Origin: Branchinecta lynchi
Taxonomy: Eukaryota; Arthropoda; Branchiopoda; Anostraca; Branchinectidae
Direction of reading: 5' to 3'
Assembly: GCA_023053575.1 (NCBI GenBank)
Contig: JAKZAP010000007.1
Coordinates: forward strand, 18,079,304-18,143,303
DNA: 64,000 bases
In this document: one piece after another, positions 1 to 64,000 of the stretch
Layout: every line of letters begins with the position of its first letter
Position numbering within the stretch: the stretch's first letter is position 1
Program-made: the position numbers and the translations under genes
Notes under the pieces: model-generated
The model's database searches: none
What the model was told of the DNA's origin: nothing
The model's input: the letters and a program-made list of their open reading frames with translations, nothing else

Positions 1-485
1 TTTTCTTTGTCAGTTAGGGTGCAATATACTGTTTCTATCTTACATAGAGCCTAGCGTATAACACACATAAAAAGGAGTATTTGAAGCTGAGACACTTTTC
101 TTTTGAAAGGACATGTGAATAAAACTTTGTGGGAGAAAGTAGTAAGATTCCATTTATTTTCTCATGCTATGTGGAAAGTTTCCATCTGAACGTTTGAAAA
201 AGCAAAAATAAAGTGCAGAGGTCAAATCAGCATGGGCAGATTCAGAGAATTTGTGCCACAGTGGCCGTGAAATTGTTAACCTTAGCAACACACCATCATC
301 TGTGCTAGCAAAAGAGTTATACTTATTTTGTGAACAGAGTGTTCTGAATAGTTAAGGAAAGATATGTTTGGTCATTGAATCAGGTGTTGTCTGTGCTTTA
401 AATCATAAGATCTTAGGAAGGAAGGGTGAATCCAAGCTATTTTTTCTTGAGAAGGAATGGTACAGGTAGCCATATTTTTTCTTAC

Positions 486-509
486 AGTTTCTATGGTCCA
501 GCTTTAAAA
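486..509 (+). promoter_or_regulatory. Putative 3' splice acceptor and last 5'-UTR bases of TMEM115
   Basis: A pyrimidine-rich tract followed by TTACAG (AG at 486-487) lies 22 bases before the ATG at 510 and 37 before the ATG at 525. It looks like the acceptor of an exon that starts in the 5' UTR, which would put the promoter further upstream. Bases 1-485 show no coding signal. Confidence 0.4.
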
Positions 510-524
510 ATGAGTTCCATCAAG

Positions 525-3500
525 ATGGTGAAGAACTTGAGTTACATGAGACAGCAGGTTCACTCTCTACTGACAACAACTAGTCTGACGGTGAAAATCA
601 TATGTTTAGCAGTGATAGTTGGCTACTTTCTGTCATTTTCAGACTCTGTCGTGAAGTCACTGACAGTGACACCAGCCTACTTATTCCCACCAGTGTTTTG
701 GATATGGACTGCAGTAACACATTGCTTTATTGAGTTCCACTTTTTTGAAGTGATAGTAGATATTATCATTGTTGGACTATGTGGGAAGCTCATTGAACCA
801 CTTTGGGGGAAAGTTGAAATGGTGACTTTCTTTGCCCTGGTGAATATGACAGTAGCTGTGATTGGCACTGTTTACTATGTATTCCTGTACATGGTTACTT
901 TTAATCCAGCATTCCTGTTCAGTACCAGAATGCATGGGCTTTCAGCTTATGTAGCAGGAGTTATGGTTGCAGTGAAGCAGATAATGCCTGACCACATAGT
1001 TGTTAAGACACCTGTTGGGAAGATAATGAACAGGAATATACCACTTTGTGTGCTGCTTGTTTCAGTTCTTCTTTGGGCAATTGGCTTACTTGAACACACA
1101 TACCCTGTCATGTATGGCATTGGTATGATTGTCAGTTGGATTTATCTGAGATTTTATCAGCAGCACAGCAATGGAACAAGGGGAGACCTTGCTGAAAGCT
1201 TTTCTTTTGCTAGGTGAGTTTGCAGTTCTTTTCTGTTTGATTGGCTCTTCATACAGTGAATGCAGCCTCTAAGCAATATGCAGTGAAACTGAATAACAAG
1301 TATCAGACTCGCTGATGTGAGTTAGTTTCTGACTTGTGTTGTTGGAACAAGTTCAAATAAGAATGATACAGTCTGGAACCATTCTGAGTGTACAATTCGC
1401 CAGCTTTGGTTCACTGGGGTGGAGCCTAGCCAGTGCATGTACCGGCCATAGATAAGATACAGATTCTTCTAATCAGCCTTCTTCGTGCCAAGAAAGTGTA
1501 CAGAATTCAAAATAAAACAGAAAGAAGCGAGAGTTTCAAATGTTTTACTCCCATTTTAGGAGATCAGTTAGAATGTCTGTCCTGATGGCAGATATTTGGT
1601 TAAATCTATTAAAAAATGGAACAGAATGTTAAAGACATGGCTACTGCCAAATATTAACCTGTTTTCCATTCTTAATTTGTTCGCCAGTTTTCTTTGACAT
1701 TTATTCTGACAACTAGACAAGTCTTTGAATCTGCTCTTTTAAACATAGAGGTATTTTTTAATACTTACGATCAGAGGCGTTACTAGCCAAAATGTTTGGG
1801 GGGGGGGGCAAGGAATTTACCGACTGGCTGGTAATTTTTACCAACTGTTTTGCAGAAAAAACGACTGTTTTACAAAAAAAAAAAAAGTTCCGGAAAAATC
1901 GACTAATTTTCAGATAAAAACGACTGTTTTGACGAAAAATCGGCTGATTTTCTGAAAAATCGACTGTTTCAGTGAAAAAAATCAACCGTTTTGACGAAAA
2001 ATGGCGGCGCTTCGTGCCGACTCGGTTATATTTTATCGACTGGCTGACAAAATTTAGGTTGGGGCGTCCCCCCCTCCCACGCCCGGTCGTGACGCCCCTG
2101 CTTATGATACAAAGGGAAGATTAGGAAAACTGACTCATATAGCCAAATGTTCACTGCAACTAGTCGTATTAAAGATAACTACAGTCGCGAAATACAAATT
2201 ACATGGTAACAGAAGGAAAATCACAAATTGTAGAAGTAGAGTAATAGTAGAATTTAACTTAGAAATGACTTTCACAGCAATCATGCCGAATTTGTATTTC
2301 TCGTCAACATATCATACACGAAAACGTTGTCAATGTACACTTCAAGCAGATTTCCAGATGTCAATATATACATATACAATTTATTTAATCCAAAACATTA
2401 TATAAATGCAAAAGGGAACAAAACAAATTCATTTTTAGTCGTGAGAATTAAAAAGTGTCACAAAAGATGGAACGAAGCTTTTCCCGTATCTTTCGTGAGT
2501 GCAAATTACTGGTGTTAATTTGGGGACTTTCTGGGATTGCCTGTTTGTAACAGGTTGGATGTTACAAACAGGGTAGAAATACAGGGATGTCCTTTAGAAC
2601 ACATGGTGGCTGTATATAAGGTTTCAACCCAAGCTGACCATTCATTGCAAACAAAATAGAAAAACAAGATTTTTTCGTTTTTTCCTTGATCAGCTAGTTA
2701 TCCCTCTAAGATGATGTGCGGATATTTCGGTTGCACTTCCGGCAAACGGTCCTCAGCGGAAAACAAAACTAAATCATAAAATCTACCACAATAGATTAGA
2801 TTAGATTAGATTAGATTAAATTTTATTTTACACATGTATACAAAACATTTTACAGCACCTGCTAAGAAAGCCCCAGAGGGTTTGTTGGCCGCAGGTGGCA
2901 GTCTTCTCTATTCTACATAATGTGGTAACATTATTTTTACACTATTCTAAATGCCATTCATACACGGTTCGCACATATACAACAAACATTCTGCTTACAA
3001 AAAACACTCACGCATCAATTACTATTCTTTTGCAAGGAAAAATCTCTTCGCTGTAGCCTTGAAGGACGCCAGATGACTCGAGTTTCTAATTTCAACTGGA
3101 ATTATATCCCATACAGACAATAACAACAGCCTAATGCTAGAGGGAAACAGCGACTACCGTGACTACCTACCGACCCAGCCGTGCTACTAAACATGACTAC
3201 CATGTTCTTTTTTTCAGCTTTTTCCCAACTGTAATGCAGCCACCCATTTATACCATAAGCAATTTATTCTTCAAGTGCCTTGTGAAGATTAGAATTTGCA
3301 GAAGACCGATAAGAAAATACGATATTGGTGCTCCATCATCCATAGCAATAAGATTGCCAGGCATGGATGCCCAAGATGCAGAGAGACGGAGGTGAGCCAC
3401 TCGTAAATGTTCCCTCAGCACATGCTGTCTGCGCATCATGATGATGACGTGAAATGAATAGGCTAAGTCAGCTGAAATTTATTGCAGTGGAGCCCTTCTT

Positions 3501-4417
3501 GGCAAGGGTACTGTATAAGATACTCTTTAAATTATTCTACATAGCGTTGAGTTTCCATTAAAGACCTTCACAAACAAACAATGTTCTGTAACCGTTAATT
3601 GTGTCCATTATTAATCAACTTGTAGCTATAACCTTATGATAGCTACTAAAGCTAGAATCTGTGCTTGTCAATTGTCAAATAAAACACGGCTCCAGGGCCC
3701 GTCCAAACCAACGAATATATCTATCACATGGTTCCAGTTGTGCGGTGTGTTTGCAAGTTTGTTGTTTCGAGCAGCAAGTGTTATAGGCAACACACGAATT
3801 GGCTCCACTTCGGCTTATGCGTTTGTTCAGAACATGCGCGTAAACGAGCAGTCTTACATAACGCAGAAGGTTCTATTCCCCTAGTCGAGAACCCTGTCTT
3901 CAAACCGCGAAAGTTGTGAGGCCTCCGATGGTAATTTTCCCAGTGCGTGGGCAGCAGCCAATGACAAAGCTTCAGGTAGATAAACAGATAGATAGATTGA
4001 AAGTTTATTTCTAAAATCGAGTCTCATTGTTAAAAAAAAAATGCCAGACTGTCAAGACTGTAAAATAGGCTGTAAAATAATGTCTCCAAAAAATAAAGTT
4101 CATATGTACTGAAGGATCGCTTGATCAGTAAAAGAGTCTTCGATCGTTATTGTCGAGACGAGGGGAATCGTGTCTGGGAGGCTGGCAGCAGTGTGATGGG
4201 TGCTTTAATCTTATAGAAACTCCTTTTCAGGCAAATCGCCCTGAAAGCCTTGGGAGAGCGGCTGGGCAAGCAGGACATGCCAGCCTGGAAACAGAGCACC
4301 AGCCCGCCACCCGAAAAGCGGCCAGACGATTTCTCACAGCCGTTGCTGGCGGATTCTAAATCCGATGCATCCATCGCTTCTAGTGCAAATTCTAGCGTGA
4401 AAATCTCGATTGAATAG
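525..4417 (+). CDS. TMEM115: TMEM115 ortholog, Golgi rhomboid-like membrane protein (3 exons, complete)
   Basis: The coding exons are 525-1213, 3218-3391 and 4231-4417, joined by GT-AG introns of 2004 and 839 bp, both in phase 2. The spliced product is 349 residues, close to the ~350 of vertebrate TMEM115. Hydrophobic segments fall near residues 22-38, 55-90, 98-124, 140-152, 172-188 and 195-210. Family landmarks are YLFPPVFWIW (52-61), EPLWG (91-95), YLRFYQQHS (207-215) and, in exon 2, KYDIGAPSSI; the C-terminal tail is polar and Ser/Pro-rich. The family is a non-protease rhomboid-like Golgi protein linked in mammals to retrograde transport. I chose the ATG at 525 (A at -3, G at +4); the in-frame ATG at 510 would add five residues. 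The first open codon at 426 is probably intronic or UTR sequence. Intron 1 carries a MITE and a LINE fragment. Confidence 0.95.
1772..2100 (+). mobile_element. hAT-like MITE, copy 1, in TMEM115 intron 1
   Basis: The ends are CAGAGGCGTTACTAGCC and, inverted, CAGGGGCGTCACGACC. It is flanked by an imperfect 8-bp target duplication, CTTACGAT (1764-1771) and CTTATGAT (2101-2108). TIRs starting CAGRGGCG with an 8-bp TSD fit the hAT superfamily. The interior is not coding: a G run and degenerate repeats of a GAAAAAACGACTGTTTT-like phrase. A second copy lies inverted at 12406-12713. Confidence 0.85.
2793..3160 (-). pseudogene. 3' end of a non-LTR retrotransposon with an (ATTAG)n tail, in TMEM115 intron 1
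   Basis: Read on the minus strand, about 3160-3022 gives FPSSIRLLLLSVWDIIPVEI and then SFKATAKRFFLAKE with a stop at 3022. This is the usual C-terminus of CR1/L2/RTE-like ORF2 proteins (consensus IRLWNSLP...IR...LASFK). A ~230-bp 3' UTR follows and ends in a pentanucleotide tail seen as (ATTAG)n on + at 2793-2820. Only the 3' end is present, as expected of 5'-truncated LINE copies. Confidence 0.75.
3218..3391 (+). CDS. TMEM115: TMEM115 exon 2
   Basis: The acceptor is TTCTTTTTTTCAG ending at 3217 and the donor is GTGAGC at 3392. The exon completes a split Ser codon, continues with FFPTVMQPP and contains KYDIGAPSS, the most conserved cytosolic motif of the family. It ends at AERR plus two bases of the next Arg codon. 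The ATG further upstream in this open frame lies in intron 1 and is not a start. Confidence 0.93.
4231..4417 (+). CDS. TMEM115: TMEM115 exon 3 and stop codon
   Basis: The acceptor TCCTTTTCAG ends at 4230. The first base completes Arg 288, followed by QIALKALGERLGKQ, which matches the family's RRRQLALKALNERL region, then a Ser/Pro-rich tail ending at TAG 4415-4417. The exon has no ATG start, so scans that ask only for ATG-initiated ORFs miss it. Confidence 0.92.
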
Positions 4418-4790
4418 AATCAAACGGAAGAACCAGGTGGGTCTGGTTGTTCATTTTGAAAACGGAAGAGACGAGTCAATGAGGAGCGTCGCATTTAAGG
4501 GTTGTTACATTTTTCAAGAAGTCAGTGCTGCGTCTTTTAAGTTGCGGGTTGAAAGGAATTTTTATTCAAGGTTCACCGTTTTGTATGAAGTTCGGAGAAG
4601 TAAACTCGGTCAAACAGGCTGGTTAAACAAGGCCGAGAAGACAGGTTACAAGATGATTCAGGTCGGCAGTCGCTCGCGGACCTGCCAGAACGTTTAGCGG
4701 TCAGCGTTGTCTTGCGATTTTCAGGCTGCCATGTCCGACTCCTTGTTGACTTCGATGAAAAACCTCACTCGAAATGTTATTTTTGGGTGC

Positions 4791-4796
4791 AATAAA
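4791..4796 (+). terminator. Likely polyadenylation signal of TMEM115
   Basis: AATAAA lies 374 bases after the TMEM115 stop codon, just before an AT-rich stretch. It is the best-placed signal before the convergent IR gene, though I cannot see cleavage. Confidence 0.5.
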
Positions 4797-5149
4797 ATAT
4801 ATGTAATTAAAACAAAACATCTTGTGGGAGTTGTGGTTGCGTCAAATCAAGTGTAGTTGTCTTGTAATCTTAAGACTGGAAAAATAGCACAAACTATTAA
4901 AATAAATATAGTTACAGATTTGGGGTAATTGAAGCAAATAGGGCAGATAAAATTCAGTTCATATATTTGTTTTGATTAATGATATCAAATAATCAGAAAA
5001 TAGACTGCTGTCAGGCCAAAATAAGAAAATACGTTTAGAGTCACTGGATAAATGACGCTGTTAAAATTAGGAATTTTTGTTCGGAAGTATCCAGTACTCC
5101 TTAGAAGCTTGACGAATCATTCTACGCTCACTGTTTTGTCTTAATTTGT

Positions 5150-5155
5150 TTTATT
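5150..5155 (-). terminator. Possible polyadenylation signal of the ionotropic receptor gene
   Basis: TTTATT on + reads AATAAA on the minus strand, about 370 bases past the IR stop codon at 5521. With the TMEM115 signal at 4791 it would leave about 350 bp between two convergent transcripts. Confidence 0.4.
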
Positions 5156-5520
5156 TTTTAAAGAAAAAAATAATATTTCAGTTATATTTTATTTTTCCCA
5201 TCAGTCCCCAAAAGTAGACTAGACGTCTCAACGGATCAGCCGCTGTTTTGCACATATTTCAGCCCTGCGCTTCGTGTCGAAACGGAGTTTGAATGGTAAA
5301 GATCCGGGAAAAACTAGACTCAGTTGACGGGGGCCGCTCCTGAACAAGATGGGACAGTTGCTGGCGGGAGTTTTCTGAACGACCGATGCAGGACGGTCTA
5401 ACGGGAAATAAATGTGGGCACTGAGTTGAGCAGAAAGGGTTGTGTCCTACTCATGTATACGTAGACTTTGGCTTAGTTTTTAGGGCAAAATTTGGGCTGT
5501 AGTACAAGGCTGCCGTTTGA

Positions 5521-5894
5521 CTACAGTTTATTCAGAATACGTCCAGACTGCCGTTGAGTAGAATACGACTTGCACATCCTTTCGGATAAAAAAGCGACAA
5601 AAGCAACCCCTATGCCAACACCTATAATAGTAAAAACGCCACGAAGTTCATGAAGTGTCAACACCAGATCATCTTTCGGTTGTTCCTTAAGGCACAACTT
5701 TTCCGACTCCTCCAGCGCTGCCATCTTGATGAAGTGACCACTGATTCCCGACTCGGACATGCGAACAAGCACATGTCCGAATGCGTGTCTGTACTTGCTA
5801 TTTTTCTGTGCAACTGGGTTCGTCGACATTGAGGGAATGCTGATTGGGCTCCCTATCCAAAAGAGACACCGTTTATGGTACTTCCTTTGGAAAC
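5521..5894 (-). CDS. IR exon 2 (end of S2, TM3, C-terminal tail)
   Basis: The exon starts after TCCTTCCAG and, after completing a Gly codon, reads FQRKYHKRCLFW. It continues as S2 sequence including KYRHAFGHVLVRMSESGI, TM3 and a short basic tail. The frame agrees with the phase-1 donor of exon 1, which supports the junction independently of similarity. Confidence 0.87.
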
Positions 5895-7872
5895 CTGGAA
5901 GGAGAATGATATTAGATTCCCAGACAACAAAGGCTCCGGAACTTACAGTGGGTCAGTTTCGTCAAGTCCCTTGTTTTGTCAACATTCTCGTTTCACTGCA
6001 GCTCCGAGCACGAACTAACGGGTGAGTGAACTGAATGGCTATGTCCGAAAATTCTACTACAGAATGTGGAGCTACGTGCACTAGATGCCTTTCTGGTTTT
6101 CTTGGTGGAAACCAAACCTTAGCTTATTATCTTCGGCCCGTGCGTTTTCGTCACATCATGAAAAAATGGTGAAATTCGATTAAATTAATGTTGCAGAATA
6201 TATATTTGTATCTATATATATAGAGCCGAGCGGCGAGCGAGTCGCCGGACGCGTCCACACTTAAAACCGTTCTAGGGAAAATCAGTTCCGTTAGTAAATG
6301 GAAAGTTGACTTTTTGTGTGATGACAAGAGCCATAGATAATCGGTGAAAGTTTAGTCAACACCGTTTTGTCGTCGAGAAAATACACTTTGCCAAGCTGAG
6401 AGCCATGAGGCCATTTCCGAAATGCAGAAGGTGAGGTGGGGCAACTAAGAACATGACGACGAGATAACTACACAGAATAAAATAAGTTTCTTACCGATTG
6501 CAAAAGCCAATGGTTGCCGGACATGGATCAATGCACAGTCGTCCTCCGCAGCAACTCGGTCGACTGCCGCTTCGGGCGTCAGCATTAGCCACTCTTTGTT
6601 TGCTTTCATCTTCCCTCCAACCTTTCTCATTATTTTATCAGAACTTCGCAAAAAATCATCTGGTACGTCCAATCCCGAGACTGATAGATATTTGTAGTTC
6701 ATGTTCTCTAGGTCGACTACGGTCTCCGGCCCAATTACTTTTTTAGGAACGACGAAAGTCGACAGGAGAGTTTTGGTATAAGCAGCTCCGAGCATGATCG
6801 CTCCCAATGACCAGACACAGACTGCTAAGCGTAGAGGGATGGAGGGCAGGATATTGTCCTCACCCTGAGCTACCGCAAAACGTATCGACTCTATGATTTG
6901 AACCCACAGTGCTTCGTAGCTACGAGGTTGGGTTTCAGCTTCCCATTGACGTTTAACCTTCAATATCAGCGACATGGTCATCCCGACAAAAACAGCGAAG
7001 CAGAAGAGGACGGCCCAACTCTGCCACTGAAGTACCCTGGCGAAGGAGAAGTCGTCAGAAACGGCAGAAAACTTGTGCTGGACCATAAATGTCGCAAGCT
7101 CCGGTGGTTGAATGTGATACAGGATGTCCAGTAAGCGGTACCTTTCCTCTGTCAGCACGATGGAGCACAGACAGAAATCGGATCGATTTGAAAGCAACGA
7201 CCCCACCACGCCCGAGTAAGATCCGTTTGGACGACGAGACCCAATATCTCCCTCTGCTTCCAGTTTACTCAAGGTGATCTGAAAGTGGTTCAAAACAATG
7301 GATAGCACTTCGTAAGCATAACCGCGCACCGAGACAGTACCATTCGGGTGTTCAGTGACAAAGGTAGCTGGTGTTTTATGCACAGTGGTGGCTCTGACAG
7401 TTGTCCCTTTGAGGAACTTGCGATGGGCGGAAACTGGCATGTCATCTGTAGAGAGCGATAGATGTAACGGAGATTTATGAAAATTTCTGCACCAGCGGTG
7501 AATGGCCAATATAATGTCGTTGGCACGTCTCACATGGCCAGCGCCGATACTAAGGTAGCATCCGGGCTCCACGGAGACAAGCATCTTCCTTTTGCACCTT
7601 TGGTCGACGTTCTTCAAGAACTGGCATGTTCCAACGGCAACTACATGGTCCAGCATCTTCAAATCGCCATTTCTTGAGGCCTTAGCTTGTGTGAGGGAGA
7701 CAACAGGGAAGTGCGAGAAAGAAGCGTAGTCGTGTATAAGGCCAATCAAACGGTCTTCCGCCGTAAGTTGCCAAGTGGGATCAAGAAGGATAGCGTTCCG
7801 AAGCGGCAGTCTCTGGGACAATGCTGGGCGAAGAAACACGAACAGAAGCAAAGACCTGTAAAAATAAAACAT
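5521..7872 (-). CDS. Ionotropic receptor (IR) family ligand-gated channel, 2 exons, complete
   Basis: Exon 1 is 7872-6495 and exon 2 is 5894-5521; the 600-bp intron has donor GTAAGA and acceptor TCCTTCCAG, phase 1. The spliced product is 583 residues. A hydrophobic signal peptide (1-20) is followed by a divergent N-terminal domain. Ligand-binding lobe S1 (about 184-262) includes GYAYEVLSIVLNHF and YSGVVGSLLSNRSDF. TM1 is 284-304, a pore-loop-like segment containing AVAQGED lies near 325-340, and TM2 is 346-370. Lobe S2 continues across the splice site, and TM3 (544-563) follows the typical LHELRGVF. I see no clear Arg in S1 for an amino-acid ligand, as in most divergent IRs, so the ligand is unknown. 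Such receptors act in the plasma membrane of chemosensory neurons, usually with co-receptors. It is convergent with TMEM115. A divergent ionotropic glutamate receptor is less likely. Confidence 0.88.
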
Positions 7873-7937
7873 TTTCCTCGCAACTCACTTTCAACTGGAT
7901 AAGGAGTTACGTTAAATTCACTGGTAGACAAGACCGT

Positions 7938-8096
7938 ATCCGGGGGGGGGGGGGGGGGTAGGGGGTTGACCCTCCCACCCCTGAAACTTACAAAATTAAT
8001 GATTTTTATAGCCTTTTCCCTCTGATCTATGTGTTTTTTTGTACTTTCTTGTCCGACCAGCAGGCACCCCCCCCCCCCCCACCCACCCACCCGAAA
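7938..8096. repeat. Poly-G and poly-C runs flanking ~110 bp of unassigned sequence
   Basis: A G run at about 7941-7958 and a C run at about 8069-8083 bound a short segment. Similar opposed G and C runs occur in the MITEs and in the G-rich repeat at 25.3-26.8 kb, so this may be a short element. Run lengths in such tracts are the least reliable bases of an assembly. Confidence 0.4.
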
Positions 8097-8130
8097 TAAA
8101 TTCCTGGATACGGTCCTGCTGGTAGATACA

Positions 8131-8285
8131 ATGTGTATCGGCAGTCTAGCGAGCACATCTGAAACTGTAATTCGAGGGCCCAGGACGGTAAAGTCGTAAT
8201 CCTGTAAAGTAAGCGACCACCTTGCCAATCGTCCAGTTGGATCCTTAGTTGTCACCAGCAAGCACAGACTCTGAATGAATCCCCG
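8131..8285 (-). pseudogene. Gypsy-type LTR retrotransposon RNase H fragment
   Basis: The minus strand reads QSLCLLVTTKDPTGRLARW, then LQDYDFTV and DVLARLP. This is the end of the Ty3/Gypsy RNase H region (consensus LKDPSGRLARWxLxLQEYDF...ADxLSRLP). No intact RT, integrase or LTRs were found around it, so it is a short relic just upstream of the IR gene. Confidence 0.75.
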
Positions 8286-8815
8286 GAATAAAAAATTAAA
8301 ACTGTCAATAAACATGACGTAAAGCCGGTTCGATCACAACTTCAAAACGCTCTAGGTCCATATCTCCATGAGGAGGATTTTCATCGGACTACCAAGACTG
8401 TTGACTAGACCTTTCACTTGGTTAATGACCCCATTGGAATCCGAAACTAATTCATCCTCACTCACCAAGGAAAGACGACGCAACATAATTTACGCAACGC
8501 ACTGGCTCATTGGCATCGTTAAATTGAATTCTAGCATTCCGCGAAAACCTGAACCATTTGTGGATCTTGCAGCGCACCTCTGAAAGAAGCTTACTATGCA
8601 CGTGAAAACCTGGCCGTCTTTGCTGGTTCCTCCCTGACTTTCTTCGAGGTGGATTACTTTAATATCAAGCTCGACAAAATGTTTGTCCTTGTTCGACAAA
8701 AAGCAAAGCTGGCCTCTCAAAAGGTACTCTGACATGAATAAGGTTAATGAGATATTACCGCGCACAGTTAATGGTTATGCTCGAAAAATTGTGACAGTTA
8801 ACTTTCCTTCATCTC

Positions 8816-9345
8816 GGTCGATATTGTAATAACAATCTCGACGGCCATTTAAAAAGTAAAAGGCTCGCTCCGCTCGGCAAATAATTTCATAACCTACCTC
8901 ACCTTCGGCTAAGATAGGTTGTTCTCCATGTCCGTCTCGATGTTATTTTCCCTTATCAACCTCGATGTCCAAAGTTAACCTTTAATAACTTTTCTCGAAC
9001 AGGAAGGTATGTAATACATATCCTCCTATGACCCACGGCCAGTCATATTTTAATAATCTTCACACAGAAAGTTACCGGTAGAAATGAGAGGATGATACAA
9101 GTTATATCAGCCTCCAGAGAGGGTGATATAAGACACAACAGCCACCAGAGATCTTTTTCATCTCGGTTGAGATCGGAATGACAACCTCGATGGCCATTAA
9201 AAAATATTAACCTCGCCTTCGGCTCGGCCGGTATTTTTCATACCCTACCTCGCCTTCGGCTCGGATAGGTTATTTTCAATGACCGTCTTGGTGTTATTTT
9301 CCGAAATCAACCTCGATGTCGGAAGTTAACCTTTAATATCCTGGA
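8816..9345. repeat. Direct duplication of a ~180-bp repeat containing CCTTCGGCT motifs
   Basis: Segments at about 8816-9000 and 9162-9345 share, in order, a CTCGACGGCCATT-like start, CTACCTCRCCTTCGGCT, GATAGGTT, a GTTATTTTCC block, TCAACCTCGATGTC and AAGTTAACCTTTAATA. They are about 345 bp apart in the same orientation and contain no coding signal. Confidence 0.65.
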
Positions 9346-9647
9346 AATAAAGCCTGCGTACTCGTAAATCGTGAAGGCTGGGCTTGACTGTGGGGAAACC
9401 CCGAATGTCTAAATTATGTGAGGTGATCTTGCAGCTTGTGGATCAGTCTTGACGAAAACGGATGTCTAGAATCCGAGAGAAAAACGTGGAAGTGAAACGA
9501 AAGGGAAGAAAGTCAATGATTGGCCATGTGGCCGCGGGATTCTTAGTTGGATTCTTATCGCTCTTTATTAATAGAAGATCAAGCTATGTCTGTCTAGCTT
9601 TAGTTTTTCCCTCATCTCCTTTAATAACAAGGCAATAGGCTTCAATG

Positions 9648-10719
9648 GTATCCCAAAAGAGGAATATCTATTAGACTTCTAGTTCCAGACAATCGGGTCT
9701 TGCAGATTTCCGGTTTTCCCCAGACTCCTTTTGTTTTAGGGGTCACAAAACGTAAGTGACGGGATACCTATGACTTTGTAGAATTGTCCGTGCGTCGTCT
9801 GTCTGTTAGAAAGATAATACTCGAAGAGTTTGAGATAGTGGGTTGAAACTCGGTGTGAGGATCCTTTGGGTCAAAGTACAAGTCAAGTTCGTAGATGGCC
9901 CCATTGCTATATATTTAGGATGGGAAAGGAAGGGACGAAACAAATATTTTCAAAAGCTCATGAGAGTGTCGGCCTACGGATAAGGAGATATGCTATATCC
10001 ATATCTAAAACTTATTTTCTCGGTGGACAATTAGTTGGCCCAGAATAAAACCGAAAAATTTCTTAAACTTTAAAGTTTATTTGAAGTTGATGAAATAATC
10101 GATTTATGGGTAAAAAGACATAGTGAATTTGTATATGACAATCATTTTCTACCCAGACATATAGTTCACCCGGAATCCAGCTGAAACCGGAAGAATTGTG
10201 TTGAGTAATAGTTTTATCTGAAGTTGATTAAAGGTTCGATCTAGTGGTAAGGAGCCATGTTGAATCCGTATATGAAAATGTTCTCGTCGGACAAATAGTT
10301 CGCCCGGAATCCGGCTAAAACCTGAAAATTTGTTAAAACTTAAAGTTTATCTGAAGTTGGTTAGAGGTTCGATATAGGGGTGACGAGATATGCTGAATAT
10401 ATTTTGAGCTTTAGTTTTTTGCCGGACAAGTAGTTCATCCGGAATCCGTCCGAAACCGGAAATTTGGCAGAAGTAAGGCAGGAAGTCATTGATCAGTTTT
10501 GTCATAGTAGATATGACATGGAGGGGTAAACACGCATGCTGAATCAACATCTGAACTTGGTTTTCTCGGAAGGTTAGCCACTGGCCTTAATCTGTTTCTG
10601 AATTTAATAGTAAATATGTTCAAGGTCTCCGGTCAAGACTGGATATCTACAAGACGCAATTGACTGGATCAGATGTAGAGTTTTTGGGATCCCATCGAAA
10701 CCTTTGGTCTTGTTCCCTA
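9648..10719 (+). repeat. Satellite-bearing element bounded by GGGATCCC-like ends, orientation 1
   Basis: The left end reads GGTATCCCAAAAGAGG, followed by ACGTAAGTGACGGGATACC and a CTGTCTGTTAG stretch; the right end is GGGATCCCATCGAAACC. Between about 10035 and 10570 lie diverged tandem monomers of about 128-137 bp. Each has CTGAAGTTGRT, GGTTCGAT and a CCGGAATCCGGC block followed by AAAACC. The family recurs in opposite orientation at 14.9-18.2 kb. Confidence 0.7.
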
Positions 10720-11685
10720 ATAAACCCTCGAAAAAGTACACAAGATTACGGATTACGTCCAAAGGGCTTATGGGAGAAAACCAAGTTCAGATGTGGATTC
10801 ACATTTATGTTTCCCACTATACCGTAGGCTATATAAAATCGTTTGTTTTTGCTTCTGCAGTCCTTTTCTTCTAGAAGAGTTTTACAATTAGAAACCCCGT
10901 TAGATCCAAATTTCCGGGTATTTGGCAAATTCATCGTGTATTGTTACCCACCGATGCGAATCTCGTATCGAATTAAGAATGAACTTTTACTTTTACTAAA
11001 TTTCACGTTCTGGCCGGATTCCGGGCGAACTGAAAATTAGTTTCAGGTCTGGACTCCGTACCCCTAAATCAACTATATCATTGGCCTTTAAACAAACGTT
11101 GGTTTCGCCCCTTAATTTAAATCGTCTCCCCCACCCCTAAATGTGAGGTCACAGAGCCCATCTACGAAAATGAACCATACTTTGGCCGAAAGAACCCTAA
11201 CACCAAGTTTGAAAAAATAATGTCTCAACTTCAGTTATCGTGCTGACAGATTGACAGACAGGCGTACGAAACGAATATTCGCCTTGTGCGCTTCACGTTT
11301 TGGAAATAAATTGAATTGAATAAAACGAATACCCAGTAAAAGATAATACTACTTTACAGTAGAACATTCGTCTCTCCTTTCTCACGACACTACCTTCAGA
11401 CTTACTCCGACTATGAAACCCCCGACCCTGTTGAGCTATATCACTAGACCGGAAAGTTTTGAGTTACAAATTTTATCACATGACCAGGGTTGCCAGGTGT
11501 AGTGATAAATCACCAAACGTAGTGATTTCGAGGACCGAAAGTGCGGTAGTGATTTTCTGGTCAAATTTAGCATTACCTACGTAGTGGTTTTCGATTGTGA
11601 CAGCATTAGATAACTTATTTCAATATAGAAGAGACAGGAGCACTGTACGTGCGTATGTGCCTTTTGAAAGTGAGCCATTTATCCG
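10720..11685. repeat. Diverged relic of the same satellite family, then no identifiable gene
   Basis: 10840-11290 contains the characteristic CCCCTAAATGTGAGGT, CCCATCTACGAA and GACAGATTGACAGACAGG phrases that end the 16-kb and 18-kb units, but no array. 11291-11685 holds a CCAGGTGTAGTGATAAATCACC-like phrase and nothing coding that I recognise. Confidence 0.5.
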
Positions 11686-12180
11686 GGGATCGACTAAAAC
11701 CAGGAAGGGTAGGGAACGCGAGAAAAGCAGGATGGCTTACTAAAACCAGGAAGGGCATACTAAAACGAGGAAGGGCATACTAAAACGAGAAGGCTGTCGC
11801 CAGGATTTGCCGCACCGTTCACTTCCTCTATTTAGTATTTTTTGAGGGGTCCGCAACTTCTCAAATTCAAATTTCACCATCCCTTCCTTGTTTTAGTATC
11901 CTGACACGGGTAGGCATTAAGTTCAGTGAGGGGTCGGCAACTATAGAAATTGTAATTTCCCTTTCATTTCTCGTTCTGAAGGTAGGCGACTAAAATCCTC
12001 CAAGTCTAGCGAAGGGTCGGCAACTAAAATATTTCAAGTCCACCATTTCCTTCCTGTGTTTGTACCTTGAAAGTACTAAAACGAGGAAGGATATTTTAAA
12101 TTAGTCTTTGTTGAGGAGTCGGCAAATTTTTAGAATCAAAGTTCACCATCCCTTCCTCGTTTTAGTACCCTGACATGGAG
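11686..12180 (+). mobile_element. Foldback element, diverged copy (ACTAAAACCAGGAAGG family)
   Basis: It begins GGGATCGACTAAAACCAGG and repeats ACTAAAACGAGGAAGGGC; later it turns to the complementary CCTTCCTCGTTTTAGTA. It matches the complete element at 24292-24807, but its right TIR is incomplete and I see no target duplication. Confidence 0.7.
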
Positions 12181-12188
12181 GAATTGCA

Positions 12189-13284
12189 GAGCGTGTTCCA
12201 CCCTGCTTACCGTAGTTACTACGCATGACGTCACAGATACTGGCTTCTCGTCGTTAATGCTGGAATGATGATCTCCAATGGTCCATGATCGTTTGTGCTA
12301 CAAGGTTGTGCTTAAAAATGAATTTCTAGCACCCTTAAAGTGCGCATTTTAATCCGAAAGTTTAAAAAGTACTTTTGACCAAACGATAACATTCATGGTC
12401 CTCGACAGGGGCGTCACGACTGGGGGGGGGGGAATGGTTACGCCCCCCCCCCCCCCCCCCCCAATACTTTCGACCAGGAAGCGCCGCGATTTTTCTGATT
12501 TTTTTCATGAAAATTGGTCAATTTTTTGTCAAAATAGTCGGTTTTTCTGAAAATCAGTGGATTTTTCTGAAAACCAGTCGATTTTTTTCAAAAATGTTAT
12601 TTTTTTGTTGAAAACAGTCGTTTTTCTGCAGAATAAGTCGGTAAATATTACCAGCCAGTCGGTAAATGCCTCCCCCCCCCCAAAAAAAAACATTTTGGCT
12701 AGTAACGGCTCTGATCCTCGAGGGCGCATCATCATTTGCCTCAAGGGTTTTGCTTACAAGTGAATTTCTTCAAGTGTACCTACACAAAATACTCTTGAGC
12801 GAAATTACTTTTCATGATCCTTTCGTGCATATCATCATTTTTCTTCATGGGTTTTGCTTACAGATGAATTTACATTGCCCTTAAAGTGCGCGTCATCACA
12901 GCAAAGTGCAAAATAAAATAATTTGTACCAAAGCATTCTCGTGATTGCCAAGGGCCCATGATCATTCCTATCTTAAGGGTTTTGCTTACAAATGGTCAGA
13001 ACAAACCAACGAATTGGCAAAGTCTTACTTTTTCCTCTGACTCAGCCTTGCAAGTGCGAAATGAGCTTCTAGCTCTTGTTGCTATTTTCGCTAAAACATC
13101 GTGCACGTCTTATAGGGCCAATCACATCACAGAGATCGTAGCTACCACGATTACTACGCTCCCGAGCGTGGTAAGCAAATAGTTAGTATTAGTTACTAAA
13201 TCGACAAGGTTGGAACGGTCAGCGTAGTAACTTTTCACGAGGTTGGAACGAAAACTAACATTTACTTTGAAGGGTGGAACAGGC
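12189..13284 (+). mobile_element. MITE with GAGCGTGTTCCACCC TIRs, interrupted by other repeats
   Basis: The left end is GAGCGTGTTCCACCC with TACGCATGACGTCAC. Its partner half (CGCTCCCGAGCGTGGTAAGC to GGGTGGAACAGGCTC) appears only at 13150-13284. Between them lie ~150-bp tandem units containing GGGTTTTGCTTACA, plus the hAT-like MITE at 12406-12713. The uninterrupted version is at 63342-63638. Confidence 0.65.
12406..12713 (-). mobile_element. hAT-like MITE, copy 2
   Basis: The ends are CAGGGGCGTCACGAC and, inverted, CAGAGCCGTTACTAGCC. The 8-bp target duplication has one mismatch: GTCCTCGA (12398-12405) and ATCCTCGA (12714-12721). The interior matches copy 1 in reverse complement. Long C and A runs near both ends resemble copy 1. 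Confidence 0.85.
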
Positions 13285-14890
13285 TCACAGACCTCACAGT
13301 ATGCGAGCATCCGACGCTGCTTGTCTGTACAAGGCATGCAGCGGCATATTCCTTATGAAAAAATTGAGATTCTTAAACCTGATATGAAGTGCAGAAAATT
13401 CGGCCAGAAATTCCGATCGTGCCCGCACTCTAATAGGATGGTTTACCAGTGCCTATCCAGGTATTTTACCTGAAAAAGAAGGCAATAGGGTAAGCCTATG
13501 GACTAGATTTGTCAGCGAATCAGAATGTAGTCTAATAGCAGAAATAAGTTTAACAAACCTTATCATCATCATGTGCTTCTTCGAAAACTGAGACCACAAT
13601 TTCCTTCCGTCTCCTTTTATGTACTGGCTCTGCACGACAGCTTGCTGGTTTAATTACAGTCCAATCTGGCAACTTGGAGTACAGATCTACGTGTCCTTTA
13701 TCATAAATTTATTCTGGATGGCGATCAGATTAAATATGTTTAATTAACTTATACAATCAAGCTTAAGCGGTTCAAGCGCCCTTTGACAATCACGAATCGA
13801 TACTGAGGGTTTTCCTTAGAACTTCCCAGGTAGACTTTGTATTTTTAGTTCGTCTCCCGCTAATTTTCCGAACGAGAAGGGTTTTGTCCCCCTCGCTTGT
13901 CTATTTGCTGTCTCGGCACGCGCTTAGCAGACCTCGCACGATTTACTGTTTATGTTCCAATACTCAGAGCGGAACTATCTGGATACTGTAAAACTAATCT
14001 CTGCTTTCAACCAATTAACAGCGACTTTGGCTGTTGAAGCGTTTTCCCAGACTCATTGACTTCTAGCAAAAACTGGCAGAAAACCGGTTTTCCGCTCGTC
14101 AGGACCATAATGCGCATGGGAAATATTCGCCTTATTCCAGTTCAGCGCTCGAAGTGGACTAGTTTCTGTTAGTCCCTCATTGTTTTATAATCAGCAATTG
14201 TGTAGACATAGTAAAAAGTCGGATCCATAAGATCGTGGGTAGCCTTCACTTTCTACCACTGAGGCATATGCAAAGCCTGCATTACATGGGAAGCAAATTG
14301 CAGATTTCGTACACTGTCAGAAGTTTCGTAAAAAATAGCACAAGGATGCGCGGTTTCAACAGATAATGCGTAACAGATAACACTTCGGATGTTATCTGTT
14401 GTGTTTCAAATGTTATGCATAATAAACATTACCATCAGGAAGAACCGAAAAACCGCAAAAAAGTGTCTGCTGAGTTTTCCGGCATCATGACGATAAGGAG
14501 TAAAGTCAGTAGATGCTTTTTTTGACTCTTTCTAACAAAGCTTTTTATGAAGAATATTTCATGCACAGCATTAACATTTAGAAGCTGACCTCCATACAAT
14601 GAATACAAAAACATTACTTTCAGTAAAAAAAAAAAAATTATAGAAAAAAATTAAAAAAATTGGTGTAGAAATTACAGAACATCTTACTCTCTTAGGCAAC
14701 CAGCCTATGCCCTAGCTCATACCTTGTCACTTGCCAACTGAAAGAATATCCTACTATCCAGGGGCGCCCCGAGCCTTTCTTCATTTGGGGTGCGATCGTG
14801 GTAAAATTGACCGAATCGGTAGGCTACTGATTCTTACAGATTTGTTTTCTTCTATAAACACAACGAGTTGCATTCAAGAAGCTATAATGT
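13285..14890. other. No recognisable gene; partial similarity to 23.6-24.0 kb
   Basis: About 13650-13960 has the phrases AGTCCAATCT, CGATCAGATTAAA, ATGTTTAA, a GCCCTTTG tract and GGGTTTTCCTT in the same order as 23780-24000, so both are copies of one dispersed repeat. The short open frames here have no known motif. 14760-14775 (CAGGGGCGCCCCGAG) looks like a lone hAT-type end. Confidence 0.4.
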
Positions 14891-16150
14891 AACAAGACCA
14901 AAGGTTTCGATGGGATCCCAAAAATTCAATATCTGATCCAGTCAACTGGGTCTTCTCTTAGACAGATCCAGTCTTCGCCAGACTCCTTGAACATTTTTAC
15001 AATTAAAATTCAGAAACAGATTAAGGCCAAATAGCTAATCACCTGAGAAAACCAAGTTCAGGTTTGGATTCAGCATGTGTGTTTACCCCTATAAGTCATA
15101 TCTGTTTTGACGTAAACTTCCTGCCACTTCTGCCAATTTCCCGGTTCCGGCCGAACTCCAGAACTACTTGTCCGGCGAAAAAAGAAAGCTCAAAGACGAA
15201 ATCAGGGCATCTTCTTTCCCCAGTAATGAACATCTAATCAACTTCCAATAGAAATTTAGCTTACAACAAATTTTCCGATTCCAGCCGGATTCCGGTCGAA
15301 CTATATGTCCGAGTAAAATATGATTGTCATACAGGGACTCAGCATCTCTTCTTACCCCTAAATCGCTTATCTAATCAACTAGAAATAAAACTTTGACTTC
15401 CAACAGATTTCCGGTTTTGGCCGGATTCCGGACGAACTACATGTCCGGGTAGAAAATTGTTTTCACATAAGTGTTCAGCATGTCTTCTTGCCCTAAATCG
15501 AACATCTAATCAACTCCAAATAAAACTTTTAATTTTGACAAACTTTCCGGTTTGGGCCGGATTCCGGTCGAAATACTTGTCCGTCGAGAAAAAGTTTTCA
15601 CCATCGTCTTCAGCATGTCTTCCTACCTCTAAATCGAACATCAACTTCAAATAAAACTTTTACTTTCAACAAACTTTCCGATTTGGGCCGGATTCCGGGC
15701 GAAATACTTGTCCGTCGAGAAAATAGTTTTCACCATCGTCTCCAGCATGTCTTCCTACCCCTAAATCGAACATCTAATCAATTTCTAATAAAACTTTTAC
15801 TTTCAACAAACTTTCCGGTTTTAGCCGGATTCCGGGCGAACTACTTGTCCGATGACAAAATAGTTTTCACCATCGTGTTCAGCATGTCTTCTTACCCGAT
15901 AATCGACTATCACATTAGCTGTTTCAAAATATTTTGTTTGTCCCTTAATTTGAATCCCCTCCCCCACCCCTAAATGTAGAGCTACAAAGCCCATCTACGA
16001 ACTTGACTGGTCCGACGACCCAACGAACCCTCACACCAAGTTTCATCAAAATATCTCATTCCCTTCGAGAGTTATCCTGCTTACAGACGGACGGACAGAC
16101 GGACAACTTTTGCGATGTCATAGCTCCACTTACGTTTTGGGAGCCCAAAA
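14891..16150 (-). repeat. Satellite-bearing element, orientation 2, unit 1
   Basis: It runs from CGATGGGATCCCAAAA to ACGTTTTGGGAGCCCAAAA. About six monomers of 130-138 bp (15050-15900) carry CCGGATTCCGG(G/T)CGAA, TACTTGTCCG and CATCTAATCAA. The distal end has CCATCTACGAACTTGACTGG, then GACGGACGGACAGACGGAC. No protein is encoded; the short open frames are translations of the repeat. Confidence 0.75.
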
Positions 16151-16796
16151 AATTGCATAGTATCAAGAACAAATAAGACCATCCACCGATCAACAATGTT
16201 CCGACAAAAATGAGCGGAAGTGGAGTCAATACAGAGCCTTCTTGTTCGCCCGTGTATACTCGTTGGTCTCCGCCGTGACACACTTTAGAGCTTGGTCACA
16301 CTGGGCTCAACAACTAAAAATCCCTAGTTGACGTGGGATTCGGTGGGCTTTGTGGCAGCTTGGGTATAACGAGCAGACTGCAATTAGGGGTCAGTTAGGG
16401 TTCCTGTAACATAATTATACACGCTGTTTTGCTCTAATTGATCTACTGAATTTAAAACGACAACATTAAGAATTAGTTGTATCTTTTCTTTTTTCTACTT
16501 TTGCAACCCAAAAAGCCAGGAAATGAGCCAACTGTGACCAAGCTCTGAGTCGTTTGCGAAGAAAACAACGTAGCAACTAGCGAGGCGGATGTTCTGGCCT
16601 GTTCACATAGGAAGGAAATAGCGTTGATTTTATTTGACTAGACGCTGGACGTCTGATTAGTGATGCGAAAAATAAAAGCGAACTTGACGATGGTCGTTCA
16701 TAATCGCTTTTGTTACACCATGATCATCAATATGGACATTGAAATCCACTGTGACATGCCTTTTTATGTATCTGGGCGAGAACCGCATAATGAACA
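16151..16796. other. ~650 bp between two satellite elements, no gene seen
   Basis: This stretch separates two nearly identical same-orientation satellite units and shows no coding or repeat signature I recognise. It may be the original spacer of a tandem duplication. Confidence 0.4.
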
Positions 16797-18197
16797 AGAC
16801 CAAAGGTGTCGATGGGATCCCAAAAATTCAATATCTGATCCAGACAACTGGGTCTTGTCTTAGCCAGATCCAGTCTTCGCCAGACTCCATGAACATTTTT
16901 ACAATTAAAATTCAGAAACAGATTAAGGCCAAATAGCTAATCACCTGAGAAAACCAAGTTCAGATTTGGATTAAGCATGTGTGTTTACCCCTATAAGTCA
17001 TATCTGTTTTGACGAAAACTTCCTGCCACTTCTGCCAATTTCCCGGTTCCGGCCGAACTCCAGAACTACTTGTCCGGCGAAAAAAGAAAGCTCAAAGACG
17101 AAATCAGGGTATTTTCTTTCCCCAGTAATGAACATCTAATCAACTTCAAATAGAAATTTAGCTTATAACAAATTTTCCGATTCCAGCCGGATTCCGGTCG
17201 AACTATATGTCCGGGTAAAATTTGATTGTCATACAGGGACTCAGCATCTCTTCTTACCCCTAAATCGCTTATCTAATCAACTAGAAATAAAACTTTGACT
17301 TCCAACAGATTTCCGGTTTTGGCCGGATTCCGGACGAACTACATGTCCGGGTAGAAAATTGTTTTCACATAATTGTTCAGCATGTCTTCTTGCACTAAAT
17401 CGAACATCTAATCAACTCCAAATAAAACTTTTAATTTCGACAAACTTTCCGGTTTGGGCCGGATTCCGGTCGAAATACTTGTCCGTTGAGAAAATAGTTT
17501 TCACCATCGTCTTCAGCACGTTTTCCTACCTCTAAATCGAACATCTAATCAACTTCAAATAAAACTTTCACTTTCAACAAACTTTCCGGTTTGGGCCAGA
17601 TTCCGGGCGAAATACTTGTCCGTCGAGAAAATAGTTTTCACCATCGTCTTCAGCATGTCTCCCTACCCCTAAATCGAACATCTAATCAATTTCAAATAAA
17701 ACTTTTACTTTCAACAAACTTTCCGGTTTGGGCCGGATTCCGGGCGAAATACTTGTCCGTCGAGAAAATAATTTTCACCATCGTCTTCAGCATGTCTTCC
17801 TGCCCCTAAATCGAACATCTAATCAACTTCAAATAAAACTTTTACTTTCAACAAACTTTCCGGTTTTGGCCGAATTCCGGGCGAACTACTTGTCCGATGA
17901 CAAAATAGTTTTCACCATCGTGTTCAGCATGTCTTCTTACCCCATAATCGACTATCACATTAGCTGTTTCAAAATATTTTGTTTGTCCCTTAATTTGAAT
18001 CCCCCACCCCTAAATGTAGAGCTACAAAGCCCATCTACGAACTTGACTGGTCCGACGATCCAACGAACCCTCACACCAAGTTTCATCAAAATATATCATT
18101 CCCTTCGAGAGTTATTGTGCTTACAGACGGACGGACAGACGGACAACTTTTGCGATGTCATAGGTATCCCTCCACTTACGTTTTGGGATCCCAAAAA
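16797..18197 (-). repeat. Satellite-bearing element, orientation 2, unit 2
   Basis: This is almost the same as unit 1, with one or two more monomers (about 16980-17940). It ends at the canonical TATCCCTCCACTTACGTT and TTGGGATCCC block at 18165-18195. A minimal copy of only this end lies at 22985-23048 and, intact, at 62290-62365. Confidence 0.75.
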
Positions 18198-20269
18198 CCG
18201 GGATTTGATGCAAACTCACTGACCCATTGAGTTTCAACATCTGCAATTTTAACTTTGTCAGACGAGTGTAAACTAAGAGTAATGTAATCAATACTTGCGA
18301 GGATTAGTGAAATTACCGAAAAGGATTACCGAACATGGATAGTCAAAATAATACCAGTAGGCTAGTGTTTTGTGTTTTCTCTTCTTTTTTTCTTAGAAAT
18401 AATTGTATACATTGAATTAGTGAGTTCACTTTCGATTAAGTAAGTGACTTGAAAGACACCTCAACATGGGCTATCCCAGACTGAAGAGCTCTTTTGTCGT
18501 TTAGTTCACTTCTTATAAATATTTCCATGTCAACAGCGTACTTTTCTATCAAATAAAATCTTTGGTTTTCGCACTGAGGCCCTGCCATGTAGGAGGCCTA
18601 GTTTCTTAAATTTAATCAAAATAGTTTCTGGTTGGTTTGTCACAGTAGAAGCCTAAATTGAACAATGTTCCATCTGCGTGATATTAGTCATTTCCACTCA
18701 GCCTACTAAACCTGAAACACGACCTTTTTGAGAAAATCTGCTTGTTTTCACCTGATATTCTGAGATGAGAGCAAATATCTGGAATGAAATTTTTCTCTTC
18801 TTGTTTTGGATGTTGACACCACTTAGCTGAATTGACCCCGAAAGATACAATTTACGTTACCATAGTTTGTCGTACTTTTAACTAAATAACCAGAGGTTTG
18901 ACACATTTGTAATATCTGCTTCGTTTCGAATGACAGTTTTTTTTTATATTTGGATATATTCTTAATTGCTTCTGAATTTTTTGTCAACCCCCGAAAGCTT
19001 GTCTGAAATCTGAATCAACCGCTGTTTTCCGCGTCCAGTCCAGTGTGAACAGGCTTATCACTTCTGCCTCCATTCGCTTTTTCTTCCTCGGTGGTTTACT
19101 GCGTTACACCTTCTCTGTCCCGAGTAAGCTCTACTCCGCTCGTTTGAGTCGGGAGTCGGCCGTTTTTTACTCGACTCAGCATGTTTGTATGACAGAGATA
19201 GGGAGACAGCAGTTCTATCTCGTTACTTGTTCTTGATAGTATGTACAAAATCGAGTTTAAAGAGCCGGAACGGAAGATCGAATTTTATATATATTTCGAA
19301 ATAAATTTTCTGGTTTATTGTGTTGTCTTTTGTCCTTGTGTTTGTGCCAGTAAATAGCTGGGGTTGATGACTTGGTGTGTGAAGGTGTTGAGGATCTTTA
19401 TTTTTTTATTTAAGTGTTTATTTTTTTAATAGTTTATATTTAGTTGTTTAAAGAAAATGTAGTTAAAGAAATTTTTTAAAACATCCAAATGAGAGAATTA
19501 ATTTCCAAATATTAGGGGCGAAAAATCGTAAATAAAATATGGGTTAATTTAAAAAGTTAGGTGACGTGAATAGTTAAAATTGGGTAAAAATATATTAAAA
19601 GTAACGTCACTGAGGGATGGAGGAGTAGCCACAAAAAGTACGAAATACGATTTCTTAGCTTTTAAGTAATATAAAAATAAGTTAAATTACAAAAGATATT
19701 ACGGGAAAAAAAAGAGAAAATTTGGCAGGTTTGCGCGCTCTTCCACTTCTTTTCTTTTTTCACGGTTACGCCGTCACTAGCCTTTTACCCTTGGGGGACA
19801 TCAAGCTTTGCTAACAGGACTTGAGTTTGTGCCGACAAAAAAAGCCGTTGCCGCAAATCGACAACTTCGCCAACGGCTGTACCCAGGACAAACTAAAGCG
19901 CTACAGGCACAATTTTTTTTTAATCCGTTTTTTTTTCTAGCAACATTTAACTACTTTCCAAGCAATTCTAGCTTTTATCGAGCCCCGAAAATGCCAAGCC
20001 TCCAATGCCAACTAAATGACGCACCCTTCTTCCAAATACTACAAGACTGCGAAATGCGCTGCAGGCAAATTTTGTGGAAACACTGATCACCAAAGCGTAT
20101 TTTTCGATCCCAAGACTACCTATTAAACCACAGAGCTGCCTGGCGAAAAAATGCCCAAGATGAAGTAGTTTTAACGTACATTTATTCTGAATTTACAGCA
20201 AACAAAAGTCACGTCACGTCAAGAGACATGTTTATTCCTGAAGTACGGCAATCATTAGAAGTTGACGTT
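18198..20269. other. ~2 kb without a recognisable gene
   Basis: The stretch is AT-rich. Frames at 19045-19236 and 19808-20086 are short, have no known motif and are not supported. I see no terminal repeats or LINE remains. Confidence 0.4.
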
Positions 20270-20938
20270 GAACGGCAACCAACTGAAGCTACCGTTAAAT
20301 GGTAAAGAACAAGAGCTAAATACTGTTGGTATCAAGGTCTATCGATTCCATTGAAAAAAAAAAAATCTATCTGTATATTAGTTCAAAAGCTGTTTTTTTT
20401 TGCCGTAGGCCAACTTTCTACCACTTAAAGGATAAGCTCTAATTTCTTTAGCAATGAGAGAACTTTTAAGTTCAAGAGGCACATCTGATACCATTTCTCT
20501 TCCTCAGTCCGAAGTGCAATAAACGGAATGATAAAATCAGCAGATATCACGAACAGAAATGGGTAGAAATAATAGATGGCAGCACTTTTGAACCCGTGGG
20601 AAAATGCCACTTTTTTCCTTCTATAAAATTTTCTATTTGCCACTCGAAAAGATCGGCTCTGGCCCGGAGTACTGCCGCACATATATAGCATTTATAGACT
20701 TTAGTTCATCTCCAACTTCAAACAGGTGTCTGTCTGATAGAACGGAGCTTTCCACTCCAGAAACATGGTTTGATAAAACAAAGCTTGGCTGCACAACTTC
20801 AGATAGTTCATTCTGACATGGGACATCGACCTGTTTCTTAGAGACGGGTGTTCCAGAAACAAAATGCAGAAAAATTTCTAACCTCTCAACTAACGAATTG
20901 AGCAGCAAAAACAGCAGCCATGTCCAAAGTGAAATCAC
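20270..20938 (-). pseudogene. Gene-like segment related to the interior of the Helitrons
   Basis: Two minus-strand open frames overlap here: about 20938-20633 (hydrophobic start, then NELSEVVQPSFVLSNHV and VESSVLSDRHLFEVGDEL) and about 20691-20425 (SHGFKSAAIYYFYPFLFVIS, EEEKWYQMCLLNLKVLSLL). The DNA aligns with Helitrons A, B and C over more than 500 bp (for example 42820-43350, 46910-47330, 53350-53780), where only shorter frames remain. No Helitron ends are visible here. It is either an old Helitron copy or the host sequence the Helitrons captured. I do not recognise the protein; a frameshift or splice near 20640 would be needed to join the frames. Confidence 0.5.
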
Positions 20939-21412
20939 AGCAACAGCTTTAACTCCAAGCAGGTTTCAGGAAGAAATTAAAAGAATCAGATATATAGCAA
21001 GAATTTTCAGTTGTATTTTCACAAGATCGTTTTCCGGCTTGGACTTGAAGAGGACCCTTGCCAAGAAGACGAGCAGGGCCGAAATATAGCTCTAATAAAA
21101 TGTAGCTGACATATCCGTTTTGCACTGTATCGCAAGGACCGGCGCTCGGTCGTCTTATAGAAATACTAGGTCAATCATGCAAGCACCGCAAGATCCTTTC
21201 TTGGACACCGTGACTTCGTGTTTCGTCCAGTGAGCCTTCGTCCTTTCTTAATTGCTTGGTAAGAATATATACCTTACTCATACCTAGCGTTGTTTTTTTC
21301 CTAATTTCCTTTATCATTGCCTTTTATTGACCTTTTGCCTTATACTGATGTTTGCCCCACACCACCACCATCCATCACACTATTTATTTATTTTATTTCA
21401 AATAAGGCCAAC
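20939..21412. other. Unassigned sequence before the inverted duplication
   Basis: No coding motif is seen. The matching side of the right arm lies beyond the window end, so whether the duplication continues leftward of 21413 cannot be judged. Confidence 0.4.
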
Positions 21413-21779
21413 ATGGGCCACAATATGACAAAAACACACCGAACAAACAAACAAATGTAAGTACCAGGTCACTTACGTGACTCCCGTCAAAAGCCCCGCG
21501 TACAACTCACGAGTCCACGCAAGCCGTACAGGCAGAGAAAGCCGCATCTGAGGCCCACAAAGGATCCTAAGAAGTGGGCTAGGGGATCGGAGGATCCTGG
21601 TTTGAAGGGAAAGAATTCTTGATCACACCGAGGTATGTCAAATAGGCTACATCCAAAAGTTAATAAACTGAAAATAACACTCTGAATGACTAAGGCCGAA
21701 ACACGCCAGTGAACCTCAAGAAGAACGAGAAACGTCACACTAACATATCCTGAAATTGATTAAAGAAGAACACTCTATG

Positions 21780-22070
21780 AGCGTTCCACCCTACTTACAG
21801 TAGTTACTACGCATGACGTCACGAATTCTGGCTTTTTGCCCTCAAAGCTGGAACAATTTTTCTGTTTTCCAGCAGAATACCATGCCACGGGCGAATCCGA
21901 GCAATCACGTAACAGAGGTGCGTAGTTACCACGCTTACTACGCTCCCGAGCATGGTAAGCAAATAGTTACTATTTAGAGAAGGTTGGAACGGTCAGCGTA
22001 GTAACTTTTCCCGAGGTTGGAACGAAAATAGTAACTAATAGTAACTAGTTCGAAACACGCCCGTGCACCT
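21780..22070 (-). mobile_element. MITE with GAGCGTGTTCCACCC TIRs, damaged left-arm copy
   Basis: This is the partner of 63342-63638. The left end has lost two bases (GAGCGTTCCACC) and the other TIR is missing: about 40 bp present in the right arm is replaced by AACTAGTTCGAAAC. Confidence 0.75.
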
Positions 22071-22089
22071 CGGGAAGAACGGGAAACGC

Positions 22090-23280
22090 AATTTTAACTA
22101 AATTGTCACTTTTCTTGGAAAAACCTCAAACAAACTACATATGTTTATTATTTCACTGGAAAGATAAGCTCCTTACCATATAAGACTGACTATAACACAA
22201 GACGGCGGTCCAATCTTTCTACCATTTGTTGTCCTTCTACAAGGTCTAGCTTTTCTATTCGTCATACAGGTGTAAAAGTATGGAATTAATTGCTTGAAAC
22301 TGTTAGGGTGTCCGAAGATAGGAAAGTATTTAAAAGAGCTCTAAAAAGATTTATGCCAACTAGCAATTATATTTCTTCTGTCTGATTTAATCGATTCATT
22401 TTTTTTTGTGCTCGGAGGAAGATCAGACCCATGTCGCAAACCTTTTTTATTTTTCATTTTTTCTTTAGTCATATATCTGTTGTCGTAAATTCTCGTGTTG
22501 TCCTTAAATTTTAGTGTTGATGTGTGATAGTTGTTCGTTTGTTTTTTCTTTACAATGGTTTAGGCTAGAATTGTATTAATAATTTTTACAAACCCATCAG
22601 AATTAGTGAAGCGTCGTTTTTTATGCCATTTGCATGTCTGATGCTTTTAAGAAACACCAGGTTTATTTATATTTGCCATTAAAATTGTACCTTACCTTAC
22701 CTTTACCTTTACCAATCGTTTGAGCTATTAAAAATTAAAAAATATTTCGTTTTAAGAATATCTGGATTTTCTTAAAGCAGAGCATCCACGTTTTGAGTTT
22801 TGACAATGAGTGACAGTGGAAATTGAGTTTATGGTTACCTTTTGACATGGAATCTAGTTATGACATTTGTTTCTCTCTTGGGATGCACCTAGACCATATA
22901 GGCTATATAACATACAGTCTGAATAGCCTATAATGACCAAGTCCGTCAAATCTTAAATTTCCGAAAATATTTCAGAAAACTGCGGGTTTTTAGACAGACG
23001 GACAACTTTTTGCGACCTCCACTTACGTTTTGGGATCCCAAAAACTGGTTCTAAAGTTACCGCCAGACTAATATATTTAGTTTGAAATATCCAGGGTTGC
23101 CCACTGATGAAAACATGGATGCTCTGCTTTAAAAACTCCAAAAATTCTTAAAAATAAATATTTGTGAAGTTTTAATAGCTCAAATAATTGCTAAGGAGAT
23201 TATCTTTCTAATGAAATAATAAAAATATGTAGTTTGCTAGAAGTTTTTCCGAGAAAAATGACAATTTATTTAGAAAAGTT
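22090..23280 (+). mobile_element. Foldback element with ~190-bp TIRs, one TIR split by a LINE fragment
   Basis: The block GAAAAACCTCAAACAAACTA ... CTTAAAGCAGAGCATCCA (22125-22792, minus the LINE) recurs inverted at 23100-23260. The right TIR is uninterrupted and runs ATCTCCTTAGCAATTATTTG on its inverse strand, giving the pre-insertion state of the LINE site. The centre contains the minimal GGGATCCC end of the satellite family (22985-23048). Confidence 0.65.
22185..22712 (+). pseudogene. 3' end of a LINE ORF2 with a (TTTACC)n-type tail, left arm
   Basis: The reading frame gives YKTDYNTRRRSNLSTICCP, then SIRHTGVKVWN, a TAA stop and LLETVRVSEDRKVFKRALKR up to TGA near 22384. This is the typical CR1/L2-like C-terminus (IRxxGxKxWNSL). 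In the right arm the same codon is TCA (Ser), so the stop is arm-specific. A ~300-bp UTR and the tail at 22688-22712 follow. Confidence 0.75.
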
Positions 23281-24291
23281 GCAGTTCTTGGTTTCTAAGA
23301 CGTTTCTAAGAGAAACTTGCAAGTTTAAAAAAGTTAAAAATACACCATTCGGTAGCCCGTTATAAGAGGGTTCAGAATATGTATAGTTTGTTTGATTTAG
23401 TATATGCGGTACTGCTAGAAAAATTGTTTTTCTGCAGTTGGTCTTTATGGGCCTAATCAGCCTTTATAGGTAAACGCTGATGATGGTGATGATGATCGCT
23501 GTGGTACCAAAAGGAACTAGACTGCTTGATGACTCTGAACTGGGAACATGGAGAACTGGGGAAAATTATTCACTAACACTATTTGGTTGGTTGGAAAAGA
23601 AGAAGACGAACCAAAAAAAGAAGGCGAATGGGTAAATCTACACGGCTGCTAGGTTTTTCCAGTGATCAGAATGTAACAATAGAAAAAGTTTGACTAACCA
23701 TATCATGTAGTTGAACTTCGAAGAATGCTCGCCCCTGTATTTGGACCTTTTATTGACTGTGCCCGACACCTTGCTCGATAAATTGGTAGTCCAATCTCGC
23801 AAACTGGACACAAGTAGGCTACTTTGTACTTGATCATGAATTTATTTAGGATGTCGATCAGATTAAACATGTTTAAGTGAATTATACATCCTGAACTAAG
23901 TGGTTCAGCCGCCCTTTGTTAATCATGTATCGGTACTCGGGATTTTCCTTGGCATTTTCGAGTTGGCTTTGTCTTCAAGTTGTTTCCCGCTGTCCCCTCG
24001 ATTTCCGGAAAGAATCAGATTTTTTTACGTCGCGTGTCCATTTTTTCATGTCATGGACATTCGAGTCGATAAGTGTCCTACCACGCACTTAAATGAGAAA
24101 GGGAATCCACATTACGAGTAGGTTACTGAGAACACTTCAGTCGCAGGTTTGAAATGGACACGACGCTTGATGTGGTTCAAAGGATAGATGTGCAGGAACT
24201 GAAGTTAAGAACGATCTCGTTTTCAGAAAAAAGTGTTGGGGGAGTGAGTATAAAACCCGAGCAAGAACTGTCCCAGAGATTCGAAAAACTA

Positions 24292-24807
24292 GGGATCGAC
24301 TAAAACCAGGAAGGGAAGGGAACGCGAGAAAAGCAGGAAGGCATACTAAAACCAGGAAGGGTGTACTAAAACGAGGAAGGGCATCCTAAAACCAGGAAGG
24401 CCGTCGCCAGAATTCGCAGCACTGTTCCCTTCCTCTATTTAGTATTATCTGAGGGGTCGACAACTTCTCAAATTCAAAGTTCACCATCCCTTCCTCGTTT
24501 TAGTATCTTGACATTGGTAGGCATTAAGTTCAGTGAGGGGTCGGCAACTATAAAAATTGTAATTCACCTTTTCATTTCTTGTTCTGACGGTAGGCAACTA
24601 ACCAGGAAGGGCATACTAAAACGAGGAAGGGATGGTGAACTTTCAATTTGAGAAGTTTCCGACCCCTGAAATAATACTAAATAGAGGAAGGGAACAGTGC
24701 TGTGAATTCTGGCGACAGCCTTCCTGGTTTTAGTATGCCCTTCCTGGTTTTAGTATGCCTTCCTGCTTTTCTCGCGTTCCCTTCCCTTCCTGGTTTTAGT
24801 CGATCCC
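24292..24807 (+). mobile_element. Foldback (MULE-like) element with perfect 9-bp target duplication
   Basis: The 516-bp element has nearly identical inverted ends of about 50 bp or more, starting GGGATCGACTAAAACCAGG, with many subterminal copies of ACTAAAACCAGGAAGGGC. It is flanked by GAAAAACTA at 24283-24291 and 24808-24816. The right arm has the empty site, with one GAAAAACTA near 61040. A 9-bp TSD and long TIRs are typical of Mutator-like elements. No transposase is encoded. Confidence 0.9.
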
Positions 24808-25275
24808 GAAAAACTACTGCTGCAGCACAGAGCTGTTCAAACTGTTTTGAACACCCAGTCAGCCCATGAGGTATTTCAAGTGTTTTATTATACTCACTAA
24901 ACTACTTGGCTTATGGTAGCCTCTCTCGGGAGCATTCTTCTAAGAAGAATAACTGAGTGTAAAAAATAAATAAAAAATGGACAAGCTAGGAATAGCAGCA
25001 AATTCTTATGCGCGAAATTTCAAAGAATATTAATAATGAACGCTATTTCTACTTTAAATATCTAACTATTCTTATTTGTCTGTTAAAAGTGGCCATGTCA
25101 AGCAAAATAAATACTTACGCGAAACCTCGCAACCCTCTGCGTTCATTACTTTCCATGCAGATCTTTTCGAGGATCTTTCATAATGTAGTTGCTCACTGAC
25201 GGAGCAGCTTCTGATCCATTGTACCTTTATCGCTCAGAAGTGCAAATTAAGGCAACATATTGTTTAAAGTCACCT

Positions 25276-26900
25276 TCGGTTTCACCTACCGATCACAATT
25301 CCGTCTGTCGGTCGGTCCGAGTTTTTTGTCGCACTTTTTCGAGTTAGGATACTTCCAGATGTGCTAGGACAATGAAACTCGGCAGGCATATCAGGGACCC
25401 GACCAGACTAACCTGGAAATAATCAGTTTCCCGATCCAACCATATGCGGGGGAGTGGAGGGCGCTGGAAACTTGAAAATTTAGGGCATTTTGTCACACTT
25501 TTCGAGTTAGGGTACTTCCAGTTGTGCTAGGACCATGAAACTTGGCAGGCATATCAGAGACCCGACCAAACAAACTTAGAAATAATCAGTTTTCTGATCC
25601 GACTATTTCTATTGGGGGGGGGGGATGGAGGCAGGGGTATCCGGGAAATTGAGAAGTCTGTAACTTTCGAACGGGTGATTGTACTGAAACTTGATAACTG
25701 AATAGATTATATATCTGTGATGTCCCGTTTAAAGTCTTGACCGGTTTCGGTAGCCAGGGGGTAGTGGGGGGGGGAGACCGGAAATTTCAAGAAACGGTTA
25801 GAATGGAGGGATCGGAGTGAAACTTGCTGGGAAGAACAAGCATCTGCTCTAGATAAATCGTTTAGACAATTTTACTGGATCCAGACACTTGGGGGGGGGG
25901 GGGTCCCGGAATTCCGGTGAAGGCGGTTCTGGGGATTTTCACGATGAAACTTGGCAGGTATATCAGGGACCCGATCAAAGTGACTTCAAAATAAAAATTT
26001 TGTTGATCTGATAATCGTGAGGGGGAGTGAAGGGAGGGGAATCCGGAATTTTCAGTCATGCGTAACTTTGGAACGGGTGATCGGATTCGAGTGAAATTTA
26101 AGAACTGAACAGAGGACATTTGTCCGGTGATCTTTTTCATATCCGGAACGGATCCGGCAAATATCGGGGGGGAGGGAATACGTGACCCGCTTAGAATTGA
26201 GAGATCGGGATGGAACTTTGTGGAAAGAACAAGCAGATGCTTGGCTACGGGCACCGCGGGGGAGTTGGGGGGGGGGGGGAAGTCTCGAGAAACGGTTAGA
26301 ATGATGGTATCGGAGTAAAACTTGCTGGGAAAAACAAACATCTGCTCCATGTAAATCTTTTACACAATTTGACTGGATCCGGACATTTGAGGGGGGGGGT
26401 TCCCGGAATTCCGTTTTTTGGGATTTTCACGACGAAACTTGGCAGGCATATCAGGGGACCCGGTCAAACTGACTTGGAATAAAAAAAAATCCTCGATATG
26501 ATAATCTTGGGGGGAGTTGAGGGAAGGGAATCCGGAATATTGAGTCATGCGCAACTTTGGAACGGGTGATCGGATTCAAGTGAAATTTAATAACTGAACA
26601 GAGGACATTTTTGTCTGGTGATCTTTTTCATTTCCGGACCGAATCCGACAATTATTGGGGGGAGGGCGGAAAATACTTGACCCGCTTAGACTGGTGTGAT
26701 CTGGATAGAACTTCGTGAGAATGACAAACAGATGCTCTGGATTAATCATTTACAGAACCGGACTAGCTCCGGGTATTGTGGGCGGAGTTGGAGGGGGGGG
26801 GGGGGTCTGGTATTTCGGTGATCGCGAGTTAAGGTACTTCCAGATGTGCTAGGACGATGAAACTTCGCTGGAATATTGGAGATTCAACAGCATTTGCTTA
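25276..26900 (+). repeat. G-rich tandem repeat array, left arm
   Basis: There are four to five diverged units. Each contains a GAAACTTGGCAGGCATATCAG phrase (20 of its bases shared), GACCCGATCAAA, a 7-14 base G run, GGAACGGGTGATCGGATT and TCCGGAAATTT. The left end has CCGTCTGTCGGTCGGTCCGA. Open frames here are repeat translations. Shorter relatives occur at 42320-42590 and 45310-45530. Confidence 0.75.
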
Positions 26901-26959
26901 GAAATAGCTACTTCTCAAATCTTATATTCCTTAAAGTACCAATCTTGACCGCAAAGTAA

Positions 26960-27130
26960 AAAAAATACTTTTAAGCAATATATGCATTTTCATGACGCCC
27001 ATCAGCCGATTAGCATTTTTGCCTCAAGGGTTTTGCTTACAAATGAAGTTCCAGCTCTCTTAGAGTGTGCATCTCAACCGCAAAGTCGAAACTTACTTTT
27101 GATCAATCAAAACATGTTAACCCATGCAAG
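26960..27130 (+). repeat. Copy of the GGGTTTTGCTTACAAATG repeat unit
   Basis: The unit CATGACGCCCATC, CCTCAAGGGTTTTGCTTAC, CTTAGAGTGTGCATC, ACCGCAAAGT matches the tandem units at 12720-13110. It is mirrored at about 58735-58890 in the right arm. Confidence 0.6.
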
Positions 27131-27137
27131 TGCCATA

Positions 27138-27177
27138 TATATATATATACCTAAGATATATATATATATATATATCT
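27138..27177. repeat. AT dinucleotide microsatellite
   Basis: Two TA runs are separated by ACCTAAG. The right-arm partner is at about 58668-58712, with different run lengths. Confidence 0.8.
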
Positions 27178-27333
27178 TTTATTTCCTTAATAGCTCGTAC
27201 AATTCACTCGCTAGCATTGGATTGTCGTACAGTTTACCACCGATACATCTCATAACACTATAAAAGACATCTTGATAATAAGTTTAAAAATTCACAGTCG
27301 ACACTTAATATATACAATTTACCTTACTAATTA

Positions 27334-28740
27334 TTACATAGAATTAAAATGGTGTATGAAATAGGGTACAAAGGACTTGAGGTACCTATCAGTAGAATGT
27401 GTATTTGGGCGAACAAGTTTCGGACAATTATCACTTGCTGCTTTGTGTCTGGTGTTCTGTCGAATAAGGTTTGGTACTTCAAAGTCCGGTAATATAGTTC
27501 TATGAAGGTCTGAGGTCAGGCATTTGCGTCCAAAGTCAATTGTCAGTTTGTGTCGTCTGTCAGAGAGAGTAGAGAGACCAAGCTTGGCTAATCCATCTTC
27601 ATAAAAAGTGTAGGTTGGGCCAAGGATAATCTTCACGACCCTCTTCTGGATACTTTCCAGTCTGTCAGTCTGTCCGACTGTAAGTCCCGGATGCCAGACT
27701 ACACAAGAGTACTCTATACAAGGACGGATGTACGCACAGTACAGAGACCTCATAACTTTCGGTGAAAGACCAAACCTACGAAGAAAAGCGAATGACTTAA
27801 GAAGTGGAGCTGCCTTCTGGAGAATCTTCTGCACGTGTGAATTCCACTTCAGATCCCGTCAATCATCACACCAAGGAACTTCACGCTGTCTCTACATTCC
27901 AGACCGATGTTTTCTATGACCGGTATATCTTTTTCAAGGAAAGAAATTCTCAACACTACACTTTTGTTAAGACTGCTCCTCCTTCATGAGATCGAAAATA
28001 GTTGACAAAGATTGCTCGGTCTGGTTAGGAGGAACAACTCGAAGCGACAAGGTTGACAGGTTGTCAGCGAATTTAAAACGGTTAAGAATGCTGAGTAAAA
28101 TCTTGTTAAAAACGATCAAGAACGTCAAAGGTCCCAACTTGGTCCCCTGGGGACTACCACAGAAGATGTCTAAGAAACCTGAAATATCAGCTCTACTTAG
28201 CATAACACACTGTTTCCGTCCTGTTAAAAAACTAGCGAGCAATCGGACTAAAAACTGAGGAGCTCCCATTTCCTTGGCTTCAACGATCGCTACAGAGTGA
28301 TCCAGACTATCGAACGCTTTCACAATATCGCTTAGTAGTTATTCCGCGTACGCATTTTTCTCAAATGTCTCAAAAGATCATCGACTAGCCTAACTAGGTA
28401 ATGCGTGGTATTGCAACCAGGTCGGAAACCAAACTCTCTCGGGTCTAGGTTCGCCTCAATATCTTGAAATAATTGTTCAAAAATAAAACTTTCAAAAACT
28501 TTAGACATAGTAGGGGTTATAGAGATAGGTCTTAGGTCGTTGACTGATTGAACATTTTTAGATTTGGGTATAGGCGTGATATAAGCATTTTTAAAACAGT
28601 CTGGAAAAATTCAATCTAAAAAACACTGGTTAAAAATGGCAGCCAAAATAAAACTAAGTTCCTCGGCACATTCAACAACGAGCTTTATTGGAATTTCACC
28701 AGGATAGTGAGGATAGTGAGCTTACAGCTCTTGTTTACCC
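27334..28740 (-). pseudogene. CR1-like LINE ORF2 fragment (reverse transcriptase to C-terminus), left arm
   Basis: Read on the minus strand it contains YITPIPKSKNVQSVNDLRPI, EFGFRPGCNTTHYLVRLVDD, KAFDSLDHS, GSPQGTKLGPLTFLIVFN and FKFADN in place of FADD. It ends with YCAYIRPCIEYSCVVWHPGL and LESIQKRVVKIILGPTY. These are RT motifs 2-5 and the CR1-type C-terminal domain. There are at least two frame breaks (near 27850 and 28330), and the second catalytic Asp of FADD is Asn, so the protein is dead. No endonuclease or ORF1 is present. Confidence 0.88.
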
Positions 28741-29190
28741 AAGGTAACTTTAGCTTAGCCCACAACGGTGATTACTTTCTATGGAGGTCGTGTGAGAGTT
28801 TTTTTTCCAGCCACTTTTTTTTTTTTTTAGAAATCTGACATCATCAAATCTTCAAGACGTAGTTTTTGCCGGGCCTTGTTCGCTGGACCCTCCGCGCGAA
28901 TTGGCGCGAAATTTTGTCAAGAATTTCATGGTATGCCCTCTAGGTGCTGAGAACGTAGTGAACAACTTCACATTATTAGATAAATAAGAATCTACCTCAT
29001 AGATAGAGTTAGCCAGTCAGTTTGAAAGACGGCGTATGCGCGTTTGTCGCCCTCTCTTGGGCTTATTCGTCTGTATGACCCTTTACTATTTTTCTCGTAC
29101 TTGTTATTTTTTCCCTAATCATGTGTCTTTATCTTCCGTTGTGCTTCACTAATCTCTTTAAAGGAATATAAAGTCGAATCACAGCCACAA
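28741..29190. other. No gene; contains the empty site of Helitron C
   Basis: 28984/28985 (GATAAA|TAAGAATC) is the uninterrupted counterpart of the Helitron C insertion at 53078-56856 in the other arm. The rest has poly-T tracts and no coding signal. Confidence 0.75.
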
Positions 29191-29191
29191 G

Positions 29192-29866
29192 TTGCGTTTT
29201 TGTTCGGCTTTTGCCTTTCCCTTTCAGCTTTGGCTTTTTATCGTTTTCAGGCCGCAAGTTGCTACTAAGGACGTTTCACTTTTCTCGGATGAAAACGCTA
29301 TTTTGACAAATGGCATTTTTGATTTGTATTTTACTTGCACTTCAGATTATTCGTCTTTAAAATCCGAGACGTCTTTAAAATCCGAGACGTCTTTAAAATC
29401 TCGAAATACTGATTTTCACTCTGAATCAAATTCCTCTTTAATTGGATTTTGGGATAAACTGGCTAAAGTAGCGAGGCAAAAAGCAAAAGGAAAGCGTAAC
29501 TTGGTCACCTACCAAGTTTGTCTTTTTGCAAAAAGCCGAGGGAAAAGGCGAAAGTCGGCGTTTGCCTTTTTGACAAAAACAGGAAATTGTCAAACAGTGC
29601 TTAGGACAATTTTACGAAAACGCAAAAAAGTAAAAAGCCATCGAAAAGGCGAGTGGAAAGTCGTGGAAGGTCGAACAAAAACGCAACTACAAACTGATCT
29701 TCTTTTGAATATTTTGGTTCTTGTTACTCAGTCTTCAGGCTTTTCTGGCAAGGTTATCGGCGTTGAAAGAATTGCAACTGTTTTGCATACATTTCTTGAC
29801 TGGTCAAAGTATCCCAACAGAAGAAAAAGAACATTCAAACTATTTCAAACAGAAACTGAGAAGTAA
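29192..29866 (+). CDS. Unidentified 224-residue open frame, left arm
   Basis: The frame is long and Lys/Arg-rich but has no in-frame ATG near its start, so it may be part of an exon or chance. It includes three direct copies of the residue phrase SLKSET/R from 18-bp DNA repeats (29357-29404), then KGKRNLVTYQVCLFAKSRGK and FSGKVIGVERIATVLHTFLD. The right-arm copy lost about 26 bp of the repeats and is frame-broken. A TTTTCAG acceptor-like site lies at 29244-29250. I recognise no family. Confidence 0.3.
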   Translation: MRFCSAFAFPFQLWLFIVFRPQVATKDVSLFSDENAILTNGIFDLYFTCTSDYSSLKSETSLKSETSLKSRNTDFHSESNSSLIGFWDKLAKVARQKAKGKRNLVTYQVCLFAKSRGKRRKSAFAFLTKTGNCQTVLRTILRKRKKVKSHRKGEWKVVEGRTKTQLQTDLLLNILVLVTQSSGFSGKVIGVERIATVLHTFLDWSKYPNRRKRTFKLFQTETEK

Positions 29867-30231
29867 AACGAGAAGAATTTTATTTCTTTTACAAGACCTC
29901 GTATAGTATCTTTTCATAAAAAAATACAACAAAAAAAACAACAGTTTTGACTTTTTAGGCTACGGCTCCTCCTCCATACGGTGACGTTAATATTTCCTTA
30001 AACTCTTTAATGTCACCTACTCTTTCGAAAACAAATACAAACTTTAAACTTGAAAATCTTAATCACCAATTCAACTGTTTCAACTATTCCTTAAATTTCC
30101 AATTACCAACCCTAAAATTTATTTTAATTATTTCTGCTATACTTCTTATTAACTCTTATTTTGGTATATAATTTGTACACATTTGTCGTATCCGCAATAC
30201 CGCAAATCATCACAAATATCACAAGCACAAG
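29867..30231. other. AT-rich spacer, no gene seen
   Basis: The stretch is mirrored in the right arm at 51857-52215 with few differences. It contains no motifs I can interpret. Confidence 0.4.
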
Positions 30232-30705
30232 CTAGACCTACGTTGCCTGGGCAACGTGAAGTGTTGCACCAACCTTTGTTCGGCTTCGCCGACTAAAGCG
30301 TTGCGAGAGCAACACTTTGGTTTTGTTTCTTCGCTAACGGTTAAATGCTGAATTTGTCAGAATATCGGAAGTAGGGACTAAATTGACTTTGCACCCAGTT
30401 GAACTTTATCCTTTTCAATCGTAGACATCGTGACCTGTGGAAACTTGGAACATTATCTTATATAATCTAGTTGGTATTATAAAGCTATCTGTAACTTTTC
30501 AGGACCAAATACCATAGATCATCTCTCTCTCGTTCCTAGAGTATTCATTCAGCTCTCGAGCAGTTAACATCTCTCAGTTATATCAGAAAATCACACCTGA
30601 CGACAAACCATCGCTTTTCTCTCCGGCCAACGATCTCTGGACTACCTCTGATGTCACGTTTTTTGGCTCCGCCCACACGCTACTGAACTGAATTCATTTC
30701 ACGCG

Positions 30706-31819
30706 ATGCAGCCGAATAGACTTGTACAGAACGCTGTACTGAATTTTGCCGTGCGGGCGAGATCAAAAGGAAATGCGAATACCGATATCATCAAAACTGG
30801 TAGCGATTTTTTCGCCGAAGATTTGGTGAGCGAAGCGAAGAAAACGATTTGGTCTGTGGCGAGTTATGCTACTCGGCCAACCGAAAGGCAGAAAGTTGCT
30901 GATACATTTGCGGATATTTTAAAAGTTCTTGACTATTGTGACAAGAATTCAGTGGCCCTGCCGAAGTTCGTTACATATGAACCAGATGAAGTCCCTACAA
31001 TTCCTGGCGAGGCAAGCGCTACGCTAACCCGCAAGGTAAACGATTTATGCCTAGAATTCAAAAACTTTGTGTCGACAGCTAAAGCGCAGAGCCTCTGCTG
31101 CCCTTCGGCAAGTAGTGCCCCATGCCCCGCTAATCCAGTAGCTGTCAATCCCCAGCCATCCTATGCCGTTGTTCTCAAAATGCCAAAATCTCTCGATAAT
31201 CCCGATGCTCGTAAGCAGTTTTTGGACAGCGTCTGCCCCGACTCGGCCGAAATAAGTGAGTTAAGAAAGTTGAAACAGGACTGGAAACTGTACGTCAAAT
31301 CCAAATCATCTGCTGAAAAGATCGTCGAGAAAATGAAAGTTAGTAAGCCTGAGGTTTCTGCCATGCTCAAAGAGAAACTGTTTATTGCCGTTTTGAAACA
31401 GGTTCCGCCTACTATGACTCATACCGATGTAGAATCCCTTGTTCCAAGTGCATCAAAGGCAATAGAAATCGGTAACTTTGAGCGCTCCAAAGTATTCAAG
31501 CTGTATTTCGGGACCAGTAAGTATCTCAAAGACTTTCTTGCAGTCTCAGTCCGGATCGGTTATGAGAAGCTGCCTGCTGAAGAGTTCAAATTTCTCCCGA
31601 AAAGATGTTATTCCTGTCACGGAGTCGGTCACATAGCGGCCTTGCTTATTGACGCCTATATGTGGTCGCTGTGGTGCTTCTGACCACACCTCCACGAAGG
31701 ACAATATGTGCACTAAAGACACGTTCTGCCACTTATGCAAAAAGAAAGGCCACACATGCTACAATGTAAGGTGTCCAGCTAATAAGGCGATAAACAATGC
31801 TAAACCCCTACCAAAATGA
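30706..31819 (+). pseudogene. LINE-A ORF1, gag-like RNA-binding protein with zinc knuckles, one frameshift
   Basis: The frame runs 30706 to about 31637, ending with the zinc knuckle RCYSCHGVGHI. It then continues in another frame as PICGRCGASDH...CTKDTFCHLCKKKGHTC to TGA at 31817-31819. The H-to-C spacing suggests a loss of two bases near 31637. The C-terminus has three Cys/His knuckles. The stop overlaps the ORF2 start as ATGA. Both arms carry the same frameshift, so it predates the duplication. In living elements this protein packages the LINE RNA. Confidence 0.85.
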
Positions 31820-34566
31820 ATCTAGAACCCGCCCGCGCTAAGCATGCAGTTGTAACGTGGAATTTAAATGGAAATCTCCTTAACCGGTCAGTTTTTCTCG
31901 AGGACCTTCTTTCATGGTGTGATATTGTGTGTGTGCAGGAACATTTTGCAACCTCTCTCAGCCTTACTTTATTGAACCTGTCACCAAACCATCAGGTTTT
32001 TACGGTCGCAGCCAAACGCTCTCGCACTCACGGCCGGCCATCCGGCGGCCTTGCAACTTACACCAGATCCTCTCTATCCTCTTCTGTGTTTGATTCGGCA
32101 TTAGACTTTCTTGCTGTCAGAGTCCATGATATGGTGGTCGTGAATGTGTACCTCCCTACGGACTATCGTGATGATCGGTCAGATAGACTGTTTGCCATTA
32201 GTGTTGCAAGGCTCTCGAAGTGTATCGATAAAATAAAAAAGCATGGACTTTCGTGTCTGATAACTGGCGACCTTAATTGTGATCTTGAAAACCTGAGCAG
32301 CAACAACTGTTCAAGTTCTAATCGTGCTAATATGTTACTTGCTATGTTAGGTGGTGAGTTTATACTCGCGTCTAAGAACAAGGATTTTTCATACATCCAT
32401 AACTCGGGAAGTATGTCAAACCTAGATCACGTTATCCACACTCGATCAGTTACATCGAGTGAGGTTCTTGTTTCTGATTCGAATTTTACATCAGACCACT
32501 TTCCTTTGTTTTTTAGTATTGGTGTGAATGTTAGTGCTTCTCCTCCTCCTGAACGCCTCCAGAAGCGTCCATATTTTGTTTGTGATTGGAAACGCGCGGC
32601 TTTGAGCTCATTTCAGTCGACTTGTGATGAAGTTGTCTCAAAAATTCGTGTTCCTTTTGATCTGCTGATGGATAGTTCAAAGAAATATCCGGCGGAATCG
32701 CGGGTTCGGTTGAATATTTATTGTAGTGAGCTTGTGCACTCATTACGTCTCGCAGAACATAAAGCTGTGCCGTCTAAAAGGGTGAGGCCTGGTACCGAAG
32801 TGCCAGGCTGGTCTGCTAATGTTAATCTACAGAACGCGTGTAATTCGGCAAAATTTTGGCTTTCGGTTTGGCGTGAAGCTGGCTGTTCACGAGACGGTTG
32901 GGTGAATAAGCTTCGAATTCACAGTAAGCGGAAATTCGCGAAAGAGCTTTCACTACACCGCAGTGCTATTATTCTTTCTTCTTCTCAGGCTGTCCGTACC
33001 CAGCCGAATAAGCTTTGGTCTTCGTTGGCTAAAGAAACGTCCCGCGAAACAACGTCTTCAATATCTCGTGATGATTGGATTCAACATTATAAAAATGAAT
33101 TTTTGGCTCCTGATACCCAGCTCCAAAAAAGTTTCTCCTCTTAAACTTAAGAAAAAAGTTTCGGTGCGAAACTGGACGATTTCTTCTCGCTTAAGCGAGA
33201 AGAAAACAGTCCGGGTATTATAATTACGAGGTGTTCTATACGTACTGCTATTAGAAAACTTAAGAAAAAGAAATCGCGTGGTTGTGATGGTATATCAATT
33301 CAGCACCTGCGGCTTAGCAGCGAGATGTTTCTCGAGCACCTTGTCCTTCTTTTTCAGATGATTTTTAATCTGGGTATTGTGCCAGATTCTTTTTCCATAG
33401 GAACGCTAACCCCTGTGCCTAAAAAGGGAAAGCCACTTTCCCAGTGCTCATCATTCCGATCTATAACTGTGGCAACAGTTTTTTGTAAGCTATTTGAGGC
33501 ACTAATTGTTGATGAACTGCGGTCAAAATGCACAGTTCCAGACCATCAATTCGGTTTTCAGCCTGGTCTAGGATGTGGCCACGCTCTTTCCGCTCTTGTT
33601 TCGGCTTTGATAGATGCGGAGGAAAGAGGAGAGAGCATAGCTCTCGCTGCGAATGATGTCAGACGGGCCTTCGACTCGCTGATCCATGAGCAGATTATTT
33701 TAGATATGGGCCTAGTTGGTGTTGACCCATGTATGTTAGACCCTCTGTATGATATGTATCAAAATTTGAAAGCTGAGCTTAAGCTACCGGCAACACTAAG
33801 CCAGAGTGTGAATCCCGTGACAAATAACCCGGTGCTTCCCGTCAAAAAAGGTGTAAGGCAGGGCGCATTGACGTCACCTACCGCATTCAACAACAGCATC
33901 GTCAAACCGCAATCTAAGTCAAATCTGACATATATTCTGAGAGGTATTGACCTATCATTAATAGGTTACGCAGATGACGTTCTTAATCTGAGCCGCCTCC
34001 TTCGCGGTTTAGAGGAGAATTTTGCCCAGTTGCAAGGGGAGTATGTAAAAATAGGTCTTCAGTTTAATGAGGAGAAATCAGAAGTGATGTTGTTTAATGC
34101 TAAGCCAGGGTCCGCTGTTGATGTTAGGCTAGGTGGTGCTAGTGTTCGGCTCGCTGAACACATTGTTTATCTGGGGATTCCTATTGGTCGGTCTCTGCTT
34201 GAAACGCGTCGCCTTTTGCAGAGTCATCTGCAGAAACAGATTTCTTTCGCGTATAGCCGTGTTGTAGCTTATAAGCGAAAGTTTGATCGGCGGATTCTGG
34301 CTCAGCTGTACAATGCAATGGCACTACCCCACTATCTGTACCTAAGTCCTTTTTGGAGGATATTCCAAAAGGAAGATAAGAAAAAGTTGCGGTCTGCATA
34401 TTACAAATATGCGAAGTACCTCCTACGGCTTCCACCATAGACTAGCAACCGTTTTGTGACAAGTCGGTATGGGATTATCGACCCTGATGAAGCGATCATA
34501 GCTCAGATTGCCAGATACAACTCTGGTATTGTTGCTCATCCTTGGGCAACCATTTTGAGGCAGTAG
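31816..34566 (+). pseudogene. LINE-A ORF2, AP endonuclease plus reverse transcriptase, three premature stops
   Basis: A single frame of 917 codons is interrupted by TAA at 33142 and 33148 and TAG at 34438. The N-terminal endonuclease has VVTWNLNGN, CVQEHF, LITGDLNCDLE and SDHFPLF. The RT has SIAL.AND.RRAFDS, KGVRQGALTSP and GYADDVLN, so the catalytic Asp residues are kept. The C-terminus after the last stop (RYGIIDPDEA to TILRQ) still resembles LINE-B's. There is no RNase H. The two adjacent stops lie between endonuclease and RT. Confidence 0.88.
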
Positions 34567-35634
34567 TTCTGTCTTTTGTATCTAGGTATCCATCTCGTTC
34601 TTTGTTTTTCTGTGTTAGTGTATTCTCTCGTAGTGTGTTTCTCGTTTTCTTTTTATCTTGTACTCCATCTGTTTTCACCTGATGGGAAATAAATATATAC
34701 ATACATACATACATACATAGATGCAACTCTGCTAAATATTTGGAAACTATGTCGTTGTTTTACATTATCATTTGTTTCCGTTGCGCTAACACCGTCGGAA
34801 ACCTCTCACCGCCGCAGATGATTATAGTATAACAGCCGATTGTTACTTACAAGAGTTACAAGTCCCTGACATGTCTCACAACTGGGTTCCGCCTATCTTT
34901 GTTTGAGTTTGTACCGTACCAATAAAGTTGCCAACCCCTCAAAGACTCAACTCCATGTTGCAGTGATAGACCAAGGGTACTAGTTTTCTTACCCTCAGAT
35001 TTATAGAGATATAAAAATGTGCACTAATTTTCACAAGTTTCTAGCCCCTCATGAACCCCTTCTAGCGACCGATTCTTACACAAATCCATCTCTCCGTGAT
35101 CGACATGGTACAGAATTGTTCTCACGATCAAATACACAGGAAAGAATTAATAGGATTGATAGGTACACCAACTACCAACGCTGCTAACCCCTCATCGGTG
35201 ATTATGGTCTAACAGCCGATTGTTGCTTACAAGTACTCTACATGTCTCACGATTGGGATCGGCCTATTTGGTTCCAGTGTGTACCTCACTACTGAAGTTG
35301 TCAACCCCTCCAAACTTTGAAACTGCTGTATCTCATGAAGGAATTTTTGTACCAAAAAACAGATTACATGTACTTTGATCAGCTCATCGAGGTCTACCGA
35401 ACGCCATTGAAATACAAATTTCTATCTGCCTTAGTTCAAAGTTGACTTTTTATAGTAACTTTAGATAGTCCTCTCTGACCTAGGCTCTTGTTCATTAGCA
35501 AGGTAATAACAAGTGCAATAAACCAATTCGTAGCAGACTAATGCCCCCTTTGTCACAATTCATTAAGTAAGGCATATCATCGATCATATGACAAAATATT
35601 CCAGTTTCCATCTGTTCATTAAAGATTAAAGTAA

Positions 35635-37886
35635 GTCGCGTCGTCTTATTTGTTGATGTTACACCAAATCCTCATCCATAGATATATCTCCCCAAATATA
35701 TAAGAGTCATAGACGAACTTAACTCATGGGAAATCTGGGCCCAGCTGCCCATGAACGGGAGGGGGGGGGGGGTCGGGACCCATCAAAATGCGTATCCCGA
35801 TGAAAAATTTTGAGCCTGCGTAGTAGTATGGTAGTAGTACGAAAACGTTGCACATAATACTATGTAATAGCAAAGAATACTATCATTTAATGTGCCTCAG
35901 ACTGGTCCAATCTTACGTAGTAGTATCCAGTAGCATCCTGTCTTGCCATAGTAGCATCCGGTCTTGCTAATAATAGCACATAGTAGTATGCAGTAACACG
36001 GTAGCCTTGAAGTAGAAGCATGGAGTAGCATCGTTAGTACTGCATGCTACTTTTTCTTACTACTTCACAGTACTATTTTGAGATAAATTTTTCATCGGGA
36101 TTTATACTTTTTTTCCTCAAGTATACGAGCTTAGAGTTTGATTCCAGTCACGGGTCAATAACTTTTTTCATGGGCAATTTTGGCCCCACTTGCCCATGAA
36201 CGGGGAGGGTGGGGGTGGTTAAACTCTCCCCGGTCCCTATGATCCTAAAGCACAAAGGAATTTCATCGCCTTATCTCCACTTATTGCCAAATTAAAAACA
36301 TACAAAAATGGGCAATCTGGGCCCAATTGCCCCTGAACCAAGTGGGGGTGGGGTTTGGGACCCGCAACAAGTAAAAAGAGACCCCATCACAATCCTACCA
36401 AGTTTCAACTTGATACCTGTTGATTCCTGGCAAGGGTAACGAACTTTACTCCTGGGCAATCTGGGCCCAGATGCCAATAAACGGTGTGGGTGGGGGAGGT
36501 GCAACTTTAAAAGCAAATTTCCAGACCTAGGAGCTACACTTCCAAGAAATTTCATCGTCCTATATCCAGTTCTGTTCAAGTTATGAACATTGTTCACTGT
36601 GCAATCTGGGCCCATTACCCCTGAGCCGGTTGGGTGTGGGGGGTCGGACCCACAAAAAGGCACAACTAGACCCCAATACCCACAAGTGTAGCAAGTTTGA
36701 ACTTGATACTTGCACTCGTTCACGAGTTATGAGCTCCACAAAATATGGTGGAAACCGAAAACCGAAAGCTGCTACAGCGCTCGCAATAGTGGATTGTTCC
36801 AAGGAACACTCCACTAAAAAAACAACAACAAAAAACACGACAAAACCAAAGTGTTGCTCTCGCAACACAATGACTACTGTAGCAATATGACTGCAAATGA
36901 AAATACAAATACATTTCAAACTGCAATATTTAATTTATAACTAAATACTACAAATTCTAATTTAACATTTTTTAGTGGAGTGTTCCTTGGAACAATCCAC
37001 TATTGCGGGCGCTGTAGCAGCTTTCGGCTTTCGGTTTTCACCGTATTTTGTGGAGCTCATAACTCGTGAACCAGTGCAAGTATCAAGTTTAAACTTTGTA
37101 CACGAGTGGGTATTCGGTCTAGTTGTGCCTTTTGGGAGTCCCACCTCGCCCCAACCCGGTTCAGGGGCAAATGGGCCCCGATTGCACAGTGAATAATGTT
37201 CATAACTTGACCAGAACTGGACATAGGACGATCAAGTTCGTTGTAAATGTAGATCCTAGGGCTAGGAAATTGTTTCTAAAGTTGCACCTCCCCCACCCAC
37301 TCCGTTCATGGGCAACTGGGCCCAGATTACTCAGGACTAAACTTCGTTACCCGTGACAGGAATCAACAGGTGTCAAGTTGAAACTTGGTAGGTTTGTGAG
37401 CATTAGAGTCTCTTTTTTACTTTCTGCGGGTCCCTACTCCCAAACTTCACTCCCACTTCAGGGGCAATTGGGCCCAGATTGCCCATTTTTCATGTTCTAA
37501 CTTGACAATGACTGGAGGTAAGGCGATGAAATTCCTTTGTGCTTTAGGATCATGGTGGTTCGGGATTATATGTGGAGCTGAACCCCCCCCCCCCCCCCCC
37601 CCCCCACCCTCCCCGTTCATGGGCAAGTGGGCCCAAATTGCCCATGAACACATTTTTTGACCCGTGACTGGACTCTAAGCTGGTATACTTGAGGAGAAAG
37701 AGGTACAAATACGCATTTTGATTGGTCCCGACCCCCCCCCCCCCCCCTCCCTCCCGTTCATAGGCCCAGATTTCCCATGAGTTAATTTCGTCTGTGACAG
37801 GTCTCAAGTTCAACTCTTGTATATTTGGGGAGTTATATCTATGGATGAGGATTTTGATTTAACAGCAACAAATAAGACGACACGAC
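35635..37886. repeat. 2.2-kb inverted repeat, two head-to-head copies of a GTGGAGTGTTCC element
   Basis: Copy 1 is inverted (36823-35640) and copy 2 direct (36968-37886), with a 144-bp loop. Each starts with the hairpin GTGGAGTGTTCCTTGGAAC, then TTTCGGTTTTC...TTTGTGGAGCTCATAAC, and has ~180-bp units with TGGGCCCAGATTGCCC and long G or C runs. Copy 1 has an extra MITE at 35796-36099. The loop contains the 5' terminus of Helitron D. Open frames here are repeat translations. Confidence 0.75.
35796..36099. mobile_element. 304-bp MITE with CCCGATGAAAAATTT TIRs
   Basis: Perfect 15-bp TIRs are flanked by AT on both sides. The sister copy of the host repeat (37705-37715) lacks it and gives the empty site. 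The interior is rich in TAGTAGTA and is not coding. Confidence 0.75.
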
Positions 37887-38113
37887 GTTTTGACAGTTGG
37901 AAATTGAACTCTTCTTCAATTCAATTCAATTCAATTCATTTATTTGTATCCGCCAAAGCTGGCGAGTAGAAAAAAATATAATAAAATTCATACAATCGGT
38001 CTACAAACTAGTAACTAGACCATATACTTTCATAAAAACTCTACGTCATTTAAAAAACAATTAGCCTACACTATCCTAAATGAAGTCTACCTAACACTTG
38101 AACCAAAATACAA

Positions 38114-40753
38114 TCAACGCAACGCATCGGACAAAGTGTGCTTTATGGAATAAATTTTTGAAAAAAATGTTTCCCGTTTCTTTTTCAAAATATCAATGGG
38201 GTTTTTTAAACCATAATTATCCATCATAAAAGAACTGGATTGGTATTTCGAAAACCGGCATAAAAATTTCCCAAAATTAAAAAAAGTAGTTTTGATACGC
38301 GATAAATTTGATAACGTTAAAAAGGGTAAAAAAGAAGATGCAAGCAAAGCCTGTGGAAGAGCAACAGTGTTAAAAATCTTTGCAAGATTGCGTCTAGATA
38401 GGAAATCCCTAAGACAAATCACCGCCCCGAAACTAGCAGAAATACGCGACTCCACATCTTTTACTATTAGAGCCCTCGTTAATGTCAAAGTCGGGCCATA
38501 AGGGATTCCCAGATATCTCAAAGACTCACATGGTTTTAGGATTGAATTACTTATACGGACAGATACTGAAAGAGAAATTTGTTCAAGGTGTTTTGGACCA
38601 AAAACCATAAACTGGCATTTTTCAGGTCGAAAAATCAGGCCATATTCATTAAAAGACTTAACTAGATAATTTACATTATTCTGAAGGCCCGATAGAGAAC
38701 GGCTAATAAGGAGTATGTCGTCAGCATACGCTATAAGAGAAGCTAGGATACCTTTACCATAAATAAAAGAAGACTGTACACCATCAAGACATGTAGCGAT
38801 AGTTATATTGAAAATCACTGGAGAAAGAATCCCACCCTGACGAAGACCCCGGTTTAGAACAACATCAAAATCAGTGAAAGAACCCTTCCAAAGAACTCTA
38901 ATTCGAGAAGCTCCAAACCACCGACGCAACATGAGTACTATACTCACTGGTACACCATTCTTCAACAAAGATCTAAGGGCCCAAGCGTGGATGATACTAT
39001 CGTATGCAGAAGCAATGTCTAGGGCTAATACATATATTCTATTACTATAACTACAAGAACTCAAAATACGAGACAGAAGAGTGTGAGCTACATCAATATT
39101 CAACCCTTTCCTGAAACCAATTTGATTCAGACCTTGATTAGAACTACCAAAATACGGGAGGAGTGTTAGCTCAAAAAGTTTACTCATTTGACAAGAAGTA
39201 GTTATTGGACGGAAAGATTTACAATCATTTGGGTTACCTCCTTTCTTTAATAGGGGGGTAGTTGTGGATTTTAAAAAACTCGACGGAACCAAACCTGACT
39301 TAAGTATAAAAGTAAACAGGGATGCAATCATAATAATAGTATTGTGTGAAGCCCATTTTAGATGATTAGCATGTAAACCATCACAATCTAAAGATTTTTT
39401 GCTTTTCAGTTTTCTTATAGCTTCTTTTACATCATCTACTTCAATTTTAATATCCGATATTACATGCTTAGACAATTCTTCTTCAAATTCAGAATCAAGT
39501 TTACAATGTATCGTCTCATCAATTCTAGAAAAAGTACCATTAAAATGAGCAATCCAATTATCAGCCCCAAGACTACTTTTATCATGCGGGTGCTTTCTAT
39601 GTGACTTATTTCTCACAAATTTCCACAGCTCATCTTCATCTTCAGAAATACGATATCCAATTTCATCCCGAATAAAATCATTGTGAAATCTTAATTCCTT
39701 GCGGAACAGCGATTTAGAAGCTTTCATACCATCAAAAAAAGGACCAAACCTTGGGCTTCCCGCTGAACGCCACAGACGAAACGCACAAGAGGCTTTCGTG
39801 TTTGCATCTTTTAATAACTCATTAAATTTCCATGCAAACACTCGTGTTCCCGGGTAAAAAGATCTACTATTAAAAGCATTTTTCGCTCCTTCTTTCATAC
39901 AATGGACCAATTCAGCATAAAAAATATCTATATCAACTTGATCAAGACATGTTTTTTTGTCGACAATTTTTAACAGCATTTTATCCGTTTCAACGTGATA
40001 AATTTGAATTCTCTTTTTATCCCAATCCAAACATGTACATTTTTTAGAACGGACTATATTACTCGTAATGGATAATACGGGGATGGGAATAACAAGAGTA
40101 AACGACAGGTAAAGATGATCACTAATAGGGATATCAGCACAAACACCAACTATACTTGGACATAAATTAATATCCGAAGAAACTAGATGGTCAATATTGG
40201 ACGACGCGCCTGAATTATGAATATAAGTAGCGTCTGAATTTTTATGAATTAGAGCGTATTGAGGAAGTGCAGAAAACAACATAGATGCTCTGATATCTTG
40301 ATCATCGGTAAGGTCACAATTAAAATCCCCAACAATGATCCATTCTGACTTGTGCGGAACTCTCAACACAGCCTTAGATAGCTCAGAACATGCATAATTA
40401 AATTCGTAATCTGAATCAGTAGTATGGTAATTAGTTGGGAGGTAGCAAGTAAAAACAAAACAATTCAAAATCTTGATCGCGATGAAATATTGCGTATGAG
40501 TAAAATAAGAAGCACCAAAATTCTGACGGGTAAAAATACATATGCCTCCAGAAGGACGACCTCCAGTGGGAACCGCGGGGACAAAAAAACATGTATGATT
40601 TAATGATAAATTATGTACAATTCCAGCCGAATGATCGAGCAAATGGTGCTCTTGTAGACACATAATGTCGGCTGATGCTAGCAAATGTGATAAAGCATGG
40701 ACCTTGTTAGAAACACCGTTACTATTCAAAGAAATGACACTCAAATCACTCAT
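38114..40753 (-). CDS. LINE-B ORF2, AP endonuclease plus reverse transcriptase, intact (879 aa)
   Basis: The uninterrupted frame starts at ATG 40753. The endonuclease (1-230) has SVISLNSNG, MCLQEHH, WIIVGDFNCDLTDD and PISDHLYLSF, the expected Asn, Glu, Asp/Asn and His residues. The RT (about 470-780) has LKSKKSLDCDGLHANHLKW, ALDIASAYDSI, LNRGLRQGGILSP and LIAYADDILLIS (YADD near 676). There is no RNase H. It would nick target DNA and copy the element RNA by target-primed reverse transcription in the nucleus. Its start overlaps the ORF1 stop (ATGA). The clade is not assigned; I-, Jockey- and CR1-like groups fit the layout. Confidence 0.93.
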   Translation of the reverse strand: MSDLSVISLNSNGVSNKVHALSHLLASADIMCLQEHHLLDHSAGIVHNLSLNHTCFFVPAVPTGGRPSGGICIFTRQNFGASYFTHTQYFIAIKILNCFVFTCYLPTNYHTTDSDYEFNYACSELSKAVLRVPHKSEWIIVGDFNCDLTDDQDIRASMLFSALPQYALIHKNSDATYIHNSGASSNIDHLVSSDINLCPSIVGVCADIPISDHLYLSFTLVIPIPVLSITSNIVRSKKCTCLDWDKKRIQIYHVETDKMLLKIVDKKTCLDQVDIDIFYAELVHCMKEGAKNAFNSRSFYPGTRVFAWKFNELLKDANTKASCAFRLWRSAGSPRFGPFFDGMKASKSLFRKELRFHNDFIRDEIGYRISEDEDELWKFVRNKSHRKHPHDKSSLGADNWIAHFNGTFSRIDETIHCKLDSEFEEELSKHVISDIKIEVDDVKEAIRKLKSKKSLDCDGLHANHLKWASHNTIIMIASLFTFILKSGLVPSSFLKSTTTPLLKKGGNPNDCKSFRPITTSCQMSKLFELTLLPYFGSSNQGLNQIGFRKGLNIDVAHTLLSRILSSCSYSNRIYVLALDIASAYDSIIHAWALRSLLKNGVPVSIVLMLRRWFGASRIRVLWKGSFTDFDVVLNRGLRQGGILSPVIFNITIATCLDGVQSSFIYGKGILASLIAYADDILLISRSLSGLQNNVNYLVKSFNEYGLIFRPEKCQFMVFGPKHLEQISLSVSVRISNSILKPCESLRYLGIPYGPTLTLTRALIVKDVESRISASFGAVICLRDFLSRRNLAKIFNTVALPQALLASSFLPFLTLSNLSRIKTTFFNFGKFLCRFSKYQSSSFMMDNYGLKNPIDILKKKRETFFSKIYSIKHTLSDALR

Positions 40754-41907
40754 TTCTTACTTTTATTTGCTTGCTCCTTGATCACTTTGCATCGGAAACT
40801 GTACCCTGGGTGTTCCGAAGATCCGCAATGGCAGCAATTGAAAGCCTTAAGACATGGGCTATCACGAGTATTCGTATGATCTGAACCCGAACACCTAGCA
40901 CACCGAATTGAGTTCTTGCAAGCTGCAGACATGTGCTCGAGAGATCCGCACTTAAAACACATTTTTGGCAGCGACTTAAACTCGGTAACAGCAAAGTGCT
41001 CATACCCGACAAAAACACCGTGTCGCAGGTGGTAAGACTTTGAACTCGAAGACTCGAAGAATACCTTGTAGCAACTGGAAGAACCGATCTGCGTGGCATC
41101 AATGATACCTTTGTTTTGGCTTTTGAGCATATCCGGATTAAAATCAAAGGTGACACTGATCAGGCCGATGTACTTTTGAAGACGGATTTCTACACTGGGA
41201 CCCACTTTCTCACTCAGACTTCTTTTTAGTATTTCAGCTGATGACTTCTTAGTTTGAATTTTCCAGTTTCTGTCCTTCGAAACCGTAACTCTGTGTATCC
41301 CGTCAGCCCCACTTAACTGTTCTAAAATTTCTCTCCGTTTATATGGGTTGTCAAACTCGGGAGGGGGGGACTGGACGTGAATATTCACCATATCGTTCGC
41401 GCTAGATTCCATCCTCGGCCACTCTACTGAATTGGTTGATTCAGCAGGAGGCGGTCGATTCTTCTGGAACTGCTTTATCTCGCTGACGTCCGAAATCAGT
41501 TTATCCCACGAATTGACAGTGCATGGGTTTGCTAACTCCAGCGATGTTAATTGTTCAACTTTTTCCGAAACATACTTGAGTTGACGATCCCACGAATGCA
41601 GCGCCTTTGTAAAATTTGCATGTTCGGTTGAGCCGGCTACTGGGATTAGGTCACCAGCAAACATGACGTATTTTGGCAGTTTCCCAGGCAATTCATTCGC
41701 ATCAGCCAGAACGAACAACGAGAATATATCGTCACATAATGAACTGGATGCATTTGCGCCACGGCGTTCGGGATAACGAGTAGTTGAATTAGCAGCCGAG
41801 ATGATCAGAGAACGGGCATTATTTAGATCGTCAAGCTTGTAGAACCTGGAGGCTGCCGACACCGAATCATTTTTATCAGTTCCTGATGAAACGCAATTTT
41901 GGAAGAA
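40750..41907 (-). CDS. LINE-B ORF1, C-terminal part (385 codons plus stop), zinc knuckles
   Basis: This is the larger piece of an ORF1 cut by the 41917-46323 insertion. It runs from FFQNC just after the TSD to TGA at 40752-40750. An ATG is lacking near the front because the true N-terminus lies at 46631-46323. The C-terminus has three Cys/His knuckles: CFKCGSLEHMSAAC, CARCSGSDH and CCHCGSSEHPGYSFRC. The central part has an RNA-recognition-like stretch near DGIHRVTVSKDRNWKIQTKK. It is an RNA-binding chaperone in this element class. Confidence 0.88.
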   Translation of the reverse strand, partial: FFQNCVSSGTDKNDSVSAASRFYKLDDLNNARSLIISAANSTTRYPERRGANASSSLCDDIFSLFVLADANELPGKLPKYVMFAGDLIPVAGSTEHANFTKALHSWDRQLKYVSEKVEQLTSLELANPCTVNSWDKLISDVSEIKQFQKNRPPPAESTNSVEWPRMESSANDMVNIHVQSPPPEFDNPYKRREILEQLSGADGIHRVTVSKDRNWKIQTKKSSAEILKRSLSEKVGPSVEIRLQKYIGLISVTFDFNPDMLKSQNKGIIDATQIGSSSCYKVFFESSSSKSYHLRHGVFVGYEHFAVTEFKSLPKMCFKCGSLEHMSAACKNSIRCARCSGSDHTNTRDSPCLKAFNCCHCGSSEHPGYSFRCKVIKEQANKSKK

Positions 41908-41957
41908 GCTAAGGACCGAGGGGTTGCGCGCTGGTGCCTCATGGTGTACAAGTTCCC

Positions 41958-42066
41958 TGCCTCATGCCTGCCTCACGTGCCTCATGTCTGCCTCACGTGC
42001 CTCATGCCTGCCTCACGTGCCTCATGCCTGCCTCACGTGCCTCATGCCTGCCTCACCTGCCTCATC
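41958..42066 (+). repeat. 20-bp minisatellite with CACGTG, left array
   Basis: There are about five units of CTGCCTCACGTGCCTCATGC; four have CACGTG and one CACCTG. It lies about 40 bp inside the left TIR. The unit period and unit sequence match the right array in the same orientation. The open frames across it are repeat translations. Confidence 0.9.
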
Positions 42067-42616
42067 GCCCGTTCTGGTGACACGTTTAGGGATTTTTGAA
42101 AATTTTTCGCTCATCTACGAGATCTGTGATGAATAACAAAAAGAGAGGGAGCTTCTTATCCCCTCGGGAAATTTGAACTGGGTTGTCCATGCGGATTATT
42201 TGAAAGGTAAAATAAATATTTCTTGTTAGTTGATTAATGCCTTTAATAAACCCTGGTAAATTATCTCTGACAGACTTAGGTATACTCAGGACTATTCAAA
42301 AGACTACTCAACGACTATTCTTAAGGCAGTCTGTTCGTGTCCCTGATATGCCTACCAAATTCCATCGTCCTAGTACCGAACTCGCGGGATCACCTAATTC
42401 CCCTCCCCCCCCAAACTCCCGCCACAGTGCCCGAAGCCGGTCCGGTTCTCTCAACGATGTATTGTGCTTGTTCTTCCGACCAAGTTTCGTCCCGATCCCT
42501 CCACTCTAAGCGTTTCCCAAGATTTCCGGTTCCCCCCTCCAGCTCCCCCCAAAGTCACCGGATCCGGTCCGGATTTTAAGTGGGTCGTCTGAGGCACGAG
42601 ATCTCTCCAAACATCA

Positions 42617-45299
42617 TTGTGTTGCGAGAGCAACACTTTGGTTTTGTCCTGTTTTTTTTTTTTTTTTTTTTTCCCTATGCCGCCGATTTCATTTCATTCC
42701 TGGTAATTGGTAAGGGTCTAACCTGTGCGGTTTTTACGGAAAGTGTGGACCTTAGGCCGGATTGATGAATATGACATTACATTTTGGAAAGCTCCGTAGA
42801 ACTCTTGCCTGGGGCCAAAAAGGATGGTTATCTGAAGTTGTGCAGCCAACCTTTCGTTTCATCAAACCATGTTTCTGCTTTCGAGTGGAAAGCTCCGCTT
42901 TAGCACGCAAGCAGGCAGGCACCAGTTTCAAATTGAAGATGGATTAAAATCTGGTGTTAAATATAGTGTTAGATCTGGTTAAAAATCTAAAAAACATCTG
43001 GTAAATATAGTGTTAAAATCTGGTTTAAATATAAGTGTTAAATATATGCGGCAGTTACCCGGCCCCATAGCCAACATATCTTCTTTGAGTGATAAATAGA
43101 AAAATCTAGAGCAAATCAAAAAGTGACTTTTTACCACGGGTCCGAAAGTGCTGCCATCTATTTTTTCTATCCATTTGTGTTCGCGATTTCAGCTGAGTTT
43201 ATCATTCGTTTTTTTGCGCTTGGGTGTGCGGTAGAGAAATGGTATCAGATGTACATCTTAAACTTTAGAACTTCTCTCCTTGCTAAAGAAATTGGAGCTT
43301 ATCCTTAGCTCCTTTCTAAGTGGTGACGTTAGAAAGTTGGCCTACGGCAAAAAAGTCAACTCTTGAACTAAGACAGGTAGAATTTTTTTTCAACGGCAAT
43401 CGATAGCCGTTGATGAGCTGATCAAAATATATGGCATCCGTTTTTTGGTACAAAGATTCCTTCGTGAGATACACCAGTTTGAAAGTTTCAAGGGGTTGAC
43501 AACTTCAGTAGGAATGTACACACGAAACCAACAATAGGCGATACCAGCTGTGAGACATGTAGGGGACTTATAGGCGACAGTCGATATATGTTAGCTCATA
43601 ATCATCTTCGGCAATGAGGGGTTTGCAGCTTTTGCCAGTTGGTGTATCTGTGATTTGTTTCCGGTGTATTCGATGGTAAGAACAATTTGGTTCCCAATTG
43701 TAAACATGTAAGGGACTTGTAAGTAATAATCGGCTGTTATGCTACAAAAATCTTCAGCGATGAGGGGTTTGCAACTTTTGCTACCTGGTGTACCCATTAT
43801 TTTTATCCGGTAAACTTGATGTCTATCATGGGAGACGGACTTGTAAGTAAGAATCGGTTCACGAGGGGCTTGAATTTTGTGCAAATTGTTGCATATTGTA
43901 TTCGATTTATATAAATCTGACGGTAAGAAAGTTTGTATCGATGGTCTATCGCTGTAACCTAGGATTAACTGTTTCCGCAACGGGTACAAACGATCATGTA
44001 AAACAATGAGGTAGTTTCGTAATAATTAATAGTGTCATCTATGGTATTTTAATCCTGAAAAGTTAAAGATAACTTTATAATACCAACTAGATTATATGAG
44101 ATATTGTTCCAAGTTTTCATCCGTCACGGTGTCTACGATTGAAAAGGATAAAGTTCAACTGACTACGAAGTCAATTTAGTCCCTTTTCCCGATATTCTTT
44201 TGTTGTTGTTAGGGCAATCGATAGCCCTTGATGAGCCGATCAAAGTATATATCATCCATTTTTTTTAACAAAAATCCTTCATGAGATAAACCAGTTTGAA
44301 AGTTTCAAGGGGTTGACAACTTCAGGAGTAAGGTACACACTGAAACCAAAAACCAGGCGATACCAGTCGTGAGACATGTAAGGGACTAGTAAGCAACAGT
44401 CAACTGTTAGCTCATAATCATCTTCGGCAATGAGGAGTTTGCAGCTTTTGCTAGTTGGTGTACCTGTTATTTGTTTCCGGCGTATTCGATGGTAAGAACA
44501 CTTTTGTTCCCAATTGTAAGACATGCATGGGGCTTGGAAGTAATAATCGTCTGTTATGCTACCTGTTATTTGTTTCCGGTGTATTCGATGGTAAGAACAC
44601 TTTTGTTCCCAATTGTAAGACATGCATGGGACTTGTAAGTAATAATCGGCTGTTATGCTACAATCATCTTCAGCGATGAGGGGTTTGCAACTTTTGGTAG
44701 CTGGTGTACCCATTATTTGTTTCCCGTGAACTTGATTTCTATCACGGGAGAGGGACTTGTAAGTAGGAATCGGTTCACGAGGGGCTAGAAATTTTTGCAA
44801 ATTAGTGCACATTGTATTCGATTTCTGTAAATATGACGGTAAGAAAGTTTGTATCGATGGTCTATCACTATAACCTAGGATTAACTGTTTACGCAAGGGG
44901 TACAAACGATAATGTAAAACAATGAGGTAGTTTCGTAATAATTGATAGCGTCATCTATGGTATTTTAATCCTGAAAAGTTAAGGATAGCTTTATAAGACC
45001 AACTAGATTATATAAGATATTGTTCCAAGTTTTCATCCGTCACGATGTCTACGGATTGAAAAGGATTAAGTTCAACTGACCGCAAATTCAATTCAGTCCC
45101 TTCTTCCGATATTGTTTTATTGTTGTTTTTACAACGCTAAAGAATATCTTTTAATTGATCATGTGATCCTTCTTTTTAGAACAAACCGTTTTAAAAGCTT
45201 CGATAAGTTGACAACTCCAGCATTTAACCGAAAGCGAAGAAACAAAACCAAAGTGTTGCTCTCGCAACACTTCACGTTGCCCAGGCAACTTAGGTCTAG
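42617..45299 (+). mobile_element. Helitron A (non-autonomous, 2.7 kb)
   Basis: The 5' end is TTGTGTTGCGAGAGCAACAC after host A (42616). The 3' end has the inverted copy CAAAGTGTTGCTCTCGCAAC, hairpin GTTGCCCAGGCAAC and CTAG at 45296-45299 before host T (45300). The inside has a gene-like segment (about 42780-43310) and ~150-bp repeated units with TGTAAGTAATAATCGGCTG and GAGGGGTTTGCA. It lacks ~37 bp present in the 3' ends of C and D. No Rep/helicase ORF. Confidence 0.88.
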
Positions 45300-46138
45300 T
45301 TTTTCATTGCTATCCGATCACCCGTTCAAAAGTTATAAATACCTCAAGATTCCGGATTCCCCTCCCCCCACTCCCCCAACGATGCTCGGATCGGGGAAAT
45401 GATGCAACAATCATTTGGGGTCCCTGATATGCCTGCCAAGTTTGATCGTCCTAGCGTATGTGGAAGTGCCCGAACTAGCAAAATCCGGACCGACCGACGG
45501 ACGGGCAGAAATTGCGATCGCTATATGGCACTTGGCCGAAAGGCAAGTGCCATAATAACATGTCAAAAATGGCTAAGAAGGCAACCAAAGTTTCGGCGTT
45601 CGGCTGAATACAGGGTCGCACATGTATGCATGTTTTCAATGATTATTTCCCCCCCTTCTCCGGATGTAGAAAAATATTTTACGATCTGGGCAGTGAATAA
45701 ACTTCAAAGAAATGACGTAGGAATGCAAAGAAATTCCGGTAAATTCCAAGGTAAAATCTCGAACAATTCTGGTATAATCTTGGAGCTGCCCCTCCCCACC
45801 CCCTCCCTCTACAAGGAAGGGCTCGTGATGCCCCTGGGTCTACTGTAAAACCAGTCAGGGTTTCACACTCAATGACTATGGTGTCAAAACGAACCGTCAA
45901 ATGTAGGCCAAAATCAAATGGTCAAATGAGAATCTTCTGCAGATGGCGCGCGGGAATTTTTCCATCCCATCCGTTACATTGCAAGATAGGCGAGTTAGAT
46001 CTCTTATATTACTATCATGATACTCTGTGGCCTGAACAGTACTGTCGGTACTGGGTACTTTCAGAGGTTCGCCACAAACGAATTGCTTAATCAATATGTA
46101 ATATCAAACAAAAATGTTGCGACATTTTGACATCATTG

Positions 46139-46290
46139 TGTCTGCCTCACGTGCCTCATGCCTGCCTCACGTGCCTCATGCCTGCCTCACGTGCCTCATG
46201 CCTGCCTCACGTGCCTCATGTCTGCCTCACGTGCCTCATGTCTGCCTCACGTGCCTCATGTCTGCCTCACGTGCCTCATCTGCCTCATGG
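46139..46290 (+). repeat. 20-bp minisatellite with CACGTG, right array
   Basis: Seven CACGTG-containing units lie about 35 bp inside the right TIR of the element ending at 46323. Confidence 0.9.
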
Positions 46291-46322
46291 TGTACACGAA
46301 ATCGGCCAGTGCGCAACCCCTC

Positions 46323-46631
46323 GCTAAGGACTGGTGAATAAACCAGATCCGGTCTATCTCGTTCGTTGCCACAGCAAATAGGAGGCGAATCAATCATTGG
46401 GTCTAATGCCGTTGGGCCATGGCTAACGTCTTCTCTGACTATCGGCTTGGCCGAGCAGGGGTTGCACAGTAGGAATGTCTGTTGGTGTTTCTCACTGTAT
46501 TGTTCTACGAGAGTGTCACACCCCTTGTGGAAAAATGTACCACAACCTCCGATCAAAGAAGAGCAAATTATCGTGTCTCTGCTATTGAATTTCAGAGACG
46601 CATTACACTTGTTACATTTCGAATTACTCAT
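46323..46631 (-). CDS. LINE-B ORF1, N-terminal part with a PHD finger (103 codons)
   Basis: It starts at ATG 46631-46629. Cys6, Cys9, Cys23, Cys30, His35, Cys38, Cys56 and Cys59 form a C4-H-C3 pattern, that is, a PHD-type zinc finger. The segment ends with SPVLS, encoded in the TSD. The same codon phase resumes at 41907, so ORF1 would be 488 residues with one TSD copy. PHD fingers at the front of LINE ORF1 proteins are known in CR1-like elements; in host proteins they read histone tails. Beyond 46323 the apparent frame is transposon sequence. Confidence 0.85.
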
Positions 46632-49600
46632 TGTGTTGCGAGAGCAACACTTTGGTTTTGTCCTCGTTTTTTTTTTTTTTTTTTTTTTTTCCTATGACTC
46701 CGATTTCATTTTATTCCTGGTAACTGAGAAGGGTCTAACCTGTGCGGTTTTTACGGAAAGTGTGGACCTTAGGCCGGATTGATGAATATGACATTACATT
46801 TTGGAAAGCTCCGTAGAACTCTTGCCTGGGGCCAATAAGGATGGTTTTTGCTTGTCATCGAGCCAGAGCCTACGGTTTGCGAAGTGAAGTGGAGTTGTAT
46901 AGCCTATGTCAGAGAGGACTATCTGAAGTTGTGTAGCGAACCTTTCGTTTCATCAAAAGATGTTTCTGCTTTCGAGTGGAAAGCTCCGTTCTAGCACGCA
47001 AGCAGGCAGGCACCAGTTTCAAATTGAAGATGGACTAAAATCTATAAGTGTTAAATATATGCGGCAGTTACCCGGCCCCACAGCCAACATATCTTCTTTG
47101 AGTGATAAATAGAAAAATCTACAGAGACAAAAAAGTGGCTTTTTCCCACGGGTCCGAAAGTGCTGCCATCTATTGTTTCTGTCCATGTCTGCGACGATTT
47201 CAGCTGAGTTTATAATTTTTTTTTTTTGCACTTTGGTTTGTGGTAGAGTAACGGTATCAGATGTGCCTCTTAAACTTTAAAAGTTCTCTCATTGCTAAAG
47301 AAACTAGAGCTTATCCTTTGCTCCTTTCTAAGTCGTGACGTTAGAAAGTTGGCCTACGGCAAAAAAGTCAACTTTTGAACTAAGACAGGTAGAATTTTTT
47401 TTTCGACGGCAATCGATAGCCATTGATGAGCCGATCAAAGTATATGCCATCCATTTTTTGGTACAAAAATTCCTTCATGAGATACACCAGTTTGAAAATT
47501 TCAAAGGGGTTGACAACTTCATAGTAAGGTACATTGGAACCAAAAACAGGCGATACCAGTTATGATACATATAGGGGACTTTTAAGCAACAGTCGACTGT
47601 TAGCCCATAATCATCTTCGGTAATGAGGGGTTTGCAGCTTTTGCTTGTTGGTATACCTGTTATTTGTTTCCGGTGTATTCGATGGTAAGAACAATTTGGT
47701 TCCCAATGGTAAGATATGCAAGGGACTTGTAAGTAATAATCGGCTGTTATGCTACAATCATCTTCTGCGATGATGGGTTTGCAGCTTTTGCTACCTGGTG
47801 TACCCATTATTTGTTTCCGGTTAACTTAATGTATATCACGGGAGAGGGACTTGTAAGTAGGAATCGGTTCACGAGGGGCTAGGAATTTTTGCAAATGGGT
47901 GCACATTGTATTCGATTTCTATAAATCTGACGGTAAGAAAGTTTGTGTCGATGGTCTATCAGTGTAACCGAGGATTAACTGTTTACACAACGGATACAAA
48001 CGAAAATGTAAAGCAATGAGGTAGTTTCATAATAATTAATAGGGTCATCTATAGTATTTTAATCCTGAAAAGTTACGGATAGCTTTCTATTACCAACTAG
48101 ATTATATAAGATATTGTTCCAAGTTTTCATCCGTCACGATGTCTACGATTGAAAAGGATAAAGTACAACTGACTGCAAAGTTAATTTAGTCCCTTCGTCC
48201 TATATTATTTTGTTGTTGTTTTTACAACGCTGAAGAATACCTTTTGATCATATGATTATTTTTTTTAGAACATCCCGTTTAAAAAGCTTATGCTATAATC
48301 ATCTTCAGCGATGAGGGGCTTGCAACTTTTGATAGCTGGTATATCCATTATTTGTTTCCGGTGAATTTGATGTCAGTCACGGGAGACGGACTTGTAAGCA
48401 AGAATCGGTTCACGAGAGGCTAGAAATTTTTGAAAATTGGTGCACATTGTATTCGATTTCTGTAAATATGACAGTAAGAAAGTTTGTATCGATGGTCTAT
48501 CGCTATAACCTAGGATTAACTGTTTACGCAACGGGTACAAACGATACGGTAATGTAAAACAATAAGTTAATTTTGTAATAATTAATAGTGTCATCTATGG
48601 TATTTTAATCCTGAAAAGTTACGGATAGCTTTATAATATCAACTAGATTATATAAGATATTGTTCCAAGTTTTCATCCGTCACGATATCTACGATTGAAA
48701 AGGATAAAGTTCAACTTCGACGGCAATCGATAGCCGCTGATGAGCTGATCAAAGTATATGACATCCATTTTTTGGTAAAAAAAATTCCTTTATGAGATAC
48801 ACCAGTTTGAAAGTTTCAAGGGGTTGACAACTTCAGTAGTAAGGTACACACTGAAACCAAAAATAGGCGATACCAGTTGTGAGACATTTAGGGGATTTGT
48901 ACGCGACAGGCAACTGTTAGCTCATAATCATCTTCGGCAATGAGGGGTTTGCAGCTCTCGCTAGTTGGCGTACCTGTCATTTGATGAACAATTTGGTTCC
49001 CAAATGTAAAACATGCAAGGGACTTGTAAGTAATAATCGGCTGTTATGCTACACAAATCTTCAGCGATGAGGGGTTTGCAACTTTTGCTAGTCGGTATAC
49101 CCATTATTTTTATCCGGTGAACTTGATGTCTATCACGGGAAAGGGACTTGTCAGTAGAATCGGTGCACGAGGGGCTAGAAATTAGTGCAAATTGTTGCAC
49201 ATTGTATTCGATTTATATAAATCTGACGGTAAGAAAGTTTGTATCGTTGGTCTATCGCTGTAACCTAGGATTTACTGTTAACGCAACGGGTACAAACGAT
49301 ACTGTAATGTAAAACAAGGTAGTTTCGTAATAATTAATAGTGTCATCTATGGTATTTTAATCCTAAAAAGTTACGGATAGCTTTATAATACCAACTAGAT
49401 TATATAGGATATTATTCCAAGTTTTCATCCGTCACGATGTCTACGATTGAAAAGGATAAAGTTCAACTGACTGCAAAGTCAATTTAGTCCCTTTTTCCGA
49501 TATGCTTTTGTTGTGGTTAGGGCAATCGATAGCTCTTGAAGAGCTGATCAAAATATATGCCATCAAATTTTCTGAACAAAAATCCTTCATGAGATAAGCC

Positions 49601-49731
49601 AGTTTGAAAGTTTCAAGGGGTTGACAACTTCAGGAGTAAGGTACACACTGAAACCAAAAATAGGCGATACCAGTTGTGAGACATGTAAGGGACTTGTAAG
49701 CAACATTCGACTGTAAGCAACAGTCGACTGT
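46631..49731 (+). mobile_element. Helitron B, 5' part, truncated at the arm junction
   Basis: The 5' end follows A 46630 and sits exactly at the LINE-B ORF1 ATG. The sequence follows Helitron C closely, including the poly-T tract at 46669-46690, up to CAGTCGACTGT at 49721-49731. There it switches to antisense LINE-A ORF2. Its own 3' end is missing; the CTAG at 51856 belongs to the Helitron D copy. Confidence 0.85.
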
Positions 49732-51568
49732 CACCACCTAACATAGCAAGTAACATATTAGCACGATTAGAACTTGAACAGTTGTTGCTGCTCAGGTTTT
49801 CAAGATCACAATTAAGGTCGCCAGTTATCAGACACGAAAGTCCATGCTTTTTTATTTTATCGATACACTTCGAGAGCCTTGCAACACTAATGGCAAACAG
49901 TCTATCTGACCGATCATCACGATAGTCCGTAGGGAGGTACACATTCACGACCACCATATCATGGACTCTGACAGCAAGAAAGTCTAATGCCGAATCAAAC
50001 ACAGAAGAGGATAGAGAGGATCTGGTGTAAGTTGCAAGGCCGCCGGATGGCCGGCCGTGAGTGCGAGAGCGTTTGGCTGCGACCGTAAAAACCTGATGGT
50101 TTGGTGACAGGTTCAATAAAGTAAGGCTGAGAGAGGTTGCAAAATGTTCCTGCACACACACAATATCACACCATGAAAGAAGGTCCTCGAGAAAAACTGA
50201 CCGGTTAAGGAGATTTCCATTTAAATTCCACGTTACAACTGCATGCTTAGCGCGGGCGGGTTCTAGATTCATTTTGGTAGGGGTTTAGCATTGTTTATCG
50301 CCTTATTAGCTGGACACCTTACATTGTAGCATGTGTGGCCTTTCTTTTTGCATAAGAGGCAGAACGTGTCTTTAGTGCACATATTGTCCTTCGTGGAGGT
50401 GTGGTCAGAAGCACCACAGCGACCACATATAGGCGTCAATAAGCAAGGCCGCTATGTGACCGACTCCGCGACAGGAATAACATCTTTTCGGGAGAAATTT
50501 GAACTCTTCAGCAGGCAGCTTCTCATAACCGATCCGGACTGAGACTGCAAGAAAGTCTTTGAGATCCTTACTGGTCCCGAAATACAGCTTGAACACTTTG
50601 GAGCGCTCAAAGTTACCGATTTCTATTGCCTTTGATGCACTTGGAACAAGGGATTCTACATCGGTATGAGTCATAGTAGGCGGAACCTGTTTCAAAACGG
50701 CAATAAACAGTTTCTCTTTGAGCATGGCAGAAACCTCAGGCTTACTAACTTTCATTTTCTCGACGATCTTTTCAGCAGATGATTTGGATTTGACGTACAG
50801 TTTCCAGTCCTGTTTCAACTTTCTTAACTCACTTATTTCGGCCGAGTCGGGGCAGACGCTGTCCAAAAACTGCTTACGAGCATCGGGATTATCGAGAGAT
50901 TTTGGCATTTTGAGAACAACGGCATAGGATGGCTGGGGATTGACAGCTACTGGATTAGCGGGGCATGGGGCACTACTTGCCGAAGGGCAGCAGAGGCTCT
51001 GCACTTTAGCTGTCGACACAAAGTTCTTGAATTCTAGGCATAAATCGTTTACCTTGCGGGTTAGCGTAGCGCTTGCCTCGCCAGGAATTGTAGGGACTTC
51101 ATCTGGTTCATATGTAACGAACTTCGGCAGGGCCACTGAATTCTTGTCACAATAGTCAAGAACTTTTAAAATATCCGCAAATGTATCAGCAACTTTCTGC
51201 CTTTCGGTTGGCCGAGTAGCATAACTCGCCACAGACCAAATCGTTTTCTTCGCTTCGCTCACCAAATCTTCGGCGAAAAAATCGCAACCAGTTTTGATGA
51301 TATCGGTATTCGCATTTCCTTTTGATCTCGCCCGCACGGCAAAATTCAGTACAGCGTTCTGTACAAGTCTATTCGGCTGCATCGCGTGAAATGAATTCAG
51401 TTCAGTAGCGTGTGGGCGGAGCCAAAAAACGTGACATCAGAGGTAGTCCAGAGATCGTTGGCCGGAGAGAAAAGCGATGGTTTGTCGTCAGGTGTGATTT
51501 TCTGATATAACTGAGAGACGTTAACTGCTCGAGAGCTGAATGAATACTCTAGGAACGAGAGAGAGATG
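49731..51568 (-). pseudogene. LINE-A copy in the right arm, 3' half missing
   Basis: ORF2 starts at ATG 50272 and is cut after residue 180 or so at 49731. ORF1 runs from 51382 with the same knuckle frameshift as the left copy (near 50450) and has a few substitutions (for example Cys for Ser in KTGxDFF). The ATGA overlap is kept. The 5' flank ATCTATG at 51569-51575 matches the TSD of the left copy. Confidence 0.88.
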
Positions 51569-51856
51569 ATCTATGGTATTTGGTCCTGAAAAGTTACAGA
51601 TAGCTTTATAATACCAACTAGATTATATAAGATAATGTTCCAAGTTTCCACAGGTCACGATGTCTACGATTGAAAAGGATAAAGTTCAACTGGGTGCAAA
51701 GTCAATTTAGTCCCTACTTCCGATATTCTGACAAATTCAGCATTTAACCGTTAGCGAAGAAACAAAACCAAAGTGTTGCTCTCGCAACGCTTTAGTCGGC
51801 GAAGCCGAACAAAGGTTGGTGCAACACTTCACGTTGCCCAGGCAACGTAGGTCTAG
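51569..51856 (+). mobile_element. 3' end of the Helitron D copy, right arm
   Basis: This contains the subterminal inverted repeat CAAAGTGTTGCTCTCGCAAC, the palindrome-rich GGCGAAGCCG segment, hairpin GTTGCCCAGGCAAC and CTAG at 51853-51856, followed by C as in the left arm. Confidence 0.85.
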
Positions 51857-52214
51857 CTTGTGCTTGTGATATTTGTGATGATTTGCGGTATTGCGGATAC
51901 GACAAATGTGTACAAATTATATACCAAAATAAGAGTTAATAAGAAGTATAGCAGAAATAATTAAAATAAATTTTAGGGTTGGTAATTGGAAATTTAAGGA
52001 ATAGTTGAAACAGTTGAATTGGTGATTAAGATTTTCAAGTTTAAAGTTTGTATTTGTTTTTGAAAGAGTAGGTGACATTAAAGAGTTTAAGGAAATATTA
52101 ACGTCACCGTATGGAGGAGGAGCCGTAGCCTAAAAAGTCAAAACTGTTGTTTTTTTTGTTGTATTTTTTTATGAAAAGATACTATACGAGGTCTTGTAAA
52201 AGAAATAAAATTCT

Positions 52215-52870
52215 TCTCGTTTTACTTCTCAGTTTCTGTTTGAAATAGTTTGAATGTTCTTTTTCATCTGTTGGGATACTTTGACCAGTCAAGAAATGTA
52301 TGCAAAACAGTTGCAATTCTTTCAACGCCGATAACCTTGCCAGAAAAGCCTGAAGACTGAGTAACAAGAACCAAAATATTCAAAAGAAGATCAGTTTGTA
52401 GTTGCGTTTTTGTTCGACCTTCCACGACTTTCCACTCGCCTTTTCGACGGCTTTTTACTTTTTTGCGTTTTCGTAAAATTGTCCTAAGCACTGTTTGACA
52501 ATTTCCTGTTTTTGTCAAAAAGGCAAACGCCGACTTTCGCCTTTTCCCTCGGCTTTTTGCAAAAAGACAAACTTGGTAGGTGACCAAGTTACGCTTTCCT
52601 TTTGCTTTTTGCCTCGCTACTTTAGCCAGTTTATCCCAAAATCCAATTAAAGAGGAATTTGATTCAGAGTGAAAATCAGTATTTCGAGACTGTCTCGGAT
52701 TTTAAAGACGAATAATCTGAAGTGCAAGTAAAATACAAATCAAAAATGCCATTTGTCAAAATAGCGTTTTCATCCGAGAAAAGTGAAACGTCCTTAGTAG
52801 CAACTTGCGGCCTGAAAACGATAAAAAGCCAAAGCTGAAAGGGAAAGGCAAAAGCCGAACAAAAACGCAA
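52215..52870 (-). pseudogene. Right-arm copy of the unidentified 224-residue frame, broken
   Basis: This is homologous to 29192-29866. Loss of about 26 bp in the 18-bp repeat near 52690 breaks the frame into 64- and 107-residue pieces. Confidence 0.5.
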
Positions 52871-53077
52871 CTTGTGGCTGTGATTCGACTTTATATTCCT
52901 TTAAAGAGATTAGTGAATCACAACGGAAGATAAAGACACATGATTAGGGAAAAAATAACAAGTACGAGAAAAATAGTAAAGGGTCATACAGACGAATAAG
53001 CCCAAGAGAGGGCGACAAACGCGCATACGCCGTCTTTCAAACTGACTGGCTAACTCTATCTATGAGGTAGATTCTTA

Positions 53078-56000
53078 TTGTGTTGCGAGAGCAACACTTT
53101 GGTTTTGTCCTCGTTTTTTTTTTTTTTTTTTTTTTTCCTATGACTCCGATTTCATTTTATTCCTGGTAACTGAGAAGGGTCTAACCTGTGCGGTTTTTAC
53201 GGAAAGTGTGGACCTTAGGCCGGATTGACGAATATGACATTACATTTTGGAAAGCTCCGTAGAACTCTTGCCTGGGGCCAATAAGGATGGTTTTTGCTTG
53301 TCATCGAGCCAGAGCCTACGGTTTGCGAAGTGAAGTGGAGTTGTATAGCCTATGTCAGAGAGGACTATCTGAAGTTGTGTAGCGAACCTTTCGTTTCATC
53401 AAAAGATGTTTCTGCTTTCGAGTGGAAAGCTCCGTTCTAGCACGCAAGCAGGCAGGCACCAGTTTCAAATTGAAGATGGACTAAAATCTATAAGTGTTAA
53501 ATATTTGCGGCAGTTACCCGGCCCCACAGCCAACATATCTTCTTTGAGTGATAAATAGAAAAATCTACAGAGACAAAAAAGTGGCTTTTTCCCACGGGTC
53601 CGAAAGTGCTGCCATCTATTGTTTCTGTCTATGTCTGCGACGATTTCAGCTGAGTTTATAATTTTTTTTTTTTGCACTTTGGTTTGTGGTAGAGTAACGG
53701 TATCAGATGTGCCTCTTAAACTTTAAAAGTTCTCTCATTGCTAAAGAAACTAGAGCTTATCCTTTGCTCCTTTCTAAGTCGTGACGTTAGAAAGTTGGCC
53801 TACGGCAAAAAAGTCAACTTTTGAACTAAGACAGGTAGAATTTTTTTTTCGACGGCAATCGATAGCCATTGATGGGCTGATCAAAGTATATGTTATCCAT
53901 TTTTTGGTACAAAAATTCCTTCAGGAGATACACCAGTTTGAAAATTTCAAAGGGGTTGACAACTTCATAGTAAGGTACATTGAAACCAAAAATAGGCGAT
54001 ACCAGTTATGATGCATATAGGGGACTTTTAAGCAACAGTCGACTGTTAGCCCATAATCATCTTCGGTAATGAGGGGTTTGCAGCTTTTGCTAGTTGGTAT
54101 ACCTGTTATTTGTTTCCGGTGTATTCGATGGTAAGAACAATTTGGTTCCCAATGGTAAGATATGCAAGAGACTTGTAAGTAATAATCGGCTGTTATGCTA
54201 CAATCATCTTCTGCGATGATGGGTTTGCAGCTTTTGCTAGCTGGTGTACCCATTATTTGTTTCCGGTTAACTTAATGTATATCACGGGAGAGGGACTTGT
54301 AAGTAGGAATCGGTTCACGAGGGGTTAGGAATTTTTGCAAATGGGTGCACATTGTATTCGATTTCTATAAATCTGACGGTAAGAAAGTTTGTGTCGATGG
54401 TCTATCAATGTAACCGAGGATTAACTGTTTACACAACGGATACAAACGAAAATGTAAAGCAATGAGGTAGTTTCATAATAATTAATAGTGTCATCTATGG
54501 TATTTTAATCCTGAAAAGTTACGGATAGCTTTCTATTACCAACTAGATTATATAAGTCACGATGTCTACGATTGAAAAGGATAAAGTACAATTGACTGCA
54601 AAGTTAATTTAGTCCCTTCTTCCTATATTATTTTGTTGTTGTTTTTACAACGCTGAAGAATACCTTTTGATCATATGATTAATTTTTTTAGAACATCCCG
54701 TTTAAAAAGCTTATGCTATAATCATCTTCAGCGATGAGGGGCTTGCAACTTTTGATAGCTGGTATATCCATTATTTGTTTCCGGTGAATTTGATGTCAAT
54801 CACGGGAGACGGACTTGTAAGTAAGAATCGGTTCACGAGGGGCTAGAAATTTTTGAAAATTGGTGCACATTGTATTCGATTTCTGTAAATATGACAGTAA
54901 GAAAGTTTGTATCGATGGTCTATCGCTATAACCTAGGATTAACTGTTTACGCAACGGGTACAAACGATACGGTAATGTAAAACAATAAGGTAATTTTGTA
55001 ATAATTAATAGTGTCATCTATGGTATTTTAATCCTGAAAAGTTACGGATAGCTTTATAATATCAACTAGATTATATAAGATATTGTTCCAAGTTTTCATC
55101 CGTCACGATATCTACGATTGAAAAGGATAAAGTTCGACTTCGACGGCAATCGATAGCCGCTGATGAGCTGATCAAAGTATATGACATCCATTTTTTGGTA
55201 AAAAAATTCCTTTATGAGATAAACCAGTTTGAAAGGTTCAAGGGGTTGACAACTTCAGTAGTAAGATACACACTGAAACCAAAAATAGGCGATACCAGTT
55301 GTGAGACTTTTAGGGGACTTGTACGCGACAGGTGACTATTAGCTCATAATCATCTTCGGCAATGAGGGGTTTGCAGCTCTCGCTAGTTGGCGTACCTGTC
55401 ATTTGATGAACAATTTGGTTCCCAAATGTAAAACTTGCAAGGGACTTTTAAGTAATAATCGGCTGTTATGCTACACAAATCTTCAGCGATTATGGGTTTG
55501 CAACTTTTGCTAGTCGGTGTACCCATTATTTTTATCCGGTGAACTTGATGTCTATCACGGGAAAGGGACTTGTCAGTAGAATCGGTGCACGAGGGGCTAG
55601 AATTTTGTGCAAATTGTTGCAAATTGTATTCGATTTATATAGATCTGACGGTAAGAAAGTTTGTATCGTTGGTCTATCGCTGTAACCTAGGATTTACTGT
55701 TAACGCAACGGGTACAAACGATACTGTAATGTAAAACAAGGTAGTTTCGTAATAATTAATAGTGTCATCTATGGTATTTTAATCCTAAAAAGTTACGGAT
55801 AGCTTTATAATACCAACTAGATTATATAGGATATTATTCCAAGTTTTCATCCGTCACGATGTCTACGATTGAAAAGGATAAAGTTCAACTGACTGCAAAG
55901 TCAATTTAGTCCCTTTTTCCGATATGCTTTTGTTGTGGTTAGGGCAATCGATAGCCCTTGAAGAGCTGATCAAAATATATGCCATCCATTTTTTTGAACA

Positions 56001-56856
56001 AAAATCCTTCATGAGAAGGATTTTTCAGGGGGTTGACAACTTTAGGAGTAAGGTACACACTGAAACCAAAAATAGGCGATACCAGTTGTGAGACATGTAA
56101 GGGACTTGTAAGCAACAGTCGACTGTAAGCAACAGTCGACTGTTAGCTCATAATCATCTTCGGCAACGAGGAGTTTGCAGCTTTTGCTAGTTGGTATACC
56201 TGTTATTTGTCTCAGGTGTATTCGATGGTAAGAACAATTTTGTTCCCAATTGTAAGACATGCATGGGACTTGTAAGTAATAATCGGATTTTATGCTATAA
56301 TCATCTTCAGCGATGAGGGGTTTGCAACTTTTGATAGCTGGTGTATCCATTATTTGTTTCCGGTGAATTTGATGTCAATCACGGGAGAGGGACTTGTAAG
56401 TAAGCACGAGGGGCTAGACATTTTTGAAAATTGGTGCATATTGTATTCGATTTCTGTAAATATGACAGTAAGAAAGTTTGTATCGATGGTCTATCGCTAT
56501 AACCTAGGATTAACTGTTTACGCAACGGGTACAAACGATACGGTAATGTAAAACAATAAGGTAGTTTTGTAATAATTAATAGTGTCATCTATGGTATTTT
56601 CATCCTGAAACGTTACGGATAGCCTTCTTCCGATATTGTTTTGTTGTTGGTTTTACAACGCTAAAGAACATCTTTTGATTAAGTGATTATTCTTTTTAGA
56701 ACATACCGTTTTAAAAGCTTCGATAAGTTGACAATTTCAGCATTTAACCGACAGCGAAGAAACAAAACCAAAGTGTTGCTCTCGCAACACTTTAGCCGGC
56801 GAAGCCGGACAAAGGTTGCCGCAACACTTCACGTTGCCCGGGCAACGTAGGTCTAG
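53078..56856 (+). mobile_element. Helitron C (non-autonomous, 3.78 kb) with a documented empty site
   Basis: The host sequence ATTCTTA is followed by TTGTGTTGCGAGAGCAACAC. The 3' end has the inverted copy, GCCGGCGAAGCCGG, hairpin GTTGCCCGGGCAAC, GTAGGT and CTAG, then host TTTATC. The left arm (28984/28985) reads straight through, so insertion was between A and T without target duplication, the Helitron rule. It has internal ~150-bp repeats and the gene-like segment at 53350-53780, and no Rep/helicase. It closely resembles Helitron B. Confidence 0.93.
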
Positions 56857-57129
56857 TTTATCTAATAATGTGAAGTTGTTCACTACGTTCTCAGCACCTA
56901 GAGGGCATACCATGAAATTCTTGACAAAATTTCGCGCCAATTCGCGCGGAGGGTCCAGCGAACAAGGCCCGGCAAAAACTACGTCTTGAAGATTTGATGA
57001 TGTCAGATTTCTAAAAAAAAAAAAAAGTGGCTGGAAAAAAAACTCTCACACGACCTCCATAGAAAGTAATCACCGTTGTGGGCTAAGCTAAAGTTACCTT
57101 GGATAAACAAGAGCTGTAAGCTCACTATC

Positions 57130-58509
57130 CTCACTATCCTGGTGAAATTCCAATAAAGCTCGTTGTTGAATGTGCCGAGGAAATTAGTTTTATTTTGGCT
57201 GCCATTTTTAACCAGTGTTTTTTAGATTGAATTTTTCCAGACTGTTTTAAAAATGCTTATATCACGCCTATACCCAAATCTAAAAATGTTCAAGATCAGT
57301 CAACGACCTAAGACCTATCTCTATAACCCCTACTATGTCTAAAGTTTTTGAAAGTTTTATTTTTGAACAATTATTTCAAGATATTGAGGCGAACCTAGAC
57401 CCGAGAGAGTTTGGTTTCCGACCTGGTTGCAATACCACGCATTACCTAGTTAGGCTAGTCGATGATCTTTTGAGACATTTGAGAAAAATGCGTACGCGGA
57501 ATAACTACTAAGCGATATTGTGAAAGCGTTCGATAGTCTGGATCACTCTGTAGCGATCGTTGAAGCCAAGGAAATGGGAGCTCCTCAGTTTTTAGTCCGA
57601 TTGCTCGCTAGTTTTTTAACAGGACGGAAACAGTGTGTTATGCTAAGTAGAGCTGATATTTCAGGTTTCTTAGACATCTTCTGTGGTAGTCCCCAGGGGA
57701 CCAAGTTGGGACCTTTGACGTTCTTGATCGTTTTTAACAAGATTTTACTCAGCATTCTTAACCGTTTTAAATTCGCTGACAACCTGTCAACCTTGTCGCT
57801 TCGAGTTGTTCCTCCTAACCAGACCGAGCAATCTTTGTCAACTATTTTCGATCTCATGAAGGAGGAGCAGTCTTAACAAAAGTGTAGTGTTGAGAATTTC
57901 TTTCCTTGAAAAAGATATACCGGTCATAGAAAACATCGGTCTGGAATGTAGAGACAGCGTGAAGTTCCTTGGTGTGATGATTGACGGGATCTGAAGTGGA
58001 ATTCACACGTGCAGAAGATTCTCCAGAAGGCAGCTCCACTTCTTAAGTCATTCGCTTTTCTTCGTAGGTTTGGTCTTTCACCGAAAGTTATGAGGTCTCT
58101 GTACTGTGCGTACATCCGTCCTTGTATAGAGTACTCTTGTGCAGTCTGGCATCCGGGACTTACAGTCGGACAGACTGACAGACTGGAAAGTATCCAGAAG
58201 AGGGTCGTGAAGATTATCCTTGGCCCAACCTACACTTCTTATGAAGATGGATTAGCCAAGCTTGGTCTCTCTACTCTCTCTGACAGACGACACAAACTGA
58301 CAATTGACTTTGGACGCAAATGCCTGACCTCAGACCTTCATAGAACTATATTACCGGACTTTGAAGTACCAAACCTTATTCGACAGAACACCAGACACAA
58401 AGCAGCAAGTGATAATTGTCCGAAACTTGTTCGCCCAAATACACATTCTACTGATAGGTACCTCAAGTCCTTTGTACCCTATTTCATACACCATTTTAAT
58501 TCTATGTAA
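57130..58509 (+). pseudogene. CR1-like LINE ORF2 fragment, right arm
   Basis: This is the mirror copy of 27334-28740, with an extra GA at about 57294 that breaks the frame in the KNVQSVNDL motif, where the left arm is intact. The later frames 57520-57876 and 58009-58509 match the left copy with few changes. Confidence 0.87.
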
Positions 58510-58664
58510 TAATTAGTAAGGTAAATTGTATATATTAAGTGTCGACTGTGAATTTTTAAACTTATTATCAAGATGTCTTTTATAGTGTTATGAGATGTAT
58601 CGGTGGTAAACTGTACGACAATCCAATGCTAGCGAGTGAATTGTACGAGCTATTAAGGAAATAA

Positions 58665-58712
58665 AAGATATATATATATATATATATATCTTAGGTATAT
58701 ATATATATATGG
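58665..58712. repeat. AT microsatellite, right arm
   Basis: TA runs around ATCTTAGG, partner of 27138-27177. Confidence 0.8.
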
Positions 58713-58939
58713 CACTTGCATGGGTTAACATGTTTTGATTGATCAAAAGTAAGTTTCGACTTTGCGGTTGAGATGCACACTCTAAGAGAGCTGGAACTTC
58801 ATTTGTAAGCAAAACCCTTGAGGCAAAAATGCTAATCGGCTGATGGGCGTCATGAAAATGCATATATTGCTTAAAAGTATTTTTTTTACTTTGCGGTCAA
58901 GATTGGTACTTTAAGGAATATAAGATTTGAGAAGTAGCT

Positions 58940-60560
58940 ATTTCTAAGCAAATGCTGTTGAATCTCCAATATTCCAGCGAAGTTTCATCGTCCTAGCACA
59001 TCTGGAAGTACCTTAACTCGCGATCACCGAAACACCAGACCCCCCCCCCCTCCAACTCCGCCCACAATACCCGGAGCTAGTCCGGTTCTGTAAATGATTA
59101 ATCCAGAGCATCTGTTTGTCATTCTCACGAAGTTCTATCCAGATCACACCAGTCTAAGCGGGTCAAGTATTTTCCGCCCTCCCCCCAATAATTGTCGGAT
59201 TCGGTCCGGAAATGAAAAAGATCACCAGACAAAAATGTCCTCTGTTCAGTTATTAAATTTCACTTGAATCCGATCACCCGTTCCAAAGTTGCGCATGACT
59301 CAATATTCCGGATTCCCTTCCCTCAACTCCCCCCAAGATTATCATATCGAGGATTTTTTTTTATTCCAAGTCAGTTTGACCGGGTCCCCTGATATGCCTG
59401 CCAAGTTTCGTCGTGAAAATCCCAAAAAACGGAATTCCGGGAACCCCCCCCCCCCTCAAGTGTCCGGATCCAGTCAAATTGTGTAAAAGATTTACATGGA
59501 GCAGATGTTTGTTTTTCCCAGCAAGTTTTACTCCGATACCATCATTCTAACCGTTTCTCGAGACTTCCCCCCCCCCCAACTCCCCCGCGGTGCCCGTAGC
59601 CAAGCATCTGCTTGTTCTTTCCACAAAGTTCCATCCCGATCTCTCAATTCTAAGCGGGTCACGTATTCCCTCCCCCCCGATATTTGCCGGATCCGTTCCG
59701 GATATGAAAAAGATCATCGGACAAATGTCCTCTGTTCAGTTCTTAAATTTCACTCGAATCCGATCACCCGTTCCAAAGTTACGCATGACTGAAAATTCCG
59801 GATTCCCCTCCCTTCACTCCCCCTCACGATTATCAGATCAACAAAATTTTTATTTTGAAGTCACTTTGATCGGGTCCCTGATATACCTGCCAAGTTTCAT
59901 CGTGAAAATCCCCAGAACCGCCTTCACCGGAATTCCGGGACCCCCCCCCCCCCAAGTGTCTGGATCCAGTAAAATTGTCTAAACGATTTATCTAGAGCAG
60001 ATGCTTGTTCTTCCCAGCAAGTTTCACTCCGATCCCTCCATTCTAACCGTTTCTTGAAATTTCCGGTCTCCCCCCCCCCCCACTACCCCCTGGCTACCGA
60101 AACCGGTCAAGACTTTAAACGGGACATCACAGATATATAATCTATTCAGTTATCAAGTTTCAGTACAATCACCCGTTCGAAAGTTACAGACTTCTCAATT
60201 TCCCGGATACCCCTGCCTCCATCCCCCCCCCCCCCAATAGAAATAGTCGGATCAGAAAACTGATTATTTCTAAGTTTGTTTGGTCGGGTCTCTGATATGC
60301 CTGCCAAGTTTCATGGTCCTAGCACAACTGGAAGTACCCTAACTCGAAAAGTGTGACAAAATGCCCTAAATTTTCAAGTTTCCAGCGCCCTCCACTCCCC
60401 CGCATATGGTTGGATCGGGAAACTGATTATTTCCAGGTTAGTCTGGTCGGGTCCCTGATATGCCTGCCGAGTTTCATTGTCCTAGCACATCTGGAAGTAT
60501 CCTAACTCGAAAAAGTGCGACAAAAAACTCGGACCGACCGACAGACGGAATTGTGATCGG
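58940..60560 (-). repeat. G-rich tandem repeat array, right arm
   Basis: Mirror copy of 25276-26900. C-run lengths differ from the left arm's G runs by one or a few bases in most tracts. Confidence 0.75.
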
Positions 60561-60948
60561 TAGGTGAAACCGAAGGTGACTTTAAACAATATGTTGCCTT
60601 AATTTGCACTTCTGAGCGATAAAGGTACAATGGATCAGAAGCTGCTCCGTCAGTGAGCAACTACATTATGAAAGATCCTCGAAAAGATCTGCATGGAAAG
60701 TAATGAACGCAGAGGGTTGCGAGGTTTCGCGTAAGTATTTATTTTGCTTGACATGGCCACTTTTAACAGACAAATAAGAATAGTTAGATATTTAAAGTAG
60801 AAATAGCGTTCATTATTAATATTCTTTGAAATTTCGCGCATAAGAATTTGCTGCTATTCCTAGCTTGTCCATTTTTTATTTATTTTTTACACTCAGTTAT
60901 TCTTCTTAGAAGAATGCTCCCGAGAGAGGCTACCATAAGCCAAGTAGT

Positions 60949-61170
60949 TTAGTACGTATAATAAAACACTTGAAATACCTCATGGGCTGACTGGGTGTTC
61001 AAAACAGTTTGAACAGCTCTGTCCTGCAGCAGTAGTTTTTCGAATCTCTGGGACAGTTCTTGCTCGGGTTTTATACTCACTCCCCCAACACTTTTTTCTG
61101 AAAACGAGATCGTTCTTAACTTCAGTTCCTGCACATCTATCCTTTGAACCACATCAAGCGTCGTGTCCAT
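60949..61170 (-). CDS. Unidentified 73-residue open frame, interrupted in the left arm
   Basis: An ATG-initiated frame, MDTTLDVVQRIDVQELKLRT to a stop, is polar and has no family I recognise. In the left arm (about 24152-24290) the same frame is cut by the foldback element at 24292. Being short and flanked by repeats, it may be chance. Confidence 0.25.
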   Translation of the reverse strand: MDTTLDVVQRIDVQELKLRTISFSEKSVGGVSIKPEQELSQRFEKLLLQDRAVQTVLNTQSAHEVFQVFYYTY

Positions 61171-62089
61171 TTCAAACCTGCGACTGAAGTGTTCTCAGTA
61201 ACCTACTCGTAATGTGGATTCCCTTTCTCATTTAAGTGCGTGGTAGGACACTTATCGACTCGAATGTCCATGACATGAAAAAATGGACACGCGACGTAAA
61301 AAAATCTGATTCTTTCCGGAAATCGAGGGGACAGCGGGAAACAACTTGAAGACAAAGCCAACTCGAAAATGCCAAGGAAAATCCCCAGTATCGATACATG
61401 ATTAACAAAGGGCGGCTGAACCACTTAATTTAGGATGTATAATTCACTTAAACATGTTTAATCTGATCGACATCCTAAATAAATTCATGATCAAGTACAA
61501 AGTAGCCTACTTGTGTCCAGTTTGCGAGATTGGACTACCAATTTATCGAGCAAGGTGTCGGGCACAGTCAATAAAAGGTCCAGAAGGAAATACAGGGGTG
61601 AGCATTCTTCGAAGTTCAACTATATGATATGGTTAGTCAAACTTTTTCTATTGTTACATTCTGATCACTGGAAAAACCTAGCAGCCGTATAGATTTACCC
61701 ATTCGCCTTCTTTTTTTGGTTCGTCTTCTTCTTTTCCAACCAACCAAATAGTGTTCGTGTATAATTTTCCCCAGTTCTCCATGTTCCCAGTTCAGAGTCA
61801 TCAAGCAGTCTAGTTCCTTTTGGTACCACAGCGATCATCATCACCATCATCAGCGTTTACCTATAAAGGCTGATTAGGTGATTAGGCCTATAAAGACCAA
61901 CTGCAGAAAAACAATTTTTCTAGCAGTACCGCATATACTAAATCAAACAAACTATACATATTCTGAACCCTCTTATAACGGGCTACCGAATGGTGTATTT
62001 TTAACTTTTTTAAACTTGCAAGTTTCTCTTAGAAACGTCTTAGAAACCAAGAACTGCAACTTTTCTAAATAAATTGTCATTTTTCTCGG

Positions 62090-63275
62090 AAAAACTTCTA
62101 GCAAACTACATATTTTTATTATTTCATTAGAAAGATAATCTCCTTAGCAATTATTTGAGCTATTAAAACTTCACAAATATTTATTTTTAAGAATTTTTGG
62201 AGTTCTTAAAGCAGAGCATCCATGTTTTCATCAGTGGGCAACCGTGGATATTTCAAACTAAATATATTAGTCTGGCGGTAACTTTAGAACCAGTTTTTGG
62301 GATCCCAAAACGTAAGTGGAGGGATACCTATGACATCGCAAAAGTTGTCCGTCTGTCTAAAAACCCGCAGTTTTCTGAAATATTTTCGGAAATTTAAGAT
62401 TTGACGGACTTGGTCATTATAGGCTATTCAGACTTTATGTTATATAGCCTATATGGTATATGTGCATCCCAAGAGAGAAACAAATGTCATAACTAGATTC
62501 CATGTCAAAAGGTAACCATAAACTCAGCTTCAAAATCGTATATTTCGCTCTAAATTTCCACTGTCACTCATTGTCAAAACTCAAAACATGGATGCTCTGC
62601 TTTAAGAAAATCCAGATATTCTTAAAACGAAATATTTTTTAATTTTTAATAGCTCAAACGATTGGTAAAGGTAAAGGTAAGGTAAGGTACAATTTTAATG
62701 GCAAATATAAATAAACCTGGTGTTTCTTAAAAGCATCAGACATGCAAATGGCATAAAAAACGACGCTTCACTAATTCTGATGGGTTTGTAAAATTTATTA
62801 ATACAATTCTAGCCTAAACCATTGTAAAGAAAAAACAAACGAACAACTATCACACATCAACACTAAAATTTAAGGACAACACGAGAATTTACGACAACAG
62901 ATATATGACTAAAGAAAAAATGAAAAATAAAAAAGGTTTGCGACATGGGTCTGATCTTCCTCCGAGCACAAAAAAAATGAATCGATTAAATCAGACAGAA
63001 GAAATATAATTGCTAGTTGGCATAAATCTTTTTAGAGCTCTTTTAAATACTTTCCTATCTTCGGACACCCTAACAGTTTCAAGCAATGAATTCCATACTT
63101 TTACACCTGTATGACGAATAGAAAAGCTAGACCTTGTAGAAGGATAACAAATGGTAGAAAGATTGGACCGCCGTCTTGTGTTATAGTCAGTCTTATATGG
63201 TAAGGAGCTTATCTTTCCAGTGAAATAATAAACATATGTAGTTTGTTTGAGGTTTTTCCACGAAAAGTGACAATT
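62090..63275 (-). mobile_element. Foldback element with ~190-bp TIRs, right arm copy
   Basis: Mirror of 22090-23280, including the complete minimal GGGATCCC end (62290-62365), which in the left arm has lost about 15 bp. Confidence 0.6.
62666..63215 (-). pseudogene. 3' end of LINE ORF2, right arm
   Basis: This is the mirror of 22185-22712. The frame reads SIRHTGVKVWNSLLETVRVS with TCA where the left arm has TAA, so the right copy is the less damaged one. The tail (GGTAAA)n is at 62664-62690. Confidence 0.75.
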
Positions 63276-63341
63276 TAGTTAAAATTGCGTTTCCCGTTCT
63301 TCCCGAGGTGCACGGGCGTGTTTCGAACTTGGTCACATAGA

Positions 63342-63638
63342 GCGTGTTCCACCCTTCTAACAATAATAACCATTAGTTACTATTTTCGTTCCAACCTCGG
63401 GAAAAGTTACTACGCTGACCGTTCCAACCTTCTCTAAATAATAACTATTTGCTTACCATGCTCGGGAGCGTAGTAAGCGTGGTAACTACGCACCTCTGTT
63501 ACGTGATTGCTCGGATTCGCCCGTGGCATGGTATTCTGCTGGAAAACAGAAAAATTGTTCCAGCCTTGAGGGCAAAAAGCCAGAATTCGTGACGTCATGC
63601 GTAGTAACTACTGTAAGTAGGGTGGAACACGCTCATAG
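63342..63638. mobile_element. MITE with GAGCGTGTTCCACCC TIRs, complete
   Basis: The 297-bp element has 15-bp TIRs and an internal palindromic region around GTTCCAACC. ATA flanks both sides, a possible 3-bp target duplication. No coding capacity. Confidence 0.8.
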
Positions 63639-64000
63639 AGTGTTCTTCTTTAATCAATTTCAGAATATGTTAGTGTGACGTTTCTCGTTCTTCTTGAGGT
63701 TCACTGGCGTGTTTCGGCCTTAGTCATTTAGAGTGTTATTTTCAGTTTATTAACTTTTGGATGTAGCCTATTTGACATACCTCGGTGTGATCAAGAATTC
63801 TTTCCCTTCAAACCAGGATCCTCCGATCCCCTAGCCCACTTCTTAGGATCCTTTGTCGGCCTCAGATGCGGCTTTCTCTGCCTGTATGGCTTGCGTGGAC
63901 TCGTGAGTTGTACGCGGGGCTTTTGACGGGAGTCACGTAAGTGACCTGGTACTTACATTTGTTTGTTTGTTCAGTGTGTTTTTGTCATATTGTGGCCCAT

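Follow-up and report, generated by a model that had tools for sequence, protein, structure and literature searches.

Element C occupies one of two mirror arms and is absent from the other. It raises the question of which branch of rolling-circle transposons can join the 3' hairpin, CTAG end and A|T insertion of a classical Helitron to the 5' TT and subterminal inverted repeats of the Helitron2/Helentron branch (a vertical bar marks a junction). The window, which is the whole 64,000-nucleotide stretch of Branchinecta lynchi DNA analysed, holds four copies of the family. Element C probably belongs to the Helentron/Helitron2 branch as a non-autonomous rolling-circle element, served by proteins of an endonuclease-bearing Helentron lineage. 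The balance tips slightly towards the narrower reading that this lineage itself carries Helitron-style ends and target (TT...CTAG, TNA|TT, no duplication, fixed ends).

Structure and insertion site of element C

Element C is composed of the following parts.

53078..56856, + strand: element C, non-autonomous and HINE-like, TTGTG...GGTCTAG, 3,779 bp
53080..53108, + strand: 5' subterminal repeat, 29 bp
53114..53136, + strand: T run behind the 5' subterminal repeat, differing in length among copies
53848..56628, + strand: central repeats, three units of ~0.7-0.8 kb each
56762..56790, - strand: inverted copy of the 5' subterminal repeat, 29 bp, exact to 53080-53108
56831..56848, + strand: 3' terminal hairpin, ACGTTGC-CCGG-GCAACGT
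56853..56856, + strand: 3' terminus, CTAG
28983..28984, - strand: empty site for C, on the left (mirror) arm, from the arm alignment and the joined-flank match

The element is non-coding over its ~3.8 kb, with a longest stop-to-stop frame of 116 aa and no match to the protein of an intact Helentron on contig C4. Its central units (53848-54643, 55139-55940 and 55943-56628) share 82-84% identity. The first-pass annotation had described a TT start that forms a hairpin, and both are borne out: the hairpin GTGTTGC-GAGA-GCAACAC lies at 53080-53097 inside the 5' subterminal repeat, and its 7-bp stem beats 200/200 shuffles in folding (z -3.96), as does the hairpin of the inner 3' repeat (z -4.49). The inverted copy that it had placed ~70 bp inside the 3' end, at ~29 bp, is 29 bp exact and 66 bp from that end, in agreement with the subterminal inverted copies of the Helitron2/Helentron branch. 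CTAG and the terminal 3' hairpin are likewise both present, the hairpin being less clear than the other two: in a 57-nt fold it appears in the centroid and not in the minimum-energy structure (z -1.55; 14/200 shuffles as good), and it appears in a 101-nt fold (z -5.45).

The left arm (reverse complement) reads ...GATTCTTA|TTTATCTAATAATG... and lacks C, whereas the right arm reads ...GATTCTTA[TTGTG...GGTCTAG]TTTATCTAATAATG... and contains it. The arms align in two blocks, 24807-28984 with 61042-56857 and 28983-32357 with 53079-49731, with 10 substitutions in 4,174 aligned bases and 13 in 3,349, together with seven 2-3-base gaps and a single 26-base gap. The joined flanks of C (400 bp) match the empty site gap-free at 99.75% identity, and this comparison reveals no target duplication, in agreement with the earlier description; its assignment of C to the rolling-circle elements is likewise borne out. 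That description had also fixed the insertion between A and T to the base. From the empty site of C, the junction is uncertain by two bases: with TTG at the start of the element and TTT at the start of the 3' flank, three junctions fit (A|T, T|T and T|T). The A|T junction stands through other copies.

Family ends and target across the genome

The other window copies are as follows.

42617..45299, + strand: copy A, same family as C, tca|TTGTG...CTAG|ttttt
46631..51856, + strand: copy B, chimeric
30232..36870, - strand: copy D, tca|TTGTG...CTAG|cttgt, junction A|C

In copy A, the inverted repeat stops 29 bp short of the 3' end. Copy B matches a genomic copy, L010, at 99.4% over its bases 1-3101, and its remainder is common to copy D at 99.6%; copy D also holds non-LTR element frames at 30652-34440. 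The genomic copy L075 (966 bp, read whole) is tta|TTGTG...CTAG|tgctt and thus retains its 5' TT beside a non-TT 3' flank. Since the sites A|TG and A|C both keep TTGTG...CTAG, the element is TT...CTAG and enters TNA|TT.

Twelve full copies were searched for empty sites against the retrieved sequence, and gap-free ones, without duplication, were found for C, L006 and L012. For L006, five paralogs align (GA|TT in four, GG|TT in one); for L012, the site is one 88% paralog located in its own 5' flank. Copy A, L014 and L023 share one site, whose empty form is consistent but diverged, with AG for the flank's TT. L010 has a partial empty site, the retrieved sequence yielded none for L019, L021, L022 or copy B, and the match for copy D was rejected as D's own 5' flank.

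The family pattern for the 3' end has 3,485 matches (1700+1785) in the 576-Mb genome and its backward control has 0. With up to 2 mismatches allowed, the 5' 30-mer has 6,043 occurrences, inner inverted repeats among them, against 0 for the same pattern backwards, which excludes chance. Among the 3'-end matches listed, CTAG ends 93/100 (7/100 end otherwise), and T stands at +1 in 99/100 and at +2 in 97/100. In 30 genomic copies, A stands at -1 of the 5' flank in 26 (4/30 lack it) and T at -3 in 25; this 5' sample was drawn with a pattern that itself required TT, and both it and the 3' sample of 100 come from contig C1. A pattern without TT located the four window copies, and all four start with TT. 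The family target is therefore TNA|TT, entered before TT, and its ends are largely fixed as TT...CTAG. The annotation had proposed checking the flanks of the copies for target duplications or variable ends, and neither was the rule in the samples tested. A DNA search with the 5' 122 bp gave no match despite the abundance of the family; the tool skips very common words, hence this result is no evidence.

The coding copy and the source of the proteins

Among copies with family termini, coding sequence was found in one alone, a 10.8-kb copy at C13:20346174-20357005. It shares positions 1-1286 (96%), the last 176 bp (97%) and the central repeats to 2834 with L010, and a G stands in its 5' flank in place of A. 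The copy codes for a Helentron-type helicase joined to an AP-endonuclease-like domain, and its coding part is followed by a degenerate family-type 3' repeat; the inner 3' repeat is 24/27 like the terminal one (counted by eye). It is single, lacks the HUH part, carries ~2.9 kb of foreign sequence within the helicase, and its protein differs by eye at the C-terminus from the Artemia protein P0003. The coding copy is defective and perhaps a composite.

The endonuclease of the coding copy falls below the Pfam cut-off (PF14529, E 0.0035; PF03372, E 0.042), as does that of P0003 (0.0055 and 0.24). The domain is recognised through its relatives: P0005 (92% of the query aligned; PF03372 at E 3.4e-9), P0006 (94%; 2.3e-9) and P0007 (75%; 1.8e-8). 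GDFN is nearly invariant (at least 90%) in a 24-sequence alignment, and a PDB sequence search with the endonuclease piece returned chance-level matches only. Rep motif 2, GSPHxH in Helentrons, is missing from the coding copy and reads GWPHIH in L070, a C1 fragment of the same lineage, and in the relative P0091. Among named proteins, the nearest hits belong to Artemia franciscana, and a relative also lies at C20:19.042-19.047 Mb. In trees that contained no named Helitron1, Helitron2 or proto-Helentron protein (proto-Helentron-Pi being absent), the coding-copy lineage groups with endonuclease-bearing relatives (7-row group, SH-aLRT 94; 82/96 in a second tree). The search for an autonomous copy to place in a tree, as the annotation had suggested, thus yielded one defective coding copy with endonuclease-bearing kin, and no intact Rep or intact autonomous partner of its lineage was found. 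Because the coding copy joins helicase and AP-endonuclease-like domain ahead of a family-type 3' repeat, its sequence argues, as a partial demonstration, that the proteins of the family derive from an endonuclease-bearing Helentron lineage.

Other Helentrons of the same genome were rejected as the direct partner. An intact 2,787-aa Helentron is present on C4 and at C13:6.0 Mb, with a shorter frame on C15. The 18.6 kb around the C4 copy contains no family end pattern at up to 3 mismatches and two 5'-pattern matches at 4 mismatches only. This Helentron, of another subclade, ends in ...AGCTCTTGTT without CTAG, the sequence read covering its 3' end. A remnant at C22:5.705 Mb has no end match at up to 4 mismatches in 16.8 kb, and remnants of the C4 Rep/helicase protein are absent from L001-L042 and the window at E 1e-4.

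Alternatively, an endonuclease-free protein of proto-Helentron/Helitron2 type could mobilise the same family, and the C13 copy would have captured a gene piece of another Helentron. A published precedent exists for TT/CTAG/A|T termini without endonuclease, and capture of gene fragments by Helentrons has been reported (both PMC4067079); the C13 copy is single, lacks HUH and carries family 5' and 3' sequence on either side of its coding block. However, that block is sense-oriented, codes for transposase itself (helicase-endonuclease) and closes with the degenerate family-type repeat, and no endonuclease-less Rep with family ends was seen around the subset of Rep loci read. This alternative is unlikely.

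It is very improbable that C is a classical (Helitron1) non-autonomous element with a degenerate 5' end. A CTRR-type 3' end, a hairpin 8 bp from it, A|T insertion and the lack of duplication all agree with Helitron1, and lepidopteran Hel-2 (TC...CTAG) has 5' inverted and subterminal repeats too (PMC4344730). Against this stand the 5' TT in place of TC (four window copies, and 30 sampled with a pattern that required TT), the 5' hairpin, the long subterminal inverted repeats, the central repeats and the Helentron-type coding copy, the one found, which bears an endonuclease-like domain.

That the family is a GTG...CTAG DNA transposon or foldback element which duplicates a 2-bp TT target is hardly tenable. 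The near-constant T at +1 and +2 and the TT of the 5' flanks mimic such a duplication, but L075 speaks against it with TG behind CTAG and TT at the 5' end, copy D has A|C, and the inverted repeats are subterminal and unequal. Exact loss of an old C from the left arm, by precise excision or gene conversion, is barely credible: the arms alone do not give the polarity of the event, but paralogous empty sites of the same kind occur at other copies, and precise excision is not expected of rolling-circle elements.

The preferred reading thus places C in the Helentron/Helitron2 branch. The annotation had called it a Helitron with mixed traits; the trait set stands, and the name gives way to HINE-like Helentron/Helitron2 on the strength of one coding copy with helicase and endonuclease. 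C shares asymmetric terminal inverted repeats and a hairpin at either end with Helitron2, palindromic subterminal inverted repeats and a 3' palindrome with Helentrons and HINEs, and TT/CTAG/A|T termini with proto-Helentrons, whose lack of an endonuclease does not hold for the coding copy. C functions like a HINE but is not classed as a strict HINE, because it has TNA|TT and fixed TT...CTAG ends in place of a T-rich or TT target with variable T number. During transposition, a HUH Rep would nick at the 5' end (A|TT) and the helicase would peel off one strand. The inner 3' repeat may pair with the 5' repeat and, together with the terminal hairpin and CTAG, mark the end, and a single-stranded, possibly circular, copy would be joined into a TNA|TT target.

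Comparison with known systems

Thomas et al. 2014 hypothesised that the endonuclease contributes to the poly-T target preference of Helentrons and that its cutting between Ts makes the number of end Ts vary (PMC4067079). The tie of a TT...CTAG family to an endonuclease-bearing lineage argues against the endonuclease as source of either, and thousands of TT...CTAG ends in TNA|TT would separate endonuclease from target preference and render the proposal testable. The same genome also has an intact endonuclease-bearing Helentron without CTAG, which allows the two kinds of terminus to be set side by side within a single host. If the reading is true, it would be Rep and the DNA ends, not the endonuclease, that decide the form of the termini and the choice of target, and the "proto" set of termini would not be the sign of a stage before the endonuclease. 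The finding bears on how rolling-circle transposons choose their landing sites.

The TT, CTAG and A|T set with a Helentron-like protein was already described for proto-Helentron-Pi of Phytophthora infestans (PMC4067079), which shares with the family the 5' TT, 3' CTAG, A/T insertion, lack of duplication and Helentron affinity. That element is ~14 kb, is described without endonuclease and was proposed as the state before its gain, whereas the family has an endonuclease-like domain in its coding copy and long palindromic subterminal repeats. We have not seen this terminus set tied to an endonuclease-bearing lineage in print, and the tie appears to be new.

The family has thousands of termini, with palindromic subterminal inverted repeats of 28-29 bp, central repeats and a hairpin at the 3' end. 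Mite HINEs have palindromic subterminal repeats, a 3' palindrome and, in some copies, tandem repeats (PMC4067079). HINE-Mo of the mite Metaseiulus (PMC4067079) and oyster Cg_HINE (PMC7492417) resemble C in subterminal inverted repeats near the 5' end, a 3' palindrome, mid-element tandem repeats, non-coding structure and lack of duplication, and the palindromic inner repeats of HINE-Mo lie 38-60 bp inside the 3' end, like that of C. Their repeats are 11-15 bp and their targets T-rich or TT, unlike the longer repeats and TNA|TT of the family (PMC4067079, PMC7492417), and mite copies sometimes vary in end T number (PMC4067079) whereas the ends of the family are largely fixed as TT...CTAG.

Helitron2 and FoHeli1/2 have asymmetric terminal inverted repeats, a hairpin at each end and a 5' T in common with the family, and the TNAT behind which FoHeli1/2 insert is the TNA|T motif of the family (the next base is A in the paper's text and T in its legend). 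However, FoHeli1/2 end in ATTTT rather than CTAG, Chlamydomonas Helitron2 enters after TTTT (PMC3627910, PMC5148889), and Helitron2 is described without the endonuclease of the coding copy (PMC4067079). Lepidopteran Hel-2 resembles the family in 3' CTAG and hairpin, A/T flanks, 5' and subterminal inverted repeats and a microsatellite behind the 5' repeat, but starts with TC, is classed as a Helitron and has no endonuclease-bearing partner shown in the available text (PMC4344730). Helitron1 shares A|T insertion, a CTRR-type 3' end, a 3' hairpin and lack of duplication, and differs in its 5' TC, lack of a 5' hairpin and Rep/helicase described without endonuclease (PMC4067079, PMC5148889, PMC3627910).

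Termini, target site and entry of element C

Element C (window 53078-56856) starts with TTGTGTTGCGAGAGCAACACTTTGGTTTTGT and ends with CACGTTGCCCGGGCAACGTAGGTCTAG. Its interior consists of 0.7-0.8 kb repeats and holds no long frame (longest, 116 aa). A 29-bp segment of the 5' end recurs, inverted and exact, 66 bp ahead of the 3' end, bearing out the inverted copy that the first-pass annotation had placed about 70 bp inside; in copy A, another family member in the window, this spacing is 29 bp. Both subterminal repeats form hairpins on folding, which agrees with the annotated 5' hairpin. The annotated 3' hairpin plus CTAG also stands, but the terminal 3' hairpin is weaker when folded alone.

The genome searched comprises 576 Mb in 216 contigs, with the window at G000:C20:18079304-18143303. 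The window contains a large inverted duplication, and arm alignment confirms that the right arm carries C while the left arm is empty at 28983/28984. Next to C, the arms show 10 substitutions over 4,174 aligned bases and 13 over 3,349, plus a few gaps, and because they are nearly identical there, C most simply entered after they were duplicated. The empty site TTCTTATTTATC is compatible with three junctions (A|T, T|T and T|T), since the element begins with TT and its 3' flank with TTT. The annotated insertion between A and T is correct, but C's empty site alone does not fix it to the base; other copies settle A|TT.

Copies were collected by both ends and their flanks compared, and the samples, all from contig C1, did not consist mostly of target duplications or variable ends. 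Among the first 30 5' ends listed, matched to an exact 30-mer that imposes the TT and including one common site (L014 and L023), A directly precedes the element in 26 and T occupies -3 in 25. A TT-free pattern finds four 5' ends in the window, all four with TT. The 3' pattern was set through AGGT, with a loose requirement at the ninth base after it. The 100 listed ends carry CTAG in 93 cases, with T next in 99 and at +2 in 97. Eight copies traced to the 3' end (2,337-3,822 bp) all read CTAG|T.

Several copies occupy targets that lack TT. L075, a whole copy of 966 bp, reads tta|TTGTG...CTAG|tgctt, and window copy D reads tca|TTGTG...CTAG|cttg. Two C1 end pairs, read at their ends, give A|C (9250260 and 9256121) and A|TA (18404817 and 18401108); each is probably a single element. 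Because the 5' TT is kept at such sites, it belongs to the element, and, judged from these junctions, the family starts with TT and enters TNA|TT without target duplication.

Empty sites were sought in fetched sequence for 12 full copies (four window, eight genomic). C and L012 have gap-free paralogous empty sites, as does L006, for which five paralogs were aligned; L010 has a partial one. At the site common to A, L014 and L023 the sequence fits an empty site but has AG in place of the flank TT. None appeared in fetched sequence for L019, L021, L022 or copy B, and an apparent one for D was discarded because the match was D's own 5' flank. No target duplication was seen at the empty sites found, and the annotated lack of duplication holds at C, L006 and L012 and in L075 and D.

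Duplicated surroundings and family expansion

The inverted duplication pairs window 5139-32357 with 49731-84000 (the latter partly in fetched stretches L002 and L004) and extends at least to the limits read. Its identity is 95-97% in outer stretches and 97-99% near C. Its inner edge (49731 and 32357) falls within two family copies; at copy B, L010-like element sequence passes into a fragment of D's non-LTR element, with about 1 base common at the joint by eye. The genes of the window mark it as eukaryotic. Its other features are:

38114-41961, minus strand: non-LTR element of two frames, one an open endonuclease-reverse transcriptase frame of 880 aa and the other, ahead of it, 403 aa long with no Pfam match
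417-1217, plus strand: DUF1751 (PF08551, by Pfam) membrane-protein gene, left end
6445-7884, minus strand: ionotropic-receptor-like frame (PF10613 above and PF00060 below cut-off), left end

The 5' 30-mer has 3,007 + 3,036 genomic matches at up to 2 mismatches, a count that includes the inverted repeats inside the elements, which differ from the pattern at 2 positions, and the 3' end has 1,700 + 1,785 at up to 1 mismatch; backward-read control patterns gave 0 for both. Nearest-neighbour identity among 29 of the 30 sampled 5' parts has a median of 98.3% (match lengths 117-1,531 bases), which suggests recent amplification. Copies A, L014/L038 and L023/L042 share both flanks (5' side, 667-732 bp at 94.9-97.0%; printed 3' flank alike), so the host repeat carrying the element was itself probably copied.

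Coding copy and Helentron relatives

The Helitron_like_N profile (PF14214) has 9 matches in this genome and none in 14 control genomes. Its frames comprise two intact ones, one of 1,438 aa on C15, and broken pieces:

within G000:C4:9637349-9645712 (L043, L052, L053), minus strand: intact Helentron, 2,787 aa
around G000:C13:6006933-6011231: second intact Helentron, 2,783 aa

Sequence read around the C4 Helentron (18.6 kb) contains no family terminus within 3 mismatches, and the 3' end of this Helentron, by comparison with the C13:6.0-Mb copy, is ...GAGCTCGTAGCTCTTGTT, without CTAG. Its protein combines an N-terminal USP-type deubiquitinase (PF00443, E 1.1e-21), long charged repeats, a Rep with RGSPHIH, a PIF1 helicase and an AP-endonuclease. 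Among 120 listed homologues, from a search limited to proteins up to ~2,190 aa, PF00443 is absent by eye and several have an OTU (PF02338) or herpes-tegument (PF04843) type.

A helicase search located C13:20348252-20349397, and reading its surroundings revealed the coding copy:

C13:20346174-20357005, minus strand: coding copy, 10,832 bp, gtag|TTGTG...CTAG|tttc

Its bases 1-1286 are 96% and its last 176 bp 97% identical to family copy L010, and its central repeats extend to 2834. Between the family ends, a first frame encodes the C-terminal part of Rep and the beginning of the helicase (26% against the C4 protein); after ~2.9 kb, partly related to repeats elsewhere, come the remaining helicase and an endonuclease-like domain (27%). 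The Pfam endonuclease match is below cut-off here and in the nearest relative, P0003, while P0005, P0006 and P0007, whose alignments span 75-94% of the query, match PF03372 clearly. Across 24 aligned sequences the GDFN motif hardly varies.

A degenerate family-type 3' subterminal repeat (24/27 bases by eye) directly precedes the final 176 bp; 15 genomic places match its 21-mer within 1 mismatch, one of them exactly. The coding part thus had its own family-type 3' end, followed by a second, typical one, and the copy may be a decaying partner or else a composite. The search for an autonomous copy thus yielded one coding copy with family termini but, in genome searches, no intact copy of its lineage. 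Fragments on C1 and C20 are assigned to this lineage at 79% and 51-67% identity. The HUH motif of the C1 fragment (L070, G000:C1:15486374 region) is RGWPHIH, with W where the accessible part of Thomas et al. (PMC4067079) gives S in Helentrons and L in Helitrons.

L070 and the group L046, L047, L050 and L051 (C1:15.31-15.46 Mb) are clustered, broken pieces of Rep related to the coding lineage; within the group of four, pairs are 99.7 and 99.9% alike. The 3' flank of L010/L036 is ~97% identical to sequence adjoining the broken Rep at C1:15.317 Mb (L046, L047), whereas the 5' side shares merely ~11 bp.

By identity, the Helentron-type genes have their closest named protein matches in Artemia franciscana (78% and 83%; 78% in a second search), which makes a related branchiopod the probable host. 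Two trees of the helicase-endonuclease region, with rows hand-selected from 16 and 120 listed matches, contain 32 rows (quick) and 27 rows (careful, omitting P0065, P0013, P0103, P0011 and one outgroup row). The coding copy groups with Artemia P0003 (support 100), and the pair then joins P0005, P0006, P0007, P0091 and Crassostrea P0084 (SH-aLRT 94; 82/96), apart from the C4 Helentron group (96; 100/100). These five are listed with PF03372, and the tree placement proposed in the first-pass annotation sets the helicase-endonuclease region among PF03372-bearing relatives. Deeper group order is not fixed in the trees, which contain no named Helitron1 or proto-Helentron protein and so are silent on the order of endonuclease gain and loss.

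Transposition and comparison with known systems

The best-supported mechanism is rolling-circle transposition with proteins supplied in trans. Judged from anatomy and literature, the element would be nicked and its strand peeled off; the two subterminal repeats would pair at the end point, as the accessible part of PMC3627910 suggests for Helitron2, and the strand would be joined into a TNA|TT target.

Element C is probably HINE-like rather than a classical Helitron, with an endonuclease-bearing Helentron lineage behind it; that such a lineage itself uses TT...CTAG ends and a TNA|TT target is only marginally favoured. Confidence in both readings is slightly lower because the endonuclease falls short of Pfam's cut-off in P0003, the closest relative, too. 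The annotated mixture of both sets of traits is real, while the Helitron label gives way to HINE-like; C nevertheless lacks their T-rich, variable-T feature. In literature searched by titles and abstract openings, no report was seen in which a Helentron that carries an endonuclease has TT/CTAG/A|T ends. The mixture is partly precedented. What is new within that literature is its link to an endonuclease-bearing lineage, for which the evidence is a single defective coding copy. In the accessible part of PMC4067079, proto-Helentron-Pi has 5' TT, 3' CTAG and A|T but no endonuclease, a possible pre-endonuclease stage, and the endonuclease is hypothesized to contribute to poly-T targets and variable T ends. 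Lepidopteran Hel-2 combines TC...CTAG with subterminal repeats (PMC4344730, in part), and FoHeli1/2 of Fusarium target TNAT (PMC5148889, in part), the same motif as in the TNA|TT site of this family.
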